Part shown: piece after piece, positions 1 to 64,000 of the stretch | Numbering within the stretch: the first letter of the stretch is position 1 | Layout: every line of letters begins with the position of its first letter | NCBI GenBank assembly: GCA_003209565.1 | Contig: QCQK01000004.1 | Span: 26,518 to 90,517, forward strand | Reading direction: 5' to 3' | Source: Prochlorococcus sp. AG-449-J16 | Lineage (GTDB): Bacteria > Cyanobacteriota > Cyanobacteriia > PCC-6307 > Cyanobiaceae | Length of the DNA stretch: 64,000 bases | Notes under the pieces: generated by a model | Told to the model about the DNA's origin: nothing | Databases searched by the model: none | What the model saw: the letters and a program-made list of their open reading frames with translations, nothing else | Made by a program: the position numbers and the translations under genes

Positions 1-53
1 GTTAAAAAGCTTATATTAAAATAAGTCATTGATAAAAATAAATGAGGAATTAA

Positions 54-440
54 TTACGTAAAAAAATCTAATGGCAATGGTCCAAAAGTATTAGATTCTT
101 TAGCACCTTCGTCATACTGACATGTTATTAAAATTCCTTCTCCAAGACCATTTTCAGATCTGACAAAAACATTGCTAGTTTTTTGATTAGCTTTTAAAAA
201 AACACCTCCATCAGCATGAAGGGAACCTAGATTCCCAAATTTAACTGAGGAATATTTCTTAGAAATTGATTGCAATGCTTTAATAGCTTTATTATCACTA
301 GGTGCCATTATTCCTATTGTTATCCAATCTGCATTAAAAATATTTGATTCTAGTTCCTCTAAAAGTTTTTTTTCTTGAAAATTACTTAATTGAGGTGCAG
401 TTCTAAAATTATTTAAATCGACTAATTTATTTATTTCCAT
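54..440 (-). CDS. DUF1824 family cyanobacterial protein
   Basis: ORF translation resembles the conserved cyanobacterial DUF1824 family (SLHADGGVFLKA...). Confidence 0.7.
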   Translation of the reverse strand: MEINKLVDLNNFRTAPQLSNFQEKKLLEELESNIFNADWITIGIMAPSDNKAIKALQSISKKYSSVKFGNLGSLHADGGVFLKANQKTSNVFVRSENGLGEGILITCQYDEGAKESNTFGPLPLDFFT

Positions 441-461
441 TAGTTTATATCTAAAAAATTC

Positions 462-794
462 TTAACCAAATGTTCTTCCATTCCAAGCCCAAAATGAAGC
501 TGACACATCCTCAAAAGATATATAAATCCTGTCTATAGGGATCCCCATTTTTTCATATACAAAATCTGATATTGGCTTTGCCATTTCTGAAGGATTTAGA
601 GACCCTATTGATTTGATTTCTAAAAAACAAGAAGGTGTCTTATCATCAAAATACATTTGGCAATTATCATCTATTTTCGCCATAACAAAACTTTTTGATT
701 TGTTAGTTAAAGATGAAATAAGTATTGAAATTTCTTCAAGTAATTTACCTTTATCATTTACTTTTGCTGAAGTCGAAACATTAATATAAGGCAT
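462..794 (-). CDS. MIF/tautomerase superfamily protein
   Basis: MPYINVSTSA start with catalytic Pro after Met; C-terminal RIYISFEDV...WAWNGRTFG typical of MIF homologs. Confidence 0.85.
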   Translation of the reverse strand: MPYINVSTSAKVNDKGKLLEEISILISSLTNKSKSFVMAKIDDNCQMYFDDKTPSCFLEIKSIGSLNPSEMAKPISDFVYEKMGIPIDRIYISFEDVSASFWAWNGRTFG

Positions 795-796
795 CT

Positions 797-967
797 CTAT
801 GCAGCAAGATAATCTTCCTTAGAATTATTTTCTAGAAAAACAGTTTTATTTTTTAAATTTCTTTTTGATGAAAGATATGCCATATCGTATGAACTTATTC
901 CGTTTTTATAAGGATTGAAAAGAGCATTTTTAGACCTGCTTTTTTTACTCCTCTTGAACTCAATCAT
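797..967 (-). CDS. small hypothetical protein (56 aa, MIEFKRSKKSRSKNALFNPYKNGISSYDMAYL...)
   Basis: Manually read ORF not in the supplied track; ATG to TAG, directly upstream of the MIF-like gene. Confidence 0.55.
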   Translation of the reverse strand: MIEFKRSKKSRSKNALFNPYKNGISSYDMAYLSSKRNLKNKTVFLENNSKEDYLAA

Positions 968-1114
968 CTTTATTTAATCATTAATTAATAATTTAACTTT
1001 TTTTGAATACATGTCTAGTTTTTTTGAGAATTTTTAATTTTTTAAAAAAATTGCTAATACACAATTAGAAATTCTTTTTACTAGATTTGAAAAGTAGAAT
1101 CTAAATTATTTGCT

Positions 1115-1753
1115 TTGGAAGTTTTAAATAATTATCAAAGGAAAAAACTCGATGAGAGTAATGATGAAGAATTTTATTCAGATCCAAAATTTGTTTATCA
1201 TCTAGATGCAAATTTCAGGCAATATTTATCAGATTTATATGAAAGAGAAATTGATAATTATTCAACCGTCCTTGATTTAATGTCCAGTTGGGATAGTTAT
1301 TTACCTAAAGGGAAAAAATATAAAAAAGTTATTGGACATGGTTTAAACAAACAAGAACTTGAAAAAAACAAAATTTTTGATTCTTTTTGGATTCAAAATT
1401 TTAACTTAAGTCAACAAATTCATCTTGATAATGAAAGCGTTGATTATTGCTTGATGGTAGCCGCATGGCAATATTTACAATATCCAGAAAATTTAACCAA
1501 AGAAATAGCAAGAATATTGAGTAGAAATGGCAAGATTATTATTGCTTTTTCAAACAGAGCATTTTGGCATAAAGCTCCTAACATATGGACTTCATCTACC
1601 GAAGAAGAGAGGGTCAAATATGTAAGAAAAGTATTAATCTCAAACGGATTTAACGAGCCAAAAATTATCAAAAAGTTTACTGAACCAGCACTTAATATCT
1701 TTAATTTTTTAAATAAAGACCCATTTTATTGTTTAATAGCTACCAAAGAGTAA
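1115..1753 (+). CDS. SAM-dependent methyltransferase-like protein
   Basis: Intact ORF; methyltransferase-like motifs (VLDLMSSWDSYLP..., GKIIIAFSNRAFW). Confidence 0.65.
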   Translation: MEVLNNYQRKKLDESNDEEFYSDPKFVYHLDANFRQYLSDLYEREIDNYSTVLDLMSSWDSYLPKGKKYKKVIGHGLNKQELEKNKIFDSFWIQNFNLSQQIHLDNESVDYCLMVAAWQYLQYPENLTKEIARILSRNGKIIIAFSNRAFWHKAPNIWTSSTEEERVKYVRKVLISNGFNEPKIIKKFTEPALNIFNFLNKDPFYCLIATKE

Positions 1754-1861
1754 ATTTTTAATTGCATTGCATTAAACAAAAAATCTATGAAAAAGTTATC
1801 AGCTATTTTTCATAGCCATACTTTTAAATATTTACTAATATTGGGTAGTTAAATTAATCAT

Positions 1862-2107
1862 ATGGGATCAAAAAGAGAAAAATATCCTGAAAAATGTCCT
1901 TGGGATCTTGGTCCTAATCAACATTTAGCAAAAGAAGAGAACTGGACTTTAAGATTAGGAGAAGCAAATGTATGCTTCAGCAAAAATAAATTAGATAATA
2001 ATTATTTTCATGTGATTAGTAATGAAAATGAAGAACAAATTCTAGCTTTTAGAGCAAGACTTTTATATCAAAAACTACTTGATAAAGGGTTTAGATTGGT
2101 TGAATAA
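1862..2107 (+). CDS. conserved hypothetical protein
   Basis: 81-aa ORF with coding-like composition. Confidence 0.5.
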   Translation: MGSKREKYPEKCPWDLGPNQHLAKEENWTLRLGEANVCFSKNKLDNNYFHVISNENEEQILAFRARLLYQKLLDKGFRLVE

Positions 2108-2112
2108 AAAAC

Positions 2113-2766
2113 CTATTTTAATAAGCGTAGATCCTCGAAAACAAACTTTTGTGTTTCTTCTTCTTGATTTAGGTTTAAATATTTTATTGTTCTCGATTTT
2201 AAAATCCAATAATCGTCTTTATCCATATTTAGAAATTCATCCTCATATTCCAATTTTTGAGAATTTGTTTCAAGTGTATTTGGGTCAATTTGTTGACTAC
2301 TGTATTTTTTACTAAGGTAGCCTATTCCTGTATCTAAAAATTCTTCTACAAAAATTTCTATGATATTTCCATGAATTTTTCTGTATACCATATTAATACA
2401 ATTATTTTTCACTCTATATTTATCTCCTTGATTCTTACCTGAAACACTCATTTCAATACCACTTTCAGTATCTTTGAGTAAATTAAAATAATTTTCTGAA
2501 TGAACAGATTTAAATTCTCTCTTTACCCTGTGTATACATACTTCAAATAACTGAGAAGCGATACTTTGAACAATTTTCTTATCTTCAATTTTTTGAATAT
2601 TTGGTTTAAAGTCTTCGCCTAATAAGAATTCACCTTCATAAATAGCATTATTAACAAAAAAAATACATTTACCTTTATAACCATTAAATTTACTCTTCCA
2701 GGTGTACCTATTTTCATAGGCTCTTCGGAAAATCTCCTTACAATTAATTGCTCTTAAATTCTCCAT
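2113..2766 (-). CDS. DUF3386-like protein
   Basis: N-terminus FRRAYENRYTWKSKFNGYKG typical of cyanobacterial DUF3386. Confidence 0.65.
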   Translation of the reverse strand: MENLRAINCKEIFRRAYENRYTWKSKFNGYKGKCIFFVNNAIYEGEFLLGEDFKPNIQKIEDKKIVQSIASQLFEVCIHRVKREFKSVHSENYFNLLKDTESGIEMSVSGKNQGDKYRVKNNCINMVYRKIHGNIIEIFVEEFLDTGIGYLSKKYSSQQIDPNTLETNSQKLEYEDEFLNMDKDDYWILKSRTIKYLNLNQEEETQKFVFEDLRLLK

Positions 2767-2803
2767 TTATCAAAAAAGTAAACAAAATAATCTTACAAAA
2801 AAA

Positions 2804-2825
2804 ACCTCTCTTTTAGAAGAGAGGT
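2804..2825 (-). terminator. Rho-independent terminator downstream of pcb
   Basis: ACCTCTCTT-TTAG-AAGAGAGGT hairpin flanked by A-tract and T-tract. Confidence 0.8.
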
Positions 2826-2841
2826 TTTTTATTAAATTGAA

Positions 2842-3900
2842 CTAGTTTTGAGTAATTTTTGTATTTTCAATATTGTCAAATGCTTGCCCAATTTTCTTAA
2901 AGTCAAACCCCATTGCTCGTAGAGCATGCCAAAGATGACCTTGTAAGAAAAAGAATCCCAAATAGAAATGAGTATTAGCAAGCCAAGCTCTTGAGCTATA
3001 TGAGCCTGAACCTAAATCAACAGTATCAGTAAAATAAGGTGCAAATTCAAATTGAAGCTTTAAAGGCTCTCCATATAGATCAACTGGATATATAGTTGTA
3101 TTTGAAGCACACCAAAAAGCAGCAACAAAAGCCATATAAGAAACACCGACTACTGAGTAAGACAAAATAGCCTCAGCCCCAAGTAATCCTTTTCCTTTAA
3201 ATTCTGTATATTCTCCAAATTGTTTAGTACAAATATGGAAAACTCCTCCAATAATCTCAAGGAAAGCTAAGAAAGCATGTCCTCCCATGACGTCTTCTAG
3301 ACTATCTATTTTTAAAAAATCAAACTGATGATTCCAGATAGCAGCAATATCTAAGTTATAGACAACTTGTCTGGTAGAACCTATTGCTGGATCATAAATT
3401 CCGTGAATTCGAGCCCATTCAACGAACATTATTGCTCCAAGCCCAAGAAAGATTAAATGATGACCAAGAATAAAAGTTAATTTATCTGGATCATCCCACT
3501 CAAAATCAAACTTTTGTGGCTTACTATTCTCTGGATAGTCTCCAAGATCACCTGCAAATTTATTGGAATGTAATAATCCACCAGCGCCTAACACCGCTGA
3601 AAAAATTAGATGTAATGTGCAAATTACAACAATTCCATATGGTTCCGTAATAACACCATTTTCAATACCACCAATTCCAATACCTGCCAGATGAGGCAAG
3701 ACAATTGCTTTCTGTGCACCCATTGGAATGCTGGCGTCGTAACGAGCTAATTCAAATAATCCAAAAGCTCCTGCCCAGAACATCATTAATCCTGCATGGG
3801 CGGCATGAGCTGCTATGAATTTACCTGAACGGCCAACAACACCAGAATTCCCTGCGTACCAGTCATAGGTGACATCAGATTTTCCGTAAGTTTGTAACAC
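2842..3900 (-). CDS. pcb: Pcb/IsiA family chlorophyll-binding light-harvesting protein
   Basis: MLQTYGKSDVTYDWYAGNSGV...FIAAHAAHAGLMMFWAGAF hallmark Pcb/CP43-like sequence, 352 aa. Confidence 0.95.
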   Translation of the reverse strand: MLQTYGKSDVTYDWYAGNSGVVGRSGKFIAAHAAHAGLMMFWAGAFGLFELARYDASIPMGAQKAIVLPHLAGIGIGGIENGVITEPYGIVVICTLHLIFSAVLGAGGLLHSNKFAGDLGDYPENSKPQKFDFEWDDPDKLTFILGHHLIFLGLGAIMFVEWARIHGIYDPAIGSTRQVVYNLDIAAIWNHQFDFLKIDSLEDVMGGHAFLAFLEIIGGVFHICTKQFGEYTEFKGKGLLGAEAILSYSVVGVSYMAFVAAFWCASNTTIYPVDLYGEPLKLQFEFAPYFTDTVDLGSGSYSSRAWLANTHFYLGFFFLQGHLWHALRAMGFDFKKIGQAFDNIENTKITQN

Positions 3901-4044
3901 TTGATTTAAGTAAACAGCAAATTGAGCTTATTGCTAATCAGAATAGTTTTTTACATGTTCTTTACAGATTTAATTACTTATGTAAAAAAAACATATTTTG
4001 AAAGAACAAATGTTACAACTTAAGAAAGTAATATCTTTGAAAAC

Positions 4045-4569
4045 TTACGCCAATGAGGGGATTTCGCCCTTAAGCTGAGAAGCCCAGTTTTCAAGACGTG
4101 AATCAGTTAAATCAGATTCACTATCCTCATCGAGAGGTAATCCACAAAAGCTTTCTCCAATGACGCTTTTAGACTCATCAAATGTATAGGAAGATTTATC
4201 TACATATCCAACCATTTCAGCGCCTGCCTTAGTGAAGTAGCTATGGAGCTCTTCCATGGCGTCACAATAATTTTCTGTGTAGGTAGAAGAATCTCCTAAA
4301 CCAAAAATTGCAACCTTTTTTCCTGATAAACTGAGTTCACCAATATCCTCCAAAATTGAATCCCATGCAGTACCTGATCTTTCTTCATCTGCCCCGGTGT
4401 TCCAAGTTGGTATTCCGCAAATAATTCCATCAAGACCTTCAAACTCTGAAAGATCATCCACATCAGAAACATCTTTAGGTGCTTCTGCTGAAGAAATAAA
4501 GTTGTGAAGACGATCTGCCACGTCTTCAGTTTTTCCAGTTGTAGTTGCGTAATAAATTCCTACAGTCAT
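4045..4569 (-). CDS. isiB: Flavodoxin (long-chain)
   Basis: MTVGIYYATTTGKTEDVADRL FMN-binding loop; CGIPTWNTGADEERSGTAWD. Confidence 0.95.
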   Translation of the reverse strand: MTVGIYYATTTGKTEDVADRLHNFISSAEAPKDVSDVDDLSEFEGLDGIICGIPTWNTGADEERSGTAWDSILEDIGELSLSGKKVAIFGLGDSSTYTENYCDAMEELHSYFTKAGAEMVGYVDKSSYTFDESKSVIGESFCGLPLDEDSESDLTDSRLENWASQLKGEIPSLA

Positions 4570-4709
4570 AACTTCAAATTGTTTACATTAAAATAATAAA
4601 ATCTAAAAACATTAAATTAATTTCTTAAAAAACTTTTTCATGTAAAAATTTATACTAATTAAAGTATGAAAAATTTTTTAAGAATAATTCAAAAAAAATT
4701 TTTTAAATT

Positions 4710-5444
4710 GTGGCTGACAAATTTTCAAATGATATAAAAAATCTTATTAAAGAATTTAACCTTAAAGGGGAAAAATTTTTTAAATTAATTGTTTTATTTG
4801 GTTTATTAGGAGATTTTGATAGTTTTGAATATGCAATAAATTTAAAACATTTTATCGATAATCATAAAGATCAAAATATAGATATTTTTGCCATAGGTAT
4901 TGGGAACCAAAAGGGGAAAGACAAATTCTGTAACTTCACTGGTTTTCCTAAAGATAATTTAGTTGTTGTTACTGATAACCAAATTCACAATAATCTAAAT
5001 GTCTCAAGAGGATTAGATATAGGTTTCGGAGGTTGGATCAATATGCTTCTAATGTTATCTGGAATTAATTCTCTTAAAACAATAAAAGAAGTTATTAGAG
5101 GTTATACGGGAGATAGAAATGCAAAGCAGATCTACTCAGAATTCGACAAAATTGACGTTTTAAAATTTCTAAATTTTTCGGGTAATTCCTTTAAACAGGT
5201 TTTCGGGGATGGTTATTTGAGACCATTGGAATTGGCAACATTTAGATTAAACAATATGAGTGAAATAATTCAAAACTGGAATGACTATATCCTAAATGAA
5301 AAATATCTTCCTCAAAGAGGAGCTTCCTTTTTATTAAATAACGAAAATCAAATTATTTATAAATTTTTTTCAAATGATGTTCTTGGATATTCATCAAATA
5401 TGAGAGATCCTTTAAGATTTTTATCTGAATTAGTTAAAGAATAA
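4710..5444 (+). CDS. AhpC/TSA (peroxiredoxin-like) family protein
   Basis: Thioredoxin-fold-like N-terminus (LIVLFGLLGDFDSFEYAINL) as in cyanobacterial AhpC/TSA-related proteins. Confidence 0.6.
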   Translation: MADKFSNDIKNLIKEFNLKGEKFFKLIVLFGLLGDFDSFEYAINLKHFIDNHKDQNIDIFAIGIGNQKGKDKFCNFTGFPKDNLVVVTDNQIHNNLNVSRGLDIGFGGWINMLLMLSGINSLKTIKEVIRGYTGDRNAKQIYSEFDKIDVLKFLNFSGNSFKQVFGDGYLRPLELATFRLNNMSEIIQNWNDYILNEKYLPQRGASFLLNNENQIIYKFFSNDVLGYSSNMRDPLRFLSELVKE

Positions 5445-5457
5445 TTTTAGAACCCTT

Positions 5458-5727
5458 ATGAATGTAGAAATATTTGGATATTTTGCAGCAATTCTAACAA
5501 CTGCTGCATTTTTACCTCAATTGATAAAGACGCTAAAAACAAAAAAGGCAAATGATGTTTCATTAACAACTTTAGTCATGTTTATTTTGGGAGTTTTGTC
5601 TTGGATCATTTACGGTTATAACATTTCTTCAAATCCAATACTTATAGCTAACTTAATTACCTTAATCTTAAATCTATTGATATTAATCGCAAAAGTATAT
5701 TTTTCAAAAACATTCAATCAACAATAG
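5458..5727 (+). CDS. SemiSWEET sugar transporter (MtN3/saliva family)
   Basis: GYFAAILTTAAFLPQLIKTLKTKKANDVSLTTLVMF...SWIIYGY; one three-TM repeat, 89 aa. Confidence 0.85.
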   Translation: MNVEIFGYFAAILTTAAFLPQLIKTLKTKKANDVSLTTLVMFILGVLSWIIYGYNISSNPILIANLITLILNLLILIAKVYFSKTFNQQ

Positions 5728-5762
5728 TTAAATTAATAGTATGAAATTTATAGTGATATCAC

Positions 5763-6026
5763 TTGAATTTAAATTATCATGGTACTAAATTTTTGCTGAT
5801 CTTGAAAACTTCAAAATGCTGGGTTTGGTTTAAAGGTAGCCTTAACAATGGTGGTTTTTGGAAAGAAGGATTTACCTGTACTTTTGATGAGAAACCAGGG
5901 GTTTTAATAGAAAGCCCTGCTTACGTAACTTGTAGAGTTCCAAATTGGAGAGTTATGACTAAAGAACCAGAAGATTTAAATAAATCTCCTTTAATTCCTG
6001 ATAAAGCAATATGGAAAATAATTTAA
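5763..6026 (+). CDS. conserved hypothetical protein
   Basis: ORF; start uncertain. Confidence 0.5.
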   Translation: MNLNYHGTKFLLILKTSKCWVWFKGSLNNGGFWKEGFTCTFDEKPGVLIESPAYVTCRVPNWRVMTKEPEDLNKSPLIPDKAIWKII

Positions 6027-6134
6027 TTTAGCCATGCATAAAAACTTTATGCCTGAGCTACGACAAGTTAATATTGCTTTATTAAATACTTAATTAATAC
6101 CATTTACTCCTTATTTATAAATATCATCCCTTTC

Positions 6135-7013
6135 TTGATTTTTGGTTTTTTTCTTGGAAAAAAAAATCCAAAAATTTCTAAATATATAGCAAGACCTCTA
6201 ATAAGATTTGGCATTCCATTAAGTGTAATGGGTCTTTTATTAAAAGAAGGTATTGATATAAACCTTGTTAAAAGCGCATTTTTAGCATTTTCACTTATTG
6301 GCTTTTTGCTAATACTGATAAATATATTCCCAATATTTAAAAATAGACTTTCAAATTATACTTTGCAACTCGCAGGCTTAATAGGCAATACATCATTTCT
6401 TGGAATCCCAATTGCAATTGCTCTTCTACCTTCAACAACTATTAACTTCACTATCGGATTTGACTTAGGCACAACATTATTCGCATGGATATTTGGACCT
6501 TTTTTTCTCCAGGTGAAATCCCCAAAGAAGAACATCCCAAATATCAAAGGATTAATAAACGCATTGATAAATAGTCCTGCATCAAGAGGGATAATTGGTG
6601 TACTTTTAGCATATCTTTTCAATCTAGATAAAATATTAGGCGATTATCTTTGGATACCTGCAAGAGTAGTTATCGCATTGGCAATAATAATTGTGGGAAC
6701 AAGACTAGGAATAATAACAAATCAAAGGGGTAAAATTTTTGATCTTAATGAAGAAATTAAATTCTCAATTTTATTAAAGTTATTCATTCTTCCTTTTATT
6801 GTTTTTTTAGTAAGCAAATTTATTAATTTTGACTACTACCAATCATCAGCAGTAATACTGCAGGCAGGGACACCAACGGCAATATCTACAATTTTAATGG
6901 CAGAAGCTTATGACGTAAAACAAAAAGTCGCTTCCAAAATTCTTTTTACTACAACATTAATTTCAATACTCACAATTCCTCTTTTAAAAATTTTAATGAA
7001 TTTCTTAAAATAA
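6135..7013 (+). CDS. AEC family transporter (auxin-efflux-carrier type permease)
   Basis: Membrane protein; ILQAGTPTAISTILMAEAYDV motif; GNTSFLGIPIA. Confidence 0.8.
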   Translation: MIFGFFLGKKNPKISKYIARPLIRFGIPLSVMGLLLKEGIDINLVKSAFLAFSLIGFLLILINIFPIFKNRLSNYTLQLAGLIGNTSFLGIPIAIALLPSTTINFTIGFDLGTTLFAWIFGPFFLQVKSPKKNIPNIKGLINALINSPASRGIIGVLLAYLFNLDKILGDYLWIPARVVIALAIIIVGTRLGIITNQRGKIFDLNEEIKFSILLKLFILPFIVFLVSKFINFDYYQSSAVILQAGTPTAISTILMAEAYDVKQKVASKILFTTTLISILTIPLLKILMNFLK

Positions 7014-7081
7014 AAAGCATGATTAATGAAAATTGTAAAGTTTATATCCTGATAACTACATAATGTCTTAAGATTTAGATT

Positions 7082-7333
7082 ATGAAGTCAGCAAACCCTG
7101 AAAATGAATATATCCCTTTAGATCTTAGGATTTCTGTGAGAAGGGATACTCTAAGGCTAATCTCAGAGATGGCTCAAGATATGGGAATAAGTATAAATGA
7201 AGTTTTTAGTTTTTTAGCCGAAGATTCCGTCATCGATCTAGAATTGCTTGAAGATTTGAATGAAATTGAAATCCCCACTAAGTGCAGTCTTGATGATCTT
7301 AAAAACGCTCTTCTTAAAAAGAAGCTTTGTTAA
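7082..7333 (+). CDS. conserved hypothetical, possible CopG-like small protein
   Basis: 83-aa ORF, ISVRRDTLRLISEMAQDMGISINEVFSFL. Confidence 0.5.
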   Translation: MKSANPENEYIPLDLRISVRRDTLRLISEMAQDMGISINEVFSFLAEDSVIDLELLEDLNEIEIPTKCSLDDLKNALLKKKLC

Positions 7334-9135
7334 AATTTCTCGACTTTTCTATTTTTCCAGTTGGATTTATAACCGCTGTTAACTAAAAATTCCGAATACT
7401 TATTCAAGTCATTTTTCTGGACACGCCATAAATTATAAATCCCATATCCTCCCAACTTTTGATGATTAATATTTGACCAGTGCTTTTCTCGGGAAGAATA
7501 TATATCAATAACCACCAATAAAGATTTGTAATCATAATCAGGTTGATCCTCATAATTTTCTCTCCTATCGTTATTAAGCCTATCTGAAAGATTAATTAAT
7601 CCTTCTTTAGTATTTGGTTCATAAAAAACTATTTGCCTTGAATAATAATGTAATGATGGTTTTCTTATCCCGATCATTGCTAAAGTTTCATTCCCTTCAC
7701 GAATAACTGAAATTAATGTTGAGATATTCCTCAAAGGCAATTGCCTATAATTATCAGCTAGTTTTCTCAATGGGGACATCAAAAAAGATTGTCCTATTAA
7801 AAATAAAATTTGAAGATAAAGCAAAATATTTTTGGATTTCAAAGAAAATAAAATTATTGCTAAAAGTGTAAATAAAGAGAAAAACAATTTGGCTCTGAAA
7901 ATTGTCCCAGAACTTACCAATTCAGATCCAAGATTAGGCATTTCGGGATCATTTATTAAATTCAACCAAATATTTGAGAAAAAGAATGCAATTGAAATAC
8001 CAAATAAAATTAAAATATTAAAAATCCACAAATATGAATAACTTTTATTTGAATTTTTTAAGTTTATAAAGCTATTACTAATCAGGATTGCCCCTGCTGG
8101 AATTGCTGGCAACCAATAACTTGGTAGTTTCGTAGCAGAAATACTAAAAAAGATTAAAACCGATGCAAACCAACATAGAGAATATGAATCGAGGGTTTCA
8201 GTGACATTTGAATTTTCTTTTGAACTTTTAATAAAACCCTCAAAGGCTTTAAATATGCCATGATACAAAAAAGGGGTAAACGGTAATGAAGCCAATATCA
8301 TTATGTATAGAAAAAACCAGAATGGTTCTGTATGGTTATTTACAACCGAAGTGTATCTTTGGAAATTATGATAACCAAAAAAATTGTCCCAAAAAGGCTT
8401 TCCCTCTTTTATGAATTCTAATAAGTACCATGGAACACTGATTAGTATTGTTATTAAAAAACCTTTCTTAGGGTTTATCTTTCTGAGCAACGTTCTCCAA
8501 TCCTTTTGGCTAATTAAGAAAGATGTAATAGTCATTGATGCCAAGACAAACGCTACAGGCCCTTTAGTTAAAATTGCGAATCCTAAAAATACCCAAGCTG
8601 AAATGCATTGATGATCCTTTTCACTTGCCATTCTTCTCCAAAACAAAAGGAGGCTTATCCCTAAGTTTCCAGTTAAAAGAGCATCGCTTACAGCGGTTCT
8701 ACTCCAGATGATTATTAATGGAGAAAGTGCAAAGCCTAATGATGCAACTATTGGTGTGAGGAATTGACTATCACCCTTCTGTGGCCAACAAAACAACGTG
8801 TCACCAATCATCAACATTAAAAATAATGATCCAAGCGCAGAAGGGAGCCTTGCTGAGAGTGTCCCGAAACTATCCCAAATCTCATTTTTTGGTAATGAGT
8901 AAAAAAAACCCATTAACCAATAAATTAGTGGAGGCTTATCAAAACGGAAAATTCCATTGACTTTTGGGGTTAACCAGTCACCAGATTCACTCATAGCCCT
9001 TGCAGCAGCAGCAAATAAAGGGGGAGTTTCATCCACAAGTCCTGTACTGCCTAAACCTAAAAAAAATATAATGATTCCACAAACTAAAATTATCAATAAG
9101 GTTATCAGCCTTTTTTTTGATTCTAGAAGAAGCAT
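7330..9135 (-). CDS. GT39/ArnT-like lipid-linked sugar glycosyltransferase
   Basis: LGSTGLVDETPPLFAAAARAMSESGDWLTPKVNGIFRFDKPPLIYWL N-terminal ArnT/PMT signature. Confidence 0.85.
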   Translation of the reverse strand: MLLLESKKRLITLLIILVCGIIIFFLGLGSTGLVDETPPLFAAAARAMSESGDWLTPKVNGIFRFDKPPLIYWLMGFFYSLPKNEIWDSFGTLSARLPSALGSLFLMLMIGDTLFCWPQKGDSQFLTPIVASLGFALSPLIIIWSRTAVSDALLTGNLGISLLLFWRRMASEKDHQCISAWVFLGFAILTKGPVAFVLASMTITSFLISQKDWRTLLRKINPKKGFLITILISVPWYLLEFIKEGKPFWDNFFGYHNFQRYTSVVNNHTEPFWFFLYIMILASLPFTPFLYHGIFKAFEGFIKSSKENSNVTETLDSYSLCWFASVLIFFSISATKLPSYWLPAIPAGAILISNSFINLKNSNKSYSYLWIFNILILFGISIAFFFSNIWLNLINDPEMPNLGSELVSSGTIFRAKLFFSLFTLLAIILFSLKSKNILLYLQILFLIGQSFLMSPLRKLADNYRQLPLRNISTLISVIREGNETLAMIGIRKPSLHYYSRQIVFYEPNTKEGLINLSDRLNNDRRENYEDQPDYDYKSLLVVIDIYSSREKHWSNINHQKLGGYGIYNLWRVQKNDLNKYSEFLVNSGYKSNWKNRKVEKF

Positions 9136-9150
9136 TTAATAATATTTATT

Positions 9151-10227
9151 CTATTTGTATTCGTGCATTACCTTATTAAGCCAGTTCACAACCTTATTAG
9201 CAAATATATCTGTAGACGCATTTTTTTCTACCCATTCTCTACATTTATTACGCTCTATTTTTTCAATAATCTTTACACAAGAAATCATATTTTTTTTATC
9301 ATCAGGATCAACAAGATAACCTGTTTCCCCATGCTGAATAATTTCACTAGGCCCTCCCCTTTTATAAGCTATAACAGGCACCCCGCAGGCCAAAGCTTCA
9401 ACAATAACATTCCCATATGCCTCATTCCATTTCGGAGTATTTAGCAGCACCCTACATTTGCCAAGTTCTTTTTGTAACTCATTGGTTGATAAAAAACCCA
9501 TCCAATCTATAGTTTTTTCAGGAAAAGATTGTTCTACCTCTGAGGCATAAGTCTCATCTTCTGTAACTCCCCAAACTTTTAGTTTTTCTCCAAGTTCATT
9601 TGCGACATAAACAGCATCCTCTAAACCTTTCTCCGGTGCCACTCTCCCAACCCACGCCAAAGGTCCCTTCACTGAATCTTGGAAAGTATAATTATTCAAA
9701 TTAAAACCATTACCAATAATTATTGGTTTTTTTATAAATGGATAATCATTAGCTTGAATTTTTGAATGAAAAGCAAAATTGGATGGATATTTACCATATA
9801 CCTTTGAGATTAAATTACTAATTAATGAACTCTCAGAACCCATACTTATAATGTGCGCGATGGGCGTATCTACATTTAGTGTCATCCAAATAGGAAGCCA
9901 ATCATAAGACATGTTTAATAATACATCTGCTTTTTTAGCAATATCTAAACCCTTTTCAACCATACCTGCCAAAAGAGAATTATCTGGAATACTTACGGAA
10001 GAATTGTAATTTTGATGCTGCCAACTAATTTGTTCCTCACCTTCAACAAAATGTAATTTTGCTTTTTTATTTTTTTCATATAACTTTGATTTTTTTGGAG
10101 CTATGACATCGACAGAATGTCCTAAAGAAAGTAAACCTGAAACTAAGGAATTTAAAGTTAATTCAACTCCCCCACCTTTCCCACTCCCCAAGAATCCTAT
10201 TGGAGTACTAATTAAAACTATTCGCAT
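9151..10227 (-). CDS. GT4 family glycosyltransferase
   Basis: GKGGGVELTLNSL; ...AYGNVIVEALACGVPVIAYKRGGPSEII. Confidence 0.85.
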   Translation of the reverse strand: MRIVLISTPIGFLGSGKGGGVELTLNSLVSGLLSLGHSVDVIAPKKSKLYEKNKKAKLHFVEGEEQISWQHQNYNSSVSIPDNSLLAGMVEKGLDIAKKADVLLNMSYDWLPIWMTLNVDTPIAHIISMGSESSLISNLISKVYGKYPSNFAFHSKIQANDYPFIKKPIIIGNGFNLNNYTFQDSVKGPLAWVGRVAPEKGLEDAVYVANELGEKLKVWGVTEDETYASEVEQSFPEKTIDWMGFLSTNELQKELGKCRVLLNTPKWNEAYGNVIVEALACGVPVIAYKRGGPSEIIQHGETGYLVDPDDKKNMISCVKIIEKIERNKCREWVEKNASTDIFANKVVNWLNKVMHEYK

Positions 10228-10256
10228 TATTTAGACTCTTACAGAAAAGAAACTAA

Positions 10257-11198
10257 TTAAATTGTAGTGTCAGAAAATTTATTTTCCCACAAAGTCTTTC
10301 TCTGACTAACAAAAAATACCGAGAAAAGAACAAAAACCACTCCTATCCACTGAACAATTGTAAGCCTTTCATCCAACCAAACACCTCCACTTAAAAGAGC
10401 AAATACAGGAGTTAAAAATGCAAGGGTACTAAATCCAGTTATTTCTTTATTATTAGCAAAGTAGAAAAATAATCCATAAGCTATTGCCCCTCCAAAAATA
10501 CTTGCAAATGACATGAGACTCCAATCAATTATTGACCAATCAGGGATTATTTTAAAACTTGATTGTAAGCAATGTTTCATGATTAAGGGCACACTCCCAA
10601 GAACCATATGCCAACCCGTAACTGCAACTGGATCGCTTTTAGTACATGTGAATCTTATTAGAATCGTTCCTAGTGCCATAGCTAGAGAAGCTGCGAGCAT
10701 CCAAAGTTCTCCAAAGTTAAAGGCAACATCATTCATAGACTTGTCAGACATCAACCACCAATTTCCTAAAAATTCTTGTGGAACTCCTAAAAATACTATT
10801 CCTCCCAAACCAAACAGTAAACCTAACCAACCTATTGGATTAATTAAATTTCCAAAAATTCCCCTTGCTAAAATAGCCACTAAAAGGGGCTGAGAATCAA
10901 TTAGGACAGAGCCTAGTCCTGCTCCCGTTTTTTCAATTCCATAAGTTAGAAACAACTGAAAAAAAGTAGCGTCGACAATTGTGAAGACAAAAAACCACTT
11001 CAAATCGCACCTATAAATTTTCAAATCTCTTTTAAACAAATATGTTGTAATTAGAACAAGAACTCCTGCGGGGAGTAATCGTAAAGAAGCCACAAACTCT
11101 GGCCCAGCACTAGATACTAGAGGAGTCATAGCCGCCATTGAAGTTCCCCAAAGTGCAAAAGGGAGTATCATTAAAAACCAATTTAAGATTGAATTCAT
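10257..11198 (-). CDS. EamA/DMT family transporter
   Basis: 10-TM-like DMT protein, ...AFLTPVFALLSGGVWLDERLT. Confidence 0.85.
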   Translation of the reverse strand: MNSILNWFLMILPFALWGTSMAAMTPLVSSAGPEFVASLRLLPAGVLVLITTYLFKRDLKIYRCDLKWFFVFTIVDATFFQLFLTYGIEKTGAGLGSVLIDSQPLLVAILARGIFGNLINPIGWLGLLFGLGGIVFLGVPQEFLGNWWLMSDKSMNDVAFNFGELWMLAASLAMALGTILIRFTCTKSDPVAVTGWHMVLGSVPLIMKHCLQSSFKIIPDWSIIDWSLMSFASIFGGAIAYGLFFYFANNKEITGFSTLAFLTPVFALLSGGVWLDERLTIVQWIGVVFVLFSVFFVSQRKTLWENKFSDTTI

Positions 11199-11250
11199 TA
11201 GGTCTGCTGATAATCTTTTTAAAGTAGTTTTATGTATTTACCTTAAAAGA

Positions 11251-12060
11251 ATGATTTGGCCTTTTAGACGAAAGTCAAAAAAAAGAATGGCTCGTATTGT
11301 AATTGATGAGCCTATCACAAGTTCAACAAGAGTTTCTGTCCTTAAAGCACTTAAACAAATTGAGGATAGAGAATTTCCTGCTTTAATCGTGAGAATTGAT
11401 TCTCCAGGAGGTACTGTTGGGGATAGCCAAGAAATATATTCTGCTATTAAAAGACTAAAAGATAAAGGATGTAAAGTCATTGCTAGTTTTGGGAATGTAT
11501 CAGCATCTGGAGGGGTTTACATTGGTGTTGCATCTCACAAAATAGTTGCTAATCCAGGCACGATTACAGGCTCTATTGGCGTTATTATAAGAGGAAATAA
11601 TTTATCTGAATTGTTAGATAAAATAGGAATTAAATTCGAAACTGTTAAAAGCGGCATATTTAAAGATATTCTTTCCCCAGACAAACCCCTAAGTGAAGAA
11701 GGAAGAGCACTACTTCAAGGTCTGATAGATGAGAGCTACAAGCAATTTACTGAAGCTGTTGCTGAAGGAAGAAATTTAGCTGTAGAAGAAGTAAGAAAAT
11801 TTGCTGATGGAAGAATTTTCACTGGAACACAAGCAAAGGAACTAGGTCTCGTTGATGAAATTGGAGATGAATTTGTTGCGAGAGAACTTGCCGCAAAAAT
11901 GGTTAATATTGATCCTAAAATTCAGCCATTAACATTTGGAAAGAAAAAAAAGAAAATCCTGGGATTAGTTCCTGGTAGCAAAATTATGGAAAAATTTATC
12001 AACTATATCTTTTTTGAGATTGATTCATCTAATAAAATACTTTGGTTATATAAGCCTTAA
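11251..12060 (+). CDS. sppA: Signal peptide peptidase SppA
   Basis: RIDSPGGTVGDSQEIYSAI, GNVSASGGVYIGVAS, GSIGVI. Confidence 0.9.
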   Translation: MIWPFRRKSKKRMARIVIDEPITSSTRVSVLKALKQIEDREFPALIVRIDSPGGTVGDSQEIYSAIKRLKDKGCKVIASFGNVSASGGVYIGVASHKIVANPGTITGSIGVIIRGNNLSELLDKIGIKFETVKSGIFKDILSPDKPLSEEGRALLQGLIDESYKQFTEAVAEGRNLAVEEVRKFADGRIFTGTQAKELGLVDEIGDEFVARELAAKMVNIDPKIQPLTFGKKKKKILGLVPGSKIMEKFINYIFFEIDSSNKILWLYKP

Positions 12061-12062
12061 AT

Positions 12063-12446
12063 ATGTATGAAAAAATGAAAGATGAATATAAGATTACGTT
12101 CATTCGTGGAGCTACAACAGCATCTGGGAATTCTGTTCAAGAAATAGAAGATGCTGTGGTGGAATTAGTTGATGAATTAATTTCTCGCAATAATTTGATT
12201 AAGAAGAACGTGTTATCTATTACATTCACCTCAACAAAAGATTTAGATGCGTGTTTCCCTGCTTCAATTGCAAGAAAATGTAATGCTCTTGATTCAGTTG
12301 CATTTTTAGACTGTCAACAAATGTATGTATCTAATGATGTCAATTTTTGTATAAGAATAATGGCACAAGTTTTATTACCTCCTACATTTGCCGTAAAGCA
12401 TCCTTATTTGAGAGGCGCTTCAAAATTAAGGATAGATAGATGTTAA
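12063..12446 (+). CDS. aroH: Chorismate mutase (AroH class)
   Basis: FIRGATTASGNSVQEIEDAVVELVDEL ... SITFTSTKDLDACFPA. Confidence 0.92.
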   Translation: MYEKMKDEYKITFIRGATTASGNSVQEIEDAVVELVDELISRNNLIKKNVLSITFTSTKDLDACFPASIARKCNALDSVAFLDCQQMYVSNDVNFCIRIMAQVLLPPTFAVKHPYLRGASKLRIDRC

Positions 12447-12511
12447 CCTTAGTAAAACATTTTTCCATTTAAATTTGGATAGTCACAATTAGTCCTTCAA
12501 AAAATTATTCA

Positions 12512-13090
12512 ATGTTAAAAAGAACAAAGAAACTTGCTTTAAATTCGAAATTTTTAAGATTTTTTCTTATACCTACAGTTTTATTTTCAACCCCATTCAT
12601 AAACAATATCCAAAACGCTAAAGCTGGCTTAGAATTCCAATGGGATCAAAACTCTGGTCATAGAAGATTAAAGTGGTTACAAAAACAAAATAAAAAAAAT
12701 TTTAGAAATACAATTTATTTTTTCTTAAGACCATTTGATAGAAATAGTGATCTCTTAAAAATAAATTTAGCCGTCCCTAAATCCTTTAAATCAACTCTAA
12801 AAAAAGAAAAAATAAGTTTTTGCAAAGTAAAAATAGGTGGGTTTGAAAGTCGAACAAAATGTTTAGAAGATATTCCAGCAGATATTGAAATTAATACCGA
12901 TGAATCATCATTACGATCAATAAACATTTACCCTTATAAACCAATTCCTTCTAATAAAGAAAGTTATGCAATTGTCTTAAAAGTCAATAATCCAAGAAAA
13001 TCAGGACTATATCAGTTTCATTCATATGGTCAGCAAAAAGGGCAATCAATTTCAACTTATTTAGGAAGCTGGACTATTGTGATCGATTAA
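12512..13090 (+). CDS. DUF2808 domain protein
   Basis: Signal peptide plus DUF2808-type sequence (FRNTIYFFLRPFDRN...). Confidence 0.7.
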   Translation: MLKRTKKLALNSKFLRFFLIPTVLFSTPFINNIQNAKAGLEFQWDQNSGHRRLKWLQKQNKKNFRNTIYFFLRPFDRNSDLLKINLAVPKSFKSTLKKEKISFCKVKIGGFESRTKCLEDIPADIEINTDESSLRSINIYPYKPIPSNKESYAIVLKVNNPRKSGLYQFHSYGQQKGQSISTYLGSWTIVID

Positions 13091-13120
13091 ATGATAGATT
13101 AATTATGGCTAATTAAAAAA

Positions 13121-13258
13121 ATGACTAAAAGAACTTTTGGCGGAACTTCAAGAAAAAGAAAACGTGTATCTGGTTTCAGAGTAAGGATGCGTTCTCATAC
13201 TGGAAGAAGAGTTATTAAAAGCAGAAGACAAAAAGGTAGAGAAAGAATTGCTGTCTAA
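13121..13258 (+). CDS. rpmH: 50S ribosomal protein L34
   Basis: [45 protein letters not shown], 45 aa; directly upstream of rnpA. Confidence 0.97.
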
Positions 13259-13270
13259 CTTAATATTTAA

Positions 13271-13657
13271 ATGGCCTTACCTAGAAATATGCGTTTAAAG
13301 GGTCATAGGACTTTTAATTACATACATAAAAATTCAATAAAATATCATGGAAAATTAATGACTTTTAAAGTGGCAATATCAAAACCAGAAATTACCTTAT
13401 CCCATAAATTCAGAAATTTTCCAAATAATCTTAGGATAGCGATCTCCATCAGTAAAAAAGTTTCAAAAAAAGCTGTGGAGAGAAATAAAATCAGGAGAAC
13501 TTTACAAGAATGGTTATTAAAAAATATTAAAGCTATTAATAACCACAAACCTTATTGGTTACTTGTTAACCTAAAAAATGTAGATCTCTGCAATGATGAG
13601 AATGAACTACTGGAGGAATTTCAAAACTTAATGTTCAAATCCAAACTATTCAAATGA
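13271..13657 (+). CDS. rnpA: Ribonuclease P protein component
   Basis: RIAISISKKVSKKAVERNKIRRTLQEW; position after rpmH. Confidence 0.92.
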   Translation: MALPRNMRLKGHRTFNYIHKNSIKYHGKLMTFKVAISKPEITLSHKFRNFPNNLRIAISISKKVSKKAVERNKIRRTLQEWLLKNIKAINNHKPYWLLVNLKNVDLCNDENELLEEFQNLMFKSKLFK

Positions 13658-14067
13658 TTAATACGAACGAGGAAAACTTTTATGAAGGTGGCCCTGCGAA
13701 AAGTGATTTAATCATAAATCTACTTGCAGGTATAACTATTCTTGGATTACCATTTACCTTTGCCGCAATAGTTAGAGCATTGTGGTTGAGATATAAAATT
13801 ACAAACAAAAGAATTACAATTGATGGCGGATGGTTTGGTAAAAACAAAACACAAGTTTCATTAAGTAACATCGAAGAAATCAGATCAATCCCTAGAGGAT
13901 TCGGATCATATGGTGATATGGTTCTTATCCTTAATGACGGATCAAAGGTTGAAATGAAATCATTACCTTTATTCAGAGAAAAACAAAAATTTATAGAAGA
14001 AAATATAAATAAAAGACTTCAAATTCCAAATCTCAACGAGGTAGAGGGATTTGCTACTAAATCCTAA
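13654..14067 (+). CDS. PH domain membrane protein
   Basis: RYKITNKRITIDGGWFGKNKTQVSLSNIEEIRSIPRGFGSYGDMVLIL; between rnpA and yidC. Confidence 0.8.
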   Translation: MINTNEENFYEGGPAKSDLIINLLAGITILGLPFTFAAIVRALWLRYKITNKRITIDGGWFGKNKTQVSLSNIEEIRSIPRGFGSYGDMVLILNDGSKVEMKSLPLFREKQKFIEENINKRLQIPNLNEVEGFATKS

Positions 14068-14139
14068 ATAAATTAATTACAAAAACCTTATTTTCCTGTA
14101 AAATAAAATGTCTAATAAAATTACACTCTTTTTAATATC

Positions 14140-15282
14140 GTGATAGGGTTCATTTCTGAAAAATTACTTATCCCGATTCTAGATTTTTTCTACGGTTTAG
14201 TTCCCAGTTATGGATTAGCGATTGTTGCATTGACAGTCGTAATTAGAATTGCACTTTTCCCTCTTAGCGCTGGTTCCATTAGAAGCGCAAGAAGAATGAA
14301 AATTGCTCAACCCGTAATGCAAAAAAGGCAAGCTGAAATTAAATCTAAGTTTTCAGGTGATCCAAAGAAACAGCAAGAAGAACTTGGAAAATTAATGAAT
14401 GAGTTTGGAAGTCCCCTCGCAGGTTGCCTTCCCTTGATTGTGCAAATGCCTGTGCTATTTGCTTTGTTTGCAACCCTTAGGGGATCCCCATTTGCTGATG
14501 TTCCCTACAACATAAATCTTAAGGTAGTCCCACAGGATCAAGTAGCAGCAATTGATCCAAAACCTTATAAATCCCCAAGACACTCTATTTTCATTACCGA
14601 AAAATCACATTTTCCTGTGGTAGCAACTATCCCTAATGGAACAAAATTAGGAACAGAAGAATCCATAAAAATAAATTTACAAACAACAAATGGTAATAGC
14701 TATTCGGAAGTTTTATCTAAATACGACAATGGATCAAAATTTCTCCCTACTTGGAAAGTTTCTAAAGGATCCGAAAACCTTAAAGTTTCCCAGGACGGTA
14801 TAGTTACAGCAATTAAACCGGGAGATGCAACAATCGAGGCAAAAATCCCTGGTCTTGCTGCCAAAAGTGGTTTTTTATTTATTAAAGCTCTTGGTCAAGT
14901 AGGTTTTTATGTGGATGGGGCAATTAATTGGGATATTGCTGCGTTAGTTGGTGCCTTTGGATTAACCCTACTTCTCTCTCAAGTTTTATCTAGTCAAGGG
15001 ATGCCTGCAAATCCACAGCAATCAACGGCAAACAAAATTACACCAGTAATGATTACTGGAATGTTTCTGTTTTTCCCACTACCTGCAGGAGTTTTACTAT
15101 ATATGGTTGTTGCTAATATTTTCCAAGCATTTCAGACTTTTTTACTTAATAAAGAGTCTCTTCCTGAGAATTTACAGAAAATTTTGGATCAGCAATTATT
15201 AGCCAAAAATGAAGTAATAACAACTTCTGCTTCAACGATCACAGATAAAAGATTACCTTTTGAACCTAATAGTAAAAAATAG
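14140..15282 (+). CDS. yidC: Membrane protein insertase YidC
   Basis: [41 protein letters not shown]. Confidence 0.92.
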
Positions 15283-15297
15283 TCTGAATCTTACATA

Positions 15298-16764
15298 ATG
15301 AATTCTTGGTGTAAAAATTTAGAATTACTCATAAAATCAAGAACCTCATTAATTTGGATCAGGACTAAAGAAGAAGAAAGATTAGAAAAACTGGTTAATT
15401 TTTCTTGTGAAAGACTAAATATAAAAAGATTCATTTGCTGGGATTGTGTTAACGGTTTAAAAGGATTAATAAATGAAGAAGGTAAATTTTCTAATAATCC
15501 GTTAGGAGTGCTCAATTGGCTTAAAGAACAAAGTTCCGTAGTCCCTACAGTTTTATTATTAAAAGATTTTCACAAATTTTATGATGATCCATCTATCAAT
15601 AGAACTATTAAAGAACTATCTTCAGCGCTTAAGAAAACTAGTCATAATTTAATTATTAGTTCTCATTTATTTCCATCATCAGAAGAGCTGGATGAATTAA
15701 TGACAATTGTAAATCTACCTTTACCAGATCAAAAAGAATTGAAAAATCTAATAAAAAAAATTGCTATTAATACCAATTCAAATCTTGAGGAACAAGACTT
15801 AAACGAACTTTCTATAGCCTCAAGTGGACTTACCGAAATAAAAGTAAAGCAGGTCACTGCAAAGGCCCTTGCTCAAAGAGGAAAAATAAGTAAAGAAGAT
15901 ATTAAAGATATTCTTGAAGAGAAAAAACAAGTTATCGCAAGAAGTGAAATTTTAGAATTTTTCGAGGCTAAATCAAGTCAAGATGATATTGGTGGTTTAA
16001 ATGTTTTAAAGGTTTGGCTTAATCAAAGATACAGGGCCTTTTCTAAAGAAGCTAGAGATTATGGATTACCTATTCCCAAGGGCGTCTTACTCGTCGGAGC
16101 ACAAGGAACAGGGAAATCGCTTACTGCAAAATCAATTTCTAAGAGTTGGTCAATGCCGCTCCTCAGGTTAGATGTTGGGAGACTGTTTTCTAGCCTCGTT
16201 GGTTCAAGCGAAGCAAGAACTAGAGAAACAATTTCAAGAGCTGAGGCCATGTCTCCGTGTATCCTGTGGATCGATGAAATAGACAAGGGCTTTGGTGGCG
16301 ATGCAAGAAGCGATGGAGGAACAAGTCAGAGGGTTTTGGCAAGTTTGCTAACTTGGATGGCTGAAAAAGAATCCGCCGTATTTGTAATTGCTACCGCTAA
16401 TGCTATAGATAAGCTTCCTGCTGAATTATTAAGGAAAGGTAGGTTTGATGAGATATTTTTTCTTGATTTGCCAAATTCCGAAGAAAGATTAAGTATTCTG
16501 GATTTGCACCTAAAAAAAAGAAGACCAAATTACAGTTTTCCTCTATCTACTATCATCGATAGAACAGATGGATTCTCAGGGGCAGAACTTGAACAAGCAG
16601 TAATAGAGGGGATGCATATTTCATTCTCTGAGAATAGAGAGCTTATGGAGAAAGATTTAATAAAGGCAGTTTCTGAATTAGTTCCTTTATCAAGAACCGC
16701 TAAAGAACAAATTGATTTCCTAAAAGAATGGTCATCCACAGGACGGGCACGCTCTGCATCGTGA
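15298..16764 (+). CDS. AAA+ ATPase (Ycf46-like)
   Basis: GVLLVGAQGTGKSLTAKSIS Walker A, ILWIDEIDKGF Walker B; N-terminal LIKSRTSLIWIRTKEEERLE typical of Ycf46. Confidence 0.85.
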   Translation: MNSWCKNLELLIKSRTSLIWIRTKEEERLEKLVNFSCERLNIKRFICWDCVNGLKGLINEEGKFSNNPLGVLNWLKEQSSVVPTVLLLKDFHKFYDDPSINRTIKELSSALKKTSHNLIISSHLFPSSEELDELMTIVNLPLPDQKELKNLIKKIAINTNSNLEEQDLNELSIASSGLTEIKVKQVTAKALAQRGKISKEDIKDILEEKKQVIARSEILEFFEAKSSQDDIGGLNVLKVWLNQRYRAFSKEARDYGLPIPKGVLLVGAQGTGKSLTAKSISKSWSMPLLRLDVGRLFSSLVGSSEARTRETISRAEAMSPCILWIDEIDKGFGGDARSDGGTSQRVLASLLTWMAEKESAVFVIATANAIDKLPAELLRKGRFDEIFFLDLPNSEERLSILDLHLKKRRPNYSFPLSTIIDRTDGFSGAELEQAVIEGMHISFSENRELMEKDLIKAVSELVPLSRTAKEQIDFLKEWSSTGRARSAS

Positions 16765-16886
16765 ATAAAATTTAATTTTTAAAATAATCCATAAGTCAGG
16801 AATCATTAATTTAGTTAATTTTTAATCAAAAAACCCAAATAATGAATTGAGATTAACTATCTTAATTAATGTAATAAAAAAAAAGA

Positions 16887-18164
16887 GTGTTAGATCAAAA
16901 ATTAATAAGAGATAATCCAACATCTGTTGAAGAGAATTTATCCTTAAGAGGAAAGGTTTACAACATATCTCATATACACGAATTAACCGTTAAGAAAAAA
17001 GAAATTGATATAGAAATATCCAGTCTCCAATCTGAGAGTAAAAAATTAAGCAAATTAATCGGTCAAGTTATTGGAAAATCCCAAAATAATAATTCACAAG
17101 AATTAAATGATTTAAAGAAAAAGGGAAACGAATACAGAATTAGAATTTCTGAACTCGAAGAGAAACAAAGAATATTAGACAAAGAAGTAGATGATGAGAT
17201 TTATAATTTACCAAATTTCCCTAGCAAAGACGCGCCTATTGGGAAAGATGAAAGTGATAATTTACAAATAAAAACTTGGGGGGAACCTATAATTAAAGAG
17301 AATATAAAATCACATTGGGAAATAGGAGAAAGTCTTAATATTTTTGACTCTGTAAAATCAACAAAAATATCAAAAAGTCGTTTTATAACTCTTACAGGCA
17401 ATGGTGCCAGATTGGAGAGGGCATTAATTAATTTTATGCTCGATATGCATACTAAAAATGGTTACTTGGAGTTAATGCCGCCAGCTTTAGTAAATTCAGA
17501 AAGTCTTACCGGATCTGGTCAATTACCTAAATTTTCAAATGAAAGTTTTAAATGTTCCAATGACGATTTATGGCTTTCTCCAACAGCTGAAGTTCCACTA
17601 ACTGCTTTTCATAGAAACGAGCTTATTGATTCCAAGCAGTTACCCATTAAGTATGTTGCATATAGTCCATGTTTTAGGAGAGAAGCTGGAAGTTATGGAA
17701 GGGATACTAAAGGTTTAATAAGACTTCATCAATTTAATAAGGTTGAACTCTATTGGTTTTGTGATCCAAGTAAATCTTTAGAAGCACATAAAAAGATTAC
17801 TTCTGATGCAGAAAGCATTTTAAAAAAGCTCAACTTACCCTACAGATTAGTAGATATTTGTACTGGAGACTTAGGCTTTTCTTCTAGTAGAACTTTTGAT
17901 CTTGAAGTTTGGCTTCCCAGTAGTAAATGTTATAGAGAAATTTCAAGTTGCAGTAATTGCCTTGATTTTCAAGCACGTAGATCATCAATAAGATCAAAAA
18001 TTGATAAAAAAAATACATATATACATACCTTAAATGGCAGCGGTCTTGCTATTGGAAGAACAATGGCAGCGATTCTTGAGAATGGCCAACAAACAGATGG
18101 CAGCGTTAGGATTCCAGATGCTCTGGTTCCATATTTTGGATCAAATTTTTTAAAAACTGCTTAA
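16887..18164 (+). CDS. serS: Seryl-tRNA synthetase
   Basis: [22 protein letters not shown]; class II motifs incl. [25 protein letters not shown]. Confidence 0.95.
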
Positions 18165-18173
18165 TATAAAAAA

Positions 18174-19253
18174 ATGAACGTTTTAACTTCAATAACAGTA
18201 CTTGGATTCCTAATATTTTTTCATGAGATGGGGCATTTTCTTGCAGCCATCTTGCAAGGTATTTATGTTGATGGATTTTCAATTGGCTTTGGGCCTTCAA
18301 TTATTCAGAAAAAATTTAGAGATATTACTTATTCATTCAGAGCCTTTCCTCTTGGAGGCTTTGTATCCTTCCCTGATGAAGAACTAAATAATATTGACCC
18401 TAAAGACCCAAATCTTTTAAAAAATAGGCCAATAATTCAAAGAGTTATTGTAATTTCCGCTGGAGTATTTGCCAACTTGATACTTGCTTACTCAATCTTA
18501 ATTATAAATGTAACTACTGTTGGTATTCCATTTGATCCAGAACCAGGCATTTTAGTTTTAGCTACTCAACCTGAAAAAGCTGCCTCTCTTGCTGGTTTAG
18601 AACCAGGTGATAAAATATTAGAAATCGAAACTAGCACTTTAGGCGTTGGGGATCAAGCCGTTTCTACTTTAGTAAAAGAAATTCAAAATTCACCAGACGA
18701 ACCAATTTCAATAAAAATTGAAAGGGACGGGAGTTTCAAAGATTTAACTTTGGTACCAAAAAATACTGATGGGAAAGGAACAATAGGTGCTCAATTGCAA
18801 CCGAATATAAGGCAAGAAACTAAAAAGACAAAAAACGTTTTCGAACTTTTTAAATACACTAATAATGAATTTTCATCACTTTTAGTAAAAACAATTCAAG
18901 GTTATAAAGGTTTAATAACAAATTTCTCCTCAACAGCTCAACAATTAAGTGGTCCTGTAAAAATCGTTGAAATCGGTGCACAATTATCCCAACAAGGTGG
19001 AACAGGCATATTATTATTTGCGGCTTTAATTTCTATTAATTTAGCAGTACTTAATTCATTACCTTTACCACTGCTAGATGGAGGACAACTTGTTTTCACT
19101 CTAATTGAAGGTTTTAGGGGAAAACCTGTTCCAGTAAAGGTACAAATAGTTGTTACTCAGTCCAGTTTTTTTCTTTTAGTTGGACTAAGCGTTTTGCTTA
19201 TCATAAGAGATACTAGTCAACTATTAATCGTACAAAGATTATTAAACCAATAA
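18174..19253 (+). CDS. rseP: RIP site-2 metalloprotease RseP
   Basis: FHEMGHFLAA HExxH motif, PDZ, NSLPLPLLDGGQLVF. Confidence 0.93.
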   Translation: MNVLTSITVLGFLIFFHEMGHFLAAILQGIYVDGFSIGFGPSIIQKKFRDITYSFRAFPLGGFVSFPDEELNNIDPKDPNLLKNRPIIQRVIVISAGVFANLILAYSILIINVTTVGIPFDPEPGILVLATQPEKAASLAGLEPGDKILEIETSTLGVGDQAVSTLVKEIQNSPDEPISIKIERDGSFKDLTLVPKNTDGKGTIGAQLQPNIRQETKKTKNVFELFKYTNNEFSSLLVKTIQGYKGLITNFSSTAQQLSGPVKIVEIGAQLSQQGGTGILLFAALISINLAVLNSLPLPLLDGGQLVFTLIEGFRGKPVPVKVQIVVTQSSFFLLVGLSVLLIIRDTSQLLIVQRLLNQ

Positions 19254-19317
19254 ATAAATTTTTAAAACTGTTATCCAAGCTGTTAATATAATAATTAGTT
19301 TTAAATATCCTAACTAA

Positions 19318-19620
19318 ATGGCAAAAAAGTCCATGATTGCGAGAGAAGTTAAACGCAAAAAACTTGTGAAGAAATATGCTGAAAAAAGAAAAGCATTATT
19401 AGATGAATTCAATGCTGCAAAAGATCCAATGGAAAGGCTAGAAATTCATAGAAAGATTCAAGGTCTGCCAAGGAACTCTGCACCAAATAGAGTAAGAAAT
19501 AGATGTTGGGCGACTGGTAAACCTAGAGGAGTATACAGAGATTTTGGTCTTTGCAGGAATCAATTAAGACAAAGAGCTCATAACGGTGAACTTCCTGGGG
19601 TAGTTAAATCAAGTTGGTAG
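19318..19620 (+). CDS. rpsN: 30S ribosomal protein S14
   Basis: [24 protein letters not shown] ... [30 protein letters not shown]. Confidence 0.97.
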
Positions 19621-19791
19621 TAAAAGTTTTTAACTCAAGTTCTACATTTCTCAAGAAAAAATAACACTTTTATAAAATAAAGTCACTATATAAGACATTT
19701 TTAAAAATTTTTATAGCTTATCTAAATAATTTACTCAATATGTCCCTATTAAATGTAAGAATAAATTATGTATAGATTTATAATTTAAAAA

Positions 19792-21957
19792 GTGGAAGGA
19801 CAAAATAAGTCGATCACGTTTGACGGACGAGAGATACGACTAACTACAGGACTATATGCTCCTCAAGCAAGTGGATCAGTAATGATTGAGTGTGGTGATA
19901 CCTCACTATTAGTTACAGCGACAAAAACTGCCAAAAAAGAACCATCAGACTTTCTACCTCTGATATGCGACTATGAAGAAAAACTTTATGCTGCAGGGAG
20001 AATTCCTGGTGGTTTTATGAGGAGAGAAGGTCGCCCACCAGAAAGAGCGACTTTAATTGCAAGATTAATTGATAGGCCAATGAGGCCACTTTTTCCCACT
20101 TGGATGAGGGATGAGATTCAAATAGTCGCATCATGCCTTTCTCTAGATGAAAGAGTTCCAGCAGATGTTTTGGCTGTTACGGGGGCTTCAATAGCAACTT
20201 TAGTTGGAGAGATTCCATTTTATGGGCCAATGGCTGCGGTAAGAGTTGGGCTTATAGGGGATGATTTCATCTTAAATCCTAGCTATAGAGAGATTGAGAA
20301 AGGAGATTTAGACATTGTTGTTGCTGGATCACCAGAGGGTATCGTCATGATTGAAGCAGGTGCAAATCAATTATCAGAGCAAGATACAATCGAAGCTATA
20401 GATTTTGGATATGAGGCTGTTACTGAACTTATTAAATCGCAAGAAGATTTACTAAAAGATTTAGGAATAAAACAGATTAAGCCATCTGACCCTGAAGAAG
20501 ATAAAACATTGATCTCTTATTTAGAGAAAAATTGCACAAAACCTATTGAGTTAGTTTTAAAGAAATTTGAAATTTCAAAGGAAGAGAGAGATCTTGAACT
20601 CGAAAATATTAAAACTGAAACACAAAGCAAAATTGATTCACTTAAAGATGACAATCAAGTAAAAGTTCTAACCTTAGAAAATGAAAAATTAATTCACTCC
20701 GACTTTAAAAAACTTACAAAGAAATTAATGAGGTCTCAAATCATTAATGATGGGAAAAGGGTTGATGGTCGTGAATTAGATGAAGTGCGAAAAATTTCAG
20801 CATCAGCCGGGATTCTTCCAAAAAGGGTTCATGGTTCAGCCTTATTTCAAAGAGGTCTAACTCAGGTTTTATCTACTACCACTCTTGGGACACCAAGCGA
20901 TGCTCAAGAGATGGATGACCTTAATCCAAGCACAGAAAAAACTTATCTGCATCACTATAATTTTCCACCATATTCTGTGGGAGAAACTAGACCGATGAGA
21001 ACTCCTGGGAGGAGAGAAATTGGTCATGGAGCGCTTGCAGAAAGAGCAATCATTCCAGTCCTTCCAGGTAAAGAAACATTTCCATATGTACTTAGAGTCG
21101 TTAGTGAAGTGTTGAGTTCCAATGGCTCAACTTCAATGGGTTCAGTTTGTGGAAGCACACTTTCACTCTTAGATGCAGGTGTTCCTTTAAAAGCCCCTGT
21201 GAGCGGTACTGCTATGGGATTAATTAAAGAGGGTAAAGAAGTAAGAATTCTCACTGATATTCAAGGCATTGAAGATTTTCTTGGAGATATGGATTTTAAA
21301 GTAGCAGGAACCGAAAAAGGAATAACAGCTCTGCAAATGGATATGAAAATTACAGGTTTACCAGTCTCAATTATTTCTGATGCGATCAAAAAAGCTCGAC
21401 CTGCTAGATTACATATCTTGGAAAAGATGCAAGAGGCAATAAATGAACCTCAAGAAGCCTTATCTCCTCATGCCCCAAGACTTTTAAGTTTTAGGATTGA
21501 TCCTGAACTTATAGGGACTGTTATTGGCCCAGGCGGCAGAACAATTAAGGGCATAACAGAGAGAACTAATACAAAAATAGATATCGAGGATGGAGGAATC
21601 GTAACTATCGCATCTCATGATGGTGCTGCTGCTGAAGAAGCGCAAAAGATTATTGAAGGACTCACTAGAAAAGTTCATGAAGGGGAAATTTTCTCTGGTG
21701 TTGTAACCAGGATAATACCTATTGGGGCCTTTGTAGAAATTCTTCCCGGGAAAGAAGGCATGGTTCACATATCTCAATTATCTGAAGCAAGGGTAGAAAG
21801 AGTTGAAGATGTAGTAAGACAAGGAGATGAAGTGACAGTTAGGGTGCGAGAGATAGATAGTAGGGGGAGAATCAATCTTACCTTAAGAGGTGTTTCACAA
21901 AATAATGGCATGTCATATCCAGAACCAACACCAACCCCCGTAGCTCCTTTAAATTAA
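19792..21957 (+). CDS. pnp: Polyribonucleotide nucleotidyltransferase
   Basis: PNPase with KH ([17 protein letters not shown]) and S1 domains, GTG start. Confidence 0.97.
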
Positions 21958-21960
21958 AAC

Positions 21961-22863
21961 TTAAATCGAAAATATATTATATTCTTCGATTATTTTCTTA
22001 ACTTGTAGGCAAATATCGCCGTGCATCTGTTTATTATTTGATGCAATAATTATCCCAGGATGTTCAAATGATTTACTGTTGTATGTAAGATTTTGATTAT
22101 TAATATTAGTAATTGCTCCTCCTGCAGCTCGCAGGATTGCTTCAGGTGCTGCAAAATCCCAATCCTTAGGTGAGCTTTGCTCAGGCAAACTTAAGGTTAT
22201 GTAAATGTCACTTTCACCTCTAATAATAGAGCTAATCTTGCAACCAATACTTCCCATAACTATAACTTCTTTGAAATTAACTTTATGAATCAATTCTTTT
22301 AATTTGTCATTTCTATGATTTTTGCTCATTACCAATGTCATTTCATTTAATTGTTTTTTTCGTGTGATATAAAATTCTCTTCTTAATCCTTCTCTATTTT
22401 CACAAAGAACCGTATCACTACTTGATATCCACAATTCATTTCTCTCTGGTATTAAAACAATGCCTAAAATAGGTTTTTGTTTATAGTTTAATGCTAAATG
22501 CATTGCGTAATTTCCAGTACTCTGAATAAAATCTTTAGTCCCATCTAAGGGATCTAAAACCCACAACCAATCTGCATTCACATCACAGAAAAACTCATCT
22601 GTTTTGACATTTTCTTCACTTAATATTTCCCAAGCAGTATTTTTATATTTTTCTTTTATTCTTTGAATAATTAATTCATTCACCTTAAGATCAGCAATCG
22701 TAACTGGATTTTGAAGATTATTATTCTTGATAATGTCACTTTCTTGACTGACATCTTTAATAAGTTTTGAATAAAACAACAAAATATCTGCAGCTTCCCA
22801 GCTGAAAATCCTTAGATCATCGATAAGATTATTAATATTAACTCCAAAAGGCAGCTTAATCAC
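21961..22863 (-). CDS. cysQ: 3'(2'),5'-bisphosphate nucleotidase
   Basis: WVLDPLDGTKDFI; inositol monophosphatase family. Confidence 0.9.
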   Translation of the reverse strand: MIKLPFGVNINNLIDDLRIFSWEAADILLFYSKLIKDVSQESDIIKNNNLQNPVTIADLKVNELIIQRIKEKYKNTAWEILSEENVKTDEFFCDVNADWLWVLDPLDGTKDFIQSTGNYAMHLALNYKQKPILGIVLIPERNELWISSSDTVLCENREGLRREFYITRKKQLNEMTLVMSKNHRNDKLKELIHKVNFKEVIVMGSIGCKISSIIRGESDIYITLSLPEQSSPKDWDFAAPEAILRAAGGAITNINNQNLTYNSKSFEHPGIIIASNNKQMHGDICLQVKKIIEEYNIFSI

Positions 22864-22866
22864 AAT

Positions 22867-23730
22867 ATGAAAAATAATTATTCATTATCTCATAGAAATC
22901 AAGAACCAGAAAGTAGAGTTTTATATATGGTTGGCACACCTATTGGGAATTTGAATGATTTATCCTATCGGGCAATAAACATTCTTAAAAATGTTTCTCT
23001 AATCGCCTGCGAGGATACTAGACATACAAAAAAAATAATGAATAAATTTAATATATCAAATAAACTTATCAGTTTTAATAAGCATAATTCATTAAGCAAA
23101 ATTCCAAAAATAATAAAAGATCTAAAAGAAAATAAATCTATTGCACTTGTAAGCGATGCTGGGATGCCTGGCATTTGCGACCCAGGGGAAGATATAGCCA
23201 GAGCAGTTAAATCAGAAGGACTAGATGTTATCTGCATACCAGGTGCTTGCGCCGCAATAACAGCACTTATCTCTAGCGGAATGCCCTCTTCAGGTTTTGT
23301 ATTTGAAGGTTTCTTACCAAAAAAGAAAAATGAAAGAGAAAAGATTCTTTCAGAAATTAGTCAGTACGAAAAGACAACAATAATTTTTGAATCCCCTCAT
23401 CGTCTAAAGAAACTTCTTAGAGAATTATTTGAATATTGTGGAGGAGAAAGAGAAATTATTATTACCAGAGAGTTGACAAAAAAATTTGAAGAACATATTG
23501 GAAACACTATAAATAATGCAATCAATTTTTTTGAAGAGCAGGAAGTTAAAGGAGAAATAACAATTGTTTTAAAAGGAAGCGAAAGAAGAAAGGAATCTAA
23601 GTGTGATGAATCAAAGCTTAAAAATGAGCTAAAGGAATTAATTGAAGCAGGTTTAAGTAAATCTTCAGCTTCTAAATACCTTGCAAAAAAAAATGGTGTC
23701 AAAAAAAGTTTAATATACAATTTAAATTAA
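22867..23730 (+). CDS. rsmI: 16S rRNA (cytidine-2'-O)-methyltransferase
   Basis: LYMVGTPIGNLNDLSYRAI ... ACEDTRHT ... SDAGMPGICDPG. Confidence 0.95.
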   Translation: MKNNYSLSHRNQEPESRVLYMVGTPIGNLNDLSYRAINILKNVSLIACEDTRHTKKIMNKFNISNKLISFNKHNSLSKIPKIIKDLKENKSIALVSDAGMPGICDPGEDIARAVKSEGLDVICIPGACAAITALISSGMPSSGFVFEGFLPKKKNEREKILSEISQYEKTTIIFESPHRLKKLLRELFEYCGGEREIIITRELTKKFEEHIGNTINNAINFFEEQEVKGEITIVLKGSERRKESKCDESKLKNELKELIEAGLSKSSASKYLAKKNGVKKSLIYNLN

Positions 23731-23751
23731 TATTTATAATAAAATCAGAAT

Positions 23752-23976
23752 ATGGTTACGTTAGTTAGAAAAATATTATTCTCATTTTTATTTAATTCTT
23801 CCTTATTTTTTGTATTAATAATTGGAATCCAAAATAGTAGTAACAAGAGTAAGGTTAATTTGTTAGTGAATGAGACAATAAATTTACCTATTGGATTTAT
23901 AGTGGGAACCAGTTTTATAAGTGGATCAATCATTGGAACCTCTTTAGGTAACATGAGATCCTCTAAAAAAAGATAA
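23752..23976 (+). CDS. hypothetical small membrane protein
   Basis: 74-aa ORF with two hydrophobic segments. Confidence 0.5.
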   Translation: MVTLVRKILFSFLFNSSLFFVLIIGIQNSSNKSKVNLLVNETINLPIGFIVGTSFISGSIIGTSLGNMRSSKKR

Positions 23977-23978
23977 GT

Positions 23979-24650
23979 TTAAAGAGCTATAAGTTTATCA
24001 GCGCTAACTATCCTTGATATTCCTTTAGATAGAAGACTAGTCGCAGCAATTTTAAATACGTCTGTATTAGGGACTTTTATCACTTTTTGCTCCTTATTAC
24101 AAAGCCTTTTGGCAACCTTTATATCATAAAAAACTTCAATAGTTTTTCTATTCAAATCATCTTCAGGTAGAAATTCCCATTCTGGATAATCCCCTAATAA
24201 CTTTGTTTCTAATTCAATTTTTTTGTCAACAATCATATACACAGTTTCGGGGAATTCGATTTCTGCTATTGGTACAGAAGAGACTTCTTTTCTTGATAAA
24301 TGATCAATTTCATAATCAATGGGGCTTATTTCCAAGAATGGAGAGACTTGATAAGTATCATCTTCCTTTGAATTTTTATTAAAATTTTCTATCTTAGAAG
24401 AATATTTATAAGAAGTATCTGAGTTGGAGTCATTATTAATTTCTCCTTTTTCAACAGTCTTAAGCTTATTATTAATTTTATTGGTTTTGATTAATTTTTT
24501 ATAGCTTACCTCTCCTAGATTTATCTTAAGAATCCTTGTTATCGTTAACTTTGAACAACTAAATTTTTCTGAAAGAAAGTTAACGACTGCTCCATTTTTG
24601 AAACTTTCTATTATTTCTTTTTTTTGTTTTTCTGTAAGTCTCTTAGCCAA
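23979..24650 (-). CDS. helix-turn-helix domain hypothetical protein
   Basis: N-terminus TEKQKKEIIESFKNGAVVNFLSEKFSCSKLTITRILK is an HTH of resolvase/transposase type. Confidence 0.65.
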   Translation of the reverse strand: MAKRLTEKQKKEIIESFKNGAVVNFLSEKFSCSKLTITRILKINLGEVSYKKLIKTNKINNKLKTVEKGEINNDSNSDTSYKYSSKIENFNKNSKEDDTYQVSPFLEISPIDYEIDHLSRKEVSSVPIAEIEFPETVYMIVDKKIELETKLLGDYPEWEFLPEDDLNRKTIEVFYDIKVAKRLCNKEQKVIKVPNTDVFKIAATSLLSKGISRIVSADKLIAL

Positions 24651-24775
24651 CTTTAATAAGTAATAATCATTAATATTCTAAATAAAATTTCTAGCAAAAG
24701 AACCCATCTAGAAATTCTTATTAACTAAATAATATGGAAAAAAATATTTTGATTGTTTAGGCCATTACATTCAGA

Positions 24776-24781
24776 TATAAT
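24776..24781 (+). promoter_or_regulatory. perfect TATAAT -10 hexamer upstream of truncated tRNA-Arg 5' half
   Basis: TATAAT 8 nt before the start of the tRNA-derived repeat at 24790. Confidence 0.5.
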
Positions 24782-24789
24782 AATCAAAT

Positions 24790-24829
24790 GCTTCCTTAGC
24801 TCAGCTGGATAGAGCAACTGCCTTCTAAG
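24790..24829 (+). repeat. attL-like truncated tRNA-Arg 5' half (40 bp)
   Basis: GCTTCCTTAGCTCAGCTGGATAGAGCAACTGCCTTCTAAG identical to first 40 nt of tRNA at 33332. Confidence 0.95.
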
Positions 24830-24920
24830 AAAATCCAACAACATCTACAGAATCAAGTAATAGCTTAAACAACATTAGTTATACCAACGGATTATAAGAA
24901 AATAACATATAAAAACAATA

Positions 24921-24954
24921 GGTTATTATTTGTGATTATTGGTTATTATTTGTG
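24921..24954 (+). repeat. tandem 14-bp direct repeat GGTTATTATTTGTG (x2, 20-bp period)
   Basis: copies at 24921-24934 and 24941-24954. Confidence 0.85.
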
Positions 24955-24956
24955 TT

Positions 24957-24980
24957 CTGAGTGACCAACTGAGTGACCAA
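24957..24980 (+). repeat. left arm-type repeat CTGAGTGACCA-A-CTGAGTGACCAA
   Basis: same 24-bp unit with one mismatch at 33290-33313. Confidence 0.9.
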
Positions 24981-25041
24981 CCCCACTTGCAGTTTTTTAT
25001 AGTTGCGGTTATTTTAATTTTAAAGAAATAGCTATTTTAGG

Positions 25042-26298
25042 TTGGCAAATCTACTTGAGTGGGAAAAAAGATTAAAACAGGCTGTTGCACAACAACACAA
25101 AATAGGTTGGTCTGTGCGTGAAAAAAGGGGTAAATGTTTAATTCAGCGGTATTGGAAAGATACAGGAACTTATGAAAGGAAGGTAATTCCTGTTGAATGG
25201 GAATCAGATCAACTACTAAACATTCTTAATTCATTAAACAAAATTAGTGAATTAATGGTTAATACAAAATGTACTCTTGCTGAAGCAACAAAGATAATAT
25301 TTCCAGAAAATAAAAATACACCAAATACTAACTGGTCATATTTAAAAGATGAATATAAAAAATACAAAGAAGAAACTAAAAATATAAGTTCAACAACTTG
25401 GAATGGTGTTTACATGGTTACGTTAAAAAGAATTATAGAAATGATGAATGGTGATAATCCACCAAACTCAGGAAAGGGAATTTTAAAAGAACTTCAAAAA
25501 GATAGTAAAGGTAAATTAACTGTAAGCAAGGGCAGGGTTAAAAGAATAGAAACAGGTAAAACTTTTCTTGAATGGTGTGTTTATAGAAAAGGATTAAATG
25601 AACGCTGGTTACCACCACCACAAATTGAAATTAAAGAACTAAAAGCTTCTGGTGCTAGAAAAGATGATTCTAATAATTCTGGTAAGGCAGAAAGAATTGA
25701 AGATGACCAACTATTGATACTGTTAGATTCTTTTGCTGATACACCTACAGGCAGATCATGGAGACTAGCAACTGGTCTGTTAATCACATTTGGAATACGT
25801 TGTGTTGAATTAAAATATTGCAGACCAAAAGATAGTTTACTTGTAATTGATTACAGCAAGGTAAGCAGTAAAGGATCAACTAAACCAAGAGAAGTTGAAG
25901 GTTTAAGTCCAGCTGGAAGACCACATCTACATGAAGAACTACTATTGGAATTATCATCAGGTATTACAGCCCTGCCTTCCCTAGGTAGTCAAAATAGGCA
26001 CGCAGCAAGATCATTTATTAGAGCATTGCAAAGAACTTCAACTAATACTTATTGGAAGAAATTAGAAGCAGATGCAGCAGCAGTTGGTAAAAAGATTTCA
26101 ACTTATTCCATGCGTCATGCCTACTGTTTTAGAGGTGCAGTACTAGGTGATCTTAGTGCAGACTTTTTAGCGGAAAATATGGGTCACAGTTTGCAAACTC
26201 ACCTGAAAGATTACCGAGACTTTTATTTAGGAAAAGAGAAAAAGGCAAAATTTGCAGCAGCTAGACAAAAATTATCACTAGAATCTTACAAATTGTAA
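25042..26298 (+). CDS. int: Tyrosine recombinase / integrase of the element
   Basis: TTG start; catalytic pattern GIRCVELKY, HAARSF, STYSMRHAYCFRG, NMGHSLQTHLKDYRDFYLG; adjacent to attL. Confidence 0.88.
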   Translation: MANLLEWEKRLKQAVAQQHKIGWSVREKRGKCLIQRYWKDTGTYERKVIPVEWESDQLLNILNSLNKISELMVNTKCTLAEATKIIFPENKNTPNTNWSYLKDEYKKYKEETKNISSTTWNGVYMVTLKRIIEMMNGDNPPNSGKGILKELQKDSKGKLTVSKGRVKRIETGKTFLEWCVYRKGLNERWLPPPQIEIKELKASGARKDDSNNSGKAERIEDDQLLILLDSFADTPTGRSWRLATGLLITFGIRCVELKYCRPKDSLLVIDYSKVSSKGSTKPREVEGLSPAGRPHLHEELLLELSSGITALPSLGSQNRHAARSFIRALQRTSTNTYWKKLEADAAAVGKKISTYSMRHAYCFRGAVLGDLSADFLAENMGHSLQTHLKDYRDFYLGKEKKAKFAAARQKLSLESYKL

Positions 26299-26529
26299 AG
26301 CGTATTAGTGTAGTACATTAGTAAATTAAGTATAAATATATCTTATATAAAGAATTACTGGTATCACTAGGTTCTTTACTCTTATATATACATCAGTATA
26401 TGTATAAATGATATCACAATAACATCAGTTTAATATCGTTTAGTTGTAGTACTTAAGCTATTTAAAAAATATTTTTTCTGACAAATAACTATACATAACA
26501 TATAGTTTTAGTAAGTTTTAATTTGTTTT

Positions 26530-26760
26530 ATGAGTAATTCAGATAAAGAATATTGGGTAACAACTACTGAAGCTATGAAGATATTGAATGTTACTAGGCA
26601 AAGATTATGTAGATATTGGTGTGATAAAGAAAAAGGTTTTTTAATTGAAGGTAAACATTGGAAGAAAGGAATGTATTTTAATACCACTAGATATTTTGAG
26701 ATAAACCGCTGCAAGGCAACAGTTATGAAACAAGGTTATATGTTAGTTAATAGTGCATAA
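26530..26760 (+). CDS. excisionase/AlpA-like small DNA-binding protein
   Basis: WVTTTEAMKILNVTRQRLCRYW wHTH; position after integrase. Confidence 0.6.
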   Translation: MSNSDKEYWVTTTEAMKILNVTRQRLCRYWCDKEKGFLIEGKHWKKGMYFNTTRYFEINRCKATVMKQGYMLVNSA

Positions 26761-26885
26761 CCTTTTCCTTATGTATTACTTTATATATGAATATATAAGA
26801 ATATATATTTATATATAAGACTGATATATTACACCAGTAAACTATTATTTTTATTCTGCAAATCCTACCAATCTTATTTATACTT

Positions 26886-27119
26886 ATGTCATACATGTCA
26901 TACAAAAAGAAGATAATGAAGCTTAGAACTTATGCAGAAGAATCTTACAAGTGGGCTAATTTGACCCACAGACATATCTTTAGACTCCCTAAGAGATTAG
27001 ATGACTGGTTATATAGTTACTCAACTGTACATGGTGTAGATAAGTCTGTAGTGGTCAGATACGCACTAGAAAAATATGCAAAGAATGATGGAGATTATGA
27101 CCCGCAACACGAGTTGTAG
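26886..27119 (+). CDS. ribbon-helix-helix-like small protein
   Basis: FRLPKRLDDWLYSYSTVHGVDKSVVVRYALEKY. Confidence 0.5.
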   Translation: MSYMSYKKKIMKLRTYAEESYKWANLTHRHIFRLPKRLDDWLYSYSTVHGVDKSVVVRYALEKYAKNDGDYDPQHEL

Positions 27120-27128
27120 GCATAAAAA

Positions 27129-27152
27129 AACCACCTATTCCCGTAGGTGGTT
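27129..27152. terminator. terminator-like perfect hairpin AACCACCTA-TTCCCG-TAGGTGGTT
   Basis: 9-bp perfect stem immediately after the RHH-like gene; preceded by A7, followed by TTCTTCATC. Confidence 0.65.
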
Positions 27153-27208
27153 CTTCATCAGATAAAAATGGCTGCTCAAGTCAAAATTTACCTACAGGTA
27201 TTCTATCA

Positions 27209-27646
27209 ATGAACAAATTATTTGAAACAAGGTACGGAAAAGAAATATTTGAAATGAAACCTAATCTGCCAAAAGCAGGGGTTACATGTGAACACTACAT
27301 TACTGACTACAACACCAAGAAGTCTTTTTACTATTGGTTGGGTGAGTTTAACGAGCTAAAGGAAGCAGGGCATGTATTCAATGGTGCAGATGAACTGAGA
27401 ATACAGTTTTTAAATCTTCCAGCTGAAGTAAGGCAATGTATCCATGAAAGGATATTTGGGGTTGGTTGGACTTATCAAGGTACAAAGAAAAGTCTTTATC
27501 TAGCTGCTGTAGCAAGTTTTAAACCAAAGTCTATTTTACTTTCGTCTGTATATTCAACAGCTGTCTATAACAATGAAAGTGAAACAACTTACAAGTTCAA
27601 AGAACAGACTTTTTTAAACAACATTAGAAAAGGATATTTCAAATAG
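27209..27646 (+). CDS. hypothetical element protein
   Basis: ORF whose stop overlaps the start of the primase-helicase gene. Confidence 0.6.
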   Translation: MNKLFETRYGKEIFEMKPNLPKAGVTCEHYITDYNTKKSFYYWLGEFNELKEAGHVFNGADELRIQFLNLPAEVRQCIHERIFGVGWTYQGTKKSLYLAAVASFKPKSILLSSVYSTAVYNNESETTYKFKEQTFLNNIRKGYFK

Positions 27647-30192
27647 TGGTAGTTACACCTGTAGTTAAACCAGTTACTGAAACTGTTAAACCAGATCAGT
27701 TAATAGACACAACAGAAGCAAATAAGATGTTGCGGTTACTGGGTGTTGGTTTAACTGATGGTGTAATAATTTGCTGCTATGGAGAAACTAATAAGTACTT
27801 TCCTAAGCGTGCAAGGAACAGAAACTACAACTGGGCTGAAGTAAAACTACTAGCTCGTGATGGTAACAGGGCAAGATTATTTGAACAGGCAGAAAAAGCC
27901 CTGCGTGATCCTAAAACAAATAGTTTAGGCTGGATTACTTCCCCAGGCGGTTCAGCTAAGAAAGGGAGAAAAGAAGTTACTGTTGGAAATTTACTTGTAT
28001 ATGAAATTGATGGTGAATCATTAGAGCATCAATGGAAAGCATGGGAAGATGCACACCTTCCAAAACCAACAATGGTTCTTTTTACAGGTGGGAAATCTTA
28101 TCACGTTTACTACAGGCTAGATAATTATTATCCAATTAAAACTATTGAAATTTGGCGTAAAAGGTTAAGTCAAACAATATTTAACTGGACTGGTTTTACA
28201 ACAGACCATGCAATGCACAATGCGGTGCAACCATGCCGATTAGCTGGCGGAATACACCCCAAGACTGGCGAAAGATCAAGAATAGTAGAAGAAAGTGGTG
28301 CAATATATAGTCAACGTGAAGTAGAAAGTTTTTTAGATCCACTTGAAGAAGAAGAAAAAGAAGTTGGTATTGGTGCAGGGTTTTTATGGAGACCTGATGC
28401 TGAAGGTGAAACTATAGATGTAAGTGATTATCCAAGTGCTAAGGATCTTATAAATGTTGAATTACCTGTTGAGTTAGCAGTATCACCAAAAACAATGAAT
28501 GTTATTAATACAGGTCTTAAGAGTGGTTGTAAGGGTAATAGATATACAAAGGCACATAGTATTAGTCAGACATTACAGGCAGGCAGAAAGCAGTTAGAGG
28601 ATCTTGACTACAAAGTAATAGAAGGTGATGTTGAAAGACTCTACACAAAGTACTGTACTAATTCTGATTTATACGAAAGTGATATTAAAAGGTGTTTTGA
28701 TAGACATTTTGAACCTTATGGTTCAGGCAACATGACTTGCGGTGAATTTTCAAAAGTTTATTTAAAAAGAAGAATTGCCAAATATTGCAAAGAAAAGGGT
28801 TATTGGGAGAAAAATATAAAAAGTAGTGCTGTTACAACTGCTGATAAAAAAGATGATTCTGTTATTAATTTAGTTCTTCCTACTGGTACAGAAGTTGAAG
28901 TAGAAAATACTGTTGTTAGTACTTATAAGTTCTTCCTTGAGTATGTAGCAACTGTTGTTATGGAAGAAAAGAACATGCTTAGAAGATATGTCTATATAAG
29001 GTATGTAAAAGACCAATTAAAACTAAAACATGTAAAAGATAACGAGTTAGCAGGGCTGATAATGGAAAATCAAGATGTAATCATGGGTAATACTTTTAGA
29101 CCAATTTATGCAGAAGAAAGAATTAAAAATGAAGTACCTAAAGTTGAATGGGTAATAGAAGGTTTTTTACCAGAACATGACGCAACTTTAGTAAGTGGTC
29201 AGGCAAAAACAGGCAAAACTAGGTTAATAGTTCAACTATGTAAATCAATACTAAAAAAGCAAATATTTTTAAATTATCCAGCACCAAGTAAGTCTAGAAA
29301 AGTAATACTGATAAGTGATGACCAATCTTATGCAGATACCGCTGAAATGCTGTTGAAGGCTGGCATTTACCACCATGAAGACTTAATCATATCTGAAAAA
29401 TTTAGGCTTACTACAGACCAGTTAGACGAGGTTTTAAAACTTATAAGAATTTATCCAGATGCAATAGTAATTTTTGATTCTTTAAGGTCAATTACTGTAT
29501 CAAGTTCTGTAGAAGAAAATAATTCTTTGATGGGCATGCTGCTATACGATTTGAAGAATCAATGTATTAAAGCTCAATCAACTTTACTGGTAATACATCA
29601 TGCAAATAGATCAAATAATGTAGGTGTTCAATCTGTTTCTGGTCATGGATCAATTAGTGGTGCATGTAATACCATCATCACAATGCACTACTTACAAGAT
29701 GAAAGTAATAAAGATATTAAGAATACTAGAAGTAGAAGATTAGTAAGAGAAGCACGTTCAGGTCAGCCTGCCGATATGGTTGTTGAACTTGATGTTGATA
29801 CATCATCTGTTCACTACTCAATAGATTTTGATGATTATGAACTACAAGAAGAAAAAGCTAAAGAACAGGAAAAACTAAACAAGATATCAATTAAAGAACA
29901 TACTTTTTTAAGTGCAATGCTGGAATGGTCAACTAAGCATGGTACAGCTGCAACTATTATTGAATTAATGAAAGAAGCTAACCTTTGCAGGGCTAACATC
30001 AAAAGAAAAGAATTTAATAAAACAGAAAATAATACTTATACAGCTATTGGTAAGAAAGTGCATCAGCTGGTCATTGCTAAGTACATCAATGAAATTAGTG
30101 ATACATCAGGTGTTATTGGATCTGGTAGAAGAAAGTTTTATAGCTTAACTGAGTCAGGCAAGGATTTTGTTGAACGTCTTGATAGCTTTTGA
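27646..30192 (+). CDS. primase-helicase (N-terminal prim-pol-like domain plus RepA-type AAA ATPase)
   Basis: LLVYEIDGESLEHQWKAWEDAHLPKPTMVLFTGGKSYHVYYRL primase-like; LVSGQAKTGKTRLIVQL Walker A; AIVIFDSLRSI Walker B; LLVIHHANRS. Confidence 0.8.
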   Translation: MVVTPVVKPVTETVKPDQLIDTTEANKMLRLLGVGLTDGVIICCYGETNKYFPKRARNRNYNWAEVKLLARDGNRARLFEQAEKALRDPKTNSLGWITSPGGSAKKGRKEVTVGNLLVYEIDGESLEHQWKAWEDAHLPKPTMVLFTGGKSYHVYYRLDNYYPIKTIEIWRKRLSQTIFNWTGFTTDHAMHNAVQPCRLAGGIHPKTGERSRIVEESGAIYSQREVESFLDPLEEEEKEVGIGAGFLWRPDAEGETIDVSDYPSAKDLINVELPVELAVSPKTMNVINTGLKSGCKGNRYTKAHSISQTLQAGRKQLEDLDYKVIEGDVERLYTKYCTNSDLYESDIKRCFDRHFEPYGSGNMTCGEFSKVYLKRRIAKYCKEKGYWEKNIKSSAVTTADKKDDSVINLVLPTGTEVEVENTVVSTYKFFLEYVATVVMEEKNMLRRYVYIRYVKDQLKLKHVKDNELAGLIMENQDVIMGNTFRPIYAEERIKNEVPKVEWVIEGFLPEHDATLVSGQAKTGKTRLIVQLCKSILKKQIFLNYPAPSKSRKVILISDDQSYADTAEMLLKAGIYHHEDLIISEKFRLTTDQLDEVLKLIRIYPDAIVIFDSLRSITVSSSVEENNSLMGMLLYDLKNQCIKAQSTLLVIHHANRSNNVGVQSVSGHGSISGACNTIITMHYLQDESNKDIKNTRSRRLVREARSGQPADMVVELDVDTSSVHYSIDFDDYELQEEKAKEQEKLNKISIKEHTFLSAMLEWSTKHGTAATIIELMKEANLCRANIKRKEFNKTENNTYTAIGKKVHQLVIAKYINEISDTSGVIGSGRRKFYSLTESGKDFVERLDSF

Positions 30193-30217
30193 TTACATAG
30201 CTTACATACATTACATA
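30193..30217 (+). repeat. 9-bp period array: GATTACATA GCTTACATA CATTACATA core TTACATA x3
   Basis: TTACATA at 30193, 30202, 30211. Confidence 0.8.
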
Positions 30218-30358
30218 CCCTAGACTTCAGTTATACCAACCGATCTTATGTAATGATTACTAAATTACTTACTCTTACAAAAGCCCTGCAACTTTGCTTA
30301 ACCAGAATGTTGAACAAAAATTGAATGTTCGTTTCTGAAGGATCAGAAGTAAAAGTAT

Positions 30359-30382
30359 GTAATTAAAGTAATTAAAGTAATC
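30359..30382 (+). repeat. 9-bp period array GTAATTAAA x2 + GTAATC
   Basis: Direct reading; related array at 30423-30446. Confidence 0.8.
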
Positions 30383-30422
30383 TTCTTCCCCTTTTCCTCG
30401 TATCCATTGCAATATCTATTTT

Positions 30423-30446
30423 GTAATTTAAGTAATTAAAATAATC
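30423..30446 (+). repeat. 9-bp period array GTAATTTAA GTAATTAAA ATAATC
   Basis: Near copy of 30359-30382 array 64 bp away. Confidence 0.75.
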
Positions 30447-30539
30447 GTTTTTATTTATTACATGAGACCGCAGGGCTAATAAGGCATAAAAAATTTAGTC
30501 TTTAAGAAACCCAAAAGTTCCCAAGGAAAAATTAAAAAA

Positions 30540-30586
30540 CGGCCTTTATAGAGAAAATCGGCCTTTAATAGTTGGCGGCCTTTATA
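30540..30586 (+). repeat. three spaced direct repeats CGGCCTTTATA / CGGCCTTTAATA / CGGCCTTTATA
   Basis: copies at 30540, 30559, 30576. Confidence 0.8.
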
Positions 30587-31202
30587 AGACACCTACAGCA
30601 GCGTGTAAGTCTTGTTCTGAAACACCTAAGTAAAATTCCAAAGTTCTAATGTTTGAATGACCGCTGATTTTGCAAATCACGTCTAAAGGTATGCCCTGCC
30701 TTTTCATTTCTGTTAGAACGCTTCTACGAAAAGTATGTGTTGCAATATCACCAAAAGGAGAATACTTCCGTAGTGCTTTATCGAAAGATTGACGTTTTAA
30801 ATGACTATTTGGAAATCTTCCTTTAAAAATAAATTCTTCATCACTTTCTGGTTTTGTATGTTGCTTCCATAAGTCCAATTCAAGTTTTAATTTATTGCAT
30901 ATTGGTAAAGGTCTACTTCTATCGGTTTTAGTATCAGTTTTTGGAAGCATTAAAATCCTTCCGTTGTAATTCTTCCATTTAGATTTAGCTGCTTCAGTAC
31001 ATCTTGCACCTGTAAAACGTAAAAGAGTAGCTAAAACTTTATGTGATGAATAAGGTATTGAATCTATTAGTTCATCTAGTTCATCTGGATAAAGAATCCT
31101 AGCTGAACCATATCCGTTAAGTGTCATAGCATTTGAGTTGTTAAATGTAATTAAAAGAGTGTTTAACCAGCAGCTGTAGCAGTCCAGTTGCTGATTTACC
31201 AC
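30582..31202 (-). CDS. second, catalytic-domain-only tyrosine recombinase
   Basis: RFTGARCTEAAKSKW, THTFRRSVLTEM, ISGHSNIRTLEFYLG = R...HxxR...H...Y; only about 180 aa from likely start MTLNGYG. Confidence 0.85.
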   Translation of the reverse strand: MVNQQLDCYSCWLNTLLITFNNSNAMTLNGYGSARILYPDELDELIDSIPYSSHKVLATLLRFTGARCTEAAKSKWKNYNGRILMLPKTDTKTDRSRPLPICNKLKLELDLWKQHTKPESDEEFIFKGRFPNSHLKRQSFDKALRKYSPFGDIATHTFRRSVLTEMKRQGIPLDVICKISGHSNIRTLEFYLGVSEQDLHAAVGVL

Positions 31203-31542
31203 AATTTAGCAACTCGTTTTAGTTATTTACAGGAATACTAAGTAATAAATAGTTCACTATTTTTTATAAATAGTAGTGTTACAAATAACGAATAAAAATA
31301 TTATTATTTTCTACTAAATAGCATATTACAGATAACAAATAATTATTTGACTTTTGAGTTATAGAGGGGGGAGTGTTGCAGTTTTTTGACTTCCAGATGC
31401 CCCTACGGGGGACTTACTTAATAATACTAATTTATCATTTTATTTAACATTTAGCAACTATAAATATCAATTAGTTTATAACAACAATGTATGACAGATG
31501 TTAATACTTAAATAATTAATATTATTATAATCTTAAGTCTAT

Positions 31543-31776
31543 TTGTATATGGATTATTGGTCACCACAGGCTCAAGCAATGAACAGGGCAGTTACTAAAG
31601 CTTCTGGTAAGTTGTTTCCTTACTTTGTATCTGCAAAGTACAAGAGACATTGGGAAGAACAAGTAATGCAAAGATGGTTAGATGATCCATCTGAAACACC
31701 TGATCGCATAGCTTCAAGAAGGTCACCAAATTACAAAGAAACTTACGCAAAGAATCCACCAAAAGAAGGGTACTAA
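31543..31776 (+). CDS. hypothetical element protein
   Basis: ORF, first of a tightly spaced train of small genes. Confidence 0.55.
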   Translation: MYMDYWSPQAQAMNRAVTKASGKLFPYFVSAKYKRHWEEQVMQRWLDDPSETPDRIASRRSPNYKETYAKNPPKEGY

Positions 31777-31777
31777 A

Positions 31778-32233
31778 ATGGACATTCCAATGATTGATGA
31801 CACAGAAAATTTTGTAAGTTTTTGCCAGAAAGCAAATTTACCAATTACAGAATTACCTACAAAAGATAAGCCAATGGAAATGACTTATGAATTGGCAATG
31901 AAGAATATAGATCCATATTTATATGAAAGATTAACTACACAAAAACCTTTGCGTGCTGATGTTGCGGTAAGACACAAAACTGGTGCTTACTGGATTGAAG
32001 ATATTGATGAACTTGAATCAAAAGGTTATACGGGTGTAGCTCAGAATTTAAGAAAACAAGTTGAAGAAGGTCAAAGACAAATACAAGAACGCAAGTTAAA
32101 AGAAATGGCTGAAAGAAATGCAGCAGTTGCAAAACATCATGCAAATAAACCAAAAGGTATGCAATACATGCCCCCACTATCTCCAACTGCGATAGCTAAG
32201 GCTAGGGAACAATGGGGAATAACAGGTGAGTAA
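31778..32233 (+). CDS. hypothetical element protein
   Basis: ORF 151 aa. Confidence 0.55.
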   Translation: MDIPMIDDTENFVSFCQKANLPITELPTKDKPMEMTYELAMKNIDPYLYERLTTQKPLRADVAVRHKTGAYWIEDIDELESKGYTGVAQNLRKQVEEGQRQIQERKLKEMAERNAAVAKHHANKPKGMQYMPPLSPTAIAKAREQWGITGE

Positions 32234-32372
32234 GAAACTAAAGAAAGAACTACAAGATCAATTAGAAGTTTGTGAATACAAACTAAGGTGTGAACTGGAA
32301 TATTTTAGGAAAGAAGTACAACCACTAAAAGAAGAACAAAGACAGTTACTAGATAGATTATCTGAACTATGA
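32226..32372 (+). CDS. small predicted coiled-coil protein (48 aa)
   Basis: Manually read GTG ORF VSKKLKKELQDQLEVCEYKLRCELEYFRKEVQPLKEEQRQLLDRLSEL; overlaps stop of 31778-32233 and ATGA-overlaps next gene. Confidence 0.6.
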   Translation: MSKKLKKELQDQLEVCEYKLRCELEYFRKEVQPLKEEQRQLLDRLSEL

Positions 32373-32803
32373 CTATTACAGCTGGTAGACCAACAAGAAA
32401 TGAAAGTTTAGTACCACCAAAGGTATTTACTGCACTTGCATTGGTTGCTACTGGTACAAGTTTTGAAAAGGCAGCTGAAACTGTATCAATGACTGGTAAA
32501 GCATTGCGAAAGTGGAGAAGCCACAAAGATGTAAAAGATTATCTAGAAGAAATACCAAGAGAGAATATTGATATTGGTACAAATCTTTTAGCAAGTAGAA
32601 ATCATTTATATATGAAAAAATTAGATGAAATAATAATGAATCCAAATACATCTGACTACAACAGAATTGATGCAATAAAAGCAGCCCACATGATCCAGAA
32701 AGAAAATGTATTAGACCGACAGCAAAATAGAAAATTAAATGAAATTAGAGAAATATTGATAGCTAAAGATGCAGGTAGAACTATAGATATTACCAATAGA
32801 TAA
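32369..32803 (+). CDS. HTH protein, candidate phage terminase small-subunit-like
   Basis: GTSFEKAAETVSMTGKALRKWRSHKDVKDYL HTH plus ...YNRIDAIKAAHMIQKENVL; size and layout TerS-like. Confidence 0.45.
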   Translation: MTITAGRPTRNESLVPPKVFTALALVATGTSFEKAAETVSMTGKALRKWRSHKDVKDYLEEIPRENIDIGTNLLASRNHLYMKKLDEIIMNPNTSDYNRIDAIKAAHMIQKENVLDRQQNRKLNEIREILIAKDAGRTIDITNR

Positions 32804-32805
32804 TT

Positions 32806-33027
32806 ATGGATATTTCAAGAGAATTACTAAGTTTGCACAAACGTGCATTAGAACATTCGATACAAGAAAATAAACCAACTTTGCGTATGGTCTTTATTGA
32901 TGAATCAACAGATACTTTTGAAGTTACACCACCTTATGAAGAACCAACTACTCTTGCAGAAATAGCACATGATGAATATGCAATGAAAATATTTGTAGAG
33001 AAAAAACCAGAAGATTGGAAAGATTAG
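32806..33027 (+). CDS. hypothetical element protein
   Basis: 73-aa ORF in the same gene train. Confidence 0.5.
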   Translation: MDISRELLSLHKRALEHSIQENKPTLRMVFIDESTDTFEVTPPYEEPTTLAEIAHDEYAMKIFVEKKPEDWKD

Positions 33028-33029
33028 TA

Positions 33030-33152
33030 TTGGATCAGAAAAAAGAAAAAGAATTAGATTTTAATGAAATTGATGAAAGATTATTAGCTGGCTGGTATGT
33101 GTGTAGTGGTCAAAGAAAAAGATATTTAAAATCAATTTCTAAGAAAAAATAA
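33030..33152 (+). CDS. hypothetical small protein (40 aa)
   Basis: TTG ORF LDQKKEKELDFNEIDERLLAGWYVCSGQRKRYLKSISKKK, 2 nt after previous stop. Confidence 0.4.
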   Translation: MDQKKEKELDFNEIDERLLAGWYVCSGQRKRYLKSISKKK

Positions 33153-33289
33153 TTTTATACATATATATATAGAGTATTTAATTTTAAAAATTTACTGGTG
33201 TGTGGTGCAGGGCTGATATAAAATAGGAAGGTTATAAATCGAACTGTTAAAAGTGTGATTTATTTCACGTTTTTCAAGCGATTTGTTAT

Positions 33290-33313
33290 CTGAGTGACCA
33301 GCTGAGTGACCAA
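33290..33313 (+). repeat. right arm-type repeat CTGAGTGACCA-G-CTGAGTGACCAA
   Basis: pairs with 24957-24980. Confidence 0.9.
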
Positions 33314-33331
33314 ATTGGCGAAAAACCTCTA

Positions 33332-33405
<74 letters not shown>

Positions 33406-33564
33406 TAAAATGTGACTTATAAGTGAATAAAGATTTATAAAATCATGAAATCTATCTTGAGTTATTTAAAAAAGATATTTTTTAAATTCTTGTATTTTAA
33501 AAATAACAGCTTTTATAACTCTATTGTTTAAGTAATTTATGTTAAAAATTAAAATAAGATTTAG

Positions 33565-34860
33565 ATGAAATTTTTACAGTTAATTAAAAATTTAAAGGGA
33601 GGTAATAATGAATTTAAATACTTTAATGTGGGAATTTTCCTTCTTCCATCAGCTCCATTAATTTCATCGATAATACTTTTATTAACAGCAATATCAACAT
33701 CTTTAAAGAAAAAGAATTACTTCAGGGATATTTGGAATTTACCATTTATTTTATGCACTTTTTTAATGATCATTAGTTGTATCTCTAATTCAATTTTTAG
33801 AGAAGAAATTTATAAAAATTCCTATAGCTTGGAACTAATTTGGATAGGCCTATTTAATTGGATTCCATATTTCTGGCTTTTTTGGGTATTTCAAAATTTT
33901 TCTTTGAATCATATTCATAGACAAAAAATTTGTTTTCTTTTACTAAGTGGAAGTATTCCAGTATTAATAAGCGGAATGCTCCAATACTTTTTTAAGTTGC
34001 ATGGACCATTTGAATTTATAGGTGGTTTAGTTACCTGGTATTCCAGAAAAATTGATTTAGGAGACGGGATGACAGGCTTATTCAATAATGCGAATTATTT
34101 AGGTATGTGGCTTAACATCTTGTGGCCTTTTTCTTTAATGTTTTTCCTTGAAAATCGTAAAAATCTGAAGAAAAGTTTAGCAACAATAACTATTATGATT
34201 TTAGTACTTTGTTGCACAATTCTTACTTTTTCAAGAAATGCTTGGTTAGGTTTAATAATAGGAACAATTTTACTTTTAGGTAAAAAGAGTCTTCGATGGG
34301 TCTTGCCTTTAATACTATTAGCAAGCTTTCCTATCTTAATGGGATTGGGTTTATTCCCTAATCCAAACATAACAGAGTTAGGACAAAACATAGTTCCTAA
34401 TAGAGTTCTACATCAATTTATAGATATCAATTTCGCTAATTTATCCGCTTTACCTAGAGTACAAATATGGAATGAATCTATTAATTTAATATCGCAAAAA
34501 CCATTTTTAGGATGGGGATCAGCATCATTCCCAATATTATTTGGCATTAAGAATAATTCAACATTTTTTGGACACACCCACAACCTGCCATTAGAGATTT
34601 CTCTGAGTTTTGGGATTCCTGCTGCACTAATTTTAATAACATCAATTATTCTCATAATAAACAAGTCAAAAATAAAAATTTTCACTTCAAATAATAAAAT
34701 TAATCAAATTTCCTTTGATAAAGCATGCTTTGTATCAACCTTTTTAATATTTTTCTCTCACATGTTTGATATTCAATATTTTGACATAAGAATAGGGTTA
34801 ACTTTTTGGATTTTATTAGGGGCATTAAAAAATATTTTTAAAAACCCGCAAAACATTTAA
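33565..34860 (+). CDS. O-antigen ligase/polymerase family membrane protein
   Basis: Multi-TM; NNANYLGMWL..., PRVQIWNESINLISQKPFLGWGSASFPILFG...HTHNLPLEISLSFG Wzy_C motif. Confidence 0.85.
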   Translation: MKFLQLIKNLKGGNNEFKYFNVGIFLLPSAPLISSIILLLTAISTSLKKKNYFRDIWNLPFILCTFLMIISCISNSIFREEIYKNSYSLELIWIGLFNWIPYFWLFWVFQNFSLNHIHRQKICFLLLSGSIPVLISGMLQYFFKLHGPFEFIGGLVTWYSRKIDLGDGMTGLFNNANYLGMWLNILWPFSLMFFLENRKNLKKSLATITIMILVLCCTILTFSRNAWLGLIIGTILLLGKKSLRWVLPLILLASFPILMGLGLFPNPNITELGQNIVPNRVLHQFIDINFANLSALPRVQIWNESINLISQKPFLGWGSASFPILFGIKNNSTFFGHTHNLPLEISLSFGIPAALILITSIILIINKSKIKIFTSNNKINQISFDKACFVSTFLIFFSHMFDIQYFDIRIGLTFWILLGALKNIFKNPQNI

Positions 34861-34875
34861 AATAAAATTTCTACT

Positions 34876-36303
34876 CTATCTTCCATAATTGTCTTTAAAT
34901 CTAACAATATCATCTTCTCCTAAATAATCACCACTTTGAATTTCAATTAAAATTAGTGGTAAATTCCCATTATTAGTAAGTCTGTGTTTTGAGCCTTTTG
35001 GGATGTAAGTACTTTGATTCTCGTTTAAAGAAAATTTTCTTTCATTAATTTCTACAAGAGCGCTTCCTTTAACCACTACCCAATGTTCAGATCTTTGTTT
35101 ATGTAATTGGAGTGATAAAGAGGCACCTACTTCCACCACTATTTTTTTTACTTTCCAATTATCCTCTTCTGCAAGATTTAGATAATTACCCCATGGTCTA
35201 AATCCTTTTTTATGTTCACTTCCTTCAACATAATTATATTTATTTAATTTTCTAGTAATCTTTTTTACCTCTTGATCTGATTGTTTATTCGATATCAATA
35301 TTGCATCATTAGTTTCTATAATCGTAAGATTATCAATTCCCAAGCCTACCACTAATCTTTCATTACTTCTTATATAAGAATCTTTTACATCACAAATCAT
35401 TACCCTACCTTGAGAAACATTATTATTTTCATCTTTTTCTTCAAGATCCCATAATGCTCTCCAACTTCCAATGTCACTCCAACCGATATCACATGGAATT
35501 ACCACAGAAGATTCTGTCTTTTCCATCACTGCTATGTCTATAGAAATATTTTGGCATTTGCTGAATTCTTCTTTATCCAACCTTGTAAAAGATAAGTCTC
35601 TCTTACTTTTATTTAATGCTTCTGAACAATATTTAATAAGTTCAGGGTTAAATTTCTCTATTTCATTGATTATTGCTTTTGTTTTAAACATAAACATTCC
35701 ACTATTCCAAAGATAGTTACCATTAGAAACAAATTCTTCAGCTTTTTTCTTATCTGGCTTTTCTAAAAAACTTCTAATTGAGTATCCTTTTCTTGAATTA
35801 ATATTGAATTCTTCAGCAACCTCAATGTAGCCAAAACCAGTTTCAGGTTTAGTTGGAACAATTCCAAAAGTTACTAAAAAGCCTCTATCCGAATAATTAT
35901 GAGCATTTCTTAAACAATCGAAAAATTTAGCCTCATCTTTTATGTCATGGTCTGCTGCTAAGATCAATAAATTTTTTTCAGGATGAGTAATTTCAATATT
36001 TAAAGCCGCAATTGCAATTGCTGGAGCTGTATTCTTTCCACATGGTTCTAAAATTATTGAATCAGGTTCTACATCTATCTCTTTTAATTGATTGAGCACA
36101 ATAAAGCGATGTTCCTCGTTGCAAATTAAAATGGGTTTTTCAATATTCTCAAATTTCGTTATTCGCTTAATTGTGTTTTGCAGTAGGGAAGTCTTTGTAC
36201 CTTTTTTTACTGCTAGAAATTGTTTTGGGAAACTTTCTCTAGACATAGGCCACAGCCTTGAGCCAGTACCCCCACACATAATTACAGGAACAATATTACC
36301 CAT
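34876..36303 (-). CDS. manC: Mannose-1-phosphate guanylyltransferase / mannose-6-phosphate isomerase
   Basis: VIMCGGTGSRLWPMSRESFPKQF; C-terminal cupin WGNYLNLAEEDNWKVKKIVVEVGASLSLQLHKQRSEHW. Confidence 0.93.
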   Translation of the reverse strand: MGNIVPVIMCGGTGSRLWPMSRESFPKQFLAVKKGTKTSLLQNTIKRITKFENIEKPILICNEEHRFIVLNQLKEIDVEPDSIILEPCGKNTAPAIAIAALNIEITHPEKNLLILAADHDIKDEAKFFDCLRNAHNYSDRGFLVTFGIVPTKPETGFGYIEVAEEFNINSRKGYSIRSFLEKPDKKKAEEFVSNGNYLWNSGMFMFKTKAIINEIEKFNPELIKYCSEALNKSKRDLSFTRLDKEEFSKCQNISIDIAVMEKTESSVVIPCDIGWSDIGSWRALWDLEEKDENNNVSQGRVMICDVKDSYIRSNERLVVGLGIDNLTIIETNDAILISNKQSDQEVKKITRKLNKYNYVEGSEHKKGFRPWGNYLNLAEEDNWKVKKIVVEVGASLSLQLHKQRSEHWVVVKGSALVEINERKFSLNENQSTYIPKGSKHRLTNNGNLPLILIEIQSGDYLGEDDIVRFKDNYGR

Positions 36304-37342
36304 TCTTACTTTTATTAATTACCCTATACCAATTATAAGCTGATTCAATAATTGTCTTCAAGCCTGAATACTTTGGGACCCAACTTAATTCATTAAAAGC
36401 TTTTTCAGCTGAAGCAAATAGGACAGGCTGATCACCCTCTCTTCTGCCACAAATTTTAATTTGAATTTTACCCTTAGCTATTTCTTCTACTTCACTAATA
36501 ATTTGATTTACAGAATAACCTTTACCAGTTCCTAAATTATATATGAAATGACCTGTATTTTTCAGAACTTTTTCTAGACCTTTGACATGTGCTTCAGCAA
36601 GATCAACAACATGTACATAATCCCTAATACAAGTCCCATCTATTGTTGGATAATCATCACCAAACAAATTCAATAATTTATTTTTGTTTAGTGCGGCCTC
36701 GATGGCCAAAGGTATCAAGTGTGTTTCCGGATCATGTTGTTCTCCCATTCTCTGAGATAAATCTGCTCCTGCGGCATTGAAATATCGAAATATTACACTA
36801 GGAAGTTGATTGGCCAGCCATAAATCTTTAAGCATTTCTTCTATTATCAATTTCGTTTTACCATATGGATGAATTGGCTTTTGGAGATGATCCTCATTAA
36901 TAGGCAAGTTTTCAGGAATTCCATAAGTTGCACATGAACTTGAGAAGATAATTGGAATTCTAATTTCTTTTTCTGAACTTCTTCTTTCCTGTTCTCTTAT
37001 TAAACATTTCAAGAGATTGAATGATTCAATAACGTTATTTTGATAATACTTTATAGGATCTTTTACACTCTCACCAACATATGTATATGCGGCAAAATGC
37101 ATTACAGCCTCAACTTCTTCTCCTTTACACAAAGGATGAGTTCCCTTGAGAATATTATCTAAAAGTTCTTTGTCCCCAACACTTCCAACAATAAGTGGTA
37201 CTTTCAGAATATTCTCTACAATTTCACGATGTCCAAAAACCAAGTTATCTAAAACTATCACATCATGGCCATGCTTATTTAAAGAAGCTACAGCATGCGA
37301 TCCTATGTACCCAGCACCCCCAGTAACAAGAACTTTAACCAT
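36296..37342 (-). CDS. galE: UDP-glucose 4-epimerase
   Basis: VLVTGGAGYIGSHAVASLNKHGHDVIVLDNLVFGH; HPYGKTK; RYFNAAGAD. Confidence 0.93.
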   Translation of the reverse strand: MVKVLVTGGAGYIGSHAVASLNKHGHDVIVLDNLVFGHREIVENILKVPLIVGSVGDKELLDNILKGTHPLCKGEEVEAVMHFAAYTYVGESVKDPIKYYQNNVIESFNLLKCLIREQERRSSEKEIRIPIIFSSSCATYGIPENLPINEDHLQKPIHPYGKTKLIIEEMLKDLWLANQLPSVIFRYFNAAGADLSQRMGEQHDPETHLIPLAIEAALNKNKLLNLFGDDYPTIDGTCIRDYVHVVDLAEAHVKGLEKVLKNTGHFIYNLGTGKGYSVNQIISEVEEIAKGKIQIKICGRREGDQPVLFASAEKAFNELSWVPKYSGLKTIIESAYNWYRVINKSKNG

Positions 37343-37366
37343 AAATTTTATTTTAAAAGGATCATT

Positions 37367-38398
37367 TTAAAGAGATTCAGAATAATATTGTATGTACCAA
37401 TCTGTAAATCTTTTTATTCCTTGCTCTATTTTTGTTTTTGGATAATATTTTATCCATTTAGACAACGTATCTATCTCAGCATAAGTAGAGTTTAAATCTC
37501 CAGGTTGAGAAGACATTAAATTCTTTATAGCTTTTTTCTGAAGATTCTTTTCTAAAAGTTCAATAAAATAATTTAGTGAAATTGGTTTATTATTTCCAAT
37601 ATTAAAAATTCTGTACGGTGCAGAAGAAGAGATCTGAGAGCCATTAATCTGTTCATCACGAGTAGGTATTTTCTGACAACATCTTGAAATCGCTTCAATA
37701 ACATCGTCAATAAACGTAAAGTCTCTACTCATTTCGCCATAATTAAAAACATTTATTGGCTTTTTATCGAGAATTGCTTTTGCAAATATCATTGGTGCCA
37801 TATCTGGCCTTCCCCAAGGACCATAAACTGTAAAAAATCTCAATCCAGTACAAGGTAAATTATATAAATGACTATAAGAATGAGCCATCAGTTCATTAGA
37901 TGTTTTTGTAGCCGCGTATAAACTTGCTGGATGACTCACATTTTGATCTTCATTAAAAGGTAAAGTTGAATTTAATCCATATACAGAACTACTAGATGCA
38001 TATATAAGATGCTTTACATTAAACTCCTTACAACACTCTAAAATATTAAAAAAACCTACAATATTGCTTTTTATATAAGAGCTTGGATTTTGAAGGGAGT
38101 ATCTTACTCCTGCTTGAGCTGCGAGGTTGATTACAATGTCAAAATTATAGTTATTAAAAATTTTCCTTAAAGTTTCATTATCTTCTAATGAAACTTTATA
38201 AAAACGAAAAGTTTCTGATTTTTTTTTCTCTACTTCTATAAATTTCAAACGATCCTTCTTTAAAGAGACACTGTAGTAATCATTAATATTATCTAGACCT
38301 ACAACAATGTTTTCTTCAGAAATTAATTTTTTTGCTAAGTGACAACCAATAAAACCTGCTACACCAGTTATTAAAATTCTGTATTTGTATTTTTTCAT
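37367..38398 (-). CDS. UDP-glucuronate 4-epimerase-like NAD-dependent epimerase
   Basis: ITGVAGFIGCHLAKKL...GLDNINDYYSVSLKKDRL; FFTVYGPWGRPDMAPMIF. Confidence 0.85.
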   Translation of the reverse strand: MKKYKYRILITGVAGFIGCHLAKKLISEENIVVGLDNINDYYSVSLKKDRLKFIEVEKKKSETFRFYKVSLEDNETLRKIFNNYNFDIVINLAAQAGVRYSLQNPSSYIKSNIVGFFNILECCKEFNVKHLIYASSSSVYGLNSTLPFNEDQNVSHPASLYAATKTSNELMAHSYSHLYNLPCTGLRFFTVYGPWGRPDMAPMIFAKAILDKKPINVFNYGEMSRDFTFIDDVIEAISRCCQKIPTRDEQINGSQISSSAPYRIFNIGNNKPISLNYFIELLEKNLQKKAIKNLMSSQPGDLNSTYAEIDTLSKWIKYYPKTKIEQGIKRFTDWYIQYYSESL

Positions 38399-38407
38399 TG
38401 TTAAAGA

Positions 38408-39466
38408 TTATCTCTGTAAATTGTTTTGATAATATTCAAATGATTTTTTCTGACCCTTTTCACTAAGATTATTAATCTTCCTGTATTCTTTTATAACCAT
38501 CTCAATACCTGTTCTCAATTTTATTTTATTTTGCCAGCCTAACTTATTAATTCTATTTACATCCAATAGTTTTTTAGGTGTTCCATTTGGTTTAGTTTTA
38601 TCCCATATTATCTTGCCATCAAATCCAGTTAATTCAGCAATCAATTTTGCTAAATCTTTAATGGCTATATCTTTACCTGTTCCAACATTTAAATGATAAA
38701 GAATTTTTCCATTATTATCTTTTGGCGAATTTTCAGATTTTGGATGCCAATTTTGCAAAAGAAAAACCACTGCAGAAGCTAGGTCATCGACATGCATAAA
38801 TTCTCTAAGTGGCTCACCATCCCCCCAACAACTAACAGTCTTGTCGTTTCTATCAACAGCTTCGCAGAATTTCTTTATTAATGATGCCATTACATGACTA
38901 TTTTTTGGATCGTAATTATCATTTGGACCGAATAAGTTTGTAGGCATTAAACAAATAGCATCAAAACTATATTGGATATTTAAAGCTTGGCAAAGTTTTA
39001 TCCCTGCAATTTTTGCAATAGCATAGCAATCATTTGTAATTTCTAGTTGGCCATCTAACAAATACTCTTCTTTAATAGGTTGTTTTGCAAATTTGGGATA
39101 AATACAACTACTTCCGAGGAAGACTAATCTTTTTACATTATTGTGCCATGATGCCTCAATAATATTATTTTGAATTTTTAAGTTCTCTAAAATAAAATCT
39201 GCAGGCTGACTCGAATTAGCAAATATTCCTCCAACTTTAGCAGCAGCAATTATTACTACAGTTGGCTTATTTTTAATAAACCAATTGTTCACCTCTAGAG
39301 GATTTAGAAGGTCCAATTCTTTCCTTCCAGGAGTTAGTATACATCCATTATTTTTTACTAACCCATATCCTTCTCTAATCAATTTTTTATGAATAGAATT
39401 ACCTGCCATTCCAGAAGCACCAGCAAGAAAAATTCTTTCGCTTAAAGTAATTTTATTTAGTTTCAT
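38408..39466 (-). CDS. fcl: GDP-L-fucose synthase
   Basis: IFLAGASGMAGNSIHKKL; FLGSSCIYPKFAKQPIKEEYLL; PTNLFGPNDNYDP; start placed at MKLNKITL since the upstream ORF extension overlaps gmd. Confidence 0.92.
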   Translation of the reverse strand: MKLNKITLSERIFLAGASGMAGNSIHKKLIREGYGLVKNNGCILTPGRKELDLLNPLEVNNWFIKNKPTVVIIAAAKVGGIFANSSQPADFILENLKIQNNIIEASWHNNVKRLVFLGSSCIYPKFAKQPIKEEYLLDGQLEITNDCYAIAKIAGIKLCQALNIQYSFDAICLMPTNLFGPNDNYDPKNSHVMASLIKKFCEAVDRNDKTVSCWGDGEPLREFMHVDDLASAVVFLLQNWHPKSENSPKDNNGKILYHLNVGTGKDIAIKDLAKLIAELTGFDGKIIWDKTKPNGTPKKLLDVNRINKLGWQNKIKLRTGIEMVIKEYRKINNLSEKGQKKSFEYYQNNLQR

Positions 39467-39476
39467 TTTCACTAAA

Positions 39477-40610
39477 TTATTTAATATTTGGTGGCGATTC
39501 CTTTGAACCGTATACATTAAAACCCTTTCTCTTTAGTAGAGAATCCCTCTCTGCCTCTTTTAAATCATGATCGATCATTTCAAATATTAATTCTTCTAAA
39601 GAGGTTGTTGGCGCCCAATTTAGCTTCGAAAGAGCTTTTTTAGAATCACCTAAAAGAATTTCTACCTCTGCGGGTCTAAAATATCTTGGATCAATTCTTA
39701 TAACAATTTCACCTGTATCCATTCTCTTCCCAACTTCACTAACTCCTTCCCCTTCCCATTTAATACCATCCCCTCCATTTTCTTTGGCCCAACCTAATTT
39801 TTTTGCACATATCTCAATAAATTTTCGAACTGTTTCTGTCCGTCCTGTTGCTATTACAAAATCCTCTGGTTTATCTTGTTGAAGCATTAGCCACTGCATG
39901 ATTACATAATCTTTAGCATGTCCCCAATCCCTCTTAGCGTCCAGATTACCTAAATATATACAAGATTCGAGCCCATGTTCGATTCTCGCAAGACCTCTTG
40001 TGATTTTTCTCGTAACAAATGTTTCGCCTCTCCTAGGGCTTTCATGATTGAATAAGATTCCATTACATGCAAACATTCCATAGGACTCTCTATAATTCAC
40101 TGTTATCCAAAATGCATATAATTTTGCCACTCCATAAGGACTTCTTGGATAAAAAGGAGTCAACTCACTTTGAGGAGTTTCAAGGACTTTACCATATAAT
40201 TCACTAGTACTTGCCTGGTATATCTTAGTTTTTTTAGTCATGCCAAGAATTCTTACAGCCTCCAGGATTCTTAAAGTGCCTAAAGCATCACTATTAGCTG
40301 TATATTCTGGGCTTTCAAAGCTTACAGCAACATGACTTTGAGCTCCAAGATTATAAATCTCATCAGGTTTTATTTTTTGAATAATATTTATGAGATTTGT
40401 ACTGTCGGTAAGATCACCATAATGCAGAATAAATTTTGGATCTAATTCATGAGGATCTTGATACAAGTGATCAATTCTAGAAGTATTAAAACTACTTGAT
40501 CTTCTTTTTAATCCATGTACTTCATATCCTTTTTTAAGCAGAAACTCGCTTAGGTAACTCCCGTCTTGACCGGTAACACCTGTAATTAATGCAACTTTTA
40601 CTTTCGTCAT
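39477..40610 (-). CDS. gmd: GDP-mannose 4,6-dehydratase
   Basis: [44 protein letters not shown]. Confidence 0.95.
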
Positions 40611-41548
40611 TTAATCACCTCTAAATCTAGGCATTCTTTGAAGTATTTAATGGTTCTATCTAATCCCTCATTAATTTCAACTGAAGGGTTCCAATTGAGT
40701 TTCTTTCTAGCTAAATCAATGACAGGCCTCCTCTGGAGAGGATCATCCTGTGGCAGAGGTTTATAAATAATATTCAAATTAGAATCAATTTTTTTTATGA
40801 CTAAATCAGCTAATTCTTTTATGGTAAATTCATTTGGATTACCTATATTTATAGGTCCTGCCTCTTTTGAGTACATTAATTTCATCATCCCTGAGATCAA
40901 ATCATCTACATAACAAAATGATCTAGTTTGTAGACCATCTCCATAAATTGTAAGCTCTTCGCCTTTAATTGCCTGACATATAAAATTACTTACTACCCTT
41001 CCATCATTTGGCAACATTCTGGGACCATAAGTATTGAAAATTCTCATAACTTTTATATCAACATCATGCATTCTTTGATAGTCAAAACAAAGTGTTTCAG
41101 CTATTCTTTTACCCTCGTCATAACAACTTCTAATACCAATAGGATTGACACTACCTCTATATTCTTCAGATTGTGGATGTACTTCTGGATCTCCATATAC
41201 TTCGCTCGTGCTAGCAAGTAACAATGTTGCTCCAGTCCTTTTCGCTAAACCGAGCATATTGATAGTACCTAAAAAACTTGTTTTAGCAGTTTTGATCGGA
41301 TTGTTTTGATAATGCACCGGAGATGCAGGACATGCAAGATGCCAAATCTTATCAACCTCTAAATTAATATTATTTGTTACATCATGCCTTATTAATTCAA
41401 AATTCTCATTATCTATCCACTTAAAGATATTATTTTTTTTCCCAGTGTAATAATTATCAAGACAAATTACTTCTTCTCCAGACTCCATTAATTTATCTAC
41501 TAAGTGAGAGCCTAAAAAACCTGCTCCTCCTGTTATCAGATTTCTCAT
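40607..41548 (-). CDS. UDP-glucuronate decarboxylase (UDP-xylose synthase)
   Basis: [17 protein letters not shown]...[50 protein letters not shown]. Confidence 0.92.
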
Positions 41549-41731
41549 ATTTAAAGTTCATTATAAGAACAAACATATTTATATTAATTCATAAGGCTAT
41601 GATAATAACCTTTAAAATTTATAATATTAATACCTAGAAACTTAGAGAGTCTGAAGATTTTTTAATTTAAGATAACCCTGCCATTAATATAGATTTGAAT
41701 CATATATAATCAGTTAGTCTAAAGAGGCAAA

Positions 41732-43141
41732 GTGCAAAAATCTCTAAAAATAAAGAACATCTGCTGCATTGGAGCAGGATATGTTGGCGGACCAACAATG
41801 TCAGTAATAGCTAAAAATTGTCCAGAAATAAAAATTACTGTAGTTGACATCAATAAACAAAGAATTGATTCATGGAATGATAATAATCTCGATAACCTTC
41901 CGATTTATGAACCTGGTCTAAAAAAAATAATTAAAGAATGCAGAGGCAAGAATTTACACTTTTCTTGTGATGTAGATTCTGCTATAGGTCAAGCTGATAT
42001 GATCTTTTTATCAGTAAATACTCCTACAAAATCAAGGGGAATCGGTGCCGGACAGGCTAGTGATCTGAAGTGGATAGAAGCCTCCGCAAGAAAAGTTGCA
42101 GAAGCTGCTAAAGGTACTACTATTGTTGTTGAAAAAAGTACTCTTCCTGTAAAAACAGCCGAAACTATTAAGATAATTCTAGACTCTTCTCAAAAGGATA
42201 ATAAATTTAAAAATTCTGAAAAAAAAGATTTTCATGTTCTCTCTAATCCAGAATTTTTAGCAGAAGGTTCAGCAATAAATGATCTCCAATACCCCGATAG
42301 AGTTTTAATTGGTGGAGATAATCAAAAAGCTATTGAAGCACTTGAAAGCATTTACCTTTTTTGGGTTGAAAAAGATAAGATCATAAAAACTAATCTCTGG
42401 AGTTCAGAATTATCTAAATTAACAGCCAACGCATTTCTTGCACAAAGGATAAGCTCTATTAATTCAATTTCTGCATTATGTGAAGAGACAGGTGCAGATG
42501 TTCAAGAAGTAGCTAAGGCTATTGGAATGGATAAAAGAATAGGTTCAAGTTTTCTCAAATCTGGGCCAGGATTTGGGGGTAGTTGCTTCAAAAAAGATAT
42601 ATTAAATCTAATTTATTTATCCAATTATTATGGTCTCAAAGAAGTTGGTAACTACTGGGAAAAAGTATTGGAATTAAACGAATGGCAACAATCAAGAATT
42701 TCTCAAATTATTACGAAGAAATTATTCGGAAATTTATTTGATAAAAAGATTTCAATTTTAGGATTTTCTTTTAAAGCAGATACTAATGACGTAAGGGAAT
42801 CACCTGCTATAAAAATTTGCAAAGACTTACTAGAAGAGGGGGCAGTTTTATCTATATTTGATCCAAAAGTCGAATCATCTCAAATTTTCGAATCGCTATC
42901 TAATGGAGATGAAAACAAAAATATAATAATTTCAAAAACAATTCAGGAATCCACTTTGAACGCAGATGCTATTGTGATCCTAACCGAATGGCAAGTTTTT
43001 TATGAATTAAGGTGGCCAGAGATTAGTAAAAAAATGCGTAAGCCTTCTTGGGTATTTGATACAAGAGGCATAATTAGTGTAAAAGAATTAAAGAAACTCG
43101 GAATCAATGTTTGGAGAGTAGGATTCTCTAGTAAAATTTAA
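41732..43141 (+). CDS. ugd: UDP-glucose 6-dehydrogenase, eukaryote-like subtype
   Basis: KNICCIGAGYVGGPTMSVIAKNCPEIKITVVD; NPEFLAEGSAINDLQYPDRVLIGGD; SGPGFGGSCFKKDILNL. Confidence 0.93.
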   Translation: MQKSLKIKNICCIGAGYVGGPTMSVIAKNCPEIKITVVDINKQRIDSWNDNNLDNLPIYEPGLKKIIKECRGKNLHFSCDVDSAIGQADMIFLSVNTPTKSRGIGAGQASDLKWIEASARKVAEAAKGTTIVVEKSTLPVKTAETIKIILDSSQKDNKFKNSEKKDFHVLSNPEFLAEGSAINDLQYPDRVLIGGDNQKAIEALESIYLFWVEKDKIIKTNLWSSELSKLTANAFLAQRISSINSISALCEETGADVQEVAKAIGMDKRIGSSFLKSGPGFGGSCFKKDILNLIYLSNYYGLKEVGNYWEKVLELNEWQQSRISQIITKKLFGNLFDKKISILGFSFKADTNDVRESPAIKICKDLLEEGAVLSIFDPKVESSQIFESLSNGDENKNIIISKTIQESTLNADAIVILTEWQVFYELRWPEISKKMRKPSWVFDTRGIISVKELKKLGINVWRVGFSSKI

Positions 43142-43248
43142 GTTAAGATTTTAGTTCTAATCAATAAGAATATTTGTTAAAAATATCTTTGGAAGAATAC
43201 TATTGACTACCTCTGCTTAATTATATTAATAAAGATAATTTTCATTTC

Positions 43249-43689
43249 ATGGGTTTTGCAATAATTACAGGTCATCTTGGGGTTGTTGGTTCGTCTGTAT
43301 CCAAGATTCTTAAAGAGAATACAAATTTAACAATAGTTGGAATAGATTGTGATTTATGGTCAAAACTATTTTTAGAAGTAGAACCGCTAAATCAATCTAA
43401 GTGGTCACAAAGAGAAAAAGAAATTGGGGTTGATATTTCACATAATATTGATAAAAGGGATCAAAAATCTGTTGAAGATATATTCAATAAATTAATCTCA
43501 ATTTTGGAAATTATAAATATTTTAAAAGAAGATTTCGGAGTTAAATTAAAATACACCTTAGAAGATAATCCAAGAACTGGAGACCATATTTGGTATATAA
43601 CTTCTAACAAAAAACTTAAACAAAAATTTGATTGGGAACCCAAAATAAAGATAAATGCGATAATTGAAGATATTATCAAAACTTTATAA
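43249..43689 (+). pseudogene. internally deleted CDP-paratose 2-epimerase-like SDR (N- and C-termini fused in frame)
   Basis: N-term MGFAIITGHLGVVGSSVSKIL Rossmann start joined to C-term ISILEIINILKEDFGVKLKYTLEDNPRTGDHIWYIT; central catalytic region missing. Confidence 0.75.
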
Positions 43690-44570
43690 TGTTGAAAATT
43701 TCATTCACTGATTTCTGGTATGGATTTCAAGAAGATAATAATATAATTACAAATATATTGAAAGAAATATTTGAAGAAGAAATTAAAATTACATTACCCC
43801 GCCAAGCTGATGTATGTTTTTTTACTATTTACGGTAAAAATCATAAAAGAATTCTCAGAAAATTCAGGGACAAGTCTTTTTTATTTCTAGGCGAAAATAT
43901 AAGACCTAATATCTTTGATGCACCATTTTCGCTTTCCGGAGATTTCAATAGTTACGGGGGGAAAAACATGAGACTACCCTTATGGTATTTGGAGATTGAT
44001 TGGTTCAATACGAATATTGGTACCGTTCGAATTGAAGATGTTGAACCAAAACTAGTTGAGAAAGGAACTTTCACAGCAGATGACTTTGCAAAAAAGAAAG
44101 ATTGTGTAGCCATCTTTAATAATCCTGAAGGTACTAGAATAGATATGTTTGAAAAACTAAAATCTATAATGTTAGTAGAAGCATATGGGAAACTATTTAA
44201 AAAAAGTTTTGACAATGGTTGGGATTACATACAAAAAATAAAAAAAATGGAAGATTATAAATTTAATTATTGTCCTGAAAATTCACTCTACCCTGGCTAT
44301 TATACGGAAAAATGTTTTCATGCAAAGGTTGCTGGTTGCATACCTATCTACTTTGCTGAAAGTTTTGTTATTAAGGACTTTAGGAAGGAATGTTTTATAA
44401 ACATGTATGATTATCTTGAGTTCGAAGATTTAGCGAAATTTCTTAAGGAGATAAAAAATGATTACCAATATCTTGCGAAGATTGCAAATGAGCCCCTACT
44501 TCACGAAATCCCAGATTTAAATAAAATTAAAAATTTTCTTTATAAATCAATTAAAAAGATTATTAATTAA
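43689..44570 (+). CDS. GT10 family (alpha-1,3-fucosyltransferase-like) glycosyltransferase
   Basis: FLGENIRPNIFDAPFSLSGD; FNYCPENSLYPGYYTEKCFHAKVAGCIPIYF donor-site region. Confidence 0.85.
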   Translation: MLKISFTDFWYGFQEDNNIITNILKEIFEEEIKITLPRQADVCFFTIYGKNHKRILRKFRDKSFLFLGENIRPNIFDAPFSLSGDFNSYGGKNMRLPLWYLEIDWFNTNIGTVRIEDVEPKLVEKGTFTADDFAKKKDCVAIFNNPEGTRIDMFEKLKSIMLVEAYGKLFKKSFDNGWDYIQKIKKMEDYKFNYCPENSLYPGYYTEKCFHAKVAGCIPIYFAESFVIKDFRKECFINMYDYLEFEDLAKFLKEIKNDYQYLAKIANEPLLHEIPDLNKIKNFLYKSIKKIIN

Positions 44571-44592
44571 AGCTAATTTAAATAATTCCCAT

Positions 44593-44652
44593 ATGTTTAA
44601 AACTCCATTACTTATTATTACTTTGAATAGGGAAAAAATACAAAAGTTATAA
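44593..44652 (+). pseudogene. relic N-terminus of an HlpA-like glycosyltransferase
   Basis: MFKTPLLIITLNREKIQKL* parallels MFNTPILLIAWNRPEKVSKV of the gene at 44674. Confidence 0.6.
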
Positions 44653-44673
44653 TTAATAATTTATCAAATACAA

Positions 44674-45627
44674 ATGTTTAATACTCCTATTTTACTAATT
44701 GCTTGGAATAGACCAGAAAAAGTATCAAAAGTAATTAATGCTATAAAAAAGATTACTCCAAATAAAATTTACATAGCATGCGATGGTCCAATCCCAAACA
44801 ATGAATTAAATCAATTAAAAGTTAATGAGACGAGATCTACTATTAATAAAGAAATAAATTGGAAATGTAAATTAAAGAAATACTATAGAAAAAAAAATTA
44901 TGGTTGTAAAATAGCGGTTAGCGATGCTATAACTTGGTTTTTCAAAAACGAAACTTCCGGAATAATACTTGAGGATGATTGTGTACCACATATCGATTTC
45001 TTTTATTTTTGTGAAGAGATGCTCGAAAAATATAAAAATGATGAGAGGGTTTGGTGTATAAGTGCTCATAATATTTTTAGAGGTAGTAATAAAATTAAAT
45101 TCTCATACTATTTCAGTAAATATTTTCGTTGTTGGGGGTGGGCGACCTGGTCAAGATGTTGGAAAAGATATGATAGAGATATTAAAGATTGGCCTAATCT
45201 TAAAAAGCAAAAAATTCTTGAAAATATTTTTGATACTAAGAAAGAAATTAATTTCTGGGAGAAAACTTTTGATGGTTTGTTTTATAAATCTTTTCCTAAT
45301 ACATGGGATTATCAATGGACATATGCTTGTTTATTAAATTCTGGATTGACAATAATACCGAGAATTAATTTAATTTCAAATATAGGTTTTGACAAAGAAG
45401 CAACACATACTTTTATTGGAGAATCTGGTACTAATAATAAAGAATTGAATTTCAAAAAAAGTGGTATATTTCCATTATTACATCCGGACAAAATTTACAG
45501 AAATAAAAAAGCTGATAAAATTGTAGAAGCTTTATGCTACTCAGGTTATCCAATTTTTTCATTCTCATATATGAAATTTTTTATAAAAAAAATTTACTTC
45601 AAAATAAAATTATATTTCTGGCTATAG
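44674..45627 (+). CDS. HlpA-like glycosyltransferase (nucleotide-diphospho-sugar transferase)
   Basis: MFNTPILLIAWNRPEKVSKVINAI...GIILEDDCVPHIDFFYFCEEML. Confidence 0.8.
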   Translation: MFNTPILLIAWNRPEKVSKVINAIKKITPNKIYIACDGPIPNNELNQLKVNETRSTINKEINWKCKLKKYYRKKNYGCKIAVSDAITWFFKNETSGIILEDDCVPHIDFFYFCEEMLEKYKNDERVWCISAHNIFRGSNKIKFSYYFSKYFRCWGWATWSRCWKRYDRDIKDWPNLKKQKILENIFDTKKEINFWEKTFDGLFYKSFPNTWDYQWTYACLLNSGLTIIPRINLISNIGFDKEATHTFIGESGTNNKELNFKKSGIFPLLHPDKIYRNKKADKIVEALCYSGYPIFSFSYMKFFIKKIYFKIKLYFWL

Positions 45628-45653
45628 ATAGTTTATTGATTTATATTTAAGTA

Positions 45654-46898
45654 ATGAAAGTACTTCATATATCATCTTCAGACGGAGGAGGAGGAGCTGC
45701 TATAGCATCTCTCAGAATCCATTTATCACAAAGAAGAAATATCAAAAGTACTATGTTTGTAAGTAATAAAGTTAGTGGTTTTGAAGATGTCAATACTTTC
45801 AATTCAGATCTAATAAAGTTTTATACTTATGCAAAAACTGGTATAGGGAAAAAGATTTCTAAATTACAAGTTTCTGATAATAAAATTCTTCATTCAGTTT
45901 CATGCTTGCCTTGTTTTCTTGACAAATATATTAATAAAAGTAGCAATGATATTATAAATCTCCACTGGGTTCAGAATGAAATGTTGTCAATTGAGGCAAT
46001 TGGAAGAATTAAAAAACCATTGGTTTGGACACTTCATGATGCTTGGCCATTTTCAGGAAGTGAGCACTACCCTAAAGATTTTCTTGATCAAAGATTTATC
46101 AAAGGTTACAACAATAAAAATAAGCCAAAGGGGCATAAAAGATTTGATTTAGATAAATGGTGTTGGGATAGAAAGAAAAAAAATTGGAAAAAAAAAATGT
46201 ATATAATATGTCCGAGTAATTGGTTAGCTAATTGCGCTAAGAAATCTAATTTAATGCAATCTTGGGATATTAATGTTATTCCAAATACTTTAAATACTTC
46301 TAAATTTAAACCATGGCCAAAAAATATAGCTAGAAAATTATTTAAATTACCATTAGACAAAAAAATCATTCTTTTTGGAGCCATTGGCGGCACTCAGCAA
46401 TATATAAAAGGATGGGATTTACTCTCTAAATCGTTGGAATTTGTATATCAAGAGGTTCCAGATGCTGTAGCAGTGGTTTTTGGGGAATCTAAGAATAATA
46501 GTTGGGAATCAATGAATATTCCCTTATTTTTTCCTGGTAAACTTCATGACTCCGAATCATTATCAATGCTTTATTCTGCTGCAGATATTATGGTAGTGCC
46601 TTCTAGAATGGAGTCATTTGGTCAAACTGCGAGTGAGGCTTCGAGTTGTGGAACCCCAGTGATTGCATTTAATCATTCTGGACTTAAAGATATAATTTCA
46701 AATAATGTAACTGGATATTTAGTTCAACCATTTGATTATAAAAAATTATCAAATGCAATTATAAATCTTTTGAATAATAATGAGAAAAGAAAATTATTTC
46801 AAATTGCAAGCAGAAAAAAGGCTAAGCAAAGTTGGTCATATTCAGCAGTTTCAAAAATGTATTTAGAGTTATATGAAAGAGTATTAAAAGAAAACTAA
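45654..46898 (+). CDS. GT4 family glycosyltransferase
   Basis: SSDGGGGAAIASLRIHL...VVPSRMESFGQTASEASSCGTPVIAFNHSGLKDII. Confidence 0.9.
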   Translation: MKVLHISSSDGGGGAAIASLRIHLSQRRNIKSTMFVSNKVSGFEDVNTFNSDLIKFYTYAKTGIGKKISKLQVSDNKILHSVSCLPCFLDKYINKSSNDIINLHWVQNEMLSIEAIGRIKKPLVWTLHDAWPFSGSEHYPKDFLDQRFIKGYNNKNKPKGHKRFDLDKWCWDRKKKNWKKKMYIICPSNWLANCAKKSNLMQSWDINVIPNTLNTSKFKPWPKNIARKLFKLPLDKKIILFGAIGGTQQYIKGWDLLSKSLEFVYQEVPDAVAVVFGESKNNSWESMNIPLFFPGKLHDSESLSMLYSAADIMVVPSRMESFGQTASEASSCGTPVIAFNHSGLKDIISNNVTGYLVQPFDYKKLSNAIINLLNNNEKRKLFQIASRKKAKQSWSYSAVSKMYLELYERVLKEN

Positions 46899-48001
46899 TG
46901 CAACTAAGTTTATATTTGTATTTATTATTAGCAATTTATGTAATTTTTTCTAAAAAAAAAGCTTTATCTATTATAGGTTGTATATTTTTCGGTATTTTCA
47001 TTTTTATTAGCAGAGACATTAATGCGGCTCCAGACTCAATACATTATCTAAATTTCTTTGTGAAAGATATCCGCGGATTAGGATCTTCAAAAACTTTCCT
47101 ATTTTATCAATATGGTCTGAAAAATATACTGTTATTACCAGGAATTATCGCTTATCATCTTACTACTTTTATCCCATTTTTCGTAATATCTTATATTTCA
47201 ATAAGATCAAAAATAGTCCTTCCAATTTTCTTTTTTGTTTCTTCAGAAGCATTTGCTGTACTGAGTTTTAATGCAATGAGGCAAGGACTAGCTATTTCAT
47301 TTTTTTTAATAATTATTTATTTTTACAAATATATATTTAATCTTGAATTCTTTAAGAACAAATCTCAATTTGAATTAATTTTTATTTTGGCGTTAAGCAT
47401 TGCTGCTTCATTGCATTCAACATTATTTGGATTCATTTTATTAATCTTAGGTTTCATTACATTAAATTATTTTTCTGAATTATTAATAGATTTTTTTAAA
47501 AAACTAATAATCAGTAAGAAATCTTTCCTAATAGTATTTACAACCATTTCGGGTTCCTTATTTTTTGTTTATCTCACAATCTTATCTAAAATACCTTTTT
47601 TAGCAAAAGCAACTTTTTATCTAACTAATAATGAAACTTACAATTCTGGAACTTTGGGATCCTTCTACAGACTTACTGTAATGATTTTCTTAATCTTGTA
47701 TCCTTATTTAAGAAAATATAATTACAGTATTAAAAATATAATAAAAAATTTAAGAACTGATAATTTTGTTTTTTATTCATTTATAAGCATTTTATCTTTG
47801 GCAACAATAGCTCCATTTGGAGCTCAATTATTTATTAGATTCTCATATTTTTATATAATACCAATTACATTTAATTTTCTGAATTGGAAAGAAAGAGATC
47901 CTTATATAGTAAATAATTCTACGATTACAAAACTTTTTATAGTTTTAGTAGGATTAATAACTTATTCTTCTGGAGCAATAGAAAATATTTTATATAAATG
48001 A
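46898..48001 (+). CDS. EpsG/Wzy-like polysaccharide polymerase
   Basis: Polytopic; AFAVLSFNAMRQGLAISFFLIIIYFY motif. Confidence 0.75.
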   Translation: MQLSLYLYLLLAIYVIFSKKKALSIIGCIFFGIFIFISRDINAAPDSIHYLNFFVKDIRGLGSSKTFLFYQYGLKNILLLPGIIAYHLTTFIPFFVISYISIRSKIVLPIFFFVSSEAFAVLSFNAMRQGLAISFFLIIIYFYKYIFNLEFFKNKSQFELIFILALSIAASLHSTLFGFILLILGFITLNYFSELLIDFFKKLIISKKSFLIVFTTISGSLFFVYLTILSKIPFLAKATFYLTNNETYNSGTLGSFYRLTVMIFLILYPYLRKYNYSIKNIIKNLRTDNFVFYSFISILSLATIAPFGAQLFIRFSYFYIIPITFNFLNWKERDPYIVNNSTITKLFIVLVGLITYSSGAIENILYK

Positions 48002-48762
48002 AAATTTCAAGAAGTAACTTTATAGAAGAAGTAAATTTTATTACTCCATTTAAAGACAAATCATTAATTAAATTAGAAAGAACAATAAATTCACTTAAAA
48101 AAACAAATAAATTCTTTAAAGTTAAACACTTAATTATTTATGATTCTAGTTCTAAAAATCTTATCAATATCCTTCAAGAAAAAATTCTCTATGACAGGAG
48201 GGGATTTTATAACTTAATTTTAAAAGAGGCTAGCTCAAGTGGTATATATTCGGCAATTAATGAAGCCCTAGAAATAATCCCCAAGGAATCATATTATATT
48301 GTTTTAGGTGCTGGCGATTTAATTATAAATAACAAAGGTAAGTTGAAATATCCAAAAGAAAAAATAATCCTATTTCCATATATACTTTCAGAAGATATTA
48401 AAAAAGTATTTTATAGAAAAATAAGGCCAATATATAGTGGAATGCCATACTGCCATAATGCTATTGCCTACATAAATGATGGGAGCAGATATAACGAAAA
48501 ATTAAAAGTATCATCAGATTATGAGCACTTTATAAAATATATAAAATTTCATAAATTAAAAAAAGAAAATCTTGAAAAAAACTTGCAACAAAATCTAAAA
48601 ATTGAATTTGATTCAAAAGGCATAAGTTCTAAATCTAAGATAATTAAGAGTTTTGAAAATATGTTAATAATTTACAGTGAATTAGGTCTTATAAAAATCT
48701 TGCTATTTATTTGCCATAATTTTAAAAGAGTAATTTACAAAATTTGGATCGGGAGAAGGTAA
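47998..48762 (+). CDS. GT2-like glycosyltransferase
   Basis: EASSSGIYSAINEALEIIPKESYYIVLGAGDLI. Confidence 0.75.
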   Translation: MKISRSNFIEEVNFITPFKDKSLIKLERTINSLKKTNKFFKVKHLIIYDSSSKNLINILQEKILYDRRGFYNLILKEASSSGIYSAINEALEIIPKESYYIVLGAGDLIINNKGKLKYPKEKIILFPYILSEDIKKVFYRKIRPIYSGMPYCHNAIAYINDGSRYNEKLKVSSDYEHFIKYIKFHKLKKENLEKNLQQNLKIEFDSKGISSKSKIIKSFENMLIIYSELGLIKILLFICHNFKRVIYKIWIGRR

Positions 48763-49544
48763 GTTATATTATTCCCTTATGGTTCAAAACAGAATCTTGG
48801 GAAATTGAAGCAAGTTTAAATTCATTAAAAAGTGAATCTTCTCTAATTTCAGAAATCATAATAGTTTTTGATGGACATAAATCTTTTTCAAAGGAATTTA
48901 AGATTCCTGATGAATTCCTTAAAAAAATTATTTTTGTTTATTGTTTTATAAATAGAGGACCTGGAATTGCAAGAAATAAGGGTAGCATATTTTCAAAGAG
49001 TAAATATTTATTTTTCTTAGATTCTGGCGATCTTTCTTGCAAAAATAGAATCTCAAAAGAGTTAAGATATTTAAAAAAATATAATGCTGTATATGGAGAC
49101 ATAATTGAAAATTTACCAAATCAAACAAACCGAGTAAAAAAAGGATTGAAGAACTCATTAAAAGCTAAGAAAATAATAGCTTTTAGAAATCCATATAATA
49201 ATGTAACTTTAGCAATTAGGAAAAAAGATTTTTATTACCTAGGAGGTTTTTCAAGTTTAAGAGTTGGGGAAGATTGGATATTAGTAGGTAAAATTTTAAA
49301 AAACAAATTAAAAATTATTTCCATAGATCAAATTTTAGTAGAGGTAAATATAGGCTCTTCTTTTTTAGAAAGAAGAACCGGTATCAAAATTTTGAATGAT
49401 ATTTTTAAGTGTTTAAAAGAACTTAAAAAGATGCATATAATTAATTATTTTGATTATATTATTTCTTTATTTATCCAGGTAATTACAAGATTAATTCTCC
49501 CAAAAACAATTGTTAAAATTATTTATAAATTATTGAGGAATTAA
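48744..49544 (+). CDS. GT2 family glycosyltransferase
   Basis: NRGPGIARNKGSIFSKSKYLFFLDSGDLS; ...GGFSSLRVGEDWIL. Confidence 0.82.
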   Translation: MDREKVSYIIPLWFKTESWEIEASLNSLKSESSLISEIIIVFDGHKSFSKEFKIPDEFLKKIIFVYCFINRGPGIARNKGSIFSKSKYLFFLDSGDLSCKNRISKELRYLKKYNAVYGDIIENLPNQTNRVKKGLKNSLKAKKIIAFRNPYNNVTLAIRKKDFYYLGGFSSLRVGEDWILVGKILKNKLKIISIDQILVEVNIGSSFLERRTGIKILNDIFKCLKELKKMHIINYFDYIISLFIQVITRLILPKTIVKIIYKLLRN

Positions 49545-50468
49545 TTAAATGCTCTCCTTAAAAGGAGTTGCAAATTTTAATTCTAAAATTGCCCCTACAA
49601 ATATTGAAATTATTGAGCTTAAAATCATTATTGAAATCTGATTTATATATACTGAGAAAAACATTAAACATGTCAAAAAAATATAAATTGCTGATATTTT
49701 TGAATGACTCCAACCAGATTGATGAAGCCTTTGAAAAAGATGAGATTTGTGGGCTTTAAATATATTCTGACGTAAGTAAAATCTCCTTAAGACTGTTACT
49801 AAAGCGTCTGAAAATATTGGTAATGCTATTAAAAGATTTCGAAAACTATCATATATAGTAACTTGATTATATAAAATCAAAACAAATAAAGCGCCTAAAA
49901 ATGTACTTCCAACATCACCCATAAATACTTTTGCAGGTTGCCAATTAAAAATCAAAAAAGCCAATAAAGATCCACATAAAGAAAACAAGGTCAAATTAAA
50001 AGTTAAAGAAGCAAAGATTATTATCAAAAAAAAGCATCCTGCCAATAGACCATCTATACCATCCATGAAATTTGAGAAGTTTATAATTGCAGTTCCAAAA
50101 ATCAGAAGAAAAATAAAAATAAAGTAATCTTGAAAAGTAATTAATTGCTCATTCAAAAAAAGTGTATTTTTTAAAATCAAAATTACTGTAAGTAATTGCG
50201 CTAAATATCTTAACTTAGCTGACAATTTTACTCGATCATCAATTATGCCAATAACTGCTAATGGCAAACACATAAACCACTGAATATCATTCTGTAAAAA
50301 AGCAAATAGTAAAGTAGAAAATATAAATGAAATACCACCTGAACTTGCTTTAATAGTTGTATGAGAGCTTCTTTTATTTGGCTTATCTGGAGCATGAATT
50401 AATAGAAAAGGTATAGAAACCTTCAAAAAAATATAAGTAACAATAAATCCAAAAATTAATCCTTGCAT
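49545..50468 (-). CDS. Undecaprenyl-phosphate sugar-1-phosphate transferase (WecA/MraY family)
   Basis: DKPNKRSSHTTIKASSGGISFIF; NFMDGIDGLLAG; FMGDVGSTFLGAL. Confidence 0.9.
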   Translation of the reverse strand: MQGLIFGFIVTYIFLKVSIPFLLIHAPDKPNKRSSHTTIKASSGGISFIFSTLLFAFLQNDIQWFMCLPLAVIGIIDDRVKLSAKLRYLAQLLTVILILKNTLFLNEQLITFQDYFIFIFLLIFGTAIINFSNFMDGIDGLLAGCFFLIIIFASLTFNLTLFSLCGSLLAFLIFNWQPAKVFMGDVGSTFLGALFVLILYNQVTIYDSFRNLLIALPIFSDALVTVLRRFYLRQNIFKAHKSHLFQRLHQSGWSHSKISAIYIFLTCLMFFSVYINQISIMILSSIISIFVGAILELKFATPFKESI

Positions 50469-50565
50469 TTATGAAGAAATTTTTATTAATAGAGTACTAT
50501 AATAAATCATCTAATTACTAAACTTAAATATTTTAAAAGTAGTGAAAAAAAAATGAAAATATCTT

Positions 50566-51657
50566 CTAATTTTTGACATTTTTAATTACTGGTTTGAAAA
50601 GAAATATCATTATATAAGGAATAAAACAAATAAAATATCTCATATGTGCTATTCCATAAAGATTTGGGAGAATTAAAGCAAAAGGAAGAAATAAATCGAA
50701 CCCATAATTTTTCCTATTACATATTATCCATTTTGTCATTTTTGATAAAGCAAATAGGTGGAATAACAAAAAAGAAAGTGTGATAATTATATTTAATTGC
50801 CCCGACGAAGCAATTTCTCTAGGTAAATTTAGACAATAAATTGCAATTGCCTCTCTTGCACCTAGCAATAAAAAAATATGAATTATTGGAGTAAGTAAAA
50901 ATGAAAAAATTGACGAAATTGAATCAGGAAAATTTTTCTCTATGAAAAATTCCTTTATTTGTGTTATCGAGTAGCATCCAAAGTTCTGAGTAAGAATATC
51001 TGCACCATAATTAAATTGAATTAAACTACAAATAAATAGTATTGTAGAAATAAAAATAATTACGAATTTATTATTAAATTTACCTAACTTTATATCTCTA
51101 ATTAAAGTACCAATTTGAATCCATGCCAATAACAATAATTGAGACCTAAAGAACGAACTTACGGTAGTTATTATTAATGCAGGATACTTTATTTTCTCAA
51201 AATTTAAGATTTTTTGAATTACTAATAAAGAAACTGGGATAATAGAAAATATCATGGTATCGAGTTTTAATGAATAGATGGCTAGATAAGGATGACAACC
51301 AATAAGTATGGAGTAAAAGTACGCAGATTTACTTTCTAGAACCCTATTAGCCAAAAAGATCCAGGGCAAAAGTGTAATTATTGAAAGTAAAAATGCACCA
51401 ATAATATAAATCGAAGTATTTGGATCAGTTGTATCTAAACCAAGAAACCTAACCAAATATGAGAACAAAAAATTTGGAGTATATAAACCCGAAGAAGCTT
51501 TTATGTAATATGATAAGTCTTTAGAAAATATTGTGAATTTTTGATCATAAATTGGTAAGAACCTTAAAATAAGTAGGCAAGTAAGTAATCTAGAAGATAA
51601 AAAAACTATAAATAAAGAAACAAAATTATTTTTTTTTAGTTTAAGATTATTATTCAA
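50566..51657 (-). CDS. multi-spanning membrane protein, GT-C-like
   Basis: Polytopic ORF with GT-C-like topology; family uncertain. Confidence 0.5.
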   Translation of the reverse strand: MNNNLKLKKNNFVSLFIVFLSSRLLTCLLILRFLPIYDQKFTIFSKDLSYYIKASSGLYTPNFLFSYLVRFLGLDTTDPNTSIYIIGAFLLSIITLLPWIFLANRVLESKSAYFYSILIGCHPYLAIYSLKLDTMIFSIIPVSLLVIQKILNFEKIKYPALIITTVSSFFRSQLLLLAWIQIGTLIRDIKLGKFNNKFVIIFISTILFICSLIQFNYGADILTQNFGCYSITQIKEFFIEKNFPDSISSIFSFLLTPIIHIFLLLGAREAIAIYCLNLPREIASSGQLNIIITLSFLLFHLFALSKMTKWIICNRKNYGFDLFLPFALILPNLYGIAHMRYFICFIPYIMIFLFKPVIKNVKN

Positions 51658-52687
51658 AATTATTAATCTCCTTGAAAAAAATCGTATTTACTTTTATTCC
51701 TGATGCATAGTCGTAAAAAAGGAAAAGTGATATTGTTAAAGTTGCCAGTATGAAAGAACTTGTAAATGCAGTAGAAGTTCCAGCAGATACTAAAATTTCT
51801 TTTTTTACTTCAGGAATTATTCTGTTAAATAACAAAATTTGACATACTACAAAGTTTGATAATGCAATAATAATTAATAAAGTACCTAAATTAATTTTTA
51901 AAAAATATTTCCTGTAAATTCTTTTGAGAATTTCTTTTATCCAAAAGAAAAAAACAGGGATTATCATTGAAGGTGCATTCATTGATGAAGTCCAATCTTT
52001 GCCATAATTTGGATACATACAAAATTCATTTATATTTATTCCTAATTCGCTACATTTTGCAAGAATGCTACTTTCAAACAAATATCTATTTTCAATTTTT
52101 GTGCCATAATTCGGATTTAAAAGAAAAGAAGCTGTTTTTGAATCCATTCCAAAGAAGCCATTTGTAACATCAGAAAGATTTCTATAACCTAACGCTGATC
52201 TTGCTATAGGATCCATTAAAAGAGTTCCTACTTTTCTTAATAATGGAACTTTATTCTTTTTTATGCGAACTTTATATCTAGTACCCTTTGTCAAAAATAA
52301 TTGATATTTTGGCAACCTTATCATATATTCGATTAATTCAACTAAAAGTTTTGGAGGATGCTGTCCATCAGCATCAAGTTTTATCATAAAATCATATTTA
52401 TTTTTTAAAGCATATTTTATCCCTTTTAAAGTGGATGCCCCAACTCCTATATTTTTTTTATTGTGGATTATTTTTATAAAATCATTCTCAGATACATTTT
52501 TTAAGCTTTGTTCTGGGCAAGCATCATTAATAATTACAATTTTAAACTCAATTTTTTCTTTAATCATAGACAAATATTTTTGACAATCTTTTAAAACTAA
52601 ATTAATAAATTTGGAGGCTTTATAACAAGGAATAATTATTGCAACACTTGCTAAAAAATTTTTTTTATTTGAATCATAGTAATTCAT
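51650..52687 (-). CDS. GT2 dolichol-phosphate-mannose-synthase-like glycosyltransferase
   Basis: VAIIIPCYKASKFINLVLKDC...FMIKLDADGQHPPKLLVELIEYM. Confidence 0.87.
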   Translation of the reverse strand: MNYYDSNKKNFLASVAIIIPCYKASKFINLVLKDCQKYLSMIKEKIEFKIVIINDACPEQSLKNVSENDFIKIIHNKKNIGVGASTLKGIKYALKNKYDFMIKLDADGQHPPKLLVELIEYMIRLPKYQLFLTKGTRYKVRIKKNKVPLLRKVGTLLMDPIARSALGYRNLSDVTNGFFGMDSKTASFLLNPNYGTKIENRYLFESSILAKCSELGININEFCMYPNYGKDWTSSMNAPSMIIPVFFFWIKEILKRIYRKYFLKINLGTLLIIIALSNFVVCQILLFNRIIPEVKKEILVSAGTSTAFTSSFILATLTISLFLFYDYASGIKVNTIFFKEINNFE

Positions 52688-52823
52688 ACTTAAAAATATT
52701 TAATAAAAAAGACAAAATTCCAAATAGAGCATTTCTAATATAAATATTTACTTTGATCGAATTTTATCTTACCATTATTAAGTCCACAAAAATGTTAAAA
52801 GAAATAATATATTTTTTAGGTAT

Positions 52824-54557
52824 ATGAGGAGTAAATCTAAGAGTTTAAAAATAAAAATGCTTAGGGGTATTTGGCGAAATCTAAGTAGAAAGAGAAAAAG
52901 ACAAATTACTTTTTTACCAATTTTAATTTCATTAGCAGCAATCTTCGAACTTTTCTCTGTCGCATCTATTATCCCATTCTTAAGTCTTTTATCAAACCCA
53001 AATAAGTACAATGATTTCTATTTAATTAAAAATATACAAAATTCATTACCAATATTTGATGCAATAGATCCATTTATTTTTGTGATCTTCTCATTTTTAT
53101 TTTGTATAACTTTATCAGCAATTTTACGATTAATCACTATAAGTGCTAGCAATTATTTTGCAGCTGCTATTGGAAGTGATTTTAGCAGCAAAGCATATAG
53201 ATTATCTCTTAATCAGCCTTATCAAGTACACATAAGTAGAAATAGCAGCGAAATAATTTCTTCAATAATTCAAAATACTGATAGAACAGTTTTTATAGTA
53301 TTTGCACTGCTTCAATTTACTGCTTCAATAACTCTAGGATTGGCTTTGATAGTTGGTTTACTTTTAATTAATTGGGTTTTATCCTTAATCATTGCTTTTA
53401 TTTTTAGTTTCCTTTACCTTTTATTGGGTTATTTATTAAAAAAGAGAATTGGGAGAATAGATAAAAAGAAAGCAAGGCTAACCATTATGCAAACCAAAGC
53501 TTTACAAGAGGGTCTGGGATCAATAAGGGATATAATCTTAGATAATAGTCAAAAATTTTATCAGAATATTTTTACTGATAACGATAAACCACTTAGATTT
53601 ATTAATGCTACAAGTGAACTTATAAATTCTTCCCCAAAATATATATTTGAATTAATTACAATATATATAATTGTTTGCATTTGTTTTTTTTATAATTCTC
53701 AGGGTGAGTCATCAAATATAATCCCATTAATAGGATCAATACTACTTTGCTTACAAAGATTGCTTCCTGTGTTTCAAAATGTCTATTCTTGTTGGGTAAA
53801 TATATCAATAAATACAAACTCAGTTTTAAATCTAATTAAACTTTTAGAACAGCCAGAAAAAAAATTCTTTTACAACACCAAAACTTTTCCTTTGAAAAAT
53901 GAAATAAAGTTATCCAACATTAGTTTTTCTTACTTTAAAAATACTAAAAAAATTATTCAAGATTTTAATTTAACAATAAAAAAAGGAGAAAGAATTGGCA
54001 TAATAGGTAAGTCGGGATCAGGGAAAAGTACAATTGCAGATTTAATTATGGGTTTATTAGAACCGTCAAAAGGTGTAATTGAAATTGATGGTCTAAATTT
54101 ACATAAAAATAAAATTTATAAAAAAGAAAATTGGTTTAGTAATATTGCCCATGTACCTCAAGAAATATGTTTTTCAGATACGAATATTGCAGAAAATATT
54201 GCATTTGGTATACCTAAATCAAAAATTGATAACAAAAGACTAATAAAAGCAATAATAGCTTCTCGACTATCAGACTTTATAAATAATGTAGAAGAGGCCT
54301 ATAATATAAAGGTAGGAGAAAGAGGTGTCCAATTAAGCGGTGGCCAAAGACAGCGCGTTGGCATCGCTAGAGCCATATACAAAGGCGGGAAAATATTAAT
54401 TATGGATGAGGCAACAAGTGCGCTTGATACAAAAACAGAAAGCGAAATAATGAGAACTATTGATGAGTTGAGCTCAGATTTAACAATAATTATTATTACT
54501 CATAGACTTTCAACACTTAAAAGCTGCGAAAGAGTAATTGAGATTCAAAAGATCTAG
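52824..54557 (+). CDS. ABC transporter ATP-binding/permease protein (polysaccharide flippase-like)
   Basis: GIIGKSGSGKSTIADLIMGLL, LSGGQRQRVGIARA, ILIMDEATSALD. Confidence 0.9.
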   Translation: MRSKSKSLKIKMLRGIWRNLSRKRKRQITFLPILISLAAIFELFSVASIIPFLSLLSNPNKYNDFYLIKNIQNSLPIFDAIDPFIFVIFSFLFCITLSAILRLITISASNYFAAAIGSDFSSKAYRLSLNQPYQVHISRNSSEIISSIIQNTDRTVFIVFALLQFTASITLGLALIVGLLLINWVLSLIIAFIFSFLYLLLGYLLKKRIGRIDKKKARLTIMQTKALQEGLGSIRDIILDNSQKFYQNIFTDNDKPLRFINATSELINSSPKYIFELITIYIIVCICFFYNSQGESSNIIPLIGSILLCLQRLLPVFQNVYSCWVNISINTNSVLNLIKLLEQPEKKFFYNTKTFPLKNEIKLSNISFSYFKNTKKIIQDFNLTIKKGERIGIIGKSGSGKSTIADLIMGLLEPSKGVIEIDGLNLHKNKIYKKENWFSNIAHVPQEICFSDTNIAENIAFGIPKSKIDNKRLIKAIIASRLSDFINNVEEAYNIKVGERGVQLSGGQRQRVGIARAIYKGGKILIMDEATSALDTKTESEIMRTIDELSSDLTIIIITHRLSTLKSCERVIEIQKI

Positions 54558-54735
54558 GGTATAAATCATATTTAAAAATTTAATAAAGAAGCAAGATAAA
54601 TTTATCCGGCCAGAATTTAATAATATGATTTTAAAATTTTATTTTTATAGATATCATTTTTAAAATGCTATTAATATTTATTTTTTCCCCAAAAAAGTTT
54701 TTTTAATTTAGAATTTCAAAAATTCAGCCTTCTTC

Positions 54736-55497
54736 ATGAAAACCTATATCATGCACTATAAACCACTGGAAGAGAGGAAGTCTCATATTTTAAAGTTAAT
54801 ATTGAAACTTGGTTTAAAAGCAAAATTTATTACTGAATATGATAGAGAGGAACTGGATATAAATGATAAACGTTTTATTCAGAAGCCAGAAATATGGAAT
54901 ATTGAAATTGCTTTAATAAAAAATATACTTTTAAATAACATAATCAAAAACAAAAATATTAGTATAAAGAGTTATCTTTATTGGAATTTGATAAAAAATA
55001 TTCAAAATTTATACATACCTAGTTTATTCAGATTTAGGAAGATATCTTTAGCAGAAATTAGTTTAACCTTAAAACATTATGCTGCTCTAAAAGAGATATC
55101 TAAAAGTAATAAGCCAGGTTTAATTATTGAAGATGATGTCTTATTAAAAAAAGAAACAAAAAATTTAATTTCTACAGCTTTTGAACTATGCGAAAAAGAA
55201 TTTGATTATATTGATTTAGGAGGAGGTTGCGATTTGCCATTATATGAAGAAGATATTGCTCATCCAATCAAAAAAGGGTTTTTTAATCTCAAAATTCCAA
55301 GGAGTAGAACTACTGCAGCATATATGATTAATCCGAAAGCAGCTTCGATTCTAGTTAAAAATATTTTCCCAATATCAATACATTTAGATTGGAAATATCA
55401 GTATATATTTATCAAAGAGAACTTTAAAGTATCATGGACTTATCCCTCTGCTTTTTTGCATGGTTCTGAAAGTGTATTTAATTCGGCAATAAGATAA
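54736..55497 (+). CDS. GT25-like (LPS biosynthesis) glycosyltransferase
   Basis: MKTYIMHYKPLEERKSHI; HYAALKEISKSNKPGLIIEDDVLLK. Confidence 0.8.
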   Translation: MKTYIMHYKPLEERKSHILKLILKLGLKAKFITEYDREELDINDKRFIQKPEIWNIEIALIKNILLNNIIKNKNISIKSYLYWNLIKNIQNLYIPSLFRFRKISLAEISLTLKHYAALKEISKSNKPGLIIEDDVLLKKETKNLISTAFELCEKEFDYIDLGGGCDLPLYEEDIAHPIKKGFFNLKIPRSRTTAAYMINPKAASILVKNIFPISIHLDWKYQYIFIKENFKVSWTYPSAFLHGSESVFNSAIR

Positions 55498-55829
55498 ATC
55501 CAAATTTTATTTAAGAGATATTGAATAATATCATCCCTAAAAAAAAGAAATGATATTATTTTCTTATTCTTAAATACTGCAGAATTTTATAAGCATAATA
55601 GAATAATTTATTTGAAAAAAACAATTTCATCAAAAGACAAATCAATTTTTATTGACAATACAAAAAAAGCCTAAAAATCTTTTAATTTTGATGAATACAT
55701 ACGAGATTTACCTTGGGAGATTGTTATTTTCGTTATCAAAATTTACAACTTTTAAAAAATGATATTTTTTAAAAGTATCCGATTAAAATATAAGAAGAAA
55801 TTGAAATTTTTTCTCAAAAGTTTAAGGTC

Positions 55830-56741
55830 TTGAATCTAAATCTAATAAATTGCTTTTTTATAACCCATCGTTCCACTGATAAAAATTGGTCTACTCCGAA
55901 GGGATTCGCAAGGGCTTTAAAAAATCAAGGCTTAAATTTAATTGAGTTTGATTTTATTAATCCTGAAAATTTTATATTTCCAGAAAATGATTATTTCCTT
56001 AAAAATAATATTGAAGTTGTCATATCATTTTATGCGGGCAAATGTCTTATATTAGAAAAAGGTCTTAAAAGAATAAAAGAACAATTAGGTATAATAATAG
56101 TCTGTGAATTAGGCGACGAACCTCAAACATTAATTCATAATGATATTATTGCTTCAATAGCCAATATTTCTTTATCTCCAGATTATAGGAGTTCATTATA
56201 TTGGCAAAATCAAGGTTATAATTGTAAATGGTTTACTCATTGGGCAGATACAAGTATCTATAAAAATAATAATGAAATTAAAAGAGACATTTTCATTGGT
56301 ACTTCAATGGGTAAGAGGAAGTATGATCTTCTTTTAAAAGTAATACTAGGGCCCTTATATGTAAATAAGATTTCCAATCCAAAAAAGAATGCCGAGCTTT
56401 ATCAAAGGAGTAAAATAGTTTTTCAATATGCAAGATGGGGTGAAATTACTAGAAGAATATTTGAGGCTGCAGCATGTAATTGTTGTATATTGACTAATAA
56501 ATTAGAAAGCCATACACAAATAGAAACCATCTTTGCAAATAATGTCTCAATAATTTACTATGACGGTTTTTTTAGTCTGTTATATCAATTATTAAGGTTG
56601 AAATTAAAACCAAACTTATATAAAAAGATATCCAAAAATGCTAAAAATATTGTTTTAAATCATCATACAGAAAAGATAAGAGCAAAATATCTTATTTCGC
56701 TTATAAAATTAGAATTACTAAAAAAATCAGACCCCATTTAG
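55830..56741 (+). CDS. CgeB-like glycosyltransferase
   Basis: KIVFQYARWGEITRRIFEAAACNCCILTNKLESHTQI. Confidence 0.7.
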   Translation: MNLNLINCFFITHRSTDKNWSTPKGFARALKNQGLNLIEFDFINPENFIFPENDYFLKNNIEVVISFYAGKCLILEKGLKRIKEQLGIIIVCELGDEPQTLIHNDIIASIANISLSPDYRSSLYWQNQGYNCKWFTHWADTSIYKNNNEIKRDIFIGTSMGKRKYDLLLKVILGPLYVNKISNPKKNAELYQRSKIVFQYARWGEITRRIFEAAACNCCILTNKLESHTQIETIFANNVSIIYYDGFFSLLYQLLRLKLKPNLYKKISKNAKNIVLNHHTEKIRAKYLISLIKLELLKKSDPI

Positions 56742-56972
56742 ATAATTTCACAAAATCAATAAAACTATTCAATTAGTGAACCTTGACCATAAGCACAAGA
56801 ATAGGAAGTTGTTTATTTAGATAATGAGATTTATTACTTAAAAGATATGAAATAATAATATTTAGGAATCAATGAAACTTAATAATGCCTCTTATTAAAA
56901 TAAAGAATACACCTTATGTATTAATCTAGAAATAGTTTTTCCACTCCACAAATTTGTTAAAAATTAAAGTTA

Positions 56973-57830
56973 ATGAAAAAAGTTATTGCTGTTCTCACAA
57001 AAGGTTACAAAAATATTCATCAATATAATGAACTTATAAAAAGGAACAATAGTATTGAAAGAAATTTAAAAGAACATTATCCAGTAGTTATTTTCCATGA
57101 AGGGAATATTACTAAAGAACATCAAAATTTTATAAGTTCCAAAACAAATATATCTTTGACTTTTATAGAGATCCCTCCTTTTTCTCCCAAAGAAAATATA
57201 GAGTTCTTAGAGGGAACAGAGTCTTACGGATGGGGTTACAGACACATGTGTAATTTTTGGTTTATAGATTTTTGGAGATATACTAACAACTATGACCTAC
57301 TCCTAAGGATAGATGAAGATTGCGAAATTTCATTTAATATAGACAAAATATTTAAATTACTCGAGCAAAAAGTATGTATTTACGGAAAATGGGTAAAAGA
57401 TAGTGAATCTGTCACAAAAGGATTAGTAAGTTATTTCAATGAGTATTTTGAAAAATATAATCATTCGGAACTAAAAGAAGCATCAGGACCTTATACAAAT
57501 GTTGTAGGTTTTAATTTAGTAAAATTGAGAGAAAATAAAAAATTATTCAAATTTATAAAAAAATTAAACGAAGATAAATTTATTTTTACTCATCGTTGGG
57601 GAGATTTACCTCTTTGGGGTGGAATACTTAGCGTTCTTTTTTCAAAAAATGAATATGTAGAGGAAAATTTGATTAGCTACTTTCATAAATCTCATGAAGC
57701 TATAGTGAATCCACAAATGTCTATTCTTTTTGTAAAAAAATATTCAAAACATTTTATCAAAAAGGTAATACCTTTAAAAATTCTTATATATGCAAAAAAT
57801 ATACTAACTAAGGGCAGGATTAATTATTAA
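56973..57830 (+). CDS. GT15 (Kre2/Mnt1)-like glycosyltransferase candidate
   Basis: YGWGYRHMCNFWFIDFWRYTNNYDLLLRIDEDCEI and FTHRWGDLPLWGGILSVLFSKNEYVEENLISYFHKSH resemble fungal GT15 motifs. Confidence 0.65.
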   Translation: MKKVIAVLTKGYKNIHQYNELIKRNNSIERNLKEHYPVVIFHEGNITKEHQNFISSKTNISLTFIEIPPFSPKENIEFLEGTESYGWGYRHMCNFWFIDFWRYTNNYDLLLRIDEDCEISFNIDKIFKLLEQKVCIYGKWVKDSESVTKGLVSYFNEYFEKYNHSELKEASGPYTNVVGFNLVKLRENKKLFKFIKKLNEDKFIFTHRWGDLPLWGGILSVLFSKNEYVEENLISYFHKSHEAIVNPQMSILFVKKYSKHFIKKVIPLKILIYAKNILTKGRINY

Positions 57831-58015
57831 AAAGTTATTTTTTTTACCTTAAAGCTTCGTCTATATATTGGGAATATTTTTTAAAATTAAACAAATAAAG
57901 AAAATTAGGAAAAATTTAATTTTATAGGGGTTTTGAATTTCTATTTAAAAGTCTTAAATATTCATAATTTAAAAAAAATTTCTTAAATTTTTAAATTAAA
58001 ATAATGAATGTTTAA

Positions 58016-58088
58016 GGGGCCATAGCTCAGCTGGTAGAGCACCTGCATGGCATGCAGGGGGTCAGCGGTTCGAGTCCGCTTGGCTCCA
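58016..58088 (+). tRNA. tRNA-Ala(GGC)
   Basis: Cloverleaf GGGGCCA...TGGCTCC with G3:U70, anticodon loop ATGGCAT, T-arm GGTTCGAGTCC. Confidence 0.96.
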
Positions 58089-58267
58089 TAAAAGTTTTCA
58101 CACCTTATATGAATTAGTTTTTGGTCAATTTATCATAACTAAACGATACGTTTTGATAAGGTAAAATATGGCTCCTTTGCGTCCACAACTTAGAGTAAGA
58201 ATATTTTATGGTATTAAAAAAGATTTTAATTTTATTCAAAAATTTGATTTTACTTAAGATTCAGTAA

Positions 58268-58933
58268 ATGAGAAAATTACCTGATAAATATTTTAGAATT
58301 TATAATGAATTTTATCTTGATTATTCTAAGAACAATAATATTTTTAGAAAACTTGCATTTTCCTTAGAGGTTTGGTTCCACTTATTAACTTATAAGAATT
58401 ATCCTAATCCTCAATCAATATTAGAATTAGGGGCAGGCAATTTAAATCATGTTAAATATGAAAAAAATTTTAAATACTATGATGTTATAGAGCCCAAAGA
58501 ATTCCTTATAAATGCCTCTGATCCCTTTGACAGAGATAAGATAACTAATATTTATGGCAACATAAGAGAATTACCTGAAAATAAAATTTATGACAAAATA
58601 ATATCTATTGGAGTATTAGAACATATTGAAGAATTAGATTATGTCCTTGAAAAAATATCTTATAAACTTACTTCTCAAGGAAAATTTTTAGTAACTATTC
58701 CCGCTGAGGGAGAATTTCTATGGTGGATTGGATGGAGATTAACAACGGGTATTGCTTTTTGGTTAAAACATAAATTGGACTACGGAGTTATCATGAGATA
58801 TGAACATGTAAATACTGCTAGTAAAGTCATTAGATTATTAAATAAATACTTTAAAATAAATTTCATTAAATCCTTTCCTATTAATATTAGGAATTTTAGA
58901 TTATTTATTTATATCTCGATGACAAAGAAATAG
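58268..58933 (+). CDS. class I SAM-dependent methyltransferase
   Basis: SILELGAGNLNHVKYE...IISIGVLEHIEELDYVL. Confidence 0.8.
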   Translation: MRKLPDKYFRIYNEFYLDYSKNNNIFRKLAFSLEVWFHLLTYKNYPNPQSILELGAGNLNHVKYEKNFKYYDVIEPKEFLINASDPFDRDKITNIYGNIRELPENKIYDKIISIGVLEHIEELDYVLEKISYKLTSQGKFLVTIPAEGEFLWWIGWRLTTGIAFWLKHKLDYGVIMRYEHVNTASKVIRLLNKYFKINFIKSFPINIRNFRLFIYISMTKK

Positions 58934-59042
58934 ATTTTGAAAATCACCTAACTAAAAGAAAAATTGAGGACTTTGCTAAGTATCGTAACCCTAAGAGCAG
59001 CACTTCGACCAACTTAGCTAAAACAGTTCCAGAAACTAGTTA

Positions 59043-59104
59043 TAGCTTGATTGGTGATCTGCATGGCATACAGAGGATCAGGAGTTCGAATCCACTTAAA
59101 TCCA
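59043..59104 (+). pseudogene. decayed tRNA-Ala copy
   Basis: ATAGCTTGATTGGTGATCTGCATGGCATACAGAGGATCAGGAGTTCGAATCCACTTAAATCCA aligns to the D-arm to 3' end of the tRNA-Ala at 58016 with one short gap, mostly transitions. Confidence 0.75.
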
Positions 59105-59238
59105 CTTAAGCTAAAAATTTTAAACAGATTTTAATAGTTTTTATAAAATTTCTCTTTAATTTACTTTATGAGCTATGACTTAAATATTTAAATTTTTTGC
59201 CGATAAAATTCAATAATATTTAGAGAAAGATAAAAATA

Positions 59239-59607
59239 TTATTTAAAGACTATAAACTTTTGCGCAAAAAAAGAAAAAGTTGCCAAAAAAGGTATTGCGA
59301 CTAATACCGCTAAAGTTGAAGAGATACCTAACATACCTATAAATTTTATTAAAAACCATTGAATGAACCAGCTTATTATTACTAAGAAGATATAAGCAAT
59401 AGGATTTCCTTTACGCTTGAAAACCCCATATTTGTTTGCTAAAAAACCCAAATATGCATGTAAAACTTGACTAAGAAATGTTGCCAAACTCAAAGGCAAA
59501 ATTAATAGGATTAATATTAGTGAAGTATTACTTAAAAGTGTTATCAAGAAACCAAAAAATACAAATTTAATAAAGGATTTCGATTTAAAAGTTTTTAAAG
59601 AATACAT
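59239..59607 (-). CDS. GtrA family membrane protein
   Basis: FIKFVFFGFLITLLSNTSLILILL...QKFIVFK, four TM. Confidence 0.8.
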   Translation of the reverse strand: MYSLKTFKSKSFIKFVFFGFLITLLSNTSLILILLILPLSLATFLSQVLHAYLGFLANKYGVFKRKGNPIAYIFLVIISWFIQWFLIKFIGMLGISSTLAVLVAIPFLATFSFFAQKFIVFK

Positions 59608-59662
59608 ATTTTCAACTTTAAAAAGGATAGATTTGAAGTTTTTGATATTGAATATTTAATAT

Positions 59663-60736
59663 TTAGAAGATATCTAAATCTGCCATATTAATTTTCCAAT
59701 TTCTGATATCAAATATTTGAGGTGAAAATTCATCATTAGGGACTATAAATAATTCTAATGGCGTTGGTAAGAGAAAATTTGGAATTCTTGGGAAAATAGG
59801 ATTTGATAAAGGATTATTTTTTTGAATAGTTCTTAGAGAAAGTATTAAATTACAATTTTTCTTGATAGCTAAAGTAATTAACTTTAAAAAGATTATTAAT
59901 TCTATAAGAAAACTTTTCTTTATAATAATAATTTCCATTATGACGAGAATCTTTAATCCAAATTTTTCTGCCTCTCTATAAGCTATATAACCTATAAGAT
60001 TATTCTCAGAAAATATATATTCTAGGTAATATTTTATTTTGCTATCCAAACTATATCTCCATCGAATCCATTTTTGGCTTCTTTCACCTTGAATGAGATT
60101 ATCTCTGTAGTAATTTCTTATCATTTTTTCATACTGCTTATTTCCTCCATCACTTTTAGAAAAATTTATTTTGAAAATATTTTGGATTTTATTGAGTAAA
60201 AATATTAGGCATTTGTAGATATAAGATGTCAAAAAATTGGGAATTATTATTTTAAACTTCTCATTTTTTATTGAATTAAGTATAGGAATTACTCTTAACT
60301 CAAGTTTTCCTATAGGCTTAAGTTTTAGAATTTTCTTATAAATATCTATAGAAATTTCATTTGGAATCATTATGCTTAAATTTGAATATGGGATATCTTT
60401 TTTAATAAAAAATGGTGATGATAGCTTGAGAAAATTATCTAATTTTCTATTATTTTTGTGTATAAGTAGATCGCAAAGATTAGCACCCTTAATAATAGAA
60501 TTTTTAAAAACAAAGTTTTTTCTTTGATAACTAATTCTAGCTATTAATTCATCCTTACAATATCCGTTAATAGCAAAAGATAGTCCCTCAGGATTATTTA
60601 AATATTTCCACCTTAAATGTTCTTCTTGCGATATGGGATTGTTTTTAGAATATTCCGTCATGCTTAATAAAGCATATTTTTTGATAATTGGAATATTTAT
60701 TAATTCCTTAATAACAATGAACTCTAATTTCTTCAT
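59663..60736 (-). CDS. GNAT-like acyltransferase, hypothetical
   Basis: SQEEHLRWKYLNNPEG and KWIRWRYSLDSKIKYYLEYIFSENNLIGYIAYREAEKFG resemble GNAT-type proteins. Confidence 0.5.
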   Translation of the reverse strand: MKKLEFIVIKELINIPIIKKYALLSMTEYSKNNPISQEEHLRWKYLNNPEGLSFAINGYCKDELIARISYQRKNFVFKNSIIKGANLCDLLIHKNNRKLDNFLKLSSPFFIKKDIPYSNLSIMIPNEISIDIYKKILKLKPIGKLELRVIPILNSIKNEKFKIIIPNFLTSYIYKCLIFLLNKIQNIFKINFSKSDGGNKQYEKMIRNYYRDNLIQGERSQKWIRWRYSLDSKIKYYLEYIFSENNLIGYIAYREAEKFGLKILVIMEIIIIKKSFLIELIIFLKLITLAIKKNCNLILSLRTIQKNNPLSNPIFPRIPNFLLPTPLELFIVPNDEFSPQIFDIRNWKINMADLDIF

Positions 60737-60742
60737 GAGGTA

Positions 60743-61382
60743 CTAATATTTGCAAATAATAGGTTTTTTATTTCCTGAATTAATATTACATGCGATGGAA
60801 ATATACCAATCTTCAAACTTCATAAAACATGAATTAAGACTATATCCTGCAGATTTATTTTCAATAGTATTAGTATCTAGTTTGTAAGTCCATTTTGAAA
60901 GATCATTGAAAATACTGCCTTTTTGCCACTTTATTGCAGCCTCTTTTCTAACCCATAGTTTAAGCACCTCAGAATTGATGTTATCCTCCTTGAGATTTAA
61001 AATAAATTTCTTTTCATTAGATGTAAAAAATTTATTTAATATTTTTTTTGCTTCAAAAAATCTATCTGATCTTTCAATATCAACTCCTATATTTTTTGGC
61101 GACCATCCTATAAGTAAACCATCTCTACAGTGACTAAAATTAACATGACCCATATCGGGGGGTAATTTAGGTGGTAATCCTGGGGGGGGATATTATTGGT
61201 ATATCTAGTGCCGGTATTCCAAAAATGTTGGATAAAGCTTCCCTCACATATCCTCTAGAGTGTTCGTATTGAAATGATCTACTTAAAGACATTTTTTGTT
61301 TCCATTTTTTTTCTTGAAAACTTATGGGTTTTAAACAAGATTTTATAGGAACAAACCAAATTGATATTTCTTGTTTATACAT
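60743..61382 (-). pseudogene. Sfp-type 4'-phosphopantetheinyl transferase split by a 1-nt frameshift at a homopolymer
   Basis: ORF 61167-61382 (WFVPIKSCL...HSRGYVREALSNIFGIPALDIPIISPP) and ORF 60743-61153 (MGHVNFSHCRDGLLIGWSPKNIGVDIER) are the two halves; removing one C restores SPPGLPPKLPPDMGHVNFSHC. Confidence 0.85.
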
Positions 61383-61490
61383 ATTTTTAATTTTTAAAGA
61401 GAATAAATTATCTTAAAAAGTTTTTTGAATCCTCATACATAAATAATTTATGCGTTTGAATTACTTGAAAAAAATTATAGAAAATTAAAA

Positions 61491-62168
61491 TTATTTACCT
61501 CCATTAAGCTTAAGTATTTCTCCATTATAAAAATCTGATTGTTGTATGAACTTTATAGCGTGAATAATGTCATCTGATACACCAAGTCTTCTTGAGGATG
61601 TATTTGAGATTATTTTTTTAATTTTTTCTTCATTAAAAGATTCTATTAATCCTTTTTCAAAGTATCCTAATTCAATTATATTTGAAGTAATACCAAACCT
61701 TCCATATTCTTTTGATAAAGTCTTATTGTATCCTATGAGAGCTGACTTACTTGCGGCATAAATACCAGCACCTTTAGCTCCTTCGTCTCCAACTAAAGAT
61801 GAAAAGTGAATAATTCTTCCCCATTTTTGATTTATCATAATAGGAAGTAGAGCTTGAACCAAATAAATATTCGAAAAAAAATTCAATTCAAATGTTTCTC
61901 TAACTTTCTCTATTGGGTAGTTAGCTAGTAAACCGTCATAACTCTTTACAGCAAGATTCAAAACCGTTATTTTGTTTAGATTCCTCTTATACTTATTTAC
62001 TAATTGATCAATCTCTTGATGGTTTAAAAGGTTAATATTAACACAGATACCTTTTCCATTATTTTCTAATTTTTTTTTATTACTTATAGCTATCAATTCA
62101 TTATCTACTGAAAGTTTTTTGAAAAGCTCGTAGCCTAATCCGCCTGACGCACCTGTTATAAGAAGCAT
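61491..62168 (-). CDS. SDR family oxidoreductase (FabG-like)
   Basis: LLITGASGGLGYELFKKL; YAASKSALIGYNKTL. Confidence 0.87.
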   Translation of the reverse strand: MLLITGASGGLGYELFKKLSVDNELIAISNKKKLENNGKGICVNINLLNHQEIDQLVNKYKRNLNKITVLNLAVKSYDGLLANYPIEKVRETFELNFFSNIYLVQALLPIMINQKWGRIIHFSSLVGDEGAKGAGIYAASKSALIGYNKTLSKEYGRFGITSNIIELGYFEKGLIESFNEEKIKKIISNTSSRRLGVSDDIIHAIKFIQQSDFYNGEILKLNGGK

Positions 62169-62172
62169 AGAA

Positions 62173-63147
62173 TTACCACCTAATTATTGTAGATCCTAAT
62201 GAATAACCAACTCCAAAACCTATTATCAGAACTTTATAGCCAGGAATTAATTTTTTTTCTGAGATTGCATCTTTTAAAGCTATTGGTATGGAACAGGAAA
62301 CAGTATTTCCAATCATTTTCAAGTTAGAGTATGTTTTATGCTTTTCAATACCAATTTTTTTACATAGCATTTCTATTACCAATTTACTTGCTTGATGAAA
62401 TATAAAAAGATCAATATCTTTTAAATCTAATCCATTTTTATTTAAGGTTTTTTCTAAAAGTTGAGGAACTTTACTGAGAGTAAATAATAAAATTGCTGGT
62501 CCATTCATAAAAAGTTTTTGTTTGTCACGCTCTAAATTTCCTCTAGAGCCACTTCCTTCAACAATTAATTCTTTTGAACCTGATCCATCACAACCAAATG
62601 TGAAATTACCAATATAAGAATCACTATTATCTTTTTCAACAAAGCAAGCAGATGATGCGTCGCTAAAAATCATTTTATTTGTGCGGTCATTTTCACTTAT
62701 GAACTTGGAATAAGTTTCAGCACAAATAATTAAACAATTATTTATTGTATTAGATTTTAACAAAGAAGAGGCAACAGCAAGTGAATTGACAAAACCTGAA
62801 CATCCTAAATTAATATCTAAAGCAAGAATATCATTATTCATATTAAGCTTTTCTTGTAAAATACAAGAAGAAGGAGGTAATGCATAATCTGGCGTTTGTG
62901 AAACAAATAATAAGGCATCTATTTCTCCAGGTTTCACATCATATTCTTTAAAAAGTTTTTTTGTTGCAAAGAATCCTAAATCAAGGCTTGTCTCATCTTT
63001 AGCAGCAATATATCGCTGAAAAATTCCTGTTTTTTTTTGAACTTTATCCACATCCCAATCAGGATGTATCAATTTTAATTGATCATTAGTTTGAACTTTG
63101 TTTGGTAAGTAATAACTAATTTTCCTTAAATTTAAACTGGTTTTCAT
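62173..63147 (-). CDS. 3-oxoacyl-ACP synthase III-like
   Basis: ALDINLGCSGFVNSLAVASSLL active Cys; LFIFHQASKLVIEML; KMIGNTVSCSIPIAL. Confidence 0.9.
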   Translation of the reverse strand: MKTSLNLRKISYYLPNKVQTNDQLKLIHPDWDVDKVQKKTGIFQRYIAAKDETSLDLGFFATKKLFKEYDVKPGEIDALLFVSQTPDYALPPSSCILQEKLNMNNDILALDINLGCSGFVNSLAVASSLLKSNTINNCLIICAETYSKFISENDRTNKMIFSDASSACFVEKDNSDSYIGNFTFGCDGSGSKELIVEGSGSRGNLERDKQKLFMNGPAILLFTLSKVPQLLEKTLNKNGLDLKDIDLFIFHQASKLVIEMLCKKIGIEKHKTYSNLKMIGNTVSCSIPIALKDAISEKKLIPGYKVLIIGFGVGYSLGSTIIRW

Positions 63148-63157
63148 TAAAAAAATT

Positions 63158-63400
63158 CTAATCAGTCATGAGATTATTTGCTTTTAATACTTCTTTGATA
63201 GCAGTTATGCTAGTCGCTTGTGATAATTCTGTAATTTTAGAGCACTTCCCTTCTAATGCCTGATCTAAATTCACAAGAATAGATAGATGACCAAGAGAAT
63301 CCCATAAAGAATGCCAATCTTCATTACCGCTACTTATTGTTCCTTTTTTTAACTCTAATGATCTTTCAATTATTTCGTTAAGATCTTTTTCTCGAAACAT
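63158..63400 (-). CDS. acyl carrier protein-like
   Basis: 80 aa; DWHSLWDSLGHLSILVNLDQAL around the DSL phosphopantetheine site. Confidence 0.8.
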   Translation of the reverse strand: MFREKDLNEIIERSLELKKGTISSGNEDWHSLWDSLGHLSILVNLDQALEGKCSKITELSQATSITAIKEVLKANNLMTD

Positions 63401-63405
63401 ATTAT

Positions 63406-64000
63406 TTAATAAGCAGAATATATATCAGTCCAACATATCAACTTACCAAACTTTTGACAATAGTCTATAAATCTCTGATTTTTTAGTTTTTCTAATTTTT
63501 CAAAATGTTTACCTAAATCTTCAGGGAGGAACCACTGATTATGTGAAATCCTTTTGATATTTTGGAAATTGTTATTTGCTATCTCAAGAATTTTTTCTGA
63601 ATTAGAAAGAGATATCACAGGAAAGAATATTTTACCATTTTTATTTAAATAATTTCTTGATTCATTAAGTACTTTTTCTATATTTGCGGTACCATCAAGA
63701 CCAGCATCGCAAGGAACATTTTTAAACCAGTCGGAAATCTTAGCAACTTCTTCTGATATACCAGAAATATCATCTACAATTGCATCGAATTTATGGCGCT
63801 TCCAGTTAGAAAAAATATTTGATTTAATAGCTTTACCTTCGCAATCATTTAATTTAATATTTTGTTCACAGACATTTACAGCTTCATTAGAGATATCAGA
63901 ACAATAAATTTTTTTTGCTTTATTAAGTTTGAATAATGATATACCAACTACTCCATTGCCGCATCCCAAGTCTAATAATTTATCAACTTTTTTTATATTA
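63406..64000 (-). CDS. class I SAM methyltransferase (PrmA/HemK-like), truncated by window edge
   Basis: KKVDKLLDLGCGNGVVGISLFKLNKAKKIYCSDIS; the frame stays open upstream of the listed ATG to the window end. Confidence 0.75.
   Translation of the reverse strand, partial: NIKKVDKLLDLGCGNGVVGISLFKLNKAKKIYCSDISNEAVNVCEQNIKLNDCEGKAIKSNIFSNWKRHKFDAIVDDISGISEEVAKISDWFKNVPCDAGLDGTANIEKVLNESRNYLNKNGKIFFPVISLSNSEKILEIANNNFQNIKRISHNQWFLPEDLGKHFEKLEKLKNQRFIDYCQKFGKLICWTDIYSAY

Follow-up and report, generated by a model that had tools for sequence, protein, structure and literature searches.

Paired direct repeats at both ends of a Prochlorococcus integrative element as likely arm-type sites of its own tyrosine integrase

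An 8.5-kb integrative element lies between positions 24830 and 33371 of the window (the whole 64-kb stretch of Prochlorococcus DNA analysed here), at tRNA-Arg(UCU), whose gene is referred to as tRNA-Arg(TCT). Two pairs of the form CTGAGTGACCA-N-CTGAGTGACCA, identical in orientation, are present in the window sequence at 24957-24979 and 33290-33312, and the four CTGAGTGACCA copies, two per side of the core, are almost certainly arm-type sites for the N-domain of the integrase (25042-26298) that the element itself encodes. A previous sequence-only reading of the same DNA suggested that the layout is that of the P and P' arm sites of a tyrosine integrase. At the level of sequence, this suggestion is supported by a motif confined to the element ends, by tandems throughout the integrase family, by matching motifs at the two ends, and by covariation of the motif with the integrase N-domain. 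While arm-site layouts of this kind are already known from phage lambda and mycobacteriophages, the new points here, as far as the literature shows, are the covariation across a whole family and the probable promoter block that is retained. The hosts concerned are the ocean's most abundant photosynthetic organisms.

The 24-mers that contain the pairs, located by exact match, are CTGAGTGACCAACTGAGTGACCAA on the left (24957-24980) and CTGAGTGACCAGCTGAGTGACCAA on the right (33290-33313). The individual copies, recognized from the sequence, are as follows.

24957..24967, + strand: arm-type site, left pair, copy 1 (CTGAGTGACCA)
24969..24979, + strand: arm-type site, left pair, copy 2 (period 12 bp)
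33290..33300, + strand: arm-type site, right pair, copy 1 (CTGAGTGACCA)
33302..33312, + strand: arm-type site, right pair, copy 2 (period 12 bp), kept in AG-402-N08 and in G215, a genome of another genus

Both pairs are non-coding: the left one has a tRNA fragment on one side and int, whose start at 25042 is 61 bp downstream, on the other, and the right one is located between the last open reading frame and the tRNA. Both lie inside the element ends, at 127 bp (left) and 18 bp (right) from the cores. The matched, directly oriented, noncoding 24-bp repeats and their asymmetric spacing (about 127 and 18 bp) had thus been described correctly by the sequence-only reading, with sequence and coordinates exact. 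About 33 bp around the pairs are common to both ends, with 88% identity. The exact 11-mer occurs four times in 64 kb, versus ~0.03 expected for a given 11-mer on both strands. Across the entire draft genome of 1.32 Mb, the 23-mer pattern, with up to three mismatches allowed, was found at the two window places only, and a reversed version of it, searched as a control, gave no match. Another repeat adjoins the left pair.

24918..24954, + strand: pair of 17-nt near-repeats, A(T/A)(A/T)GGTTATTATTTGTG, beside the left arm pair and also present in AG-402-N08

These near-repeats contain GGTTAT, and an AGGTTAT is found at 33228-33234, after a block near the right end that is described below; both might possibly be sites of an excisionase or of an accessory or DNA-bending protein.

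The att cores of the element are a 40-bp perfect repeat that corresponds to positions 1-40 of tRNA-Arg(TCT), located at 24790-24829 and 33332-33371.

24790..24829, + strand: attL core, a 5' fragment (1-40) of tRNA-Arg(TCT), 100% identical to 33332-33371
33332..33405, + strand: intact tRNA-Arg(TCT), consisting of an element-derived 5' half (33332-33371, the attR core) and a host 3' half
24822..24828, + strand: predicted 7-bp crossover, left copy, at the anticodon loop CTTCTAA, flanked in attB by the anticodon-stem sequences ACTGC and GCAGT
33364..33370, + strand: predicted crossover, right copy (anticodon loop)

An intact tRNA at one end, a fragment at the other, and an unoccupied site in relatives are the marks of a tRNA-targeting element; at loci L134, L136 and L138, the site is unoccupied and consists of a single tRNA between the two flanking genes. 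The element belongs to the rare type that leaves a 5' fragment, as do 159 of the 3919 tDNA islands in Islander (PMC4383910); this feature was not noticed in the sequence-only reading. Like the 5'-fragment islands of Islander, it has an intact tRNA at one end and the 5' fragment at the other, and probably uses the anticodon-loop (A) subsite. In contrast, integrase relatives at L037 and L038, which occupy the same tRNA-Arg(TCT), are of the 3'-fragment type, with the 3' part of the tRNA common to their ends. The 5'-type block (positions 1-40) and these 3'-type blocks overlap at the anticodon arm, an overlap that places the crossover most likely in the tRNA-Arg anticodon loop. Measured from the predicted crossover, a better yardstick than the core edges, the right pair is ~50 bp away and the left pair 128 bp. 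A 33-bp portion of the element's tRNA part (33339-33371) recurs without mismatch in the tRNA-Arg genes of several Synechococcus phages, among them syn9 and S-RSM4.

The principal genes of the element are listed below.

25042..26298, + strand: tyrosine integrase of 418 aa, with an N-domain at residues 1-56 and conserved catalytic R253, K273, R358, H382 and Y391
26530..26760, + strand: small HTH_17-like protein, a candidate excisionase or directionality factor (weak HTH_17 match, E 0.035)
27646..30192, + strand: primase/helicase-like replication protein (AAA_25 and primase/helicase PHROGs; distant matches to phage RepA and prim-pol)
30582..31202, - strand: second tyrosine recombinase of 206 aa, catalytic domain only (Phage_integrase, E 6.7e-20; XerA-like)
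32369..32803, + strand: small terminase subunit-like protein, a packaging function and satellite trait (phrog_3802, E 6e-5; phrog_7344, E 1e-4)

An integrase, a replication protein and a small terminase subunit (the last a weak match, E 6e-5) are present together without structural genes, and this gene set appears to be that of a phage satellite (PICI/VEIME-like). The quoted criteria for tycheposons are a length of 4-200 kb, a tRNA border and a tyrosine recombinase (PMC10872708). On these quoted criteria alone, the element, with its 8.5 kb, tRNA-Arg border and tyrosine recombinase, resembles the tycheposons of Prochlorococcus; it differs from them in carrying terminase-like and primase genes and no obvious nutrient cargo.

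Searches of Pfam, PHROG and NCBIfam profiles gave no match for the integrase, and no close match was found in phage records. A picocyanobacterial integrase family that is missed by standard profiles was reported at tRNA-Phe and tRNA-Cys (PMC10187409). Compared by description only, the window integrase is similar in being a picocyanobacterial tyrosine integrase beside a tRNA that such profiles miss, and dissimilar in residing at tRNA-Arg. Judged by its sequence, it is a tyrosine recombinase, with R-K-(H/Y)xxR-H-Y in a C-terminal catalytic domain: R253, K273, YxxR358, GH382 and Y391 are invariant across 29 relatives, 13 of which match PF00589. In structure comparison, the predicted fold resembles lambda Int, Cre and Tn1549 Int, with lambda Int (1z1b) as the best match in the PDB. 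The AlphaFold model (29-sequence alignment, pTM 0.54) gives the N-domain three strands and a helix (E23-28, E31-38, E43-52 and H55-75; pLDDT ~88-94). Three strands and a helix constitute the fold of arm-binding domains (PMC8138268), and the N-terminus, as modelled, fits it.

The pattern was sought in picocyanobacterial genomes as well. With two or fewer mismatches, it occurred at five places in 398 family genomes, all of them at the ends of such elements or at the matching position: two in the window, two in Prochlorococcus sp. AG-402-N08 and one in another genus. At the same tRNA, AG-402-N08 has a copy of the element with a 94% identical integrase and all four 11-mers intact, and the host sequences on either side have diverged much further than the element itself. 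The place in the other genus (G215:C22) is 19 bp 5' of tRNA-Arg(TCT) and is adjoined by a terminase-gene remnant. Since the pattern is restricted to these five ends or positions, the sites are specific to this kind of element. With two places in the 1.32-Mb genome and five in the family, the motif is far from common genome-wide; the sequence-only reading had named a motif that is common genome-wide and not associated with related integrases as an outcome contrary to its claim. Its further proposal, that the motif can be used to find relatives, holds for close relatives and fails for diverged ones, whose sites differ in sequence. In AG-402-N08, part of the second recombinase gene (30582-31202) shows a weaker DNA match (~73%). 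At L132 (G215:C22, 10653-12094), the window-type arm pair and the terminase remnant are on the 5' side of tRNA-Arg(TCT), and a different integrase with its own repeats (TTCTGCACCAAAATATGCACCA) is on the 3' side; this tRNA gene is apparently used by two kinds of element.

A search with the window integrase found relatives in 323 of the 398 genomes, and stretches around ~75 of them, which gave 84 integrase loci, were surveyed. At most loci, a tandem of a 9-11-bp motif is present between the att core and int, and the motif varies from element to element (TTCCGTGCA, TTTACGCTA, TTCTGCGCCCA, TTTGGCGCACA and others). Among 54 integrase clusters of no more than 70% identity, tandems upstream of int had a period of 12 in 32 clusters, 11 in 21, and 10 in 14. 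In shuffled upstream regions, each shuffle gave a period-12 tandem in about one cluster, with a maximum of 4. In a control region farther upstream (850-1100 bp; n=48), tandems of periods 12, 11 and 10 were present in 6, 2 and 0 cases, respectively. Under a stricter score, a strong tandem (score of at least 8, period 10-13 bp) was found upstream of int in 83% of 78 distinct integrases, against backgrounds of 0.8% (shuffled) and 5.6% (control region). A minority of the relatives have no clear tandem.

The motifs at the two ends of an element also match. For 14 non-redundant elements in which both cores were found, ungapped match scoring of proximal against distal arms in direct orientation gave a sum of 191 for arms of the same element and 110 +/- 9 for permuted arms (p<=1e-5). 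In inverted orientation, the match was much weaker (127, against a background of ~105). Arms of one element match better than swapped arms do, and the end motifs therefore change together over 8-17 kb. Moreover, motif similarity follows the integrase N-domain. With catalytic identity held constant, its partial rank correlation with identity over residues 1-56 was 0.28 (partial Mantel, p<=0.001; the permutation p was 0.0005, and 0.001 in a rerun with fewer permutations), whereas the catalytic domain had no effect once the N-domain was taken into account (r 0.03, p=0.25). A common motif is present in each of the 32 pairs of integrases whose N-domains are at least 70% identical (mean score 23.8); conversely, most of the 65 pairs with catalytic domains at least 65% identical and N-domains below 55% are without one (mean 6.4). 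L053/12593 and L101, for instance, are 85% identical in the catalytic domain and 49% in the N-domain. Because the N-domain coding sequence adjoins the left arm, linkage was tested. The effect of flanking DNA was weaker (r 0.10), and the motif effect remained at 0.27 after control for the flank or the neighbouring linker. Thus, linkage contributes to the covariation, but it does not account for the distal arms, which lie at a distance of 8-17 kb. Dozens of picocyanobacterial integrases may accordingly hold a recognition code in which the arm motif can be read beside the gene and specificity appears to track ~56 residues. They form a natural series of domain variants for studying how arm-binding domains read DNA, and their arm motifs offer a practical means of mapping the ends of integrative elements, including those with integrases that standard profiles miss.

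Read along the circular form, the right pair would be followed after ~50 bp by the crossover in the anticodon loop, then after 128 bp by the left pair, and finally by int, with all sites in one orientation. Each integrase protomer would place its N-domain on an arm site and its core-binding and catalytic domains on a core site, and such bridging of arm and core could build an intasome of the lambda type, in which attP is joined to the tRNA-Arg(UCU) anticodon stem-loop. The small HTH protein beside int would be the likely directionality factor. Sites, layout, conservation, occurrence throughout the family, and the match of ends and N-domain come from sequence; from these we infer binding, stoichiometry, the exact crossover and the role of the HTH protein.

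The arrangement resembles the P and P' arms of phage lambda, with short direct repeats in both arms and asymmetric distances to the core, and the integrase, like lambda Int, has predicted arm-binding, core-binding and catalytic domains. As in lambda-type systems, one motif occurs in both arms flanking the core, with equivalent placement across related integrases. The reverse complement, TGGTCACTCAG, resembles the lambda arm consensus, with GTCACT in common, a likeness on which no conclusion here draws. Unlike lambda, the element has a period of 12 bp, two sites per arm, an integrase with no sequence-family match, and a crossover that presumably falls in a tRNA anticodon loop. In mycobacteriophages CrimD, Giles and L5, attP contains two pairs of ~11-bp predicted arm sites around the common core, and differences in the arms were matched to differences in the N-domain within close relatives (PMC3203893). 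The paired sites are direct in Giles and L5, as in the window, while the second pair of CrimD is inverted (PMC3203893). The present case differs in that the hosts are unrelated to those of the mycobacteriophages and the comparison of N-domain and arm spans a whole family.

That the repeats bind the excisionase or directionality factor (the HTH_17-like protein, 26530-26760) or a host architectural protein, rather than the integrase, is unlikely. Phage Xis sites are also found in att arms and can be tandem direct repeats, and the small HTH protein, which adjoins int in the window and has a homolog that adjoins an integrase in G215, could use the same sites. However, each element has a pair in either arm, and the sequence of the pairs tracks the integrase N-domain. 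A host protein would be expected to read one motif throughout, yet the motifs differ by element.

A purely regulatory function, in which the left pair would be an int operator and the right pair part of the promoter or leader of tRNA-Arg, with no role in recombination, is very unlikely. It draws on the position of the left pair upstream of int and on that of the right pair, which lies between the tRNA and a probable promoter.

33205..33225, + strand: right-end block GTGCAGGGCTGATATAAAATA, predicted from comparative sequence to be an element-supplied promoter of tRNA-Arg(TCT)

The block (GTGCAGGGCTGNTNTAAAATA) has 18 matches in 200 genomes of the genus, one per genome in 18, and all 18 are 96-127 bp 5' of tRNA-Arg(TCT) on the same strand. 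As the pattern GTGCAGGGCTG[AT]T[AT]TAAAATA (loci L200-L217), it is confined to the 5' side of this gene. This distribution suggests that the block is probably a replacement promoter for tRNA-Arg(TCT), a role likewise overlooked in the sequence-only reading, while a strict sigma-70 consensus scan called neither the block nor the native tRNA promoter described below. The block is largely unchanged at L210, L215 and L217, three loci with an altered or single-copy arm pair. The block thus persists at L215 and L217, in stretches with no sign of an element, although one arm copy is lost or degraded, so that expression of the tRNA does not need both copies. Furthermore, relatives have the motif in common at both ends, 8-17 kb apart, even though their distal end does not lie upstream of int. 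As arm-type sites, the repeats may still have int autoregulation as a second role, by analogy with KplE1 intS (PMC2951348).

Iterons are short direct repeats, and the element encodes a primase/helicase-like protein, but it is highly improbable that the repeats serve replication of the circular form, given only two copies per end around the att core, like placement of other motifs in relatives, and a motif that follows the integrase N-domain. Chance or a recent, functionless duplication of the ends, to which the ~33 bp of common sequence might be ascribed, is hardly credible when the pair is kept in two species and another genus and tandems of the same design, unrelated in sequence, occur in most relatives.

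The element restores the 5' half of the tRNA, and the tRNA gene therefore loses its native promoter.

24753..24781, + strand: native host promoter of tRNA-Arg(TCT), TTGTTT-17-TATAAT, no longer adjoining the intact tRNA and now directed at int

A sequence of the TTGTTT...TATAAT type immediately precedes the single tRNA where the site is unoccupied in other Prochlorococcus genomes (30 of 46 surveyed); TATAAT is present in all of these promoters and TTGTTT in most, and L134, L136 and L138 have the same two flanking genes. We tentatively suggest that the element might trade promoters with its host: it would detach tRNA-Arg(UCU) from the native promoter, left reading into int, and supply its own; the arm sites in the tRNA leader would couple integrase binding or excision to tRNA expression; and the new promoter would stay after loss of the element. 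If so, an essential tRNA is expressed in some lineages from a promoter that came with the element. At several block loci, the left host gene is located ~105-130 bp away from the block, and the ~3-kb stretches around these blocks gave no match to the integrase, terminase or 31778-32233 proteins. Block loci without matched element genes are likely promoter scars, and persistence of the block without the element suggests that such elements can have a lasting effect on how an essential tRNA gene is controlled. At L154, L156 and L157, another non-native sequence (GAGAGGTGCTTGGGTGATATAA...), common to the three genomes, is located upstream of tRNA-Arg(TCT), and is perhaps the scar of another element.

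Follow-up and report, generated by a model that had tools for sequence, protein, structure and literature searches.

Genes and features at the tRNA-Ala locus

The window analysed here is the whole stretch of 64,000 nucleotides, with a G+C content of 30%. ARAGORN places an intact tRNA-Ala (GGC) gene on the forward strand at 58016–58088 and finds no second tRNA-Ala in the window. Local alignment identifies a decayed duplicate of positions 28–73 of this tRNA at 59059–59104 on the same strand, with a score of 26 and 36 of 46 bases identical. In 20 dinucleotide-shuffled windows the best score anywhere on both strands was 13, and shuffling the relic itself 2000 times gave scores of at most 14. The degenerate tRNA-Ala copy named in the original prediction is thus real and stands outside the shuffled background. 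Its mutations had been described as mostly transitions, and indeed eight of the ten differences from tRNA-Ala are G to A, an excess that is as expected for neutral decay in a genome of 30% G+C. A search with the Rfam tRNA model misses the relic even when matches up to E≤5 are admitted; it is therefore no longer a tRNA. An Rfam antisense-RNA match overlapping the tRNA lay below its gathering threshold and was discarded as chance.

The extent of the copy had to be corrected. It had been taken for a whole decayed tRNA, whereas only positions 28–73, the stretch running from the anticodon stem-loop through the 3’ terminus, are duplicated and the similarity to the tRNA 5’ part belongs to the end of an element. 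The segment 59041–59058, read earlier as a decayed D-arm with a short gap, is such a conserved end: the same sequence, shortened by the same 4 nt, is found in most aligned right ends of other genomes and was therefore not made by decay of the window copy.

Between the intact tRNA and the end of the relic lies a unit of about 1 kb (58089–59104), in which the tRNA is followed by a left end, a methyltransferase gene, a right end and the duplicated tRNA 3’ part, all on the forward strand. The left end (58089–58198; end alignments and end-model search) includes, according to the alignments, a near-palindrome, TTATCATAACTAAACGATACGTTTTGATAA, at 58130–58159 and a degraded arm-type repeat, CCTTTGCGTCC, at 58174–58184. 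The cargo ORF at 58268–58933 encodes a SAM-dependent methyltransferase-like protein of 221 aa, with a weak Methyltransf_23 match in Pfam just under the cut-off. It has a single relative among 266 genomes of the genus (54% identity); the 3.7 kb surrounding that gene yielded no right end. The right end of the window cassette (58985–59058; alignment and end-model search) contains degraded tandem arm-type repeats at 58992–59010 and closes with a tRNA-like stretch, TATAGCTTGATTGGTGAT, which runs up to 59058 immediately before the core; both were recognised by alignment. There is no recombinase ORF in 58089–59104. Judged from these alignments, the relic is a genuine fossil attachment site that closes a one-gene mobile cassette. 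The cargo ORF is still open. With degraded arm repeats at both ends and a degraded outer core, the window copy appears to be inactive and is probably immobile.

Surface-polysaccharide-type genes lie on both flanks of the cassette, from which we guess that the methyltransferase acts on a glycan-related substrate. The adjoining 59105–59236 had no match among the fetched sequences. The region 59237–64000 encodes GtrA-like, phosphopantetheinyl-transferase-like, SDR and ketoacyl-synthase-like proteins; collinearity was limited to two other genomes (G086 and G107; 76–77% DNA identity), in which the block lies away from tRNA-Ala. We considered these two as the empty site of the cassette and rejected them on account of this location. 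Nor do they support the idea that the relic occurs in strains lacking 58089–59042: they share the block from 59237 rightwards, with neither tRNA-Ala nor relic adjoining it. On the other side, lexA adjoins tRNA-Ala in several relatives. In the own genome lexA lies at a contig end (G000:C24, 5–556, reverse strand), on a different contig from tRNA-Ala; either the upstream side of tRNA-Ala has therefore been rearranged here or a large insertion occupies it.

Distribution of the cassette ends in Prochlorococcus

With a 171-base query around the relic, matches elsewhere extended beyond the tRNA part by about 75 bases on its upstream side, and in each first case with a placeable tRNA they lay 1–5 kb downstream of tRNA-Ala. 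Matches in other genomes went down to E-values of 7e-17 for the left and 3e-22 for the right end, and alignments across genomes revealed that in both ends the sequence outside the tRNA part is conserved as well. We searched the 266 Prochlorococcus genomes, many of which are incomplete single-cell assemblies, with sequence-only models of the two ends that were trained partly on the window sequence. Excluding matches that are merely the tRNA itself, the right-end model detected its target in 43 of the 266 genomes and the left-end model in about 32. Where tRNA-Ala could be placed on the same contig, the right end is nearly always downstream of it and on its strand (38 of 39 cases), at a distance of 80 bp to 9 kb. 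The sole right end on the opposite strand to tRNA-Ala (L148 in G086, 7787–15221) points to a locally inverted segment between lexA and tRNA-Ala.

The right-end consensus reads roughly GTTATCT-CTGCGAGC-AGCC-CTGCGAGC-AAATTAGC-AAAACAGTTGCAAAACCTAGTTATAGCTTGATTGGTGAT, followed by the tRNA core; its last part is D-arm-like, with four bases missing in most copies. The left end begins right after the tRNA and comprises the motif CTAGTTATACCAATTAG, the near-palindrome TTATCATAACAAAACGATACGTTTTGATAA and tandem CTCTGCGACC repeats.

At the fetched loci we delimited 29 elements, 26 of them with both ends detected by the models. Their size ranges from 182 to 4443 bp (median 1204 bp), and 22 contain a single cargo ORF on either strand. 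The cargo is unrelated between elements: FkbM and other methyltransferases, an acyltransferase-SGNH protein, a GDSL hydrolase, a metallo-beta-lactamase fold protein, a formyltransferase plus glycosyltransferase and, from sequence reading and lacking a Pfam match, sulfotransferase-like proteins. No recombinase was seen among the ORFs of the 29 elements. Tandem arrays occur at four loci (L029, L110, L111 and L121), and one element in L111 (1278–1459, reverse strand) consists of the two ends only, 182 bp in total, with no cargo and well-kept arm repeats.

These comparative data support the earlier view of a fossil att site bounding an integrase-less insert with a methyltransferase gene. That the element is without its integrase is also correct for the insert itself, but the loss probably did not happen here: given that some 29 relatives with the same ends and different cargo lack an integrase too, the window element most likely arrived in non-autonomous form.

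A tycheposon-like element at tRNA-Arg and recombinase remnants at tRNA-Ala

Tycheposons of Prochlorococcus have reportedly been described by Hackl et al. (Cell 2023). The second-hand descriptions on which we rely characterise them by tRNA borders, a tyrosine recombinase and a size of 4–200 kb (PMC10872708) and include satellite members among them (PMC11389934). The window contains an intact tycheposon-like element of 8.6 kb at tRNA-Arg (24790–33405) with two different tyrosine recombinases; all of its features lie on the forward strand unless stated otherwise. It begins with an exact 40-nt 5’ fragment of tRNA-Arg as the outer att copy (24790–24829), followed by tandem arm-type sites of the left end, CTGAGTGACCAACTGAGTGACCA (24957–24979), and a 418-aa tyrosine recombinase with conserved catalytic Arg/His/Tyr (25042–26298). 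Further inside are a primase/helicase-like replication protein (27646–30192), a second, conventional tyrosine integrase of 206 aa on the reverse strand (30582–31202; PF00589) and a terminase-small-subunit-like protein, a feature of phage satellites (32369–32803). The right end (33282–33331), with arm-type sites at 33290–33311, directly precedes the intact tRNA-Arg (TCT) that ARAGORN places at 33332–33405. A tRNA-linked insertion history at both the Arg and the Ala locus, as originally predicted, is therefore true, though the Arg locus differs in that its element is intact.

The right end of the Arg element has a layout homologous to that of the Ala cassette. The two align over 44 bp, and none of 1000 shuffles scored as well; the left ends align collinearly over about 105 bp, a result equalled in 6 of 1000 shuffles.

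The 418-aa recombinase has no match in Pfam, and PF00589 alone is for this reason misleading as a search for a nearby integrase. Relatives are found in many genomes, and nearly invariant columns of the family include R253, R358, H359, H382 and Y391. One other genome (G156) contains a recombinase of 94% identity. The AlphaFold2 model (pLDDT 79.9, pTM 0.47) best matches full-length lambda integrase; with TM-scores of 0.35–0.40 the predicted fold was used for superfamily assignment only. A helix and three strands open the model, an arrangement that would fit a domain for arm binding.

In several genomes recombinases of the same family lie within about 140–180 bp of tRNA-Ala, on either side. Remnants of such genes persist in the cassettes themselves. 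In L204 (G165) the left end of the cassette is continuous with a truncated recombinase gene that is 50% identical to the Arg recombinase, L119 has kept about the first 20 recombinase codons after the left end, and L031 has kept the recombinase start region. About 22 codons of another subtype remain in an older element of G161. Because the remnants are of two subtypes, the recombinase seems to have been lost in at least two lineages. The first recombinase codons in some cassettes point to non-autonomous deletion derivatives of tycheposons, probably moved in trans. On this evidence the family appears to represent cut-down tycheposons that kept their ends and lost the recombinase gene. No intact autonomous element whose ends match these exactly turned up in the 266 genomes or in viral contigs, and recombinase fragments were all that the search as a whole brought up; exact searches of the viral contigs for both ends and the core, as well as a protein search of them with the Ala-type recombinase fragment, gave no hit. 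Neither end was present at 20 loci around integrases picked from a PF00589 search.

Probable site-specific integration at the tRNA

The cassette ends carry paired 8-bp repeats of two types, GACC and GAGC. Assigning each end the type of the majority of its repeats, we found that left and right end agree in 13 of 14 typable elements (permutation p = 0.003). In G161 a 635-bp cassette is located between tRNA-Ala and the left end of the older element, while in G114 the left end of this older element (about 90% identical over 200 bp) directly follows the intact tRNA. As read from the alignments, the two genomes, which are not a strain pair, represent the occupied and the unoccupied state of the same junction. 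The position of the exchange can be narrowed down from elements on both sides of the tRNA: a 5’-side element in G170 leaves a tRNA 1–42 fragment by lexA, and 3’-side elements in G114 and G150 (13 and 7.8 kb) leave a 28–73 fragment. Since the two duplications overlap in the anticodon stem-loop (28–42), we place the exchange there. As positions 28–73 are duplicated, the 3’ part of the intact tRNA (58043–58088) would have come from the incoming element.

We consider 58016–59104 to be a fossil, integrated, non-autonomous cassette at tRNA-Ala (GGC), belonging to a family of tycheposon deletion derivatives that are moved in trans, with a probability of roughly 0.8. The family would have kept both attachment ends, with one cargo gene or a few in place of the recombinase and other genes. 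In the proposed mechanism another element provides a tyrosine recombinase of the tycheposon type, which would attach to the arm-type repeats close to the two ends, presumably with its N-terminal domain, and cut within the anticodon stem-loop common to tRNA and cassette. The cassette, as a circular intermediate, would insert at the tRNA, its own copy of positions 28–73 restoring the tRNA and the displaced chromosomal copy staying at the far end to decay. Later insertions at the restored tRNA would push older cassettes outward and so give rise to arrays.

The most serious alternative is that a complete tycheposon at tRNA-Ala lost its recombinase and other genes in place, the short elements being independent local decays. 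How much of the ancestral left end is kept does differ between cassettes, and in L119 and L204 it reaches into recombinase codons, so that deletions must have happened repeatedly, and recombinase-bearing elements do occur at tRNA-Ala. In the fetched set, however, small elements with recognisable ends and a single full-length cargo far outnumber partly decayed intermediates. Local decay also accounts poorly for well-kept ends around no cargo at all in the 182-bp element and for a small element inserted at the tRNA beside an older one in G161, and we regard it as unlikely. Far less probable still is that homologous or illegitimate recombination simply duplicated a segment of the tRNA, with no site-specific recombinase involved. 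This reading would draw on tRNA genes being common recombination points and on the surface-polysaccharide-type genes of both flanks, but in many genomes the copy begins at one and the same tRNA position (about 28) and is preceded by the same end of about 75 bp, which pairs with a specific left end. That the relic is a chance similarity of an intergenic stretch to tRNA-Ala has nothing in its favour beyond the absent Rfam tRNA match; the alignment score set against its shuffled maximum and the recurrence of the relic at the same place in other genomes make this the least probable reading, to the point of being negligible.

Relation to known systems

Repeats of tRNA fragments in Prochlorococcus islands were reportedly noticed by Coleman et al. 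in 2006. Copies of a pseudo-tRNA-Met have been found near a putative phage site (PMC2784084). There as here, repeated tRNA pieces mark past insertions, whereas neither report is known to define paired conserved ends or cassette units (Coleman et al. 2006, PMC2784084). A literature search on repeats of tRNA-Ala or tRNA-Pro in Prochlorococcus brought up no relevant earlier report.

Tycheposons as such are already known; going by the second-hand descriptions, it is the recombinase-less cassette form that is set apart from them. The cassettes resemble tycheposons in tRNA target, cargo, role in island turnover and the recombinase lineage of their presumed parents. The window cassette is integrated at a tRNA with a duplicated tRNA part (core 28–73), and its ends have layout and sequence in common with the Arg element, as well as a link to the recombinase through the fragment in L204. 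By contrast, the hallmark deep-branching tyrosine recombinase is missing, as is a replication gene, and with about 1 kb the cassette falls below the 4–200 kb given for tycheposons (PMC10872708). The Arg element fits the satellite type as far as it is outlined in PMC11389934 and has the hallmark recombinase, provided that the 418-aa protein is this enzyme.

Cis-mobilizable elements (CIMEs) have lost their integration genes, keep attL and attR and accrete in tandem at tRNA genes (PMC5704250). The cassettes likewise have no integration or transfer genes, keep both attachment sites (with outer core and arm repeats decayed in the window copy) and accrete in tandem with relatives at a tRNA. They differ in that their ends are homologous to a tycheposon-type element, not to an ICE or IME, and in being very short and mostly single-gene, with many cargoes on the same ends. 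Measured against these definitions, of which that of tycheposons is second-hand, the cassette is strictly neither a tycheposon nor a CIME and would work like a tycheposon-derived CIME.

With integron gene cassettes the family shares units of mostly one gene, arrays at one anchor and a recombinase from elsewhere. Instead of one folded single-strand attC, however, the Prochlorococcus cassettes have two ends that differ from each other and bear arm-type repeats, together with a tRNA core that is duplicated, and their parent recombinase is not IntI. A tRNA-anchored, integron-like system may nevertheless exist. In it, resident or incoming tycheposons would, through their recombinases, gather single genes, each between two conserved ends of tycheposon origin, at tRNA-Ala and probably also at tRNA-Pro, and the arm type (GACC or GAGC) would determine the pairing of recombinase and cassette. 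We hold this wider proposal tentatively, at a little under even odds.

The findings suggest that the islands of a highly abundant photosynthetic organism may gain and lose single genes that need no recombinase of their own, many of the exchanged genes being methyltransferases and surface-glycan or sulfotransferase-like genes. Vesicle and virion DNA can be screened for the end sequences defined here. The cassette reading predicts a recombinase specificity that is directly testable, and the 182-bp element of L111 would constitute a natural minimal substrate for a recombination assay.

Elsewhere in the own genome (G000:C21, loci L257 and L258, about 4914–20630) we observed seven tandem copies of the 3’ 42–50 nt of a tRNA that reads as tRNA-Pro. 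The copies are 0.9–4 kb apart with small ORFs between them, several are preceded by similar ends of 100–150 bp, and a 427-aa recombinase of the same family is encoded beside them at 3511–4794. The arrangement resembles that of the cassettes, here at a second tRNA.
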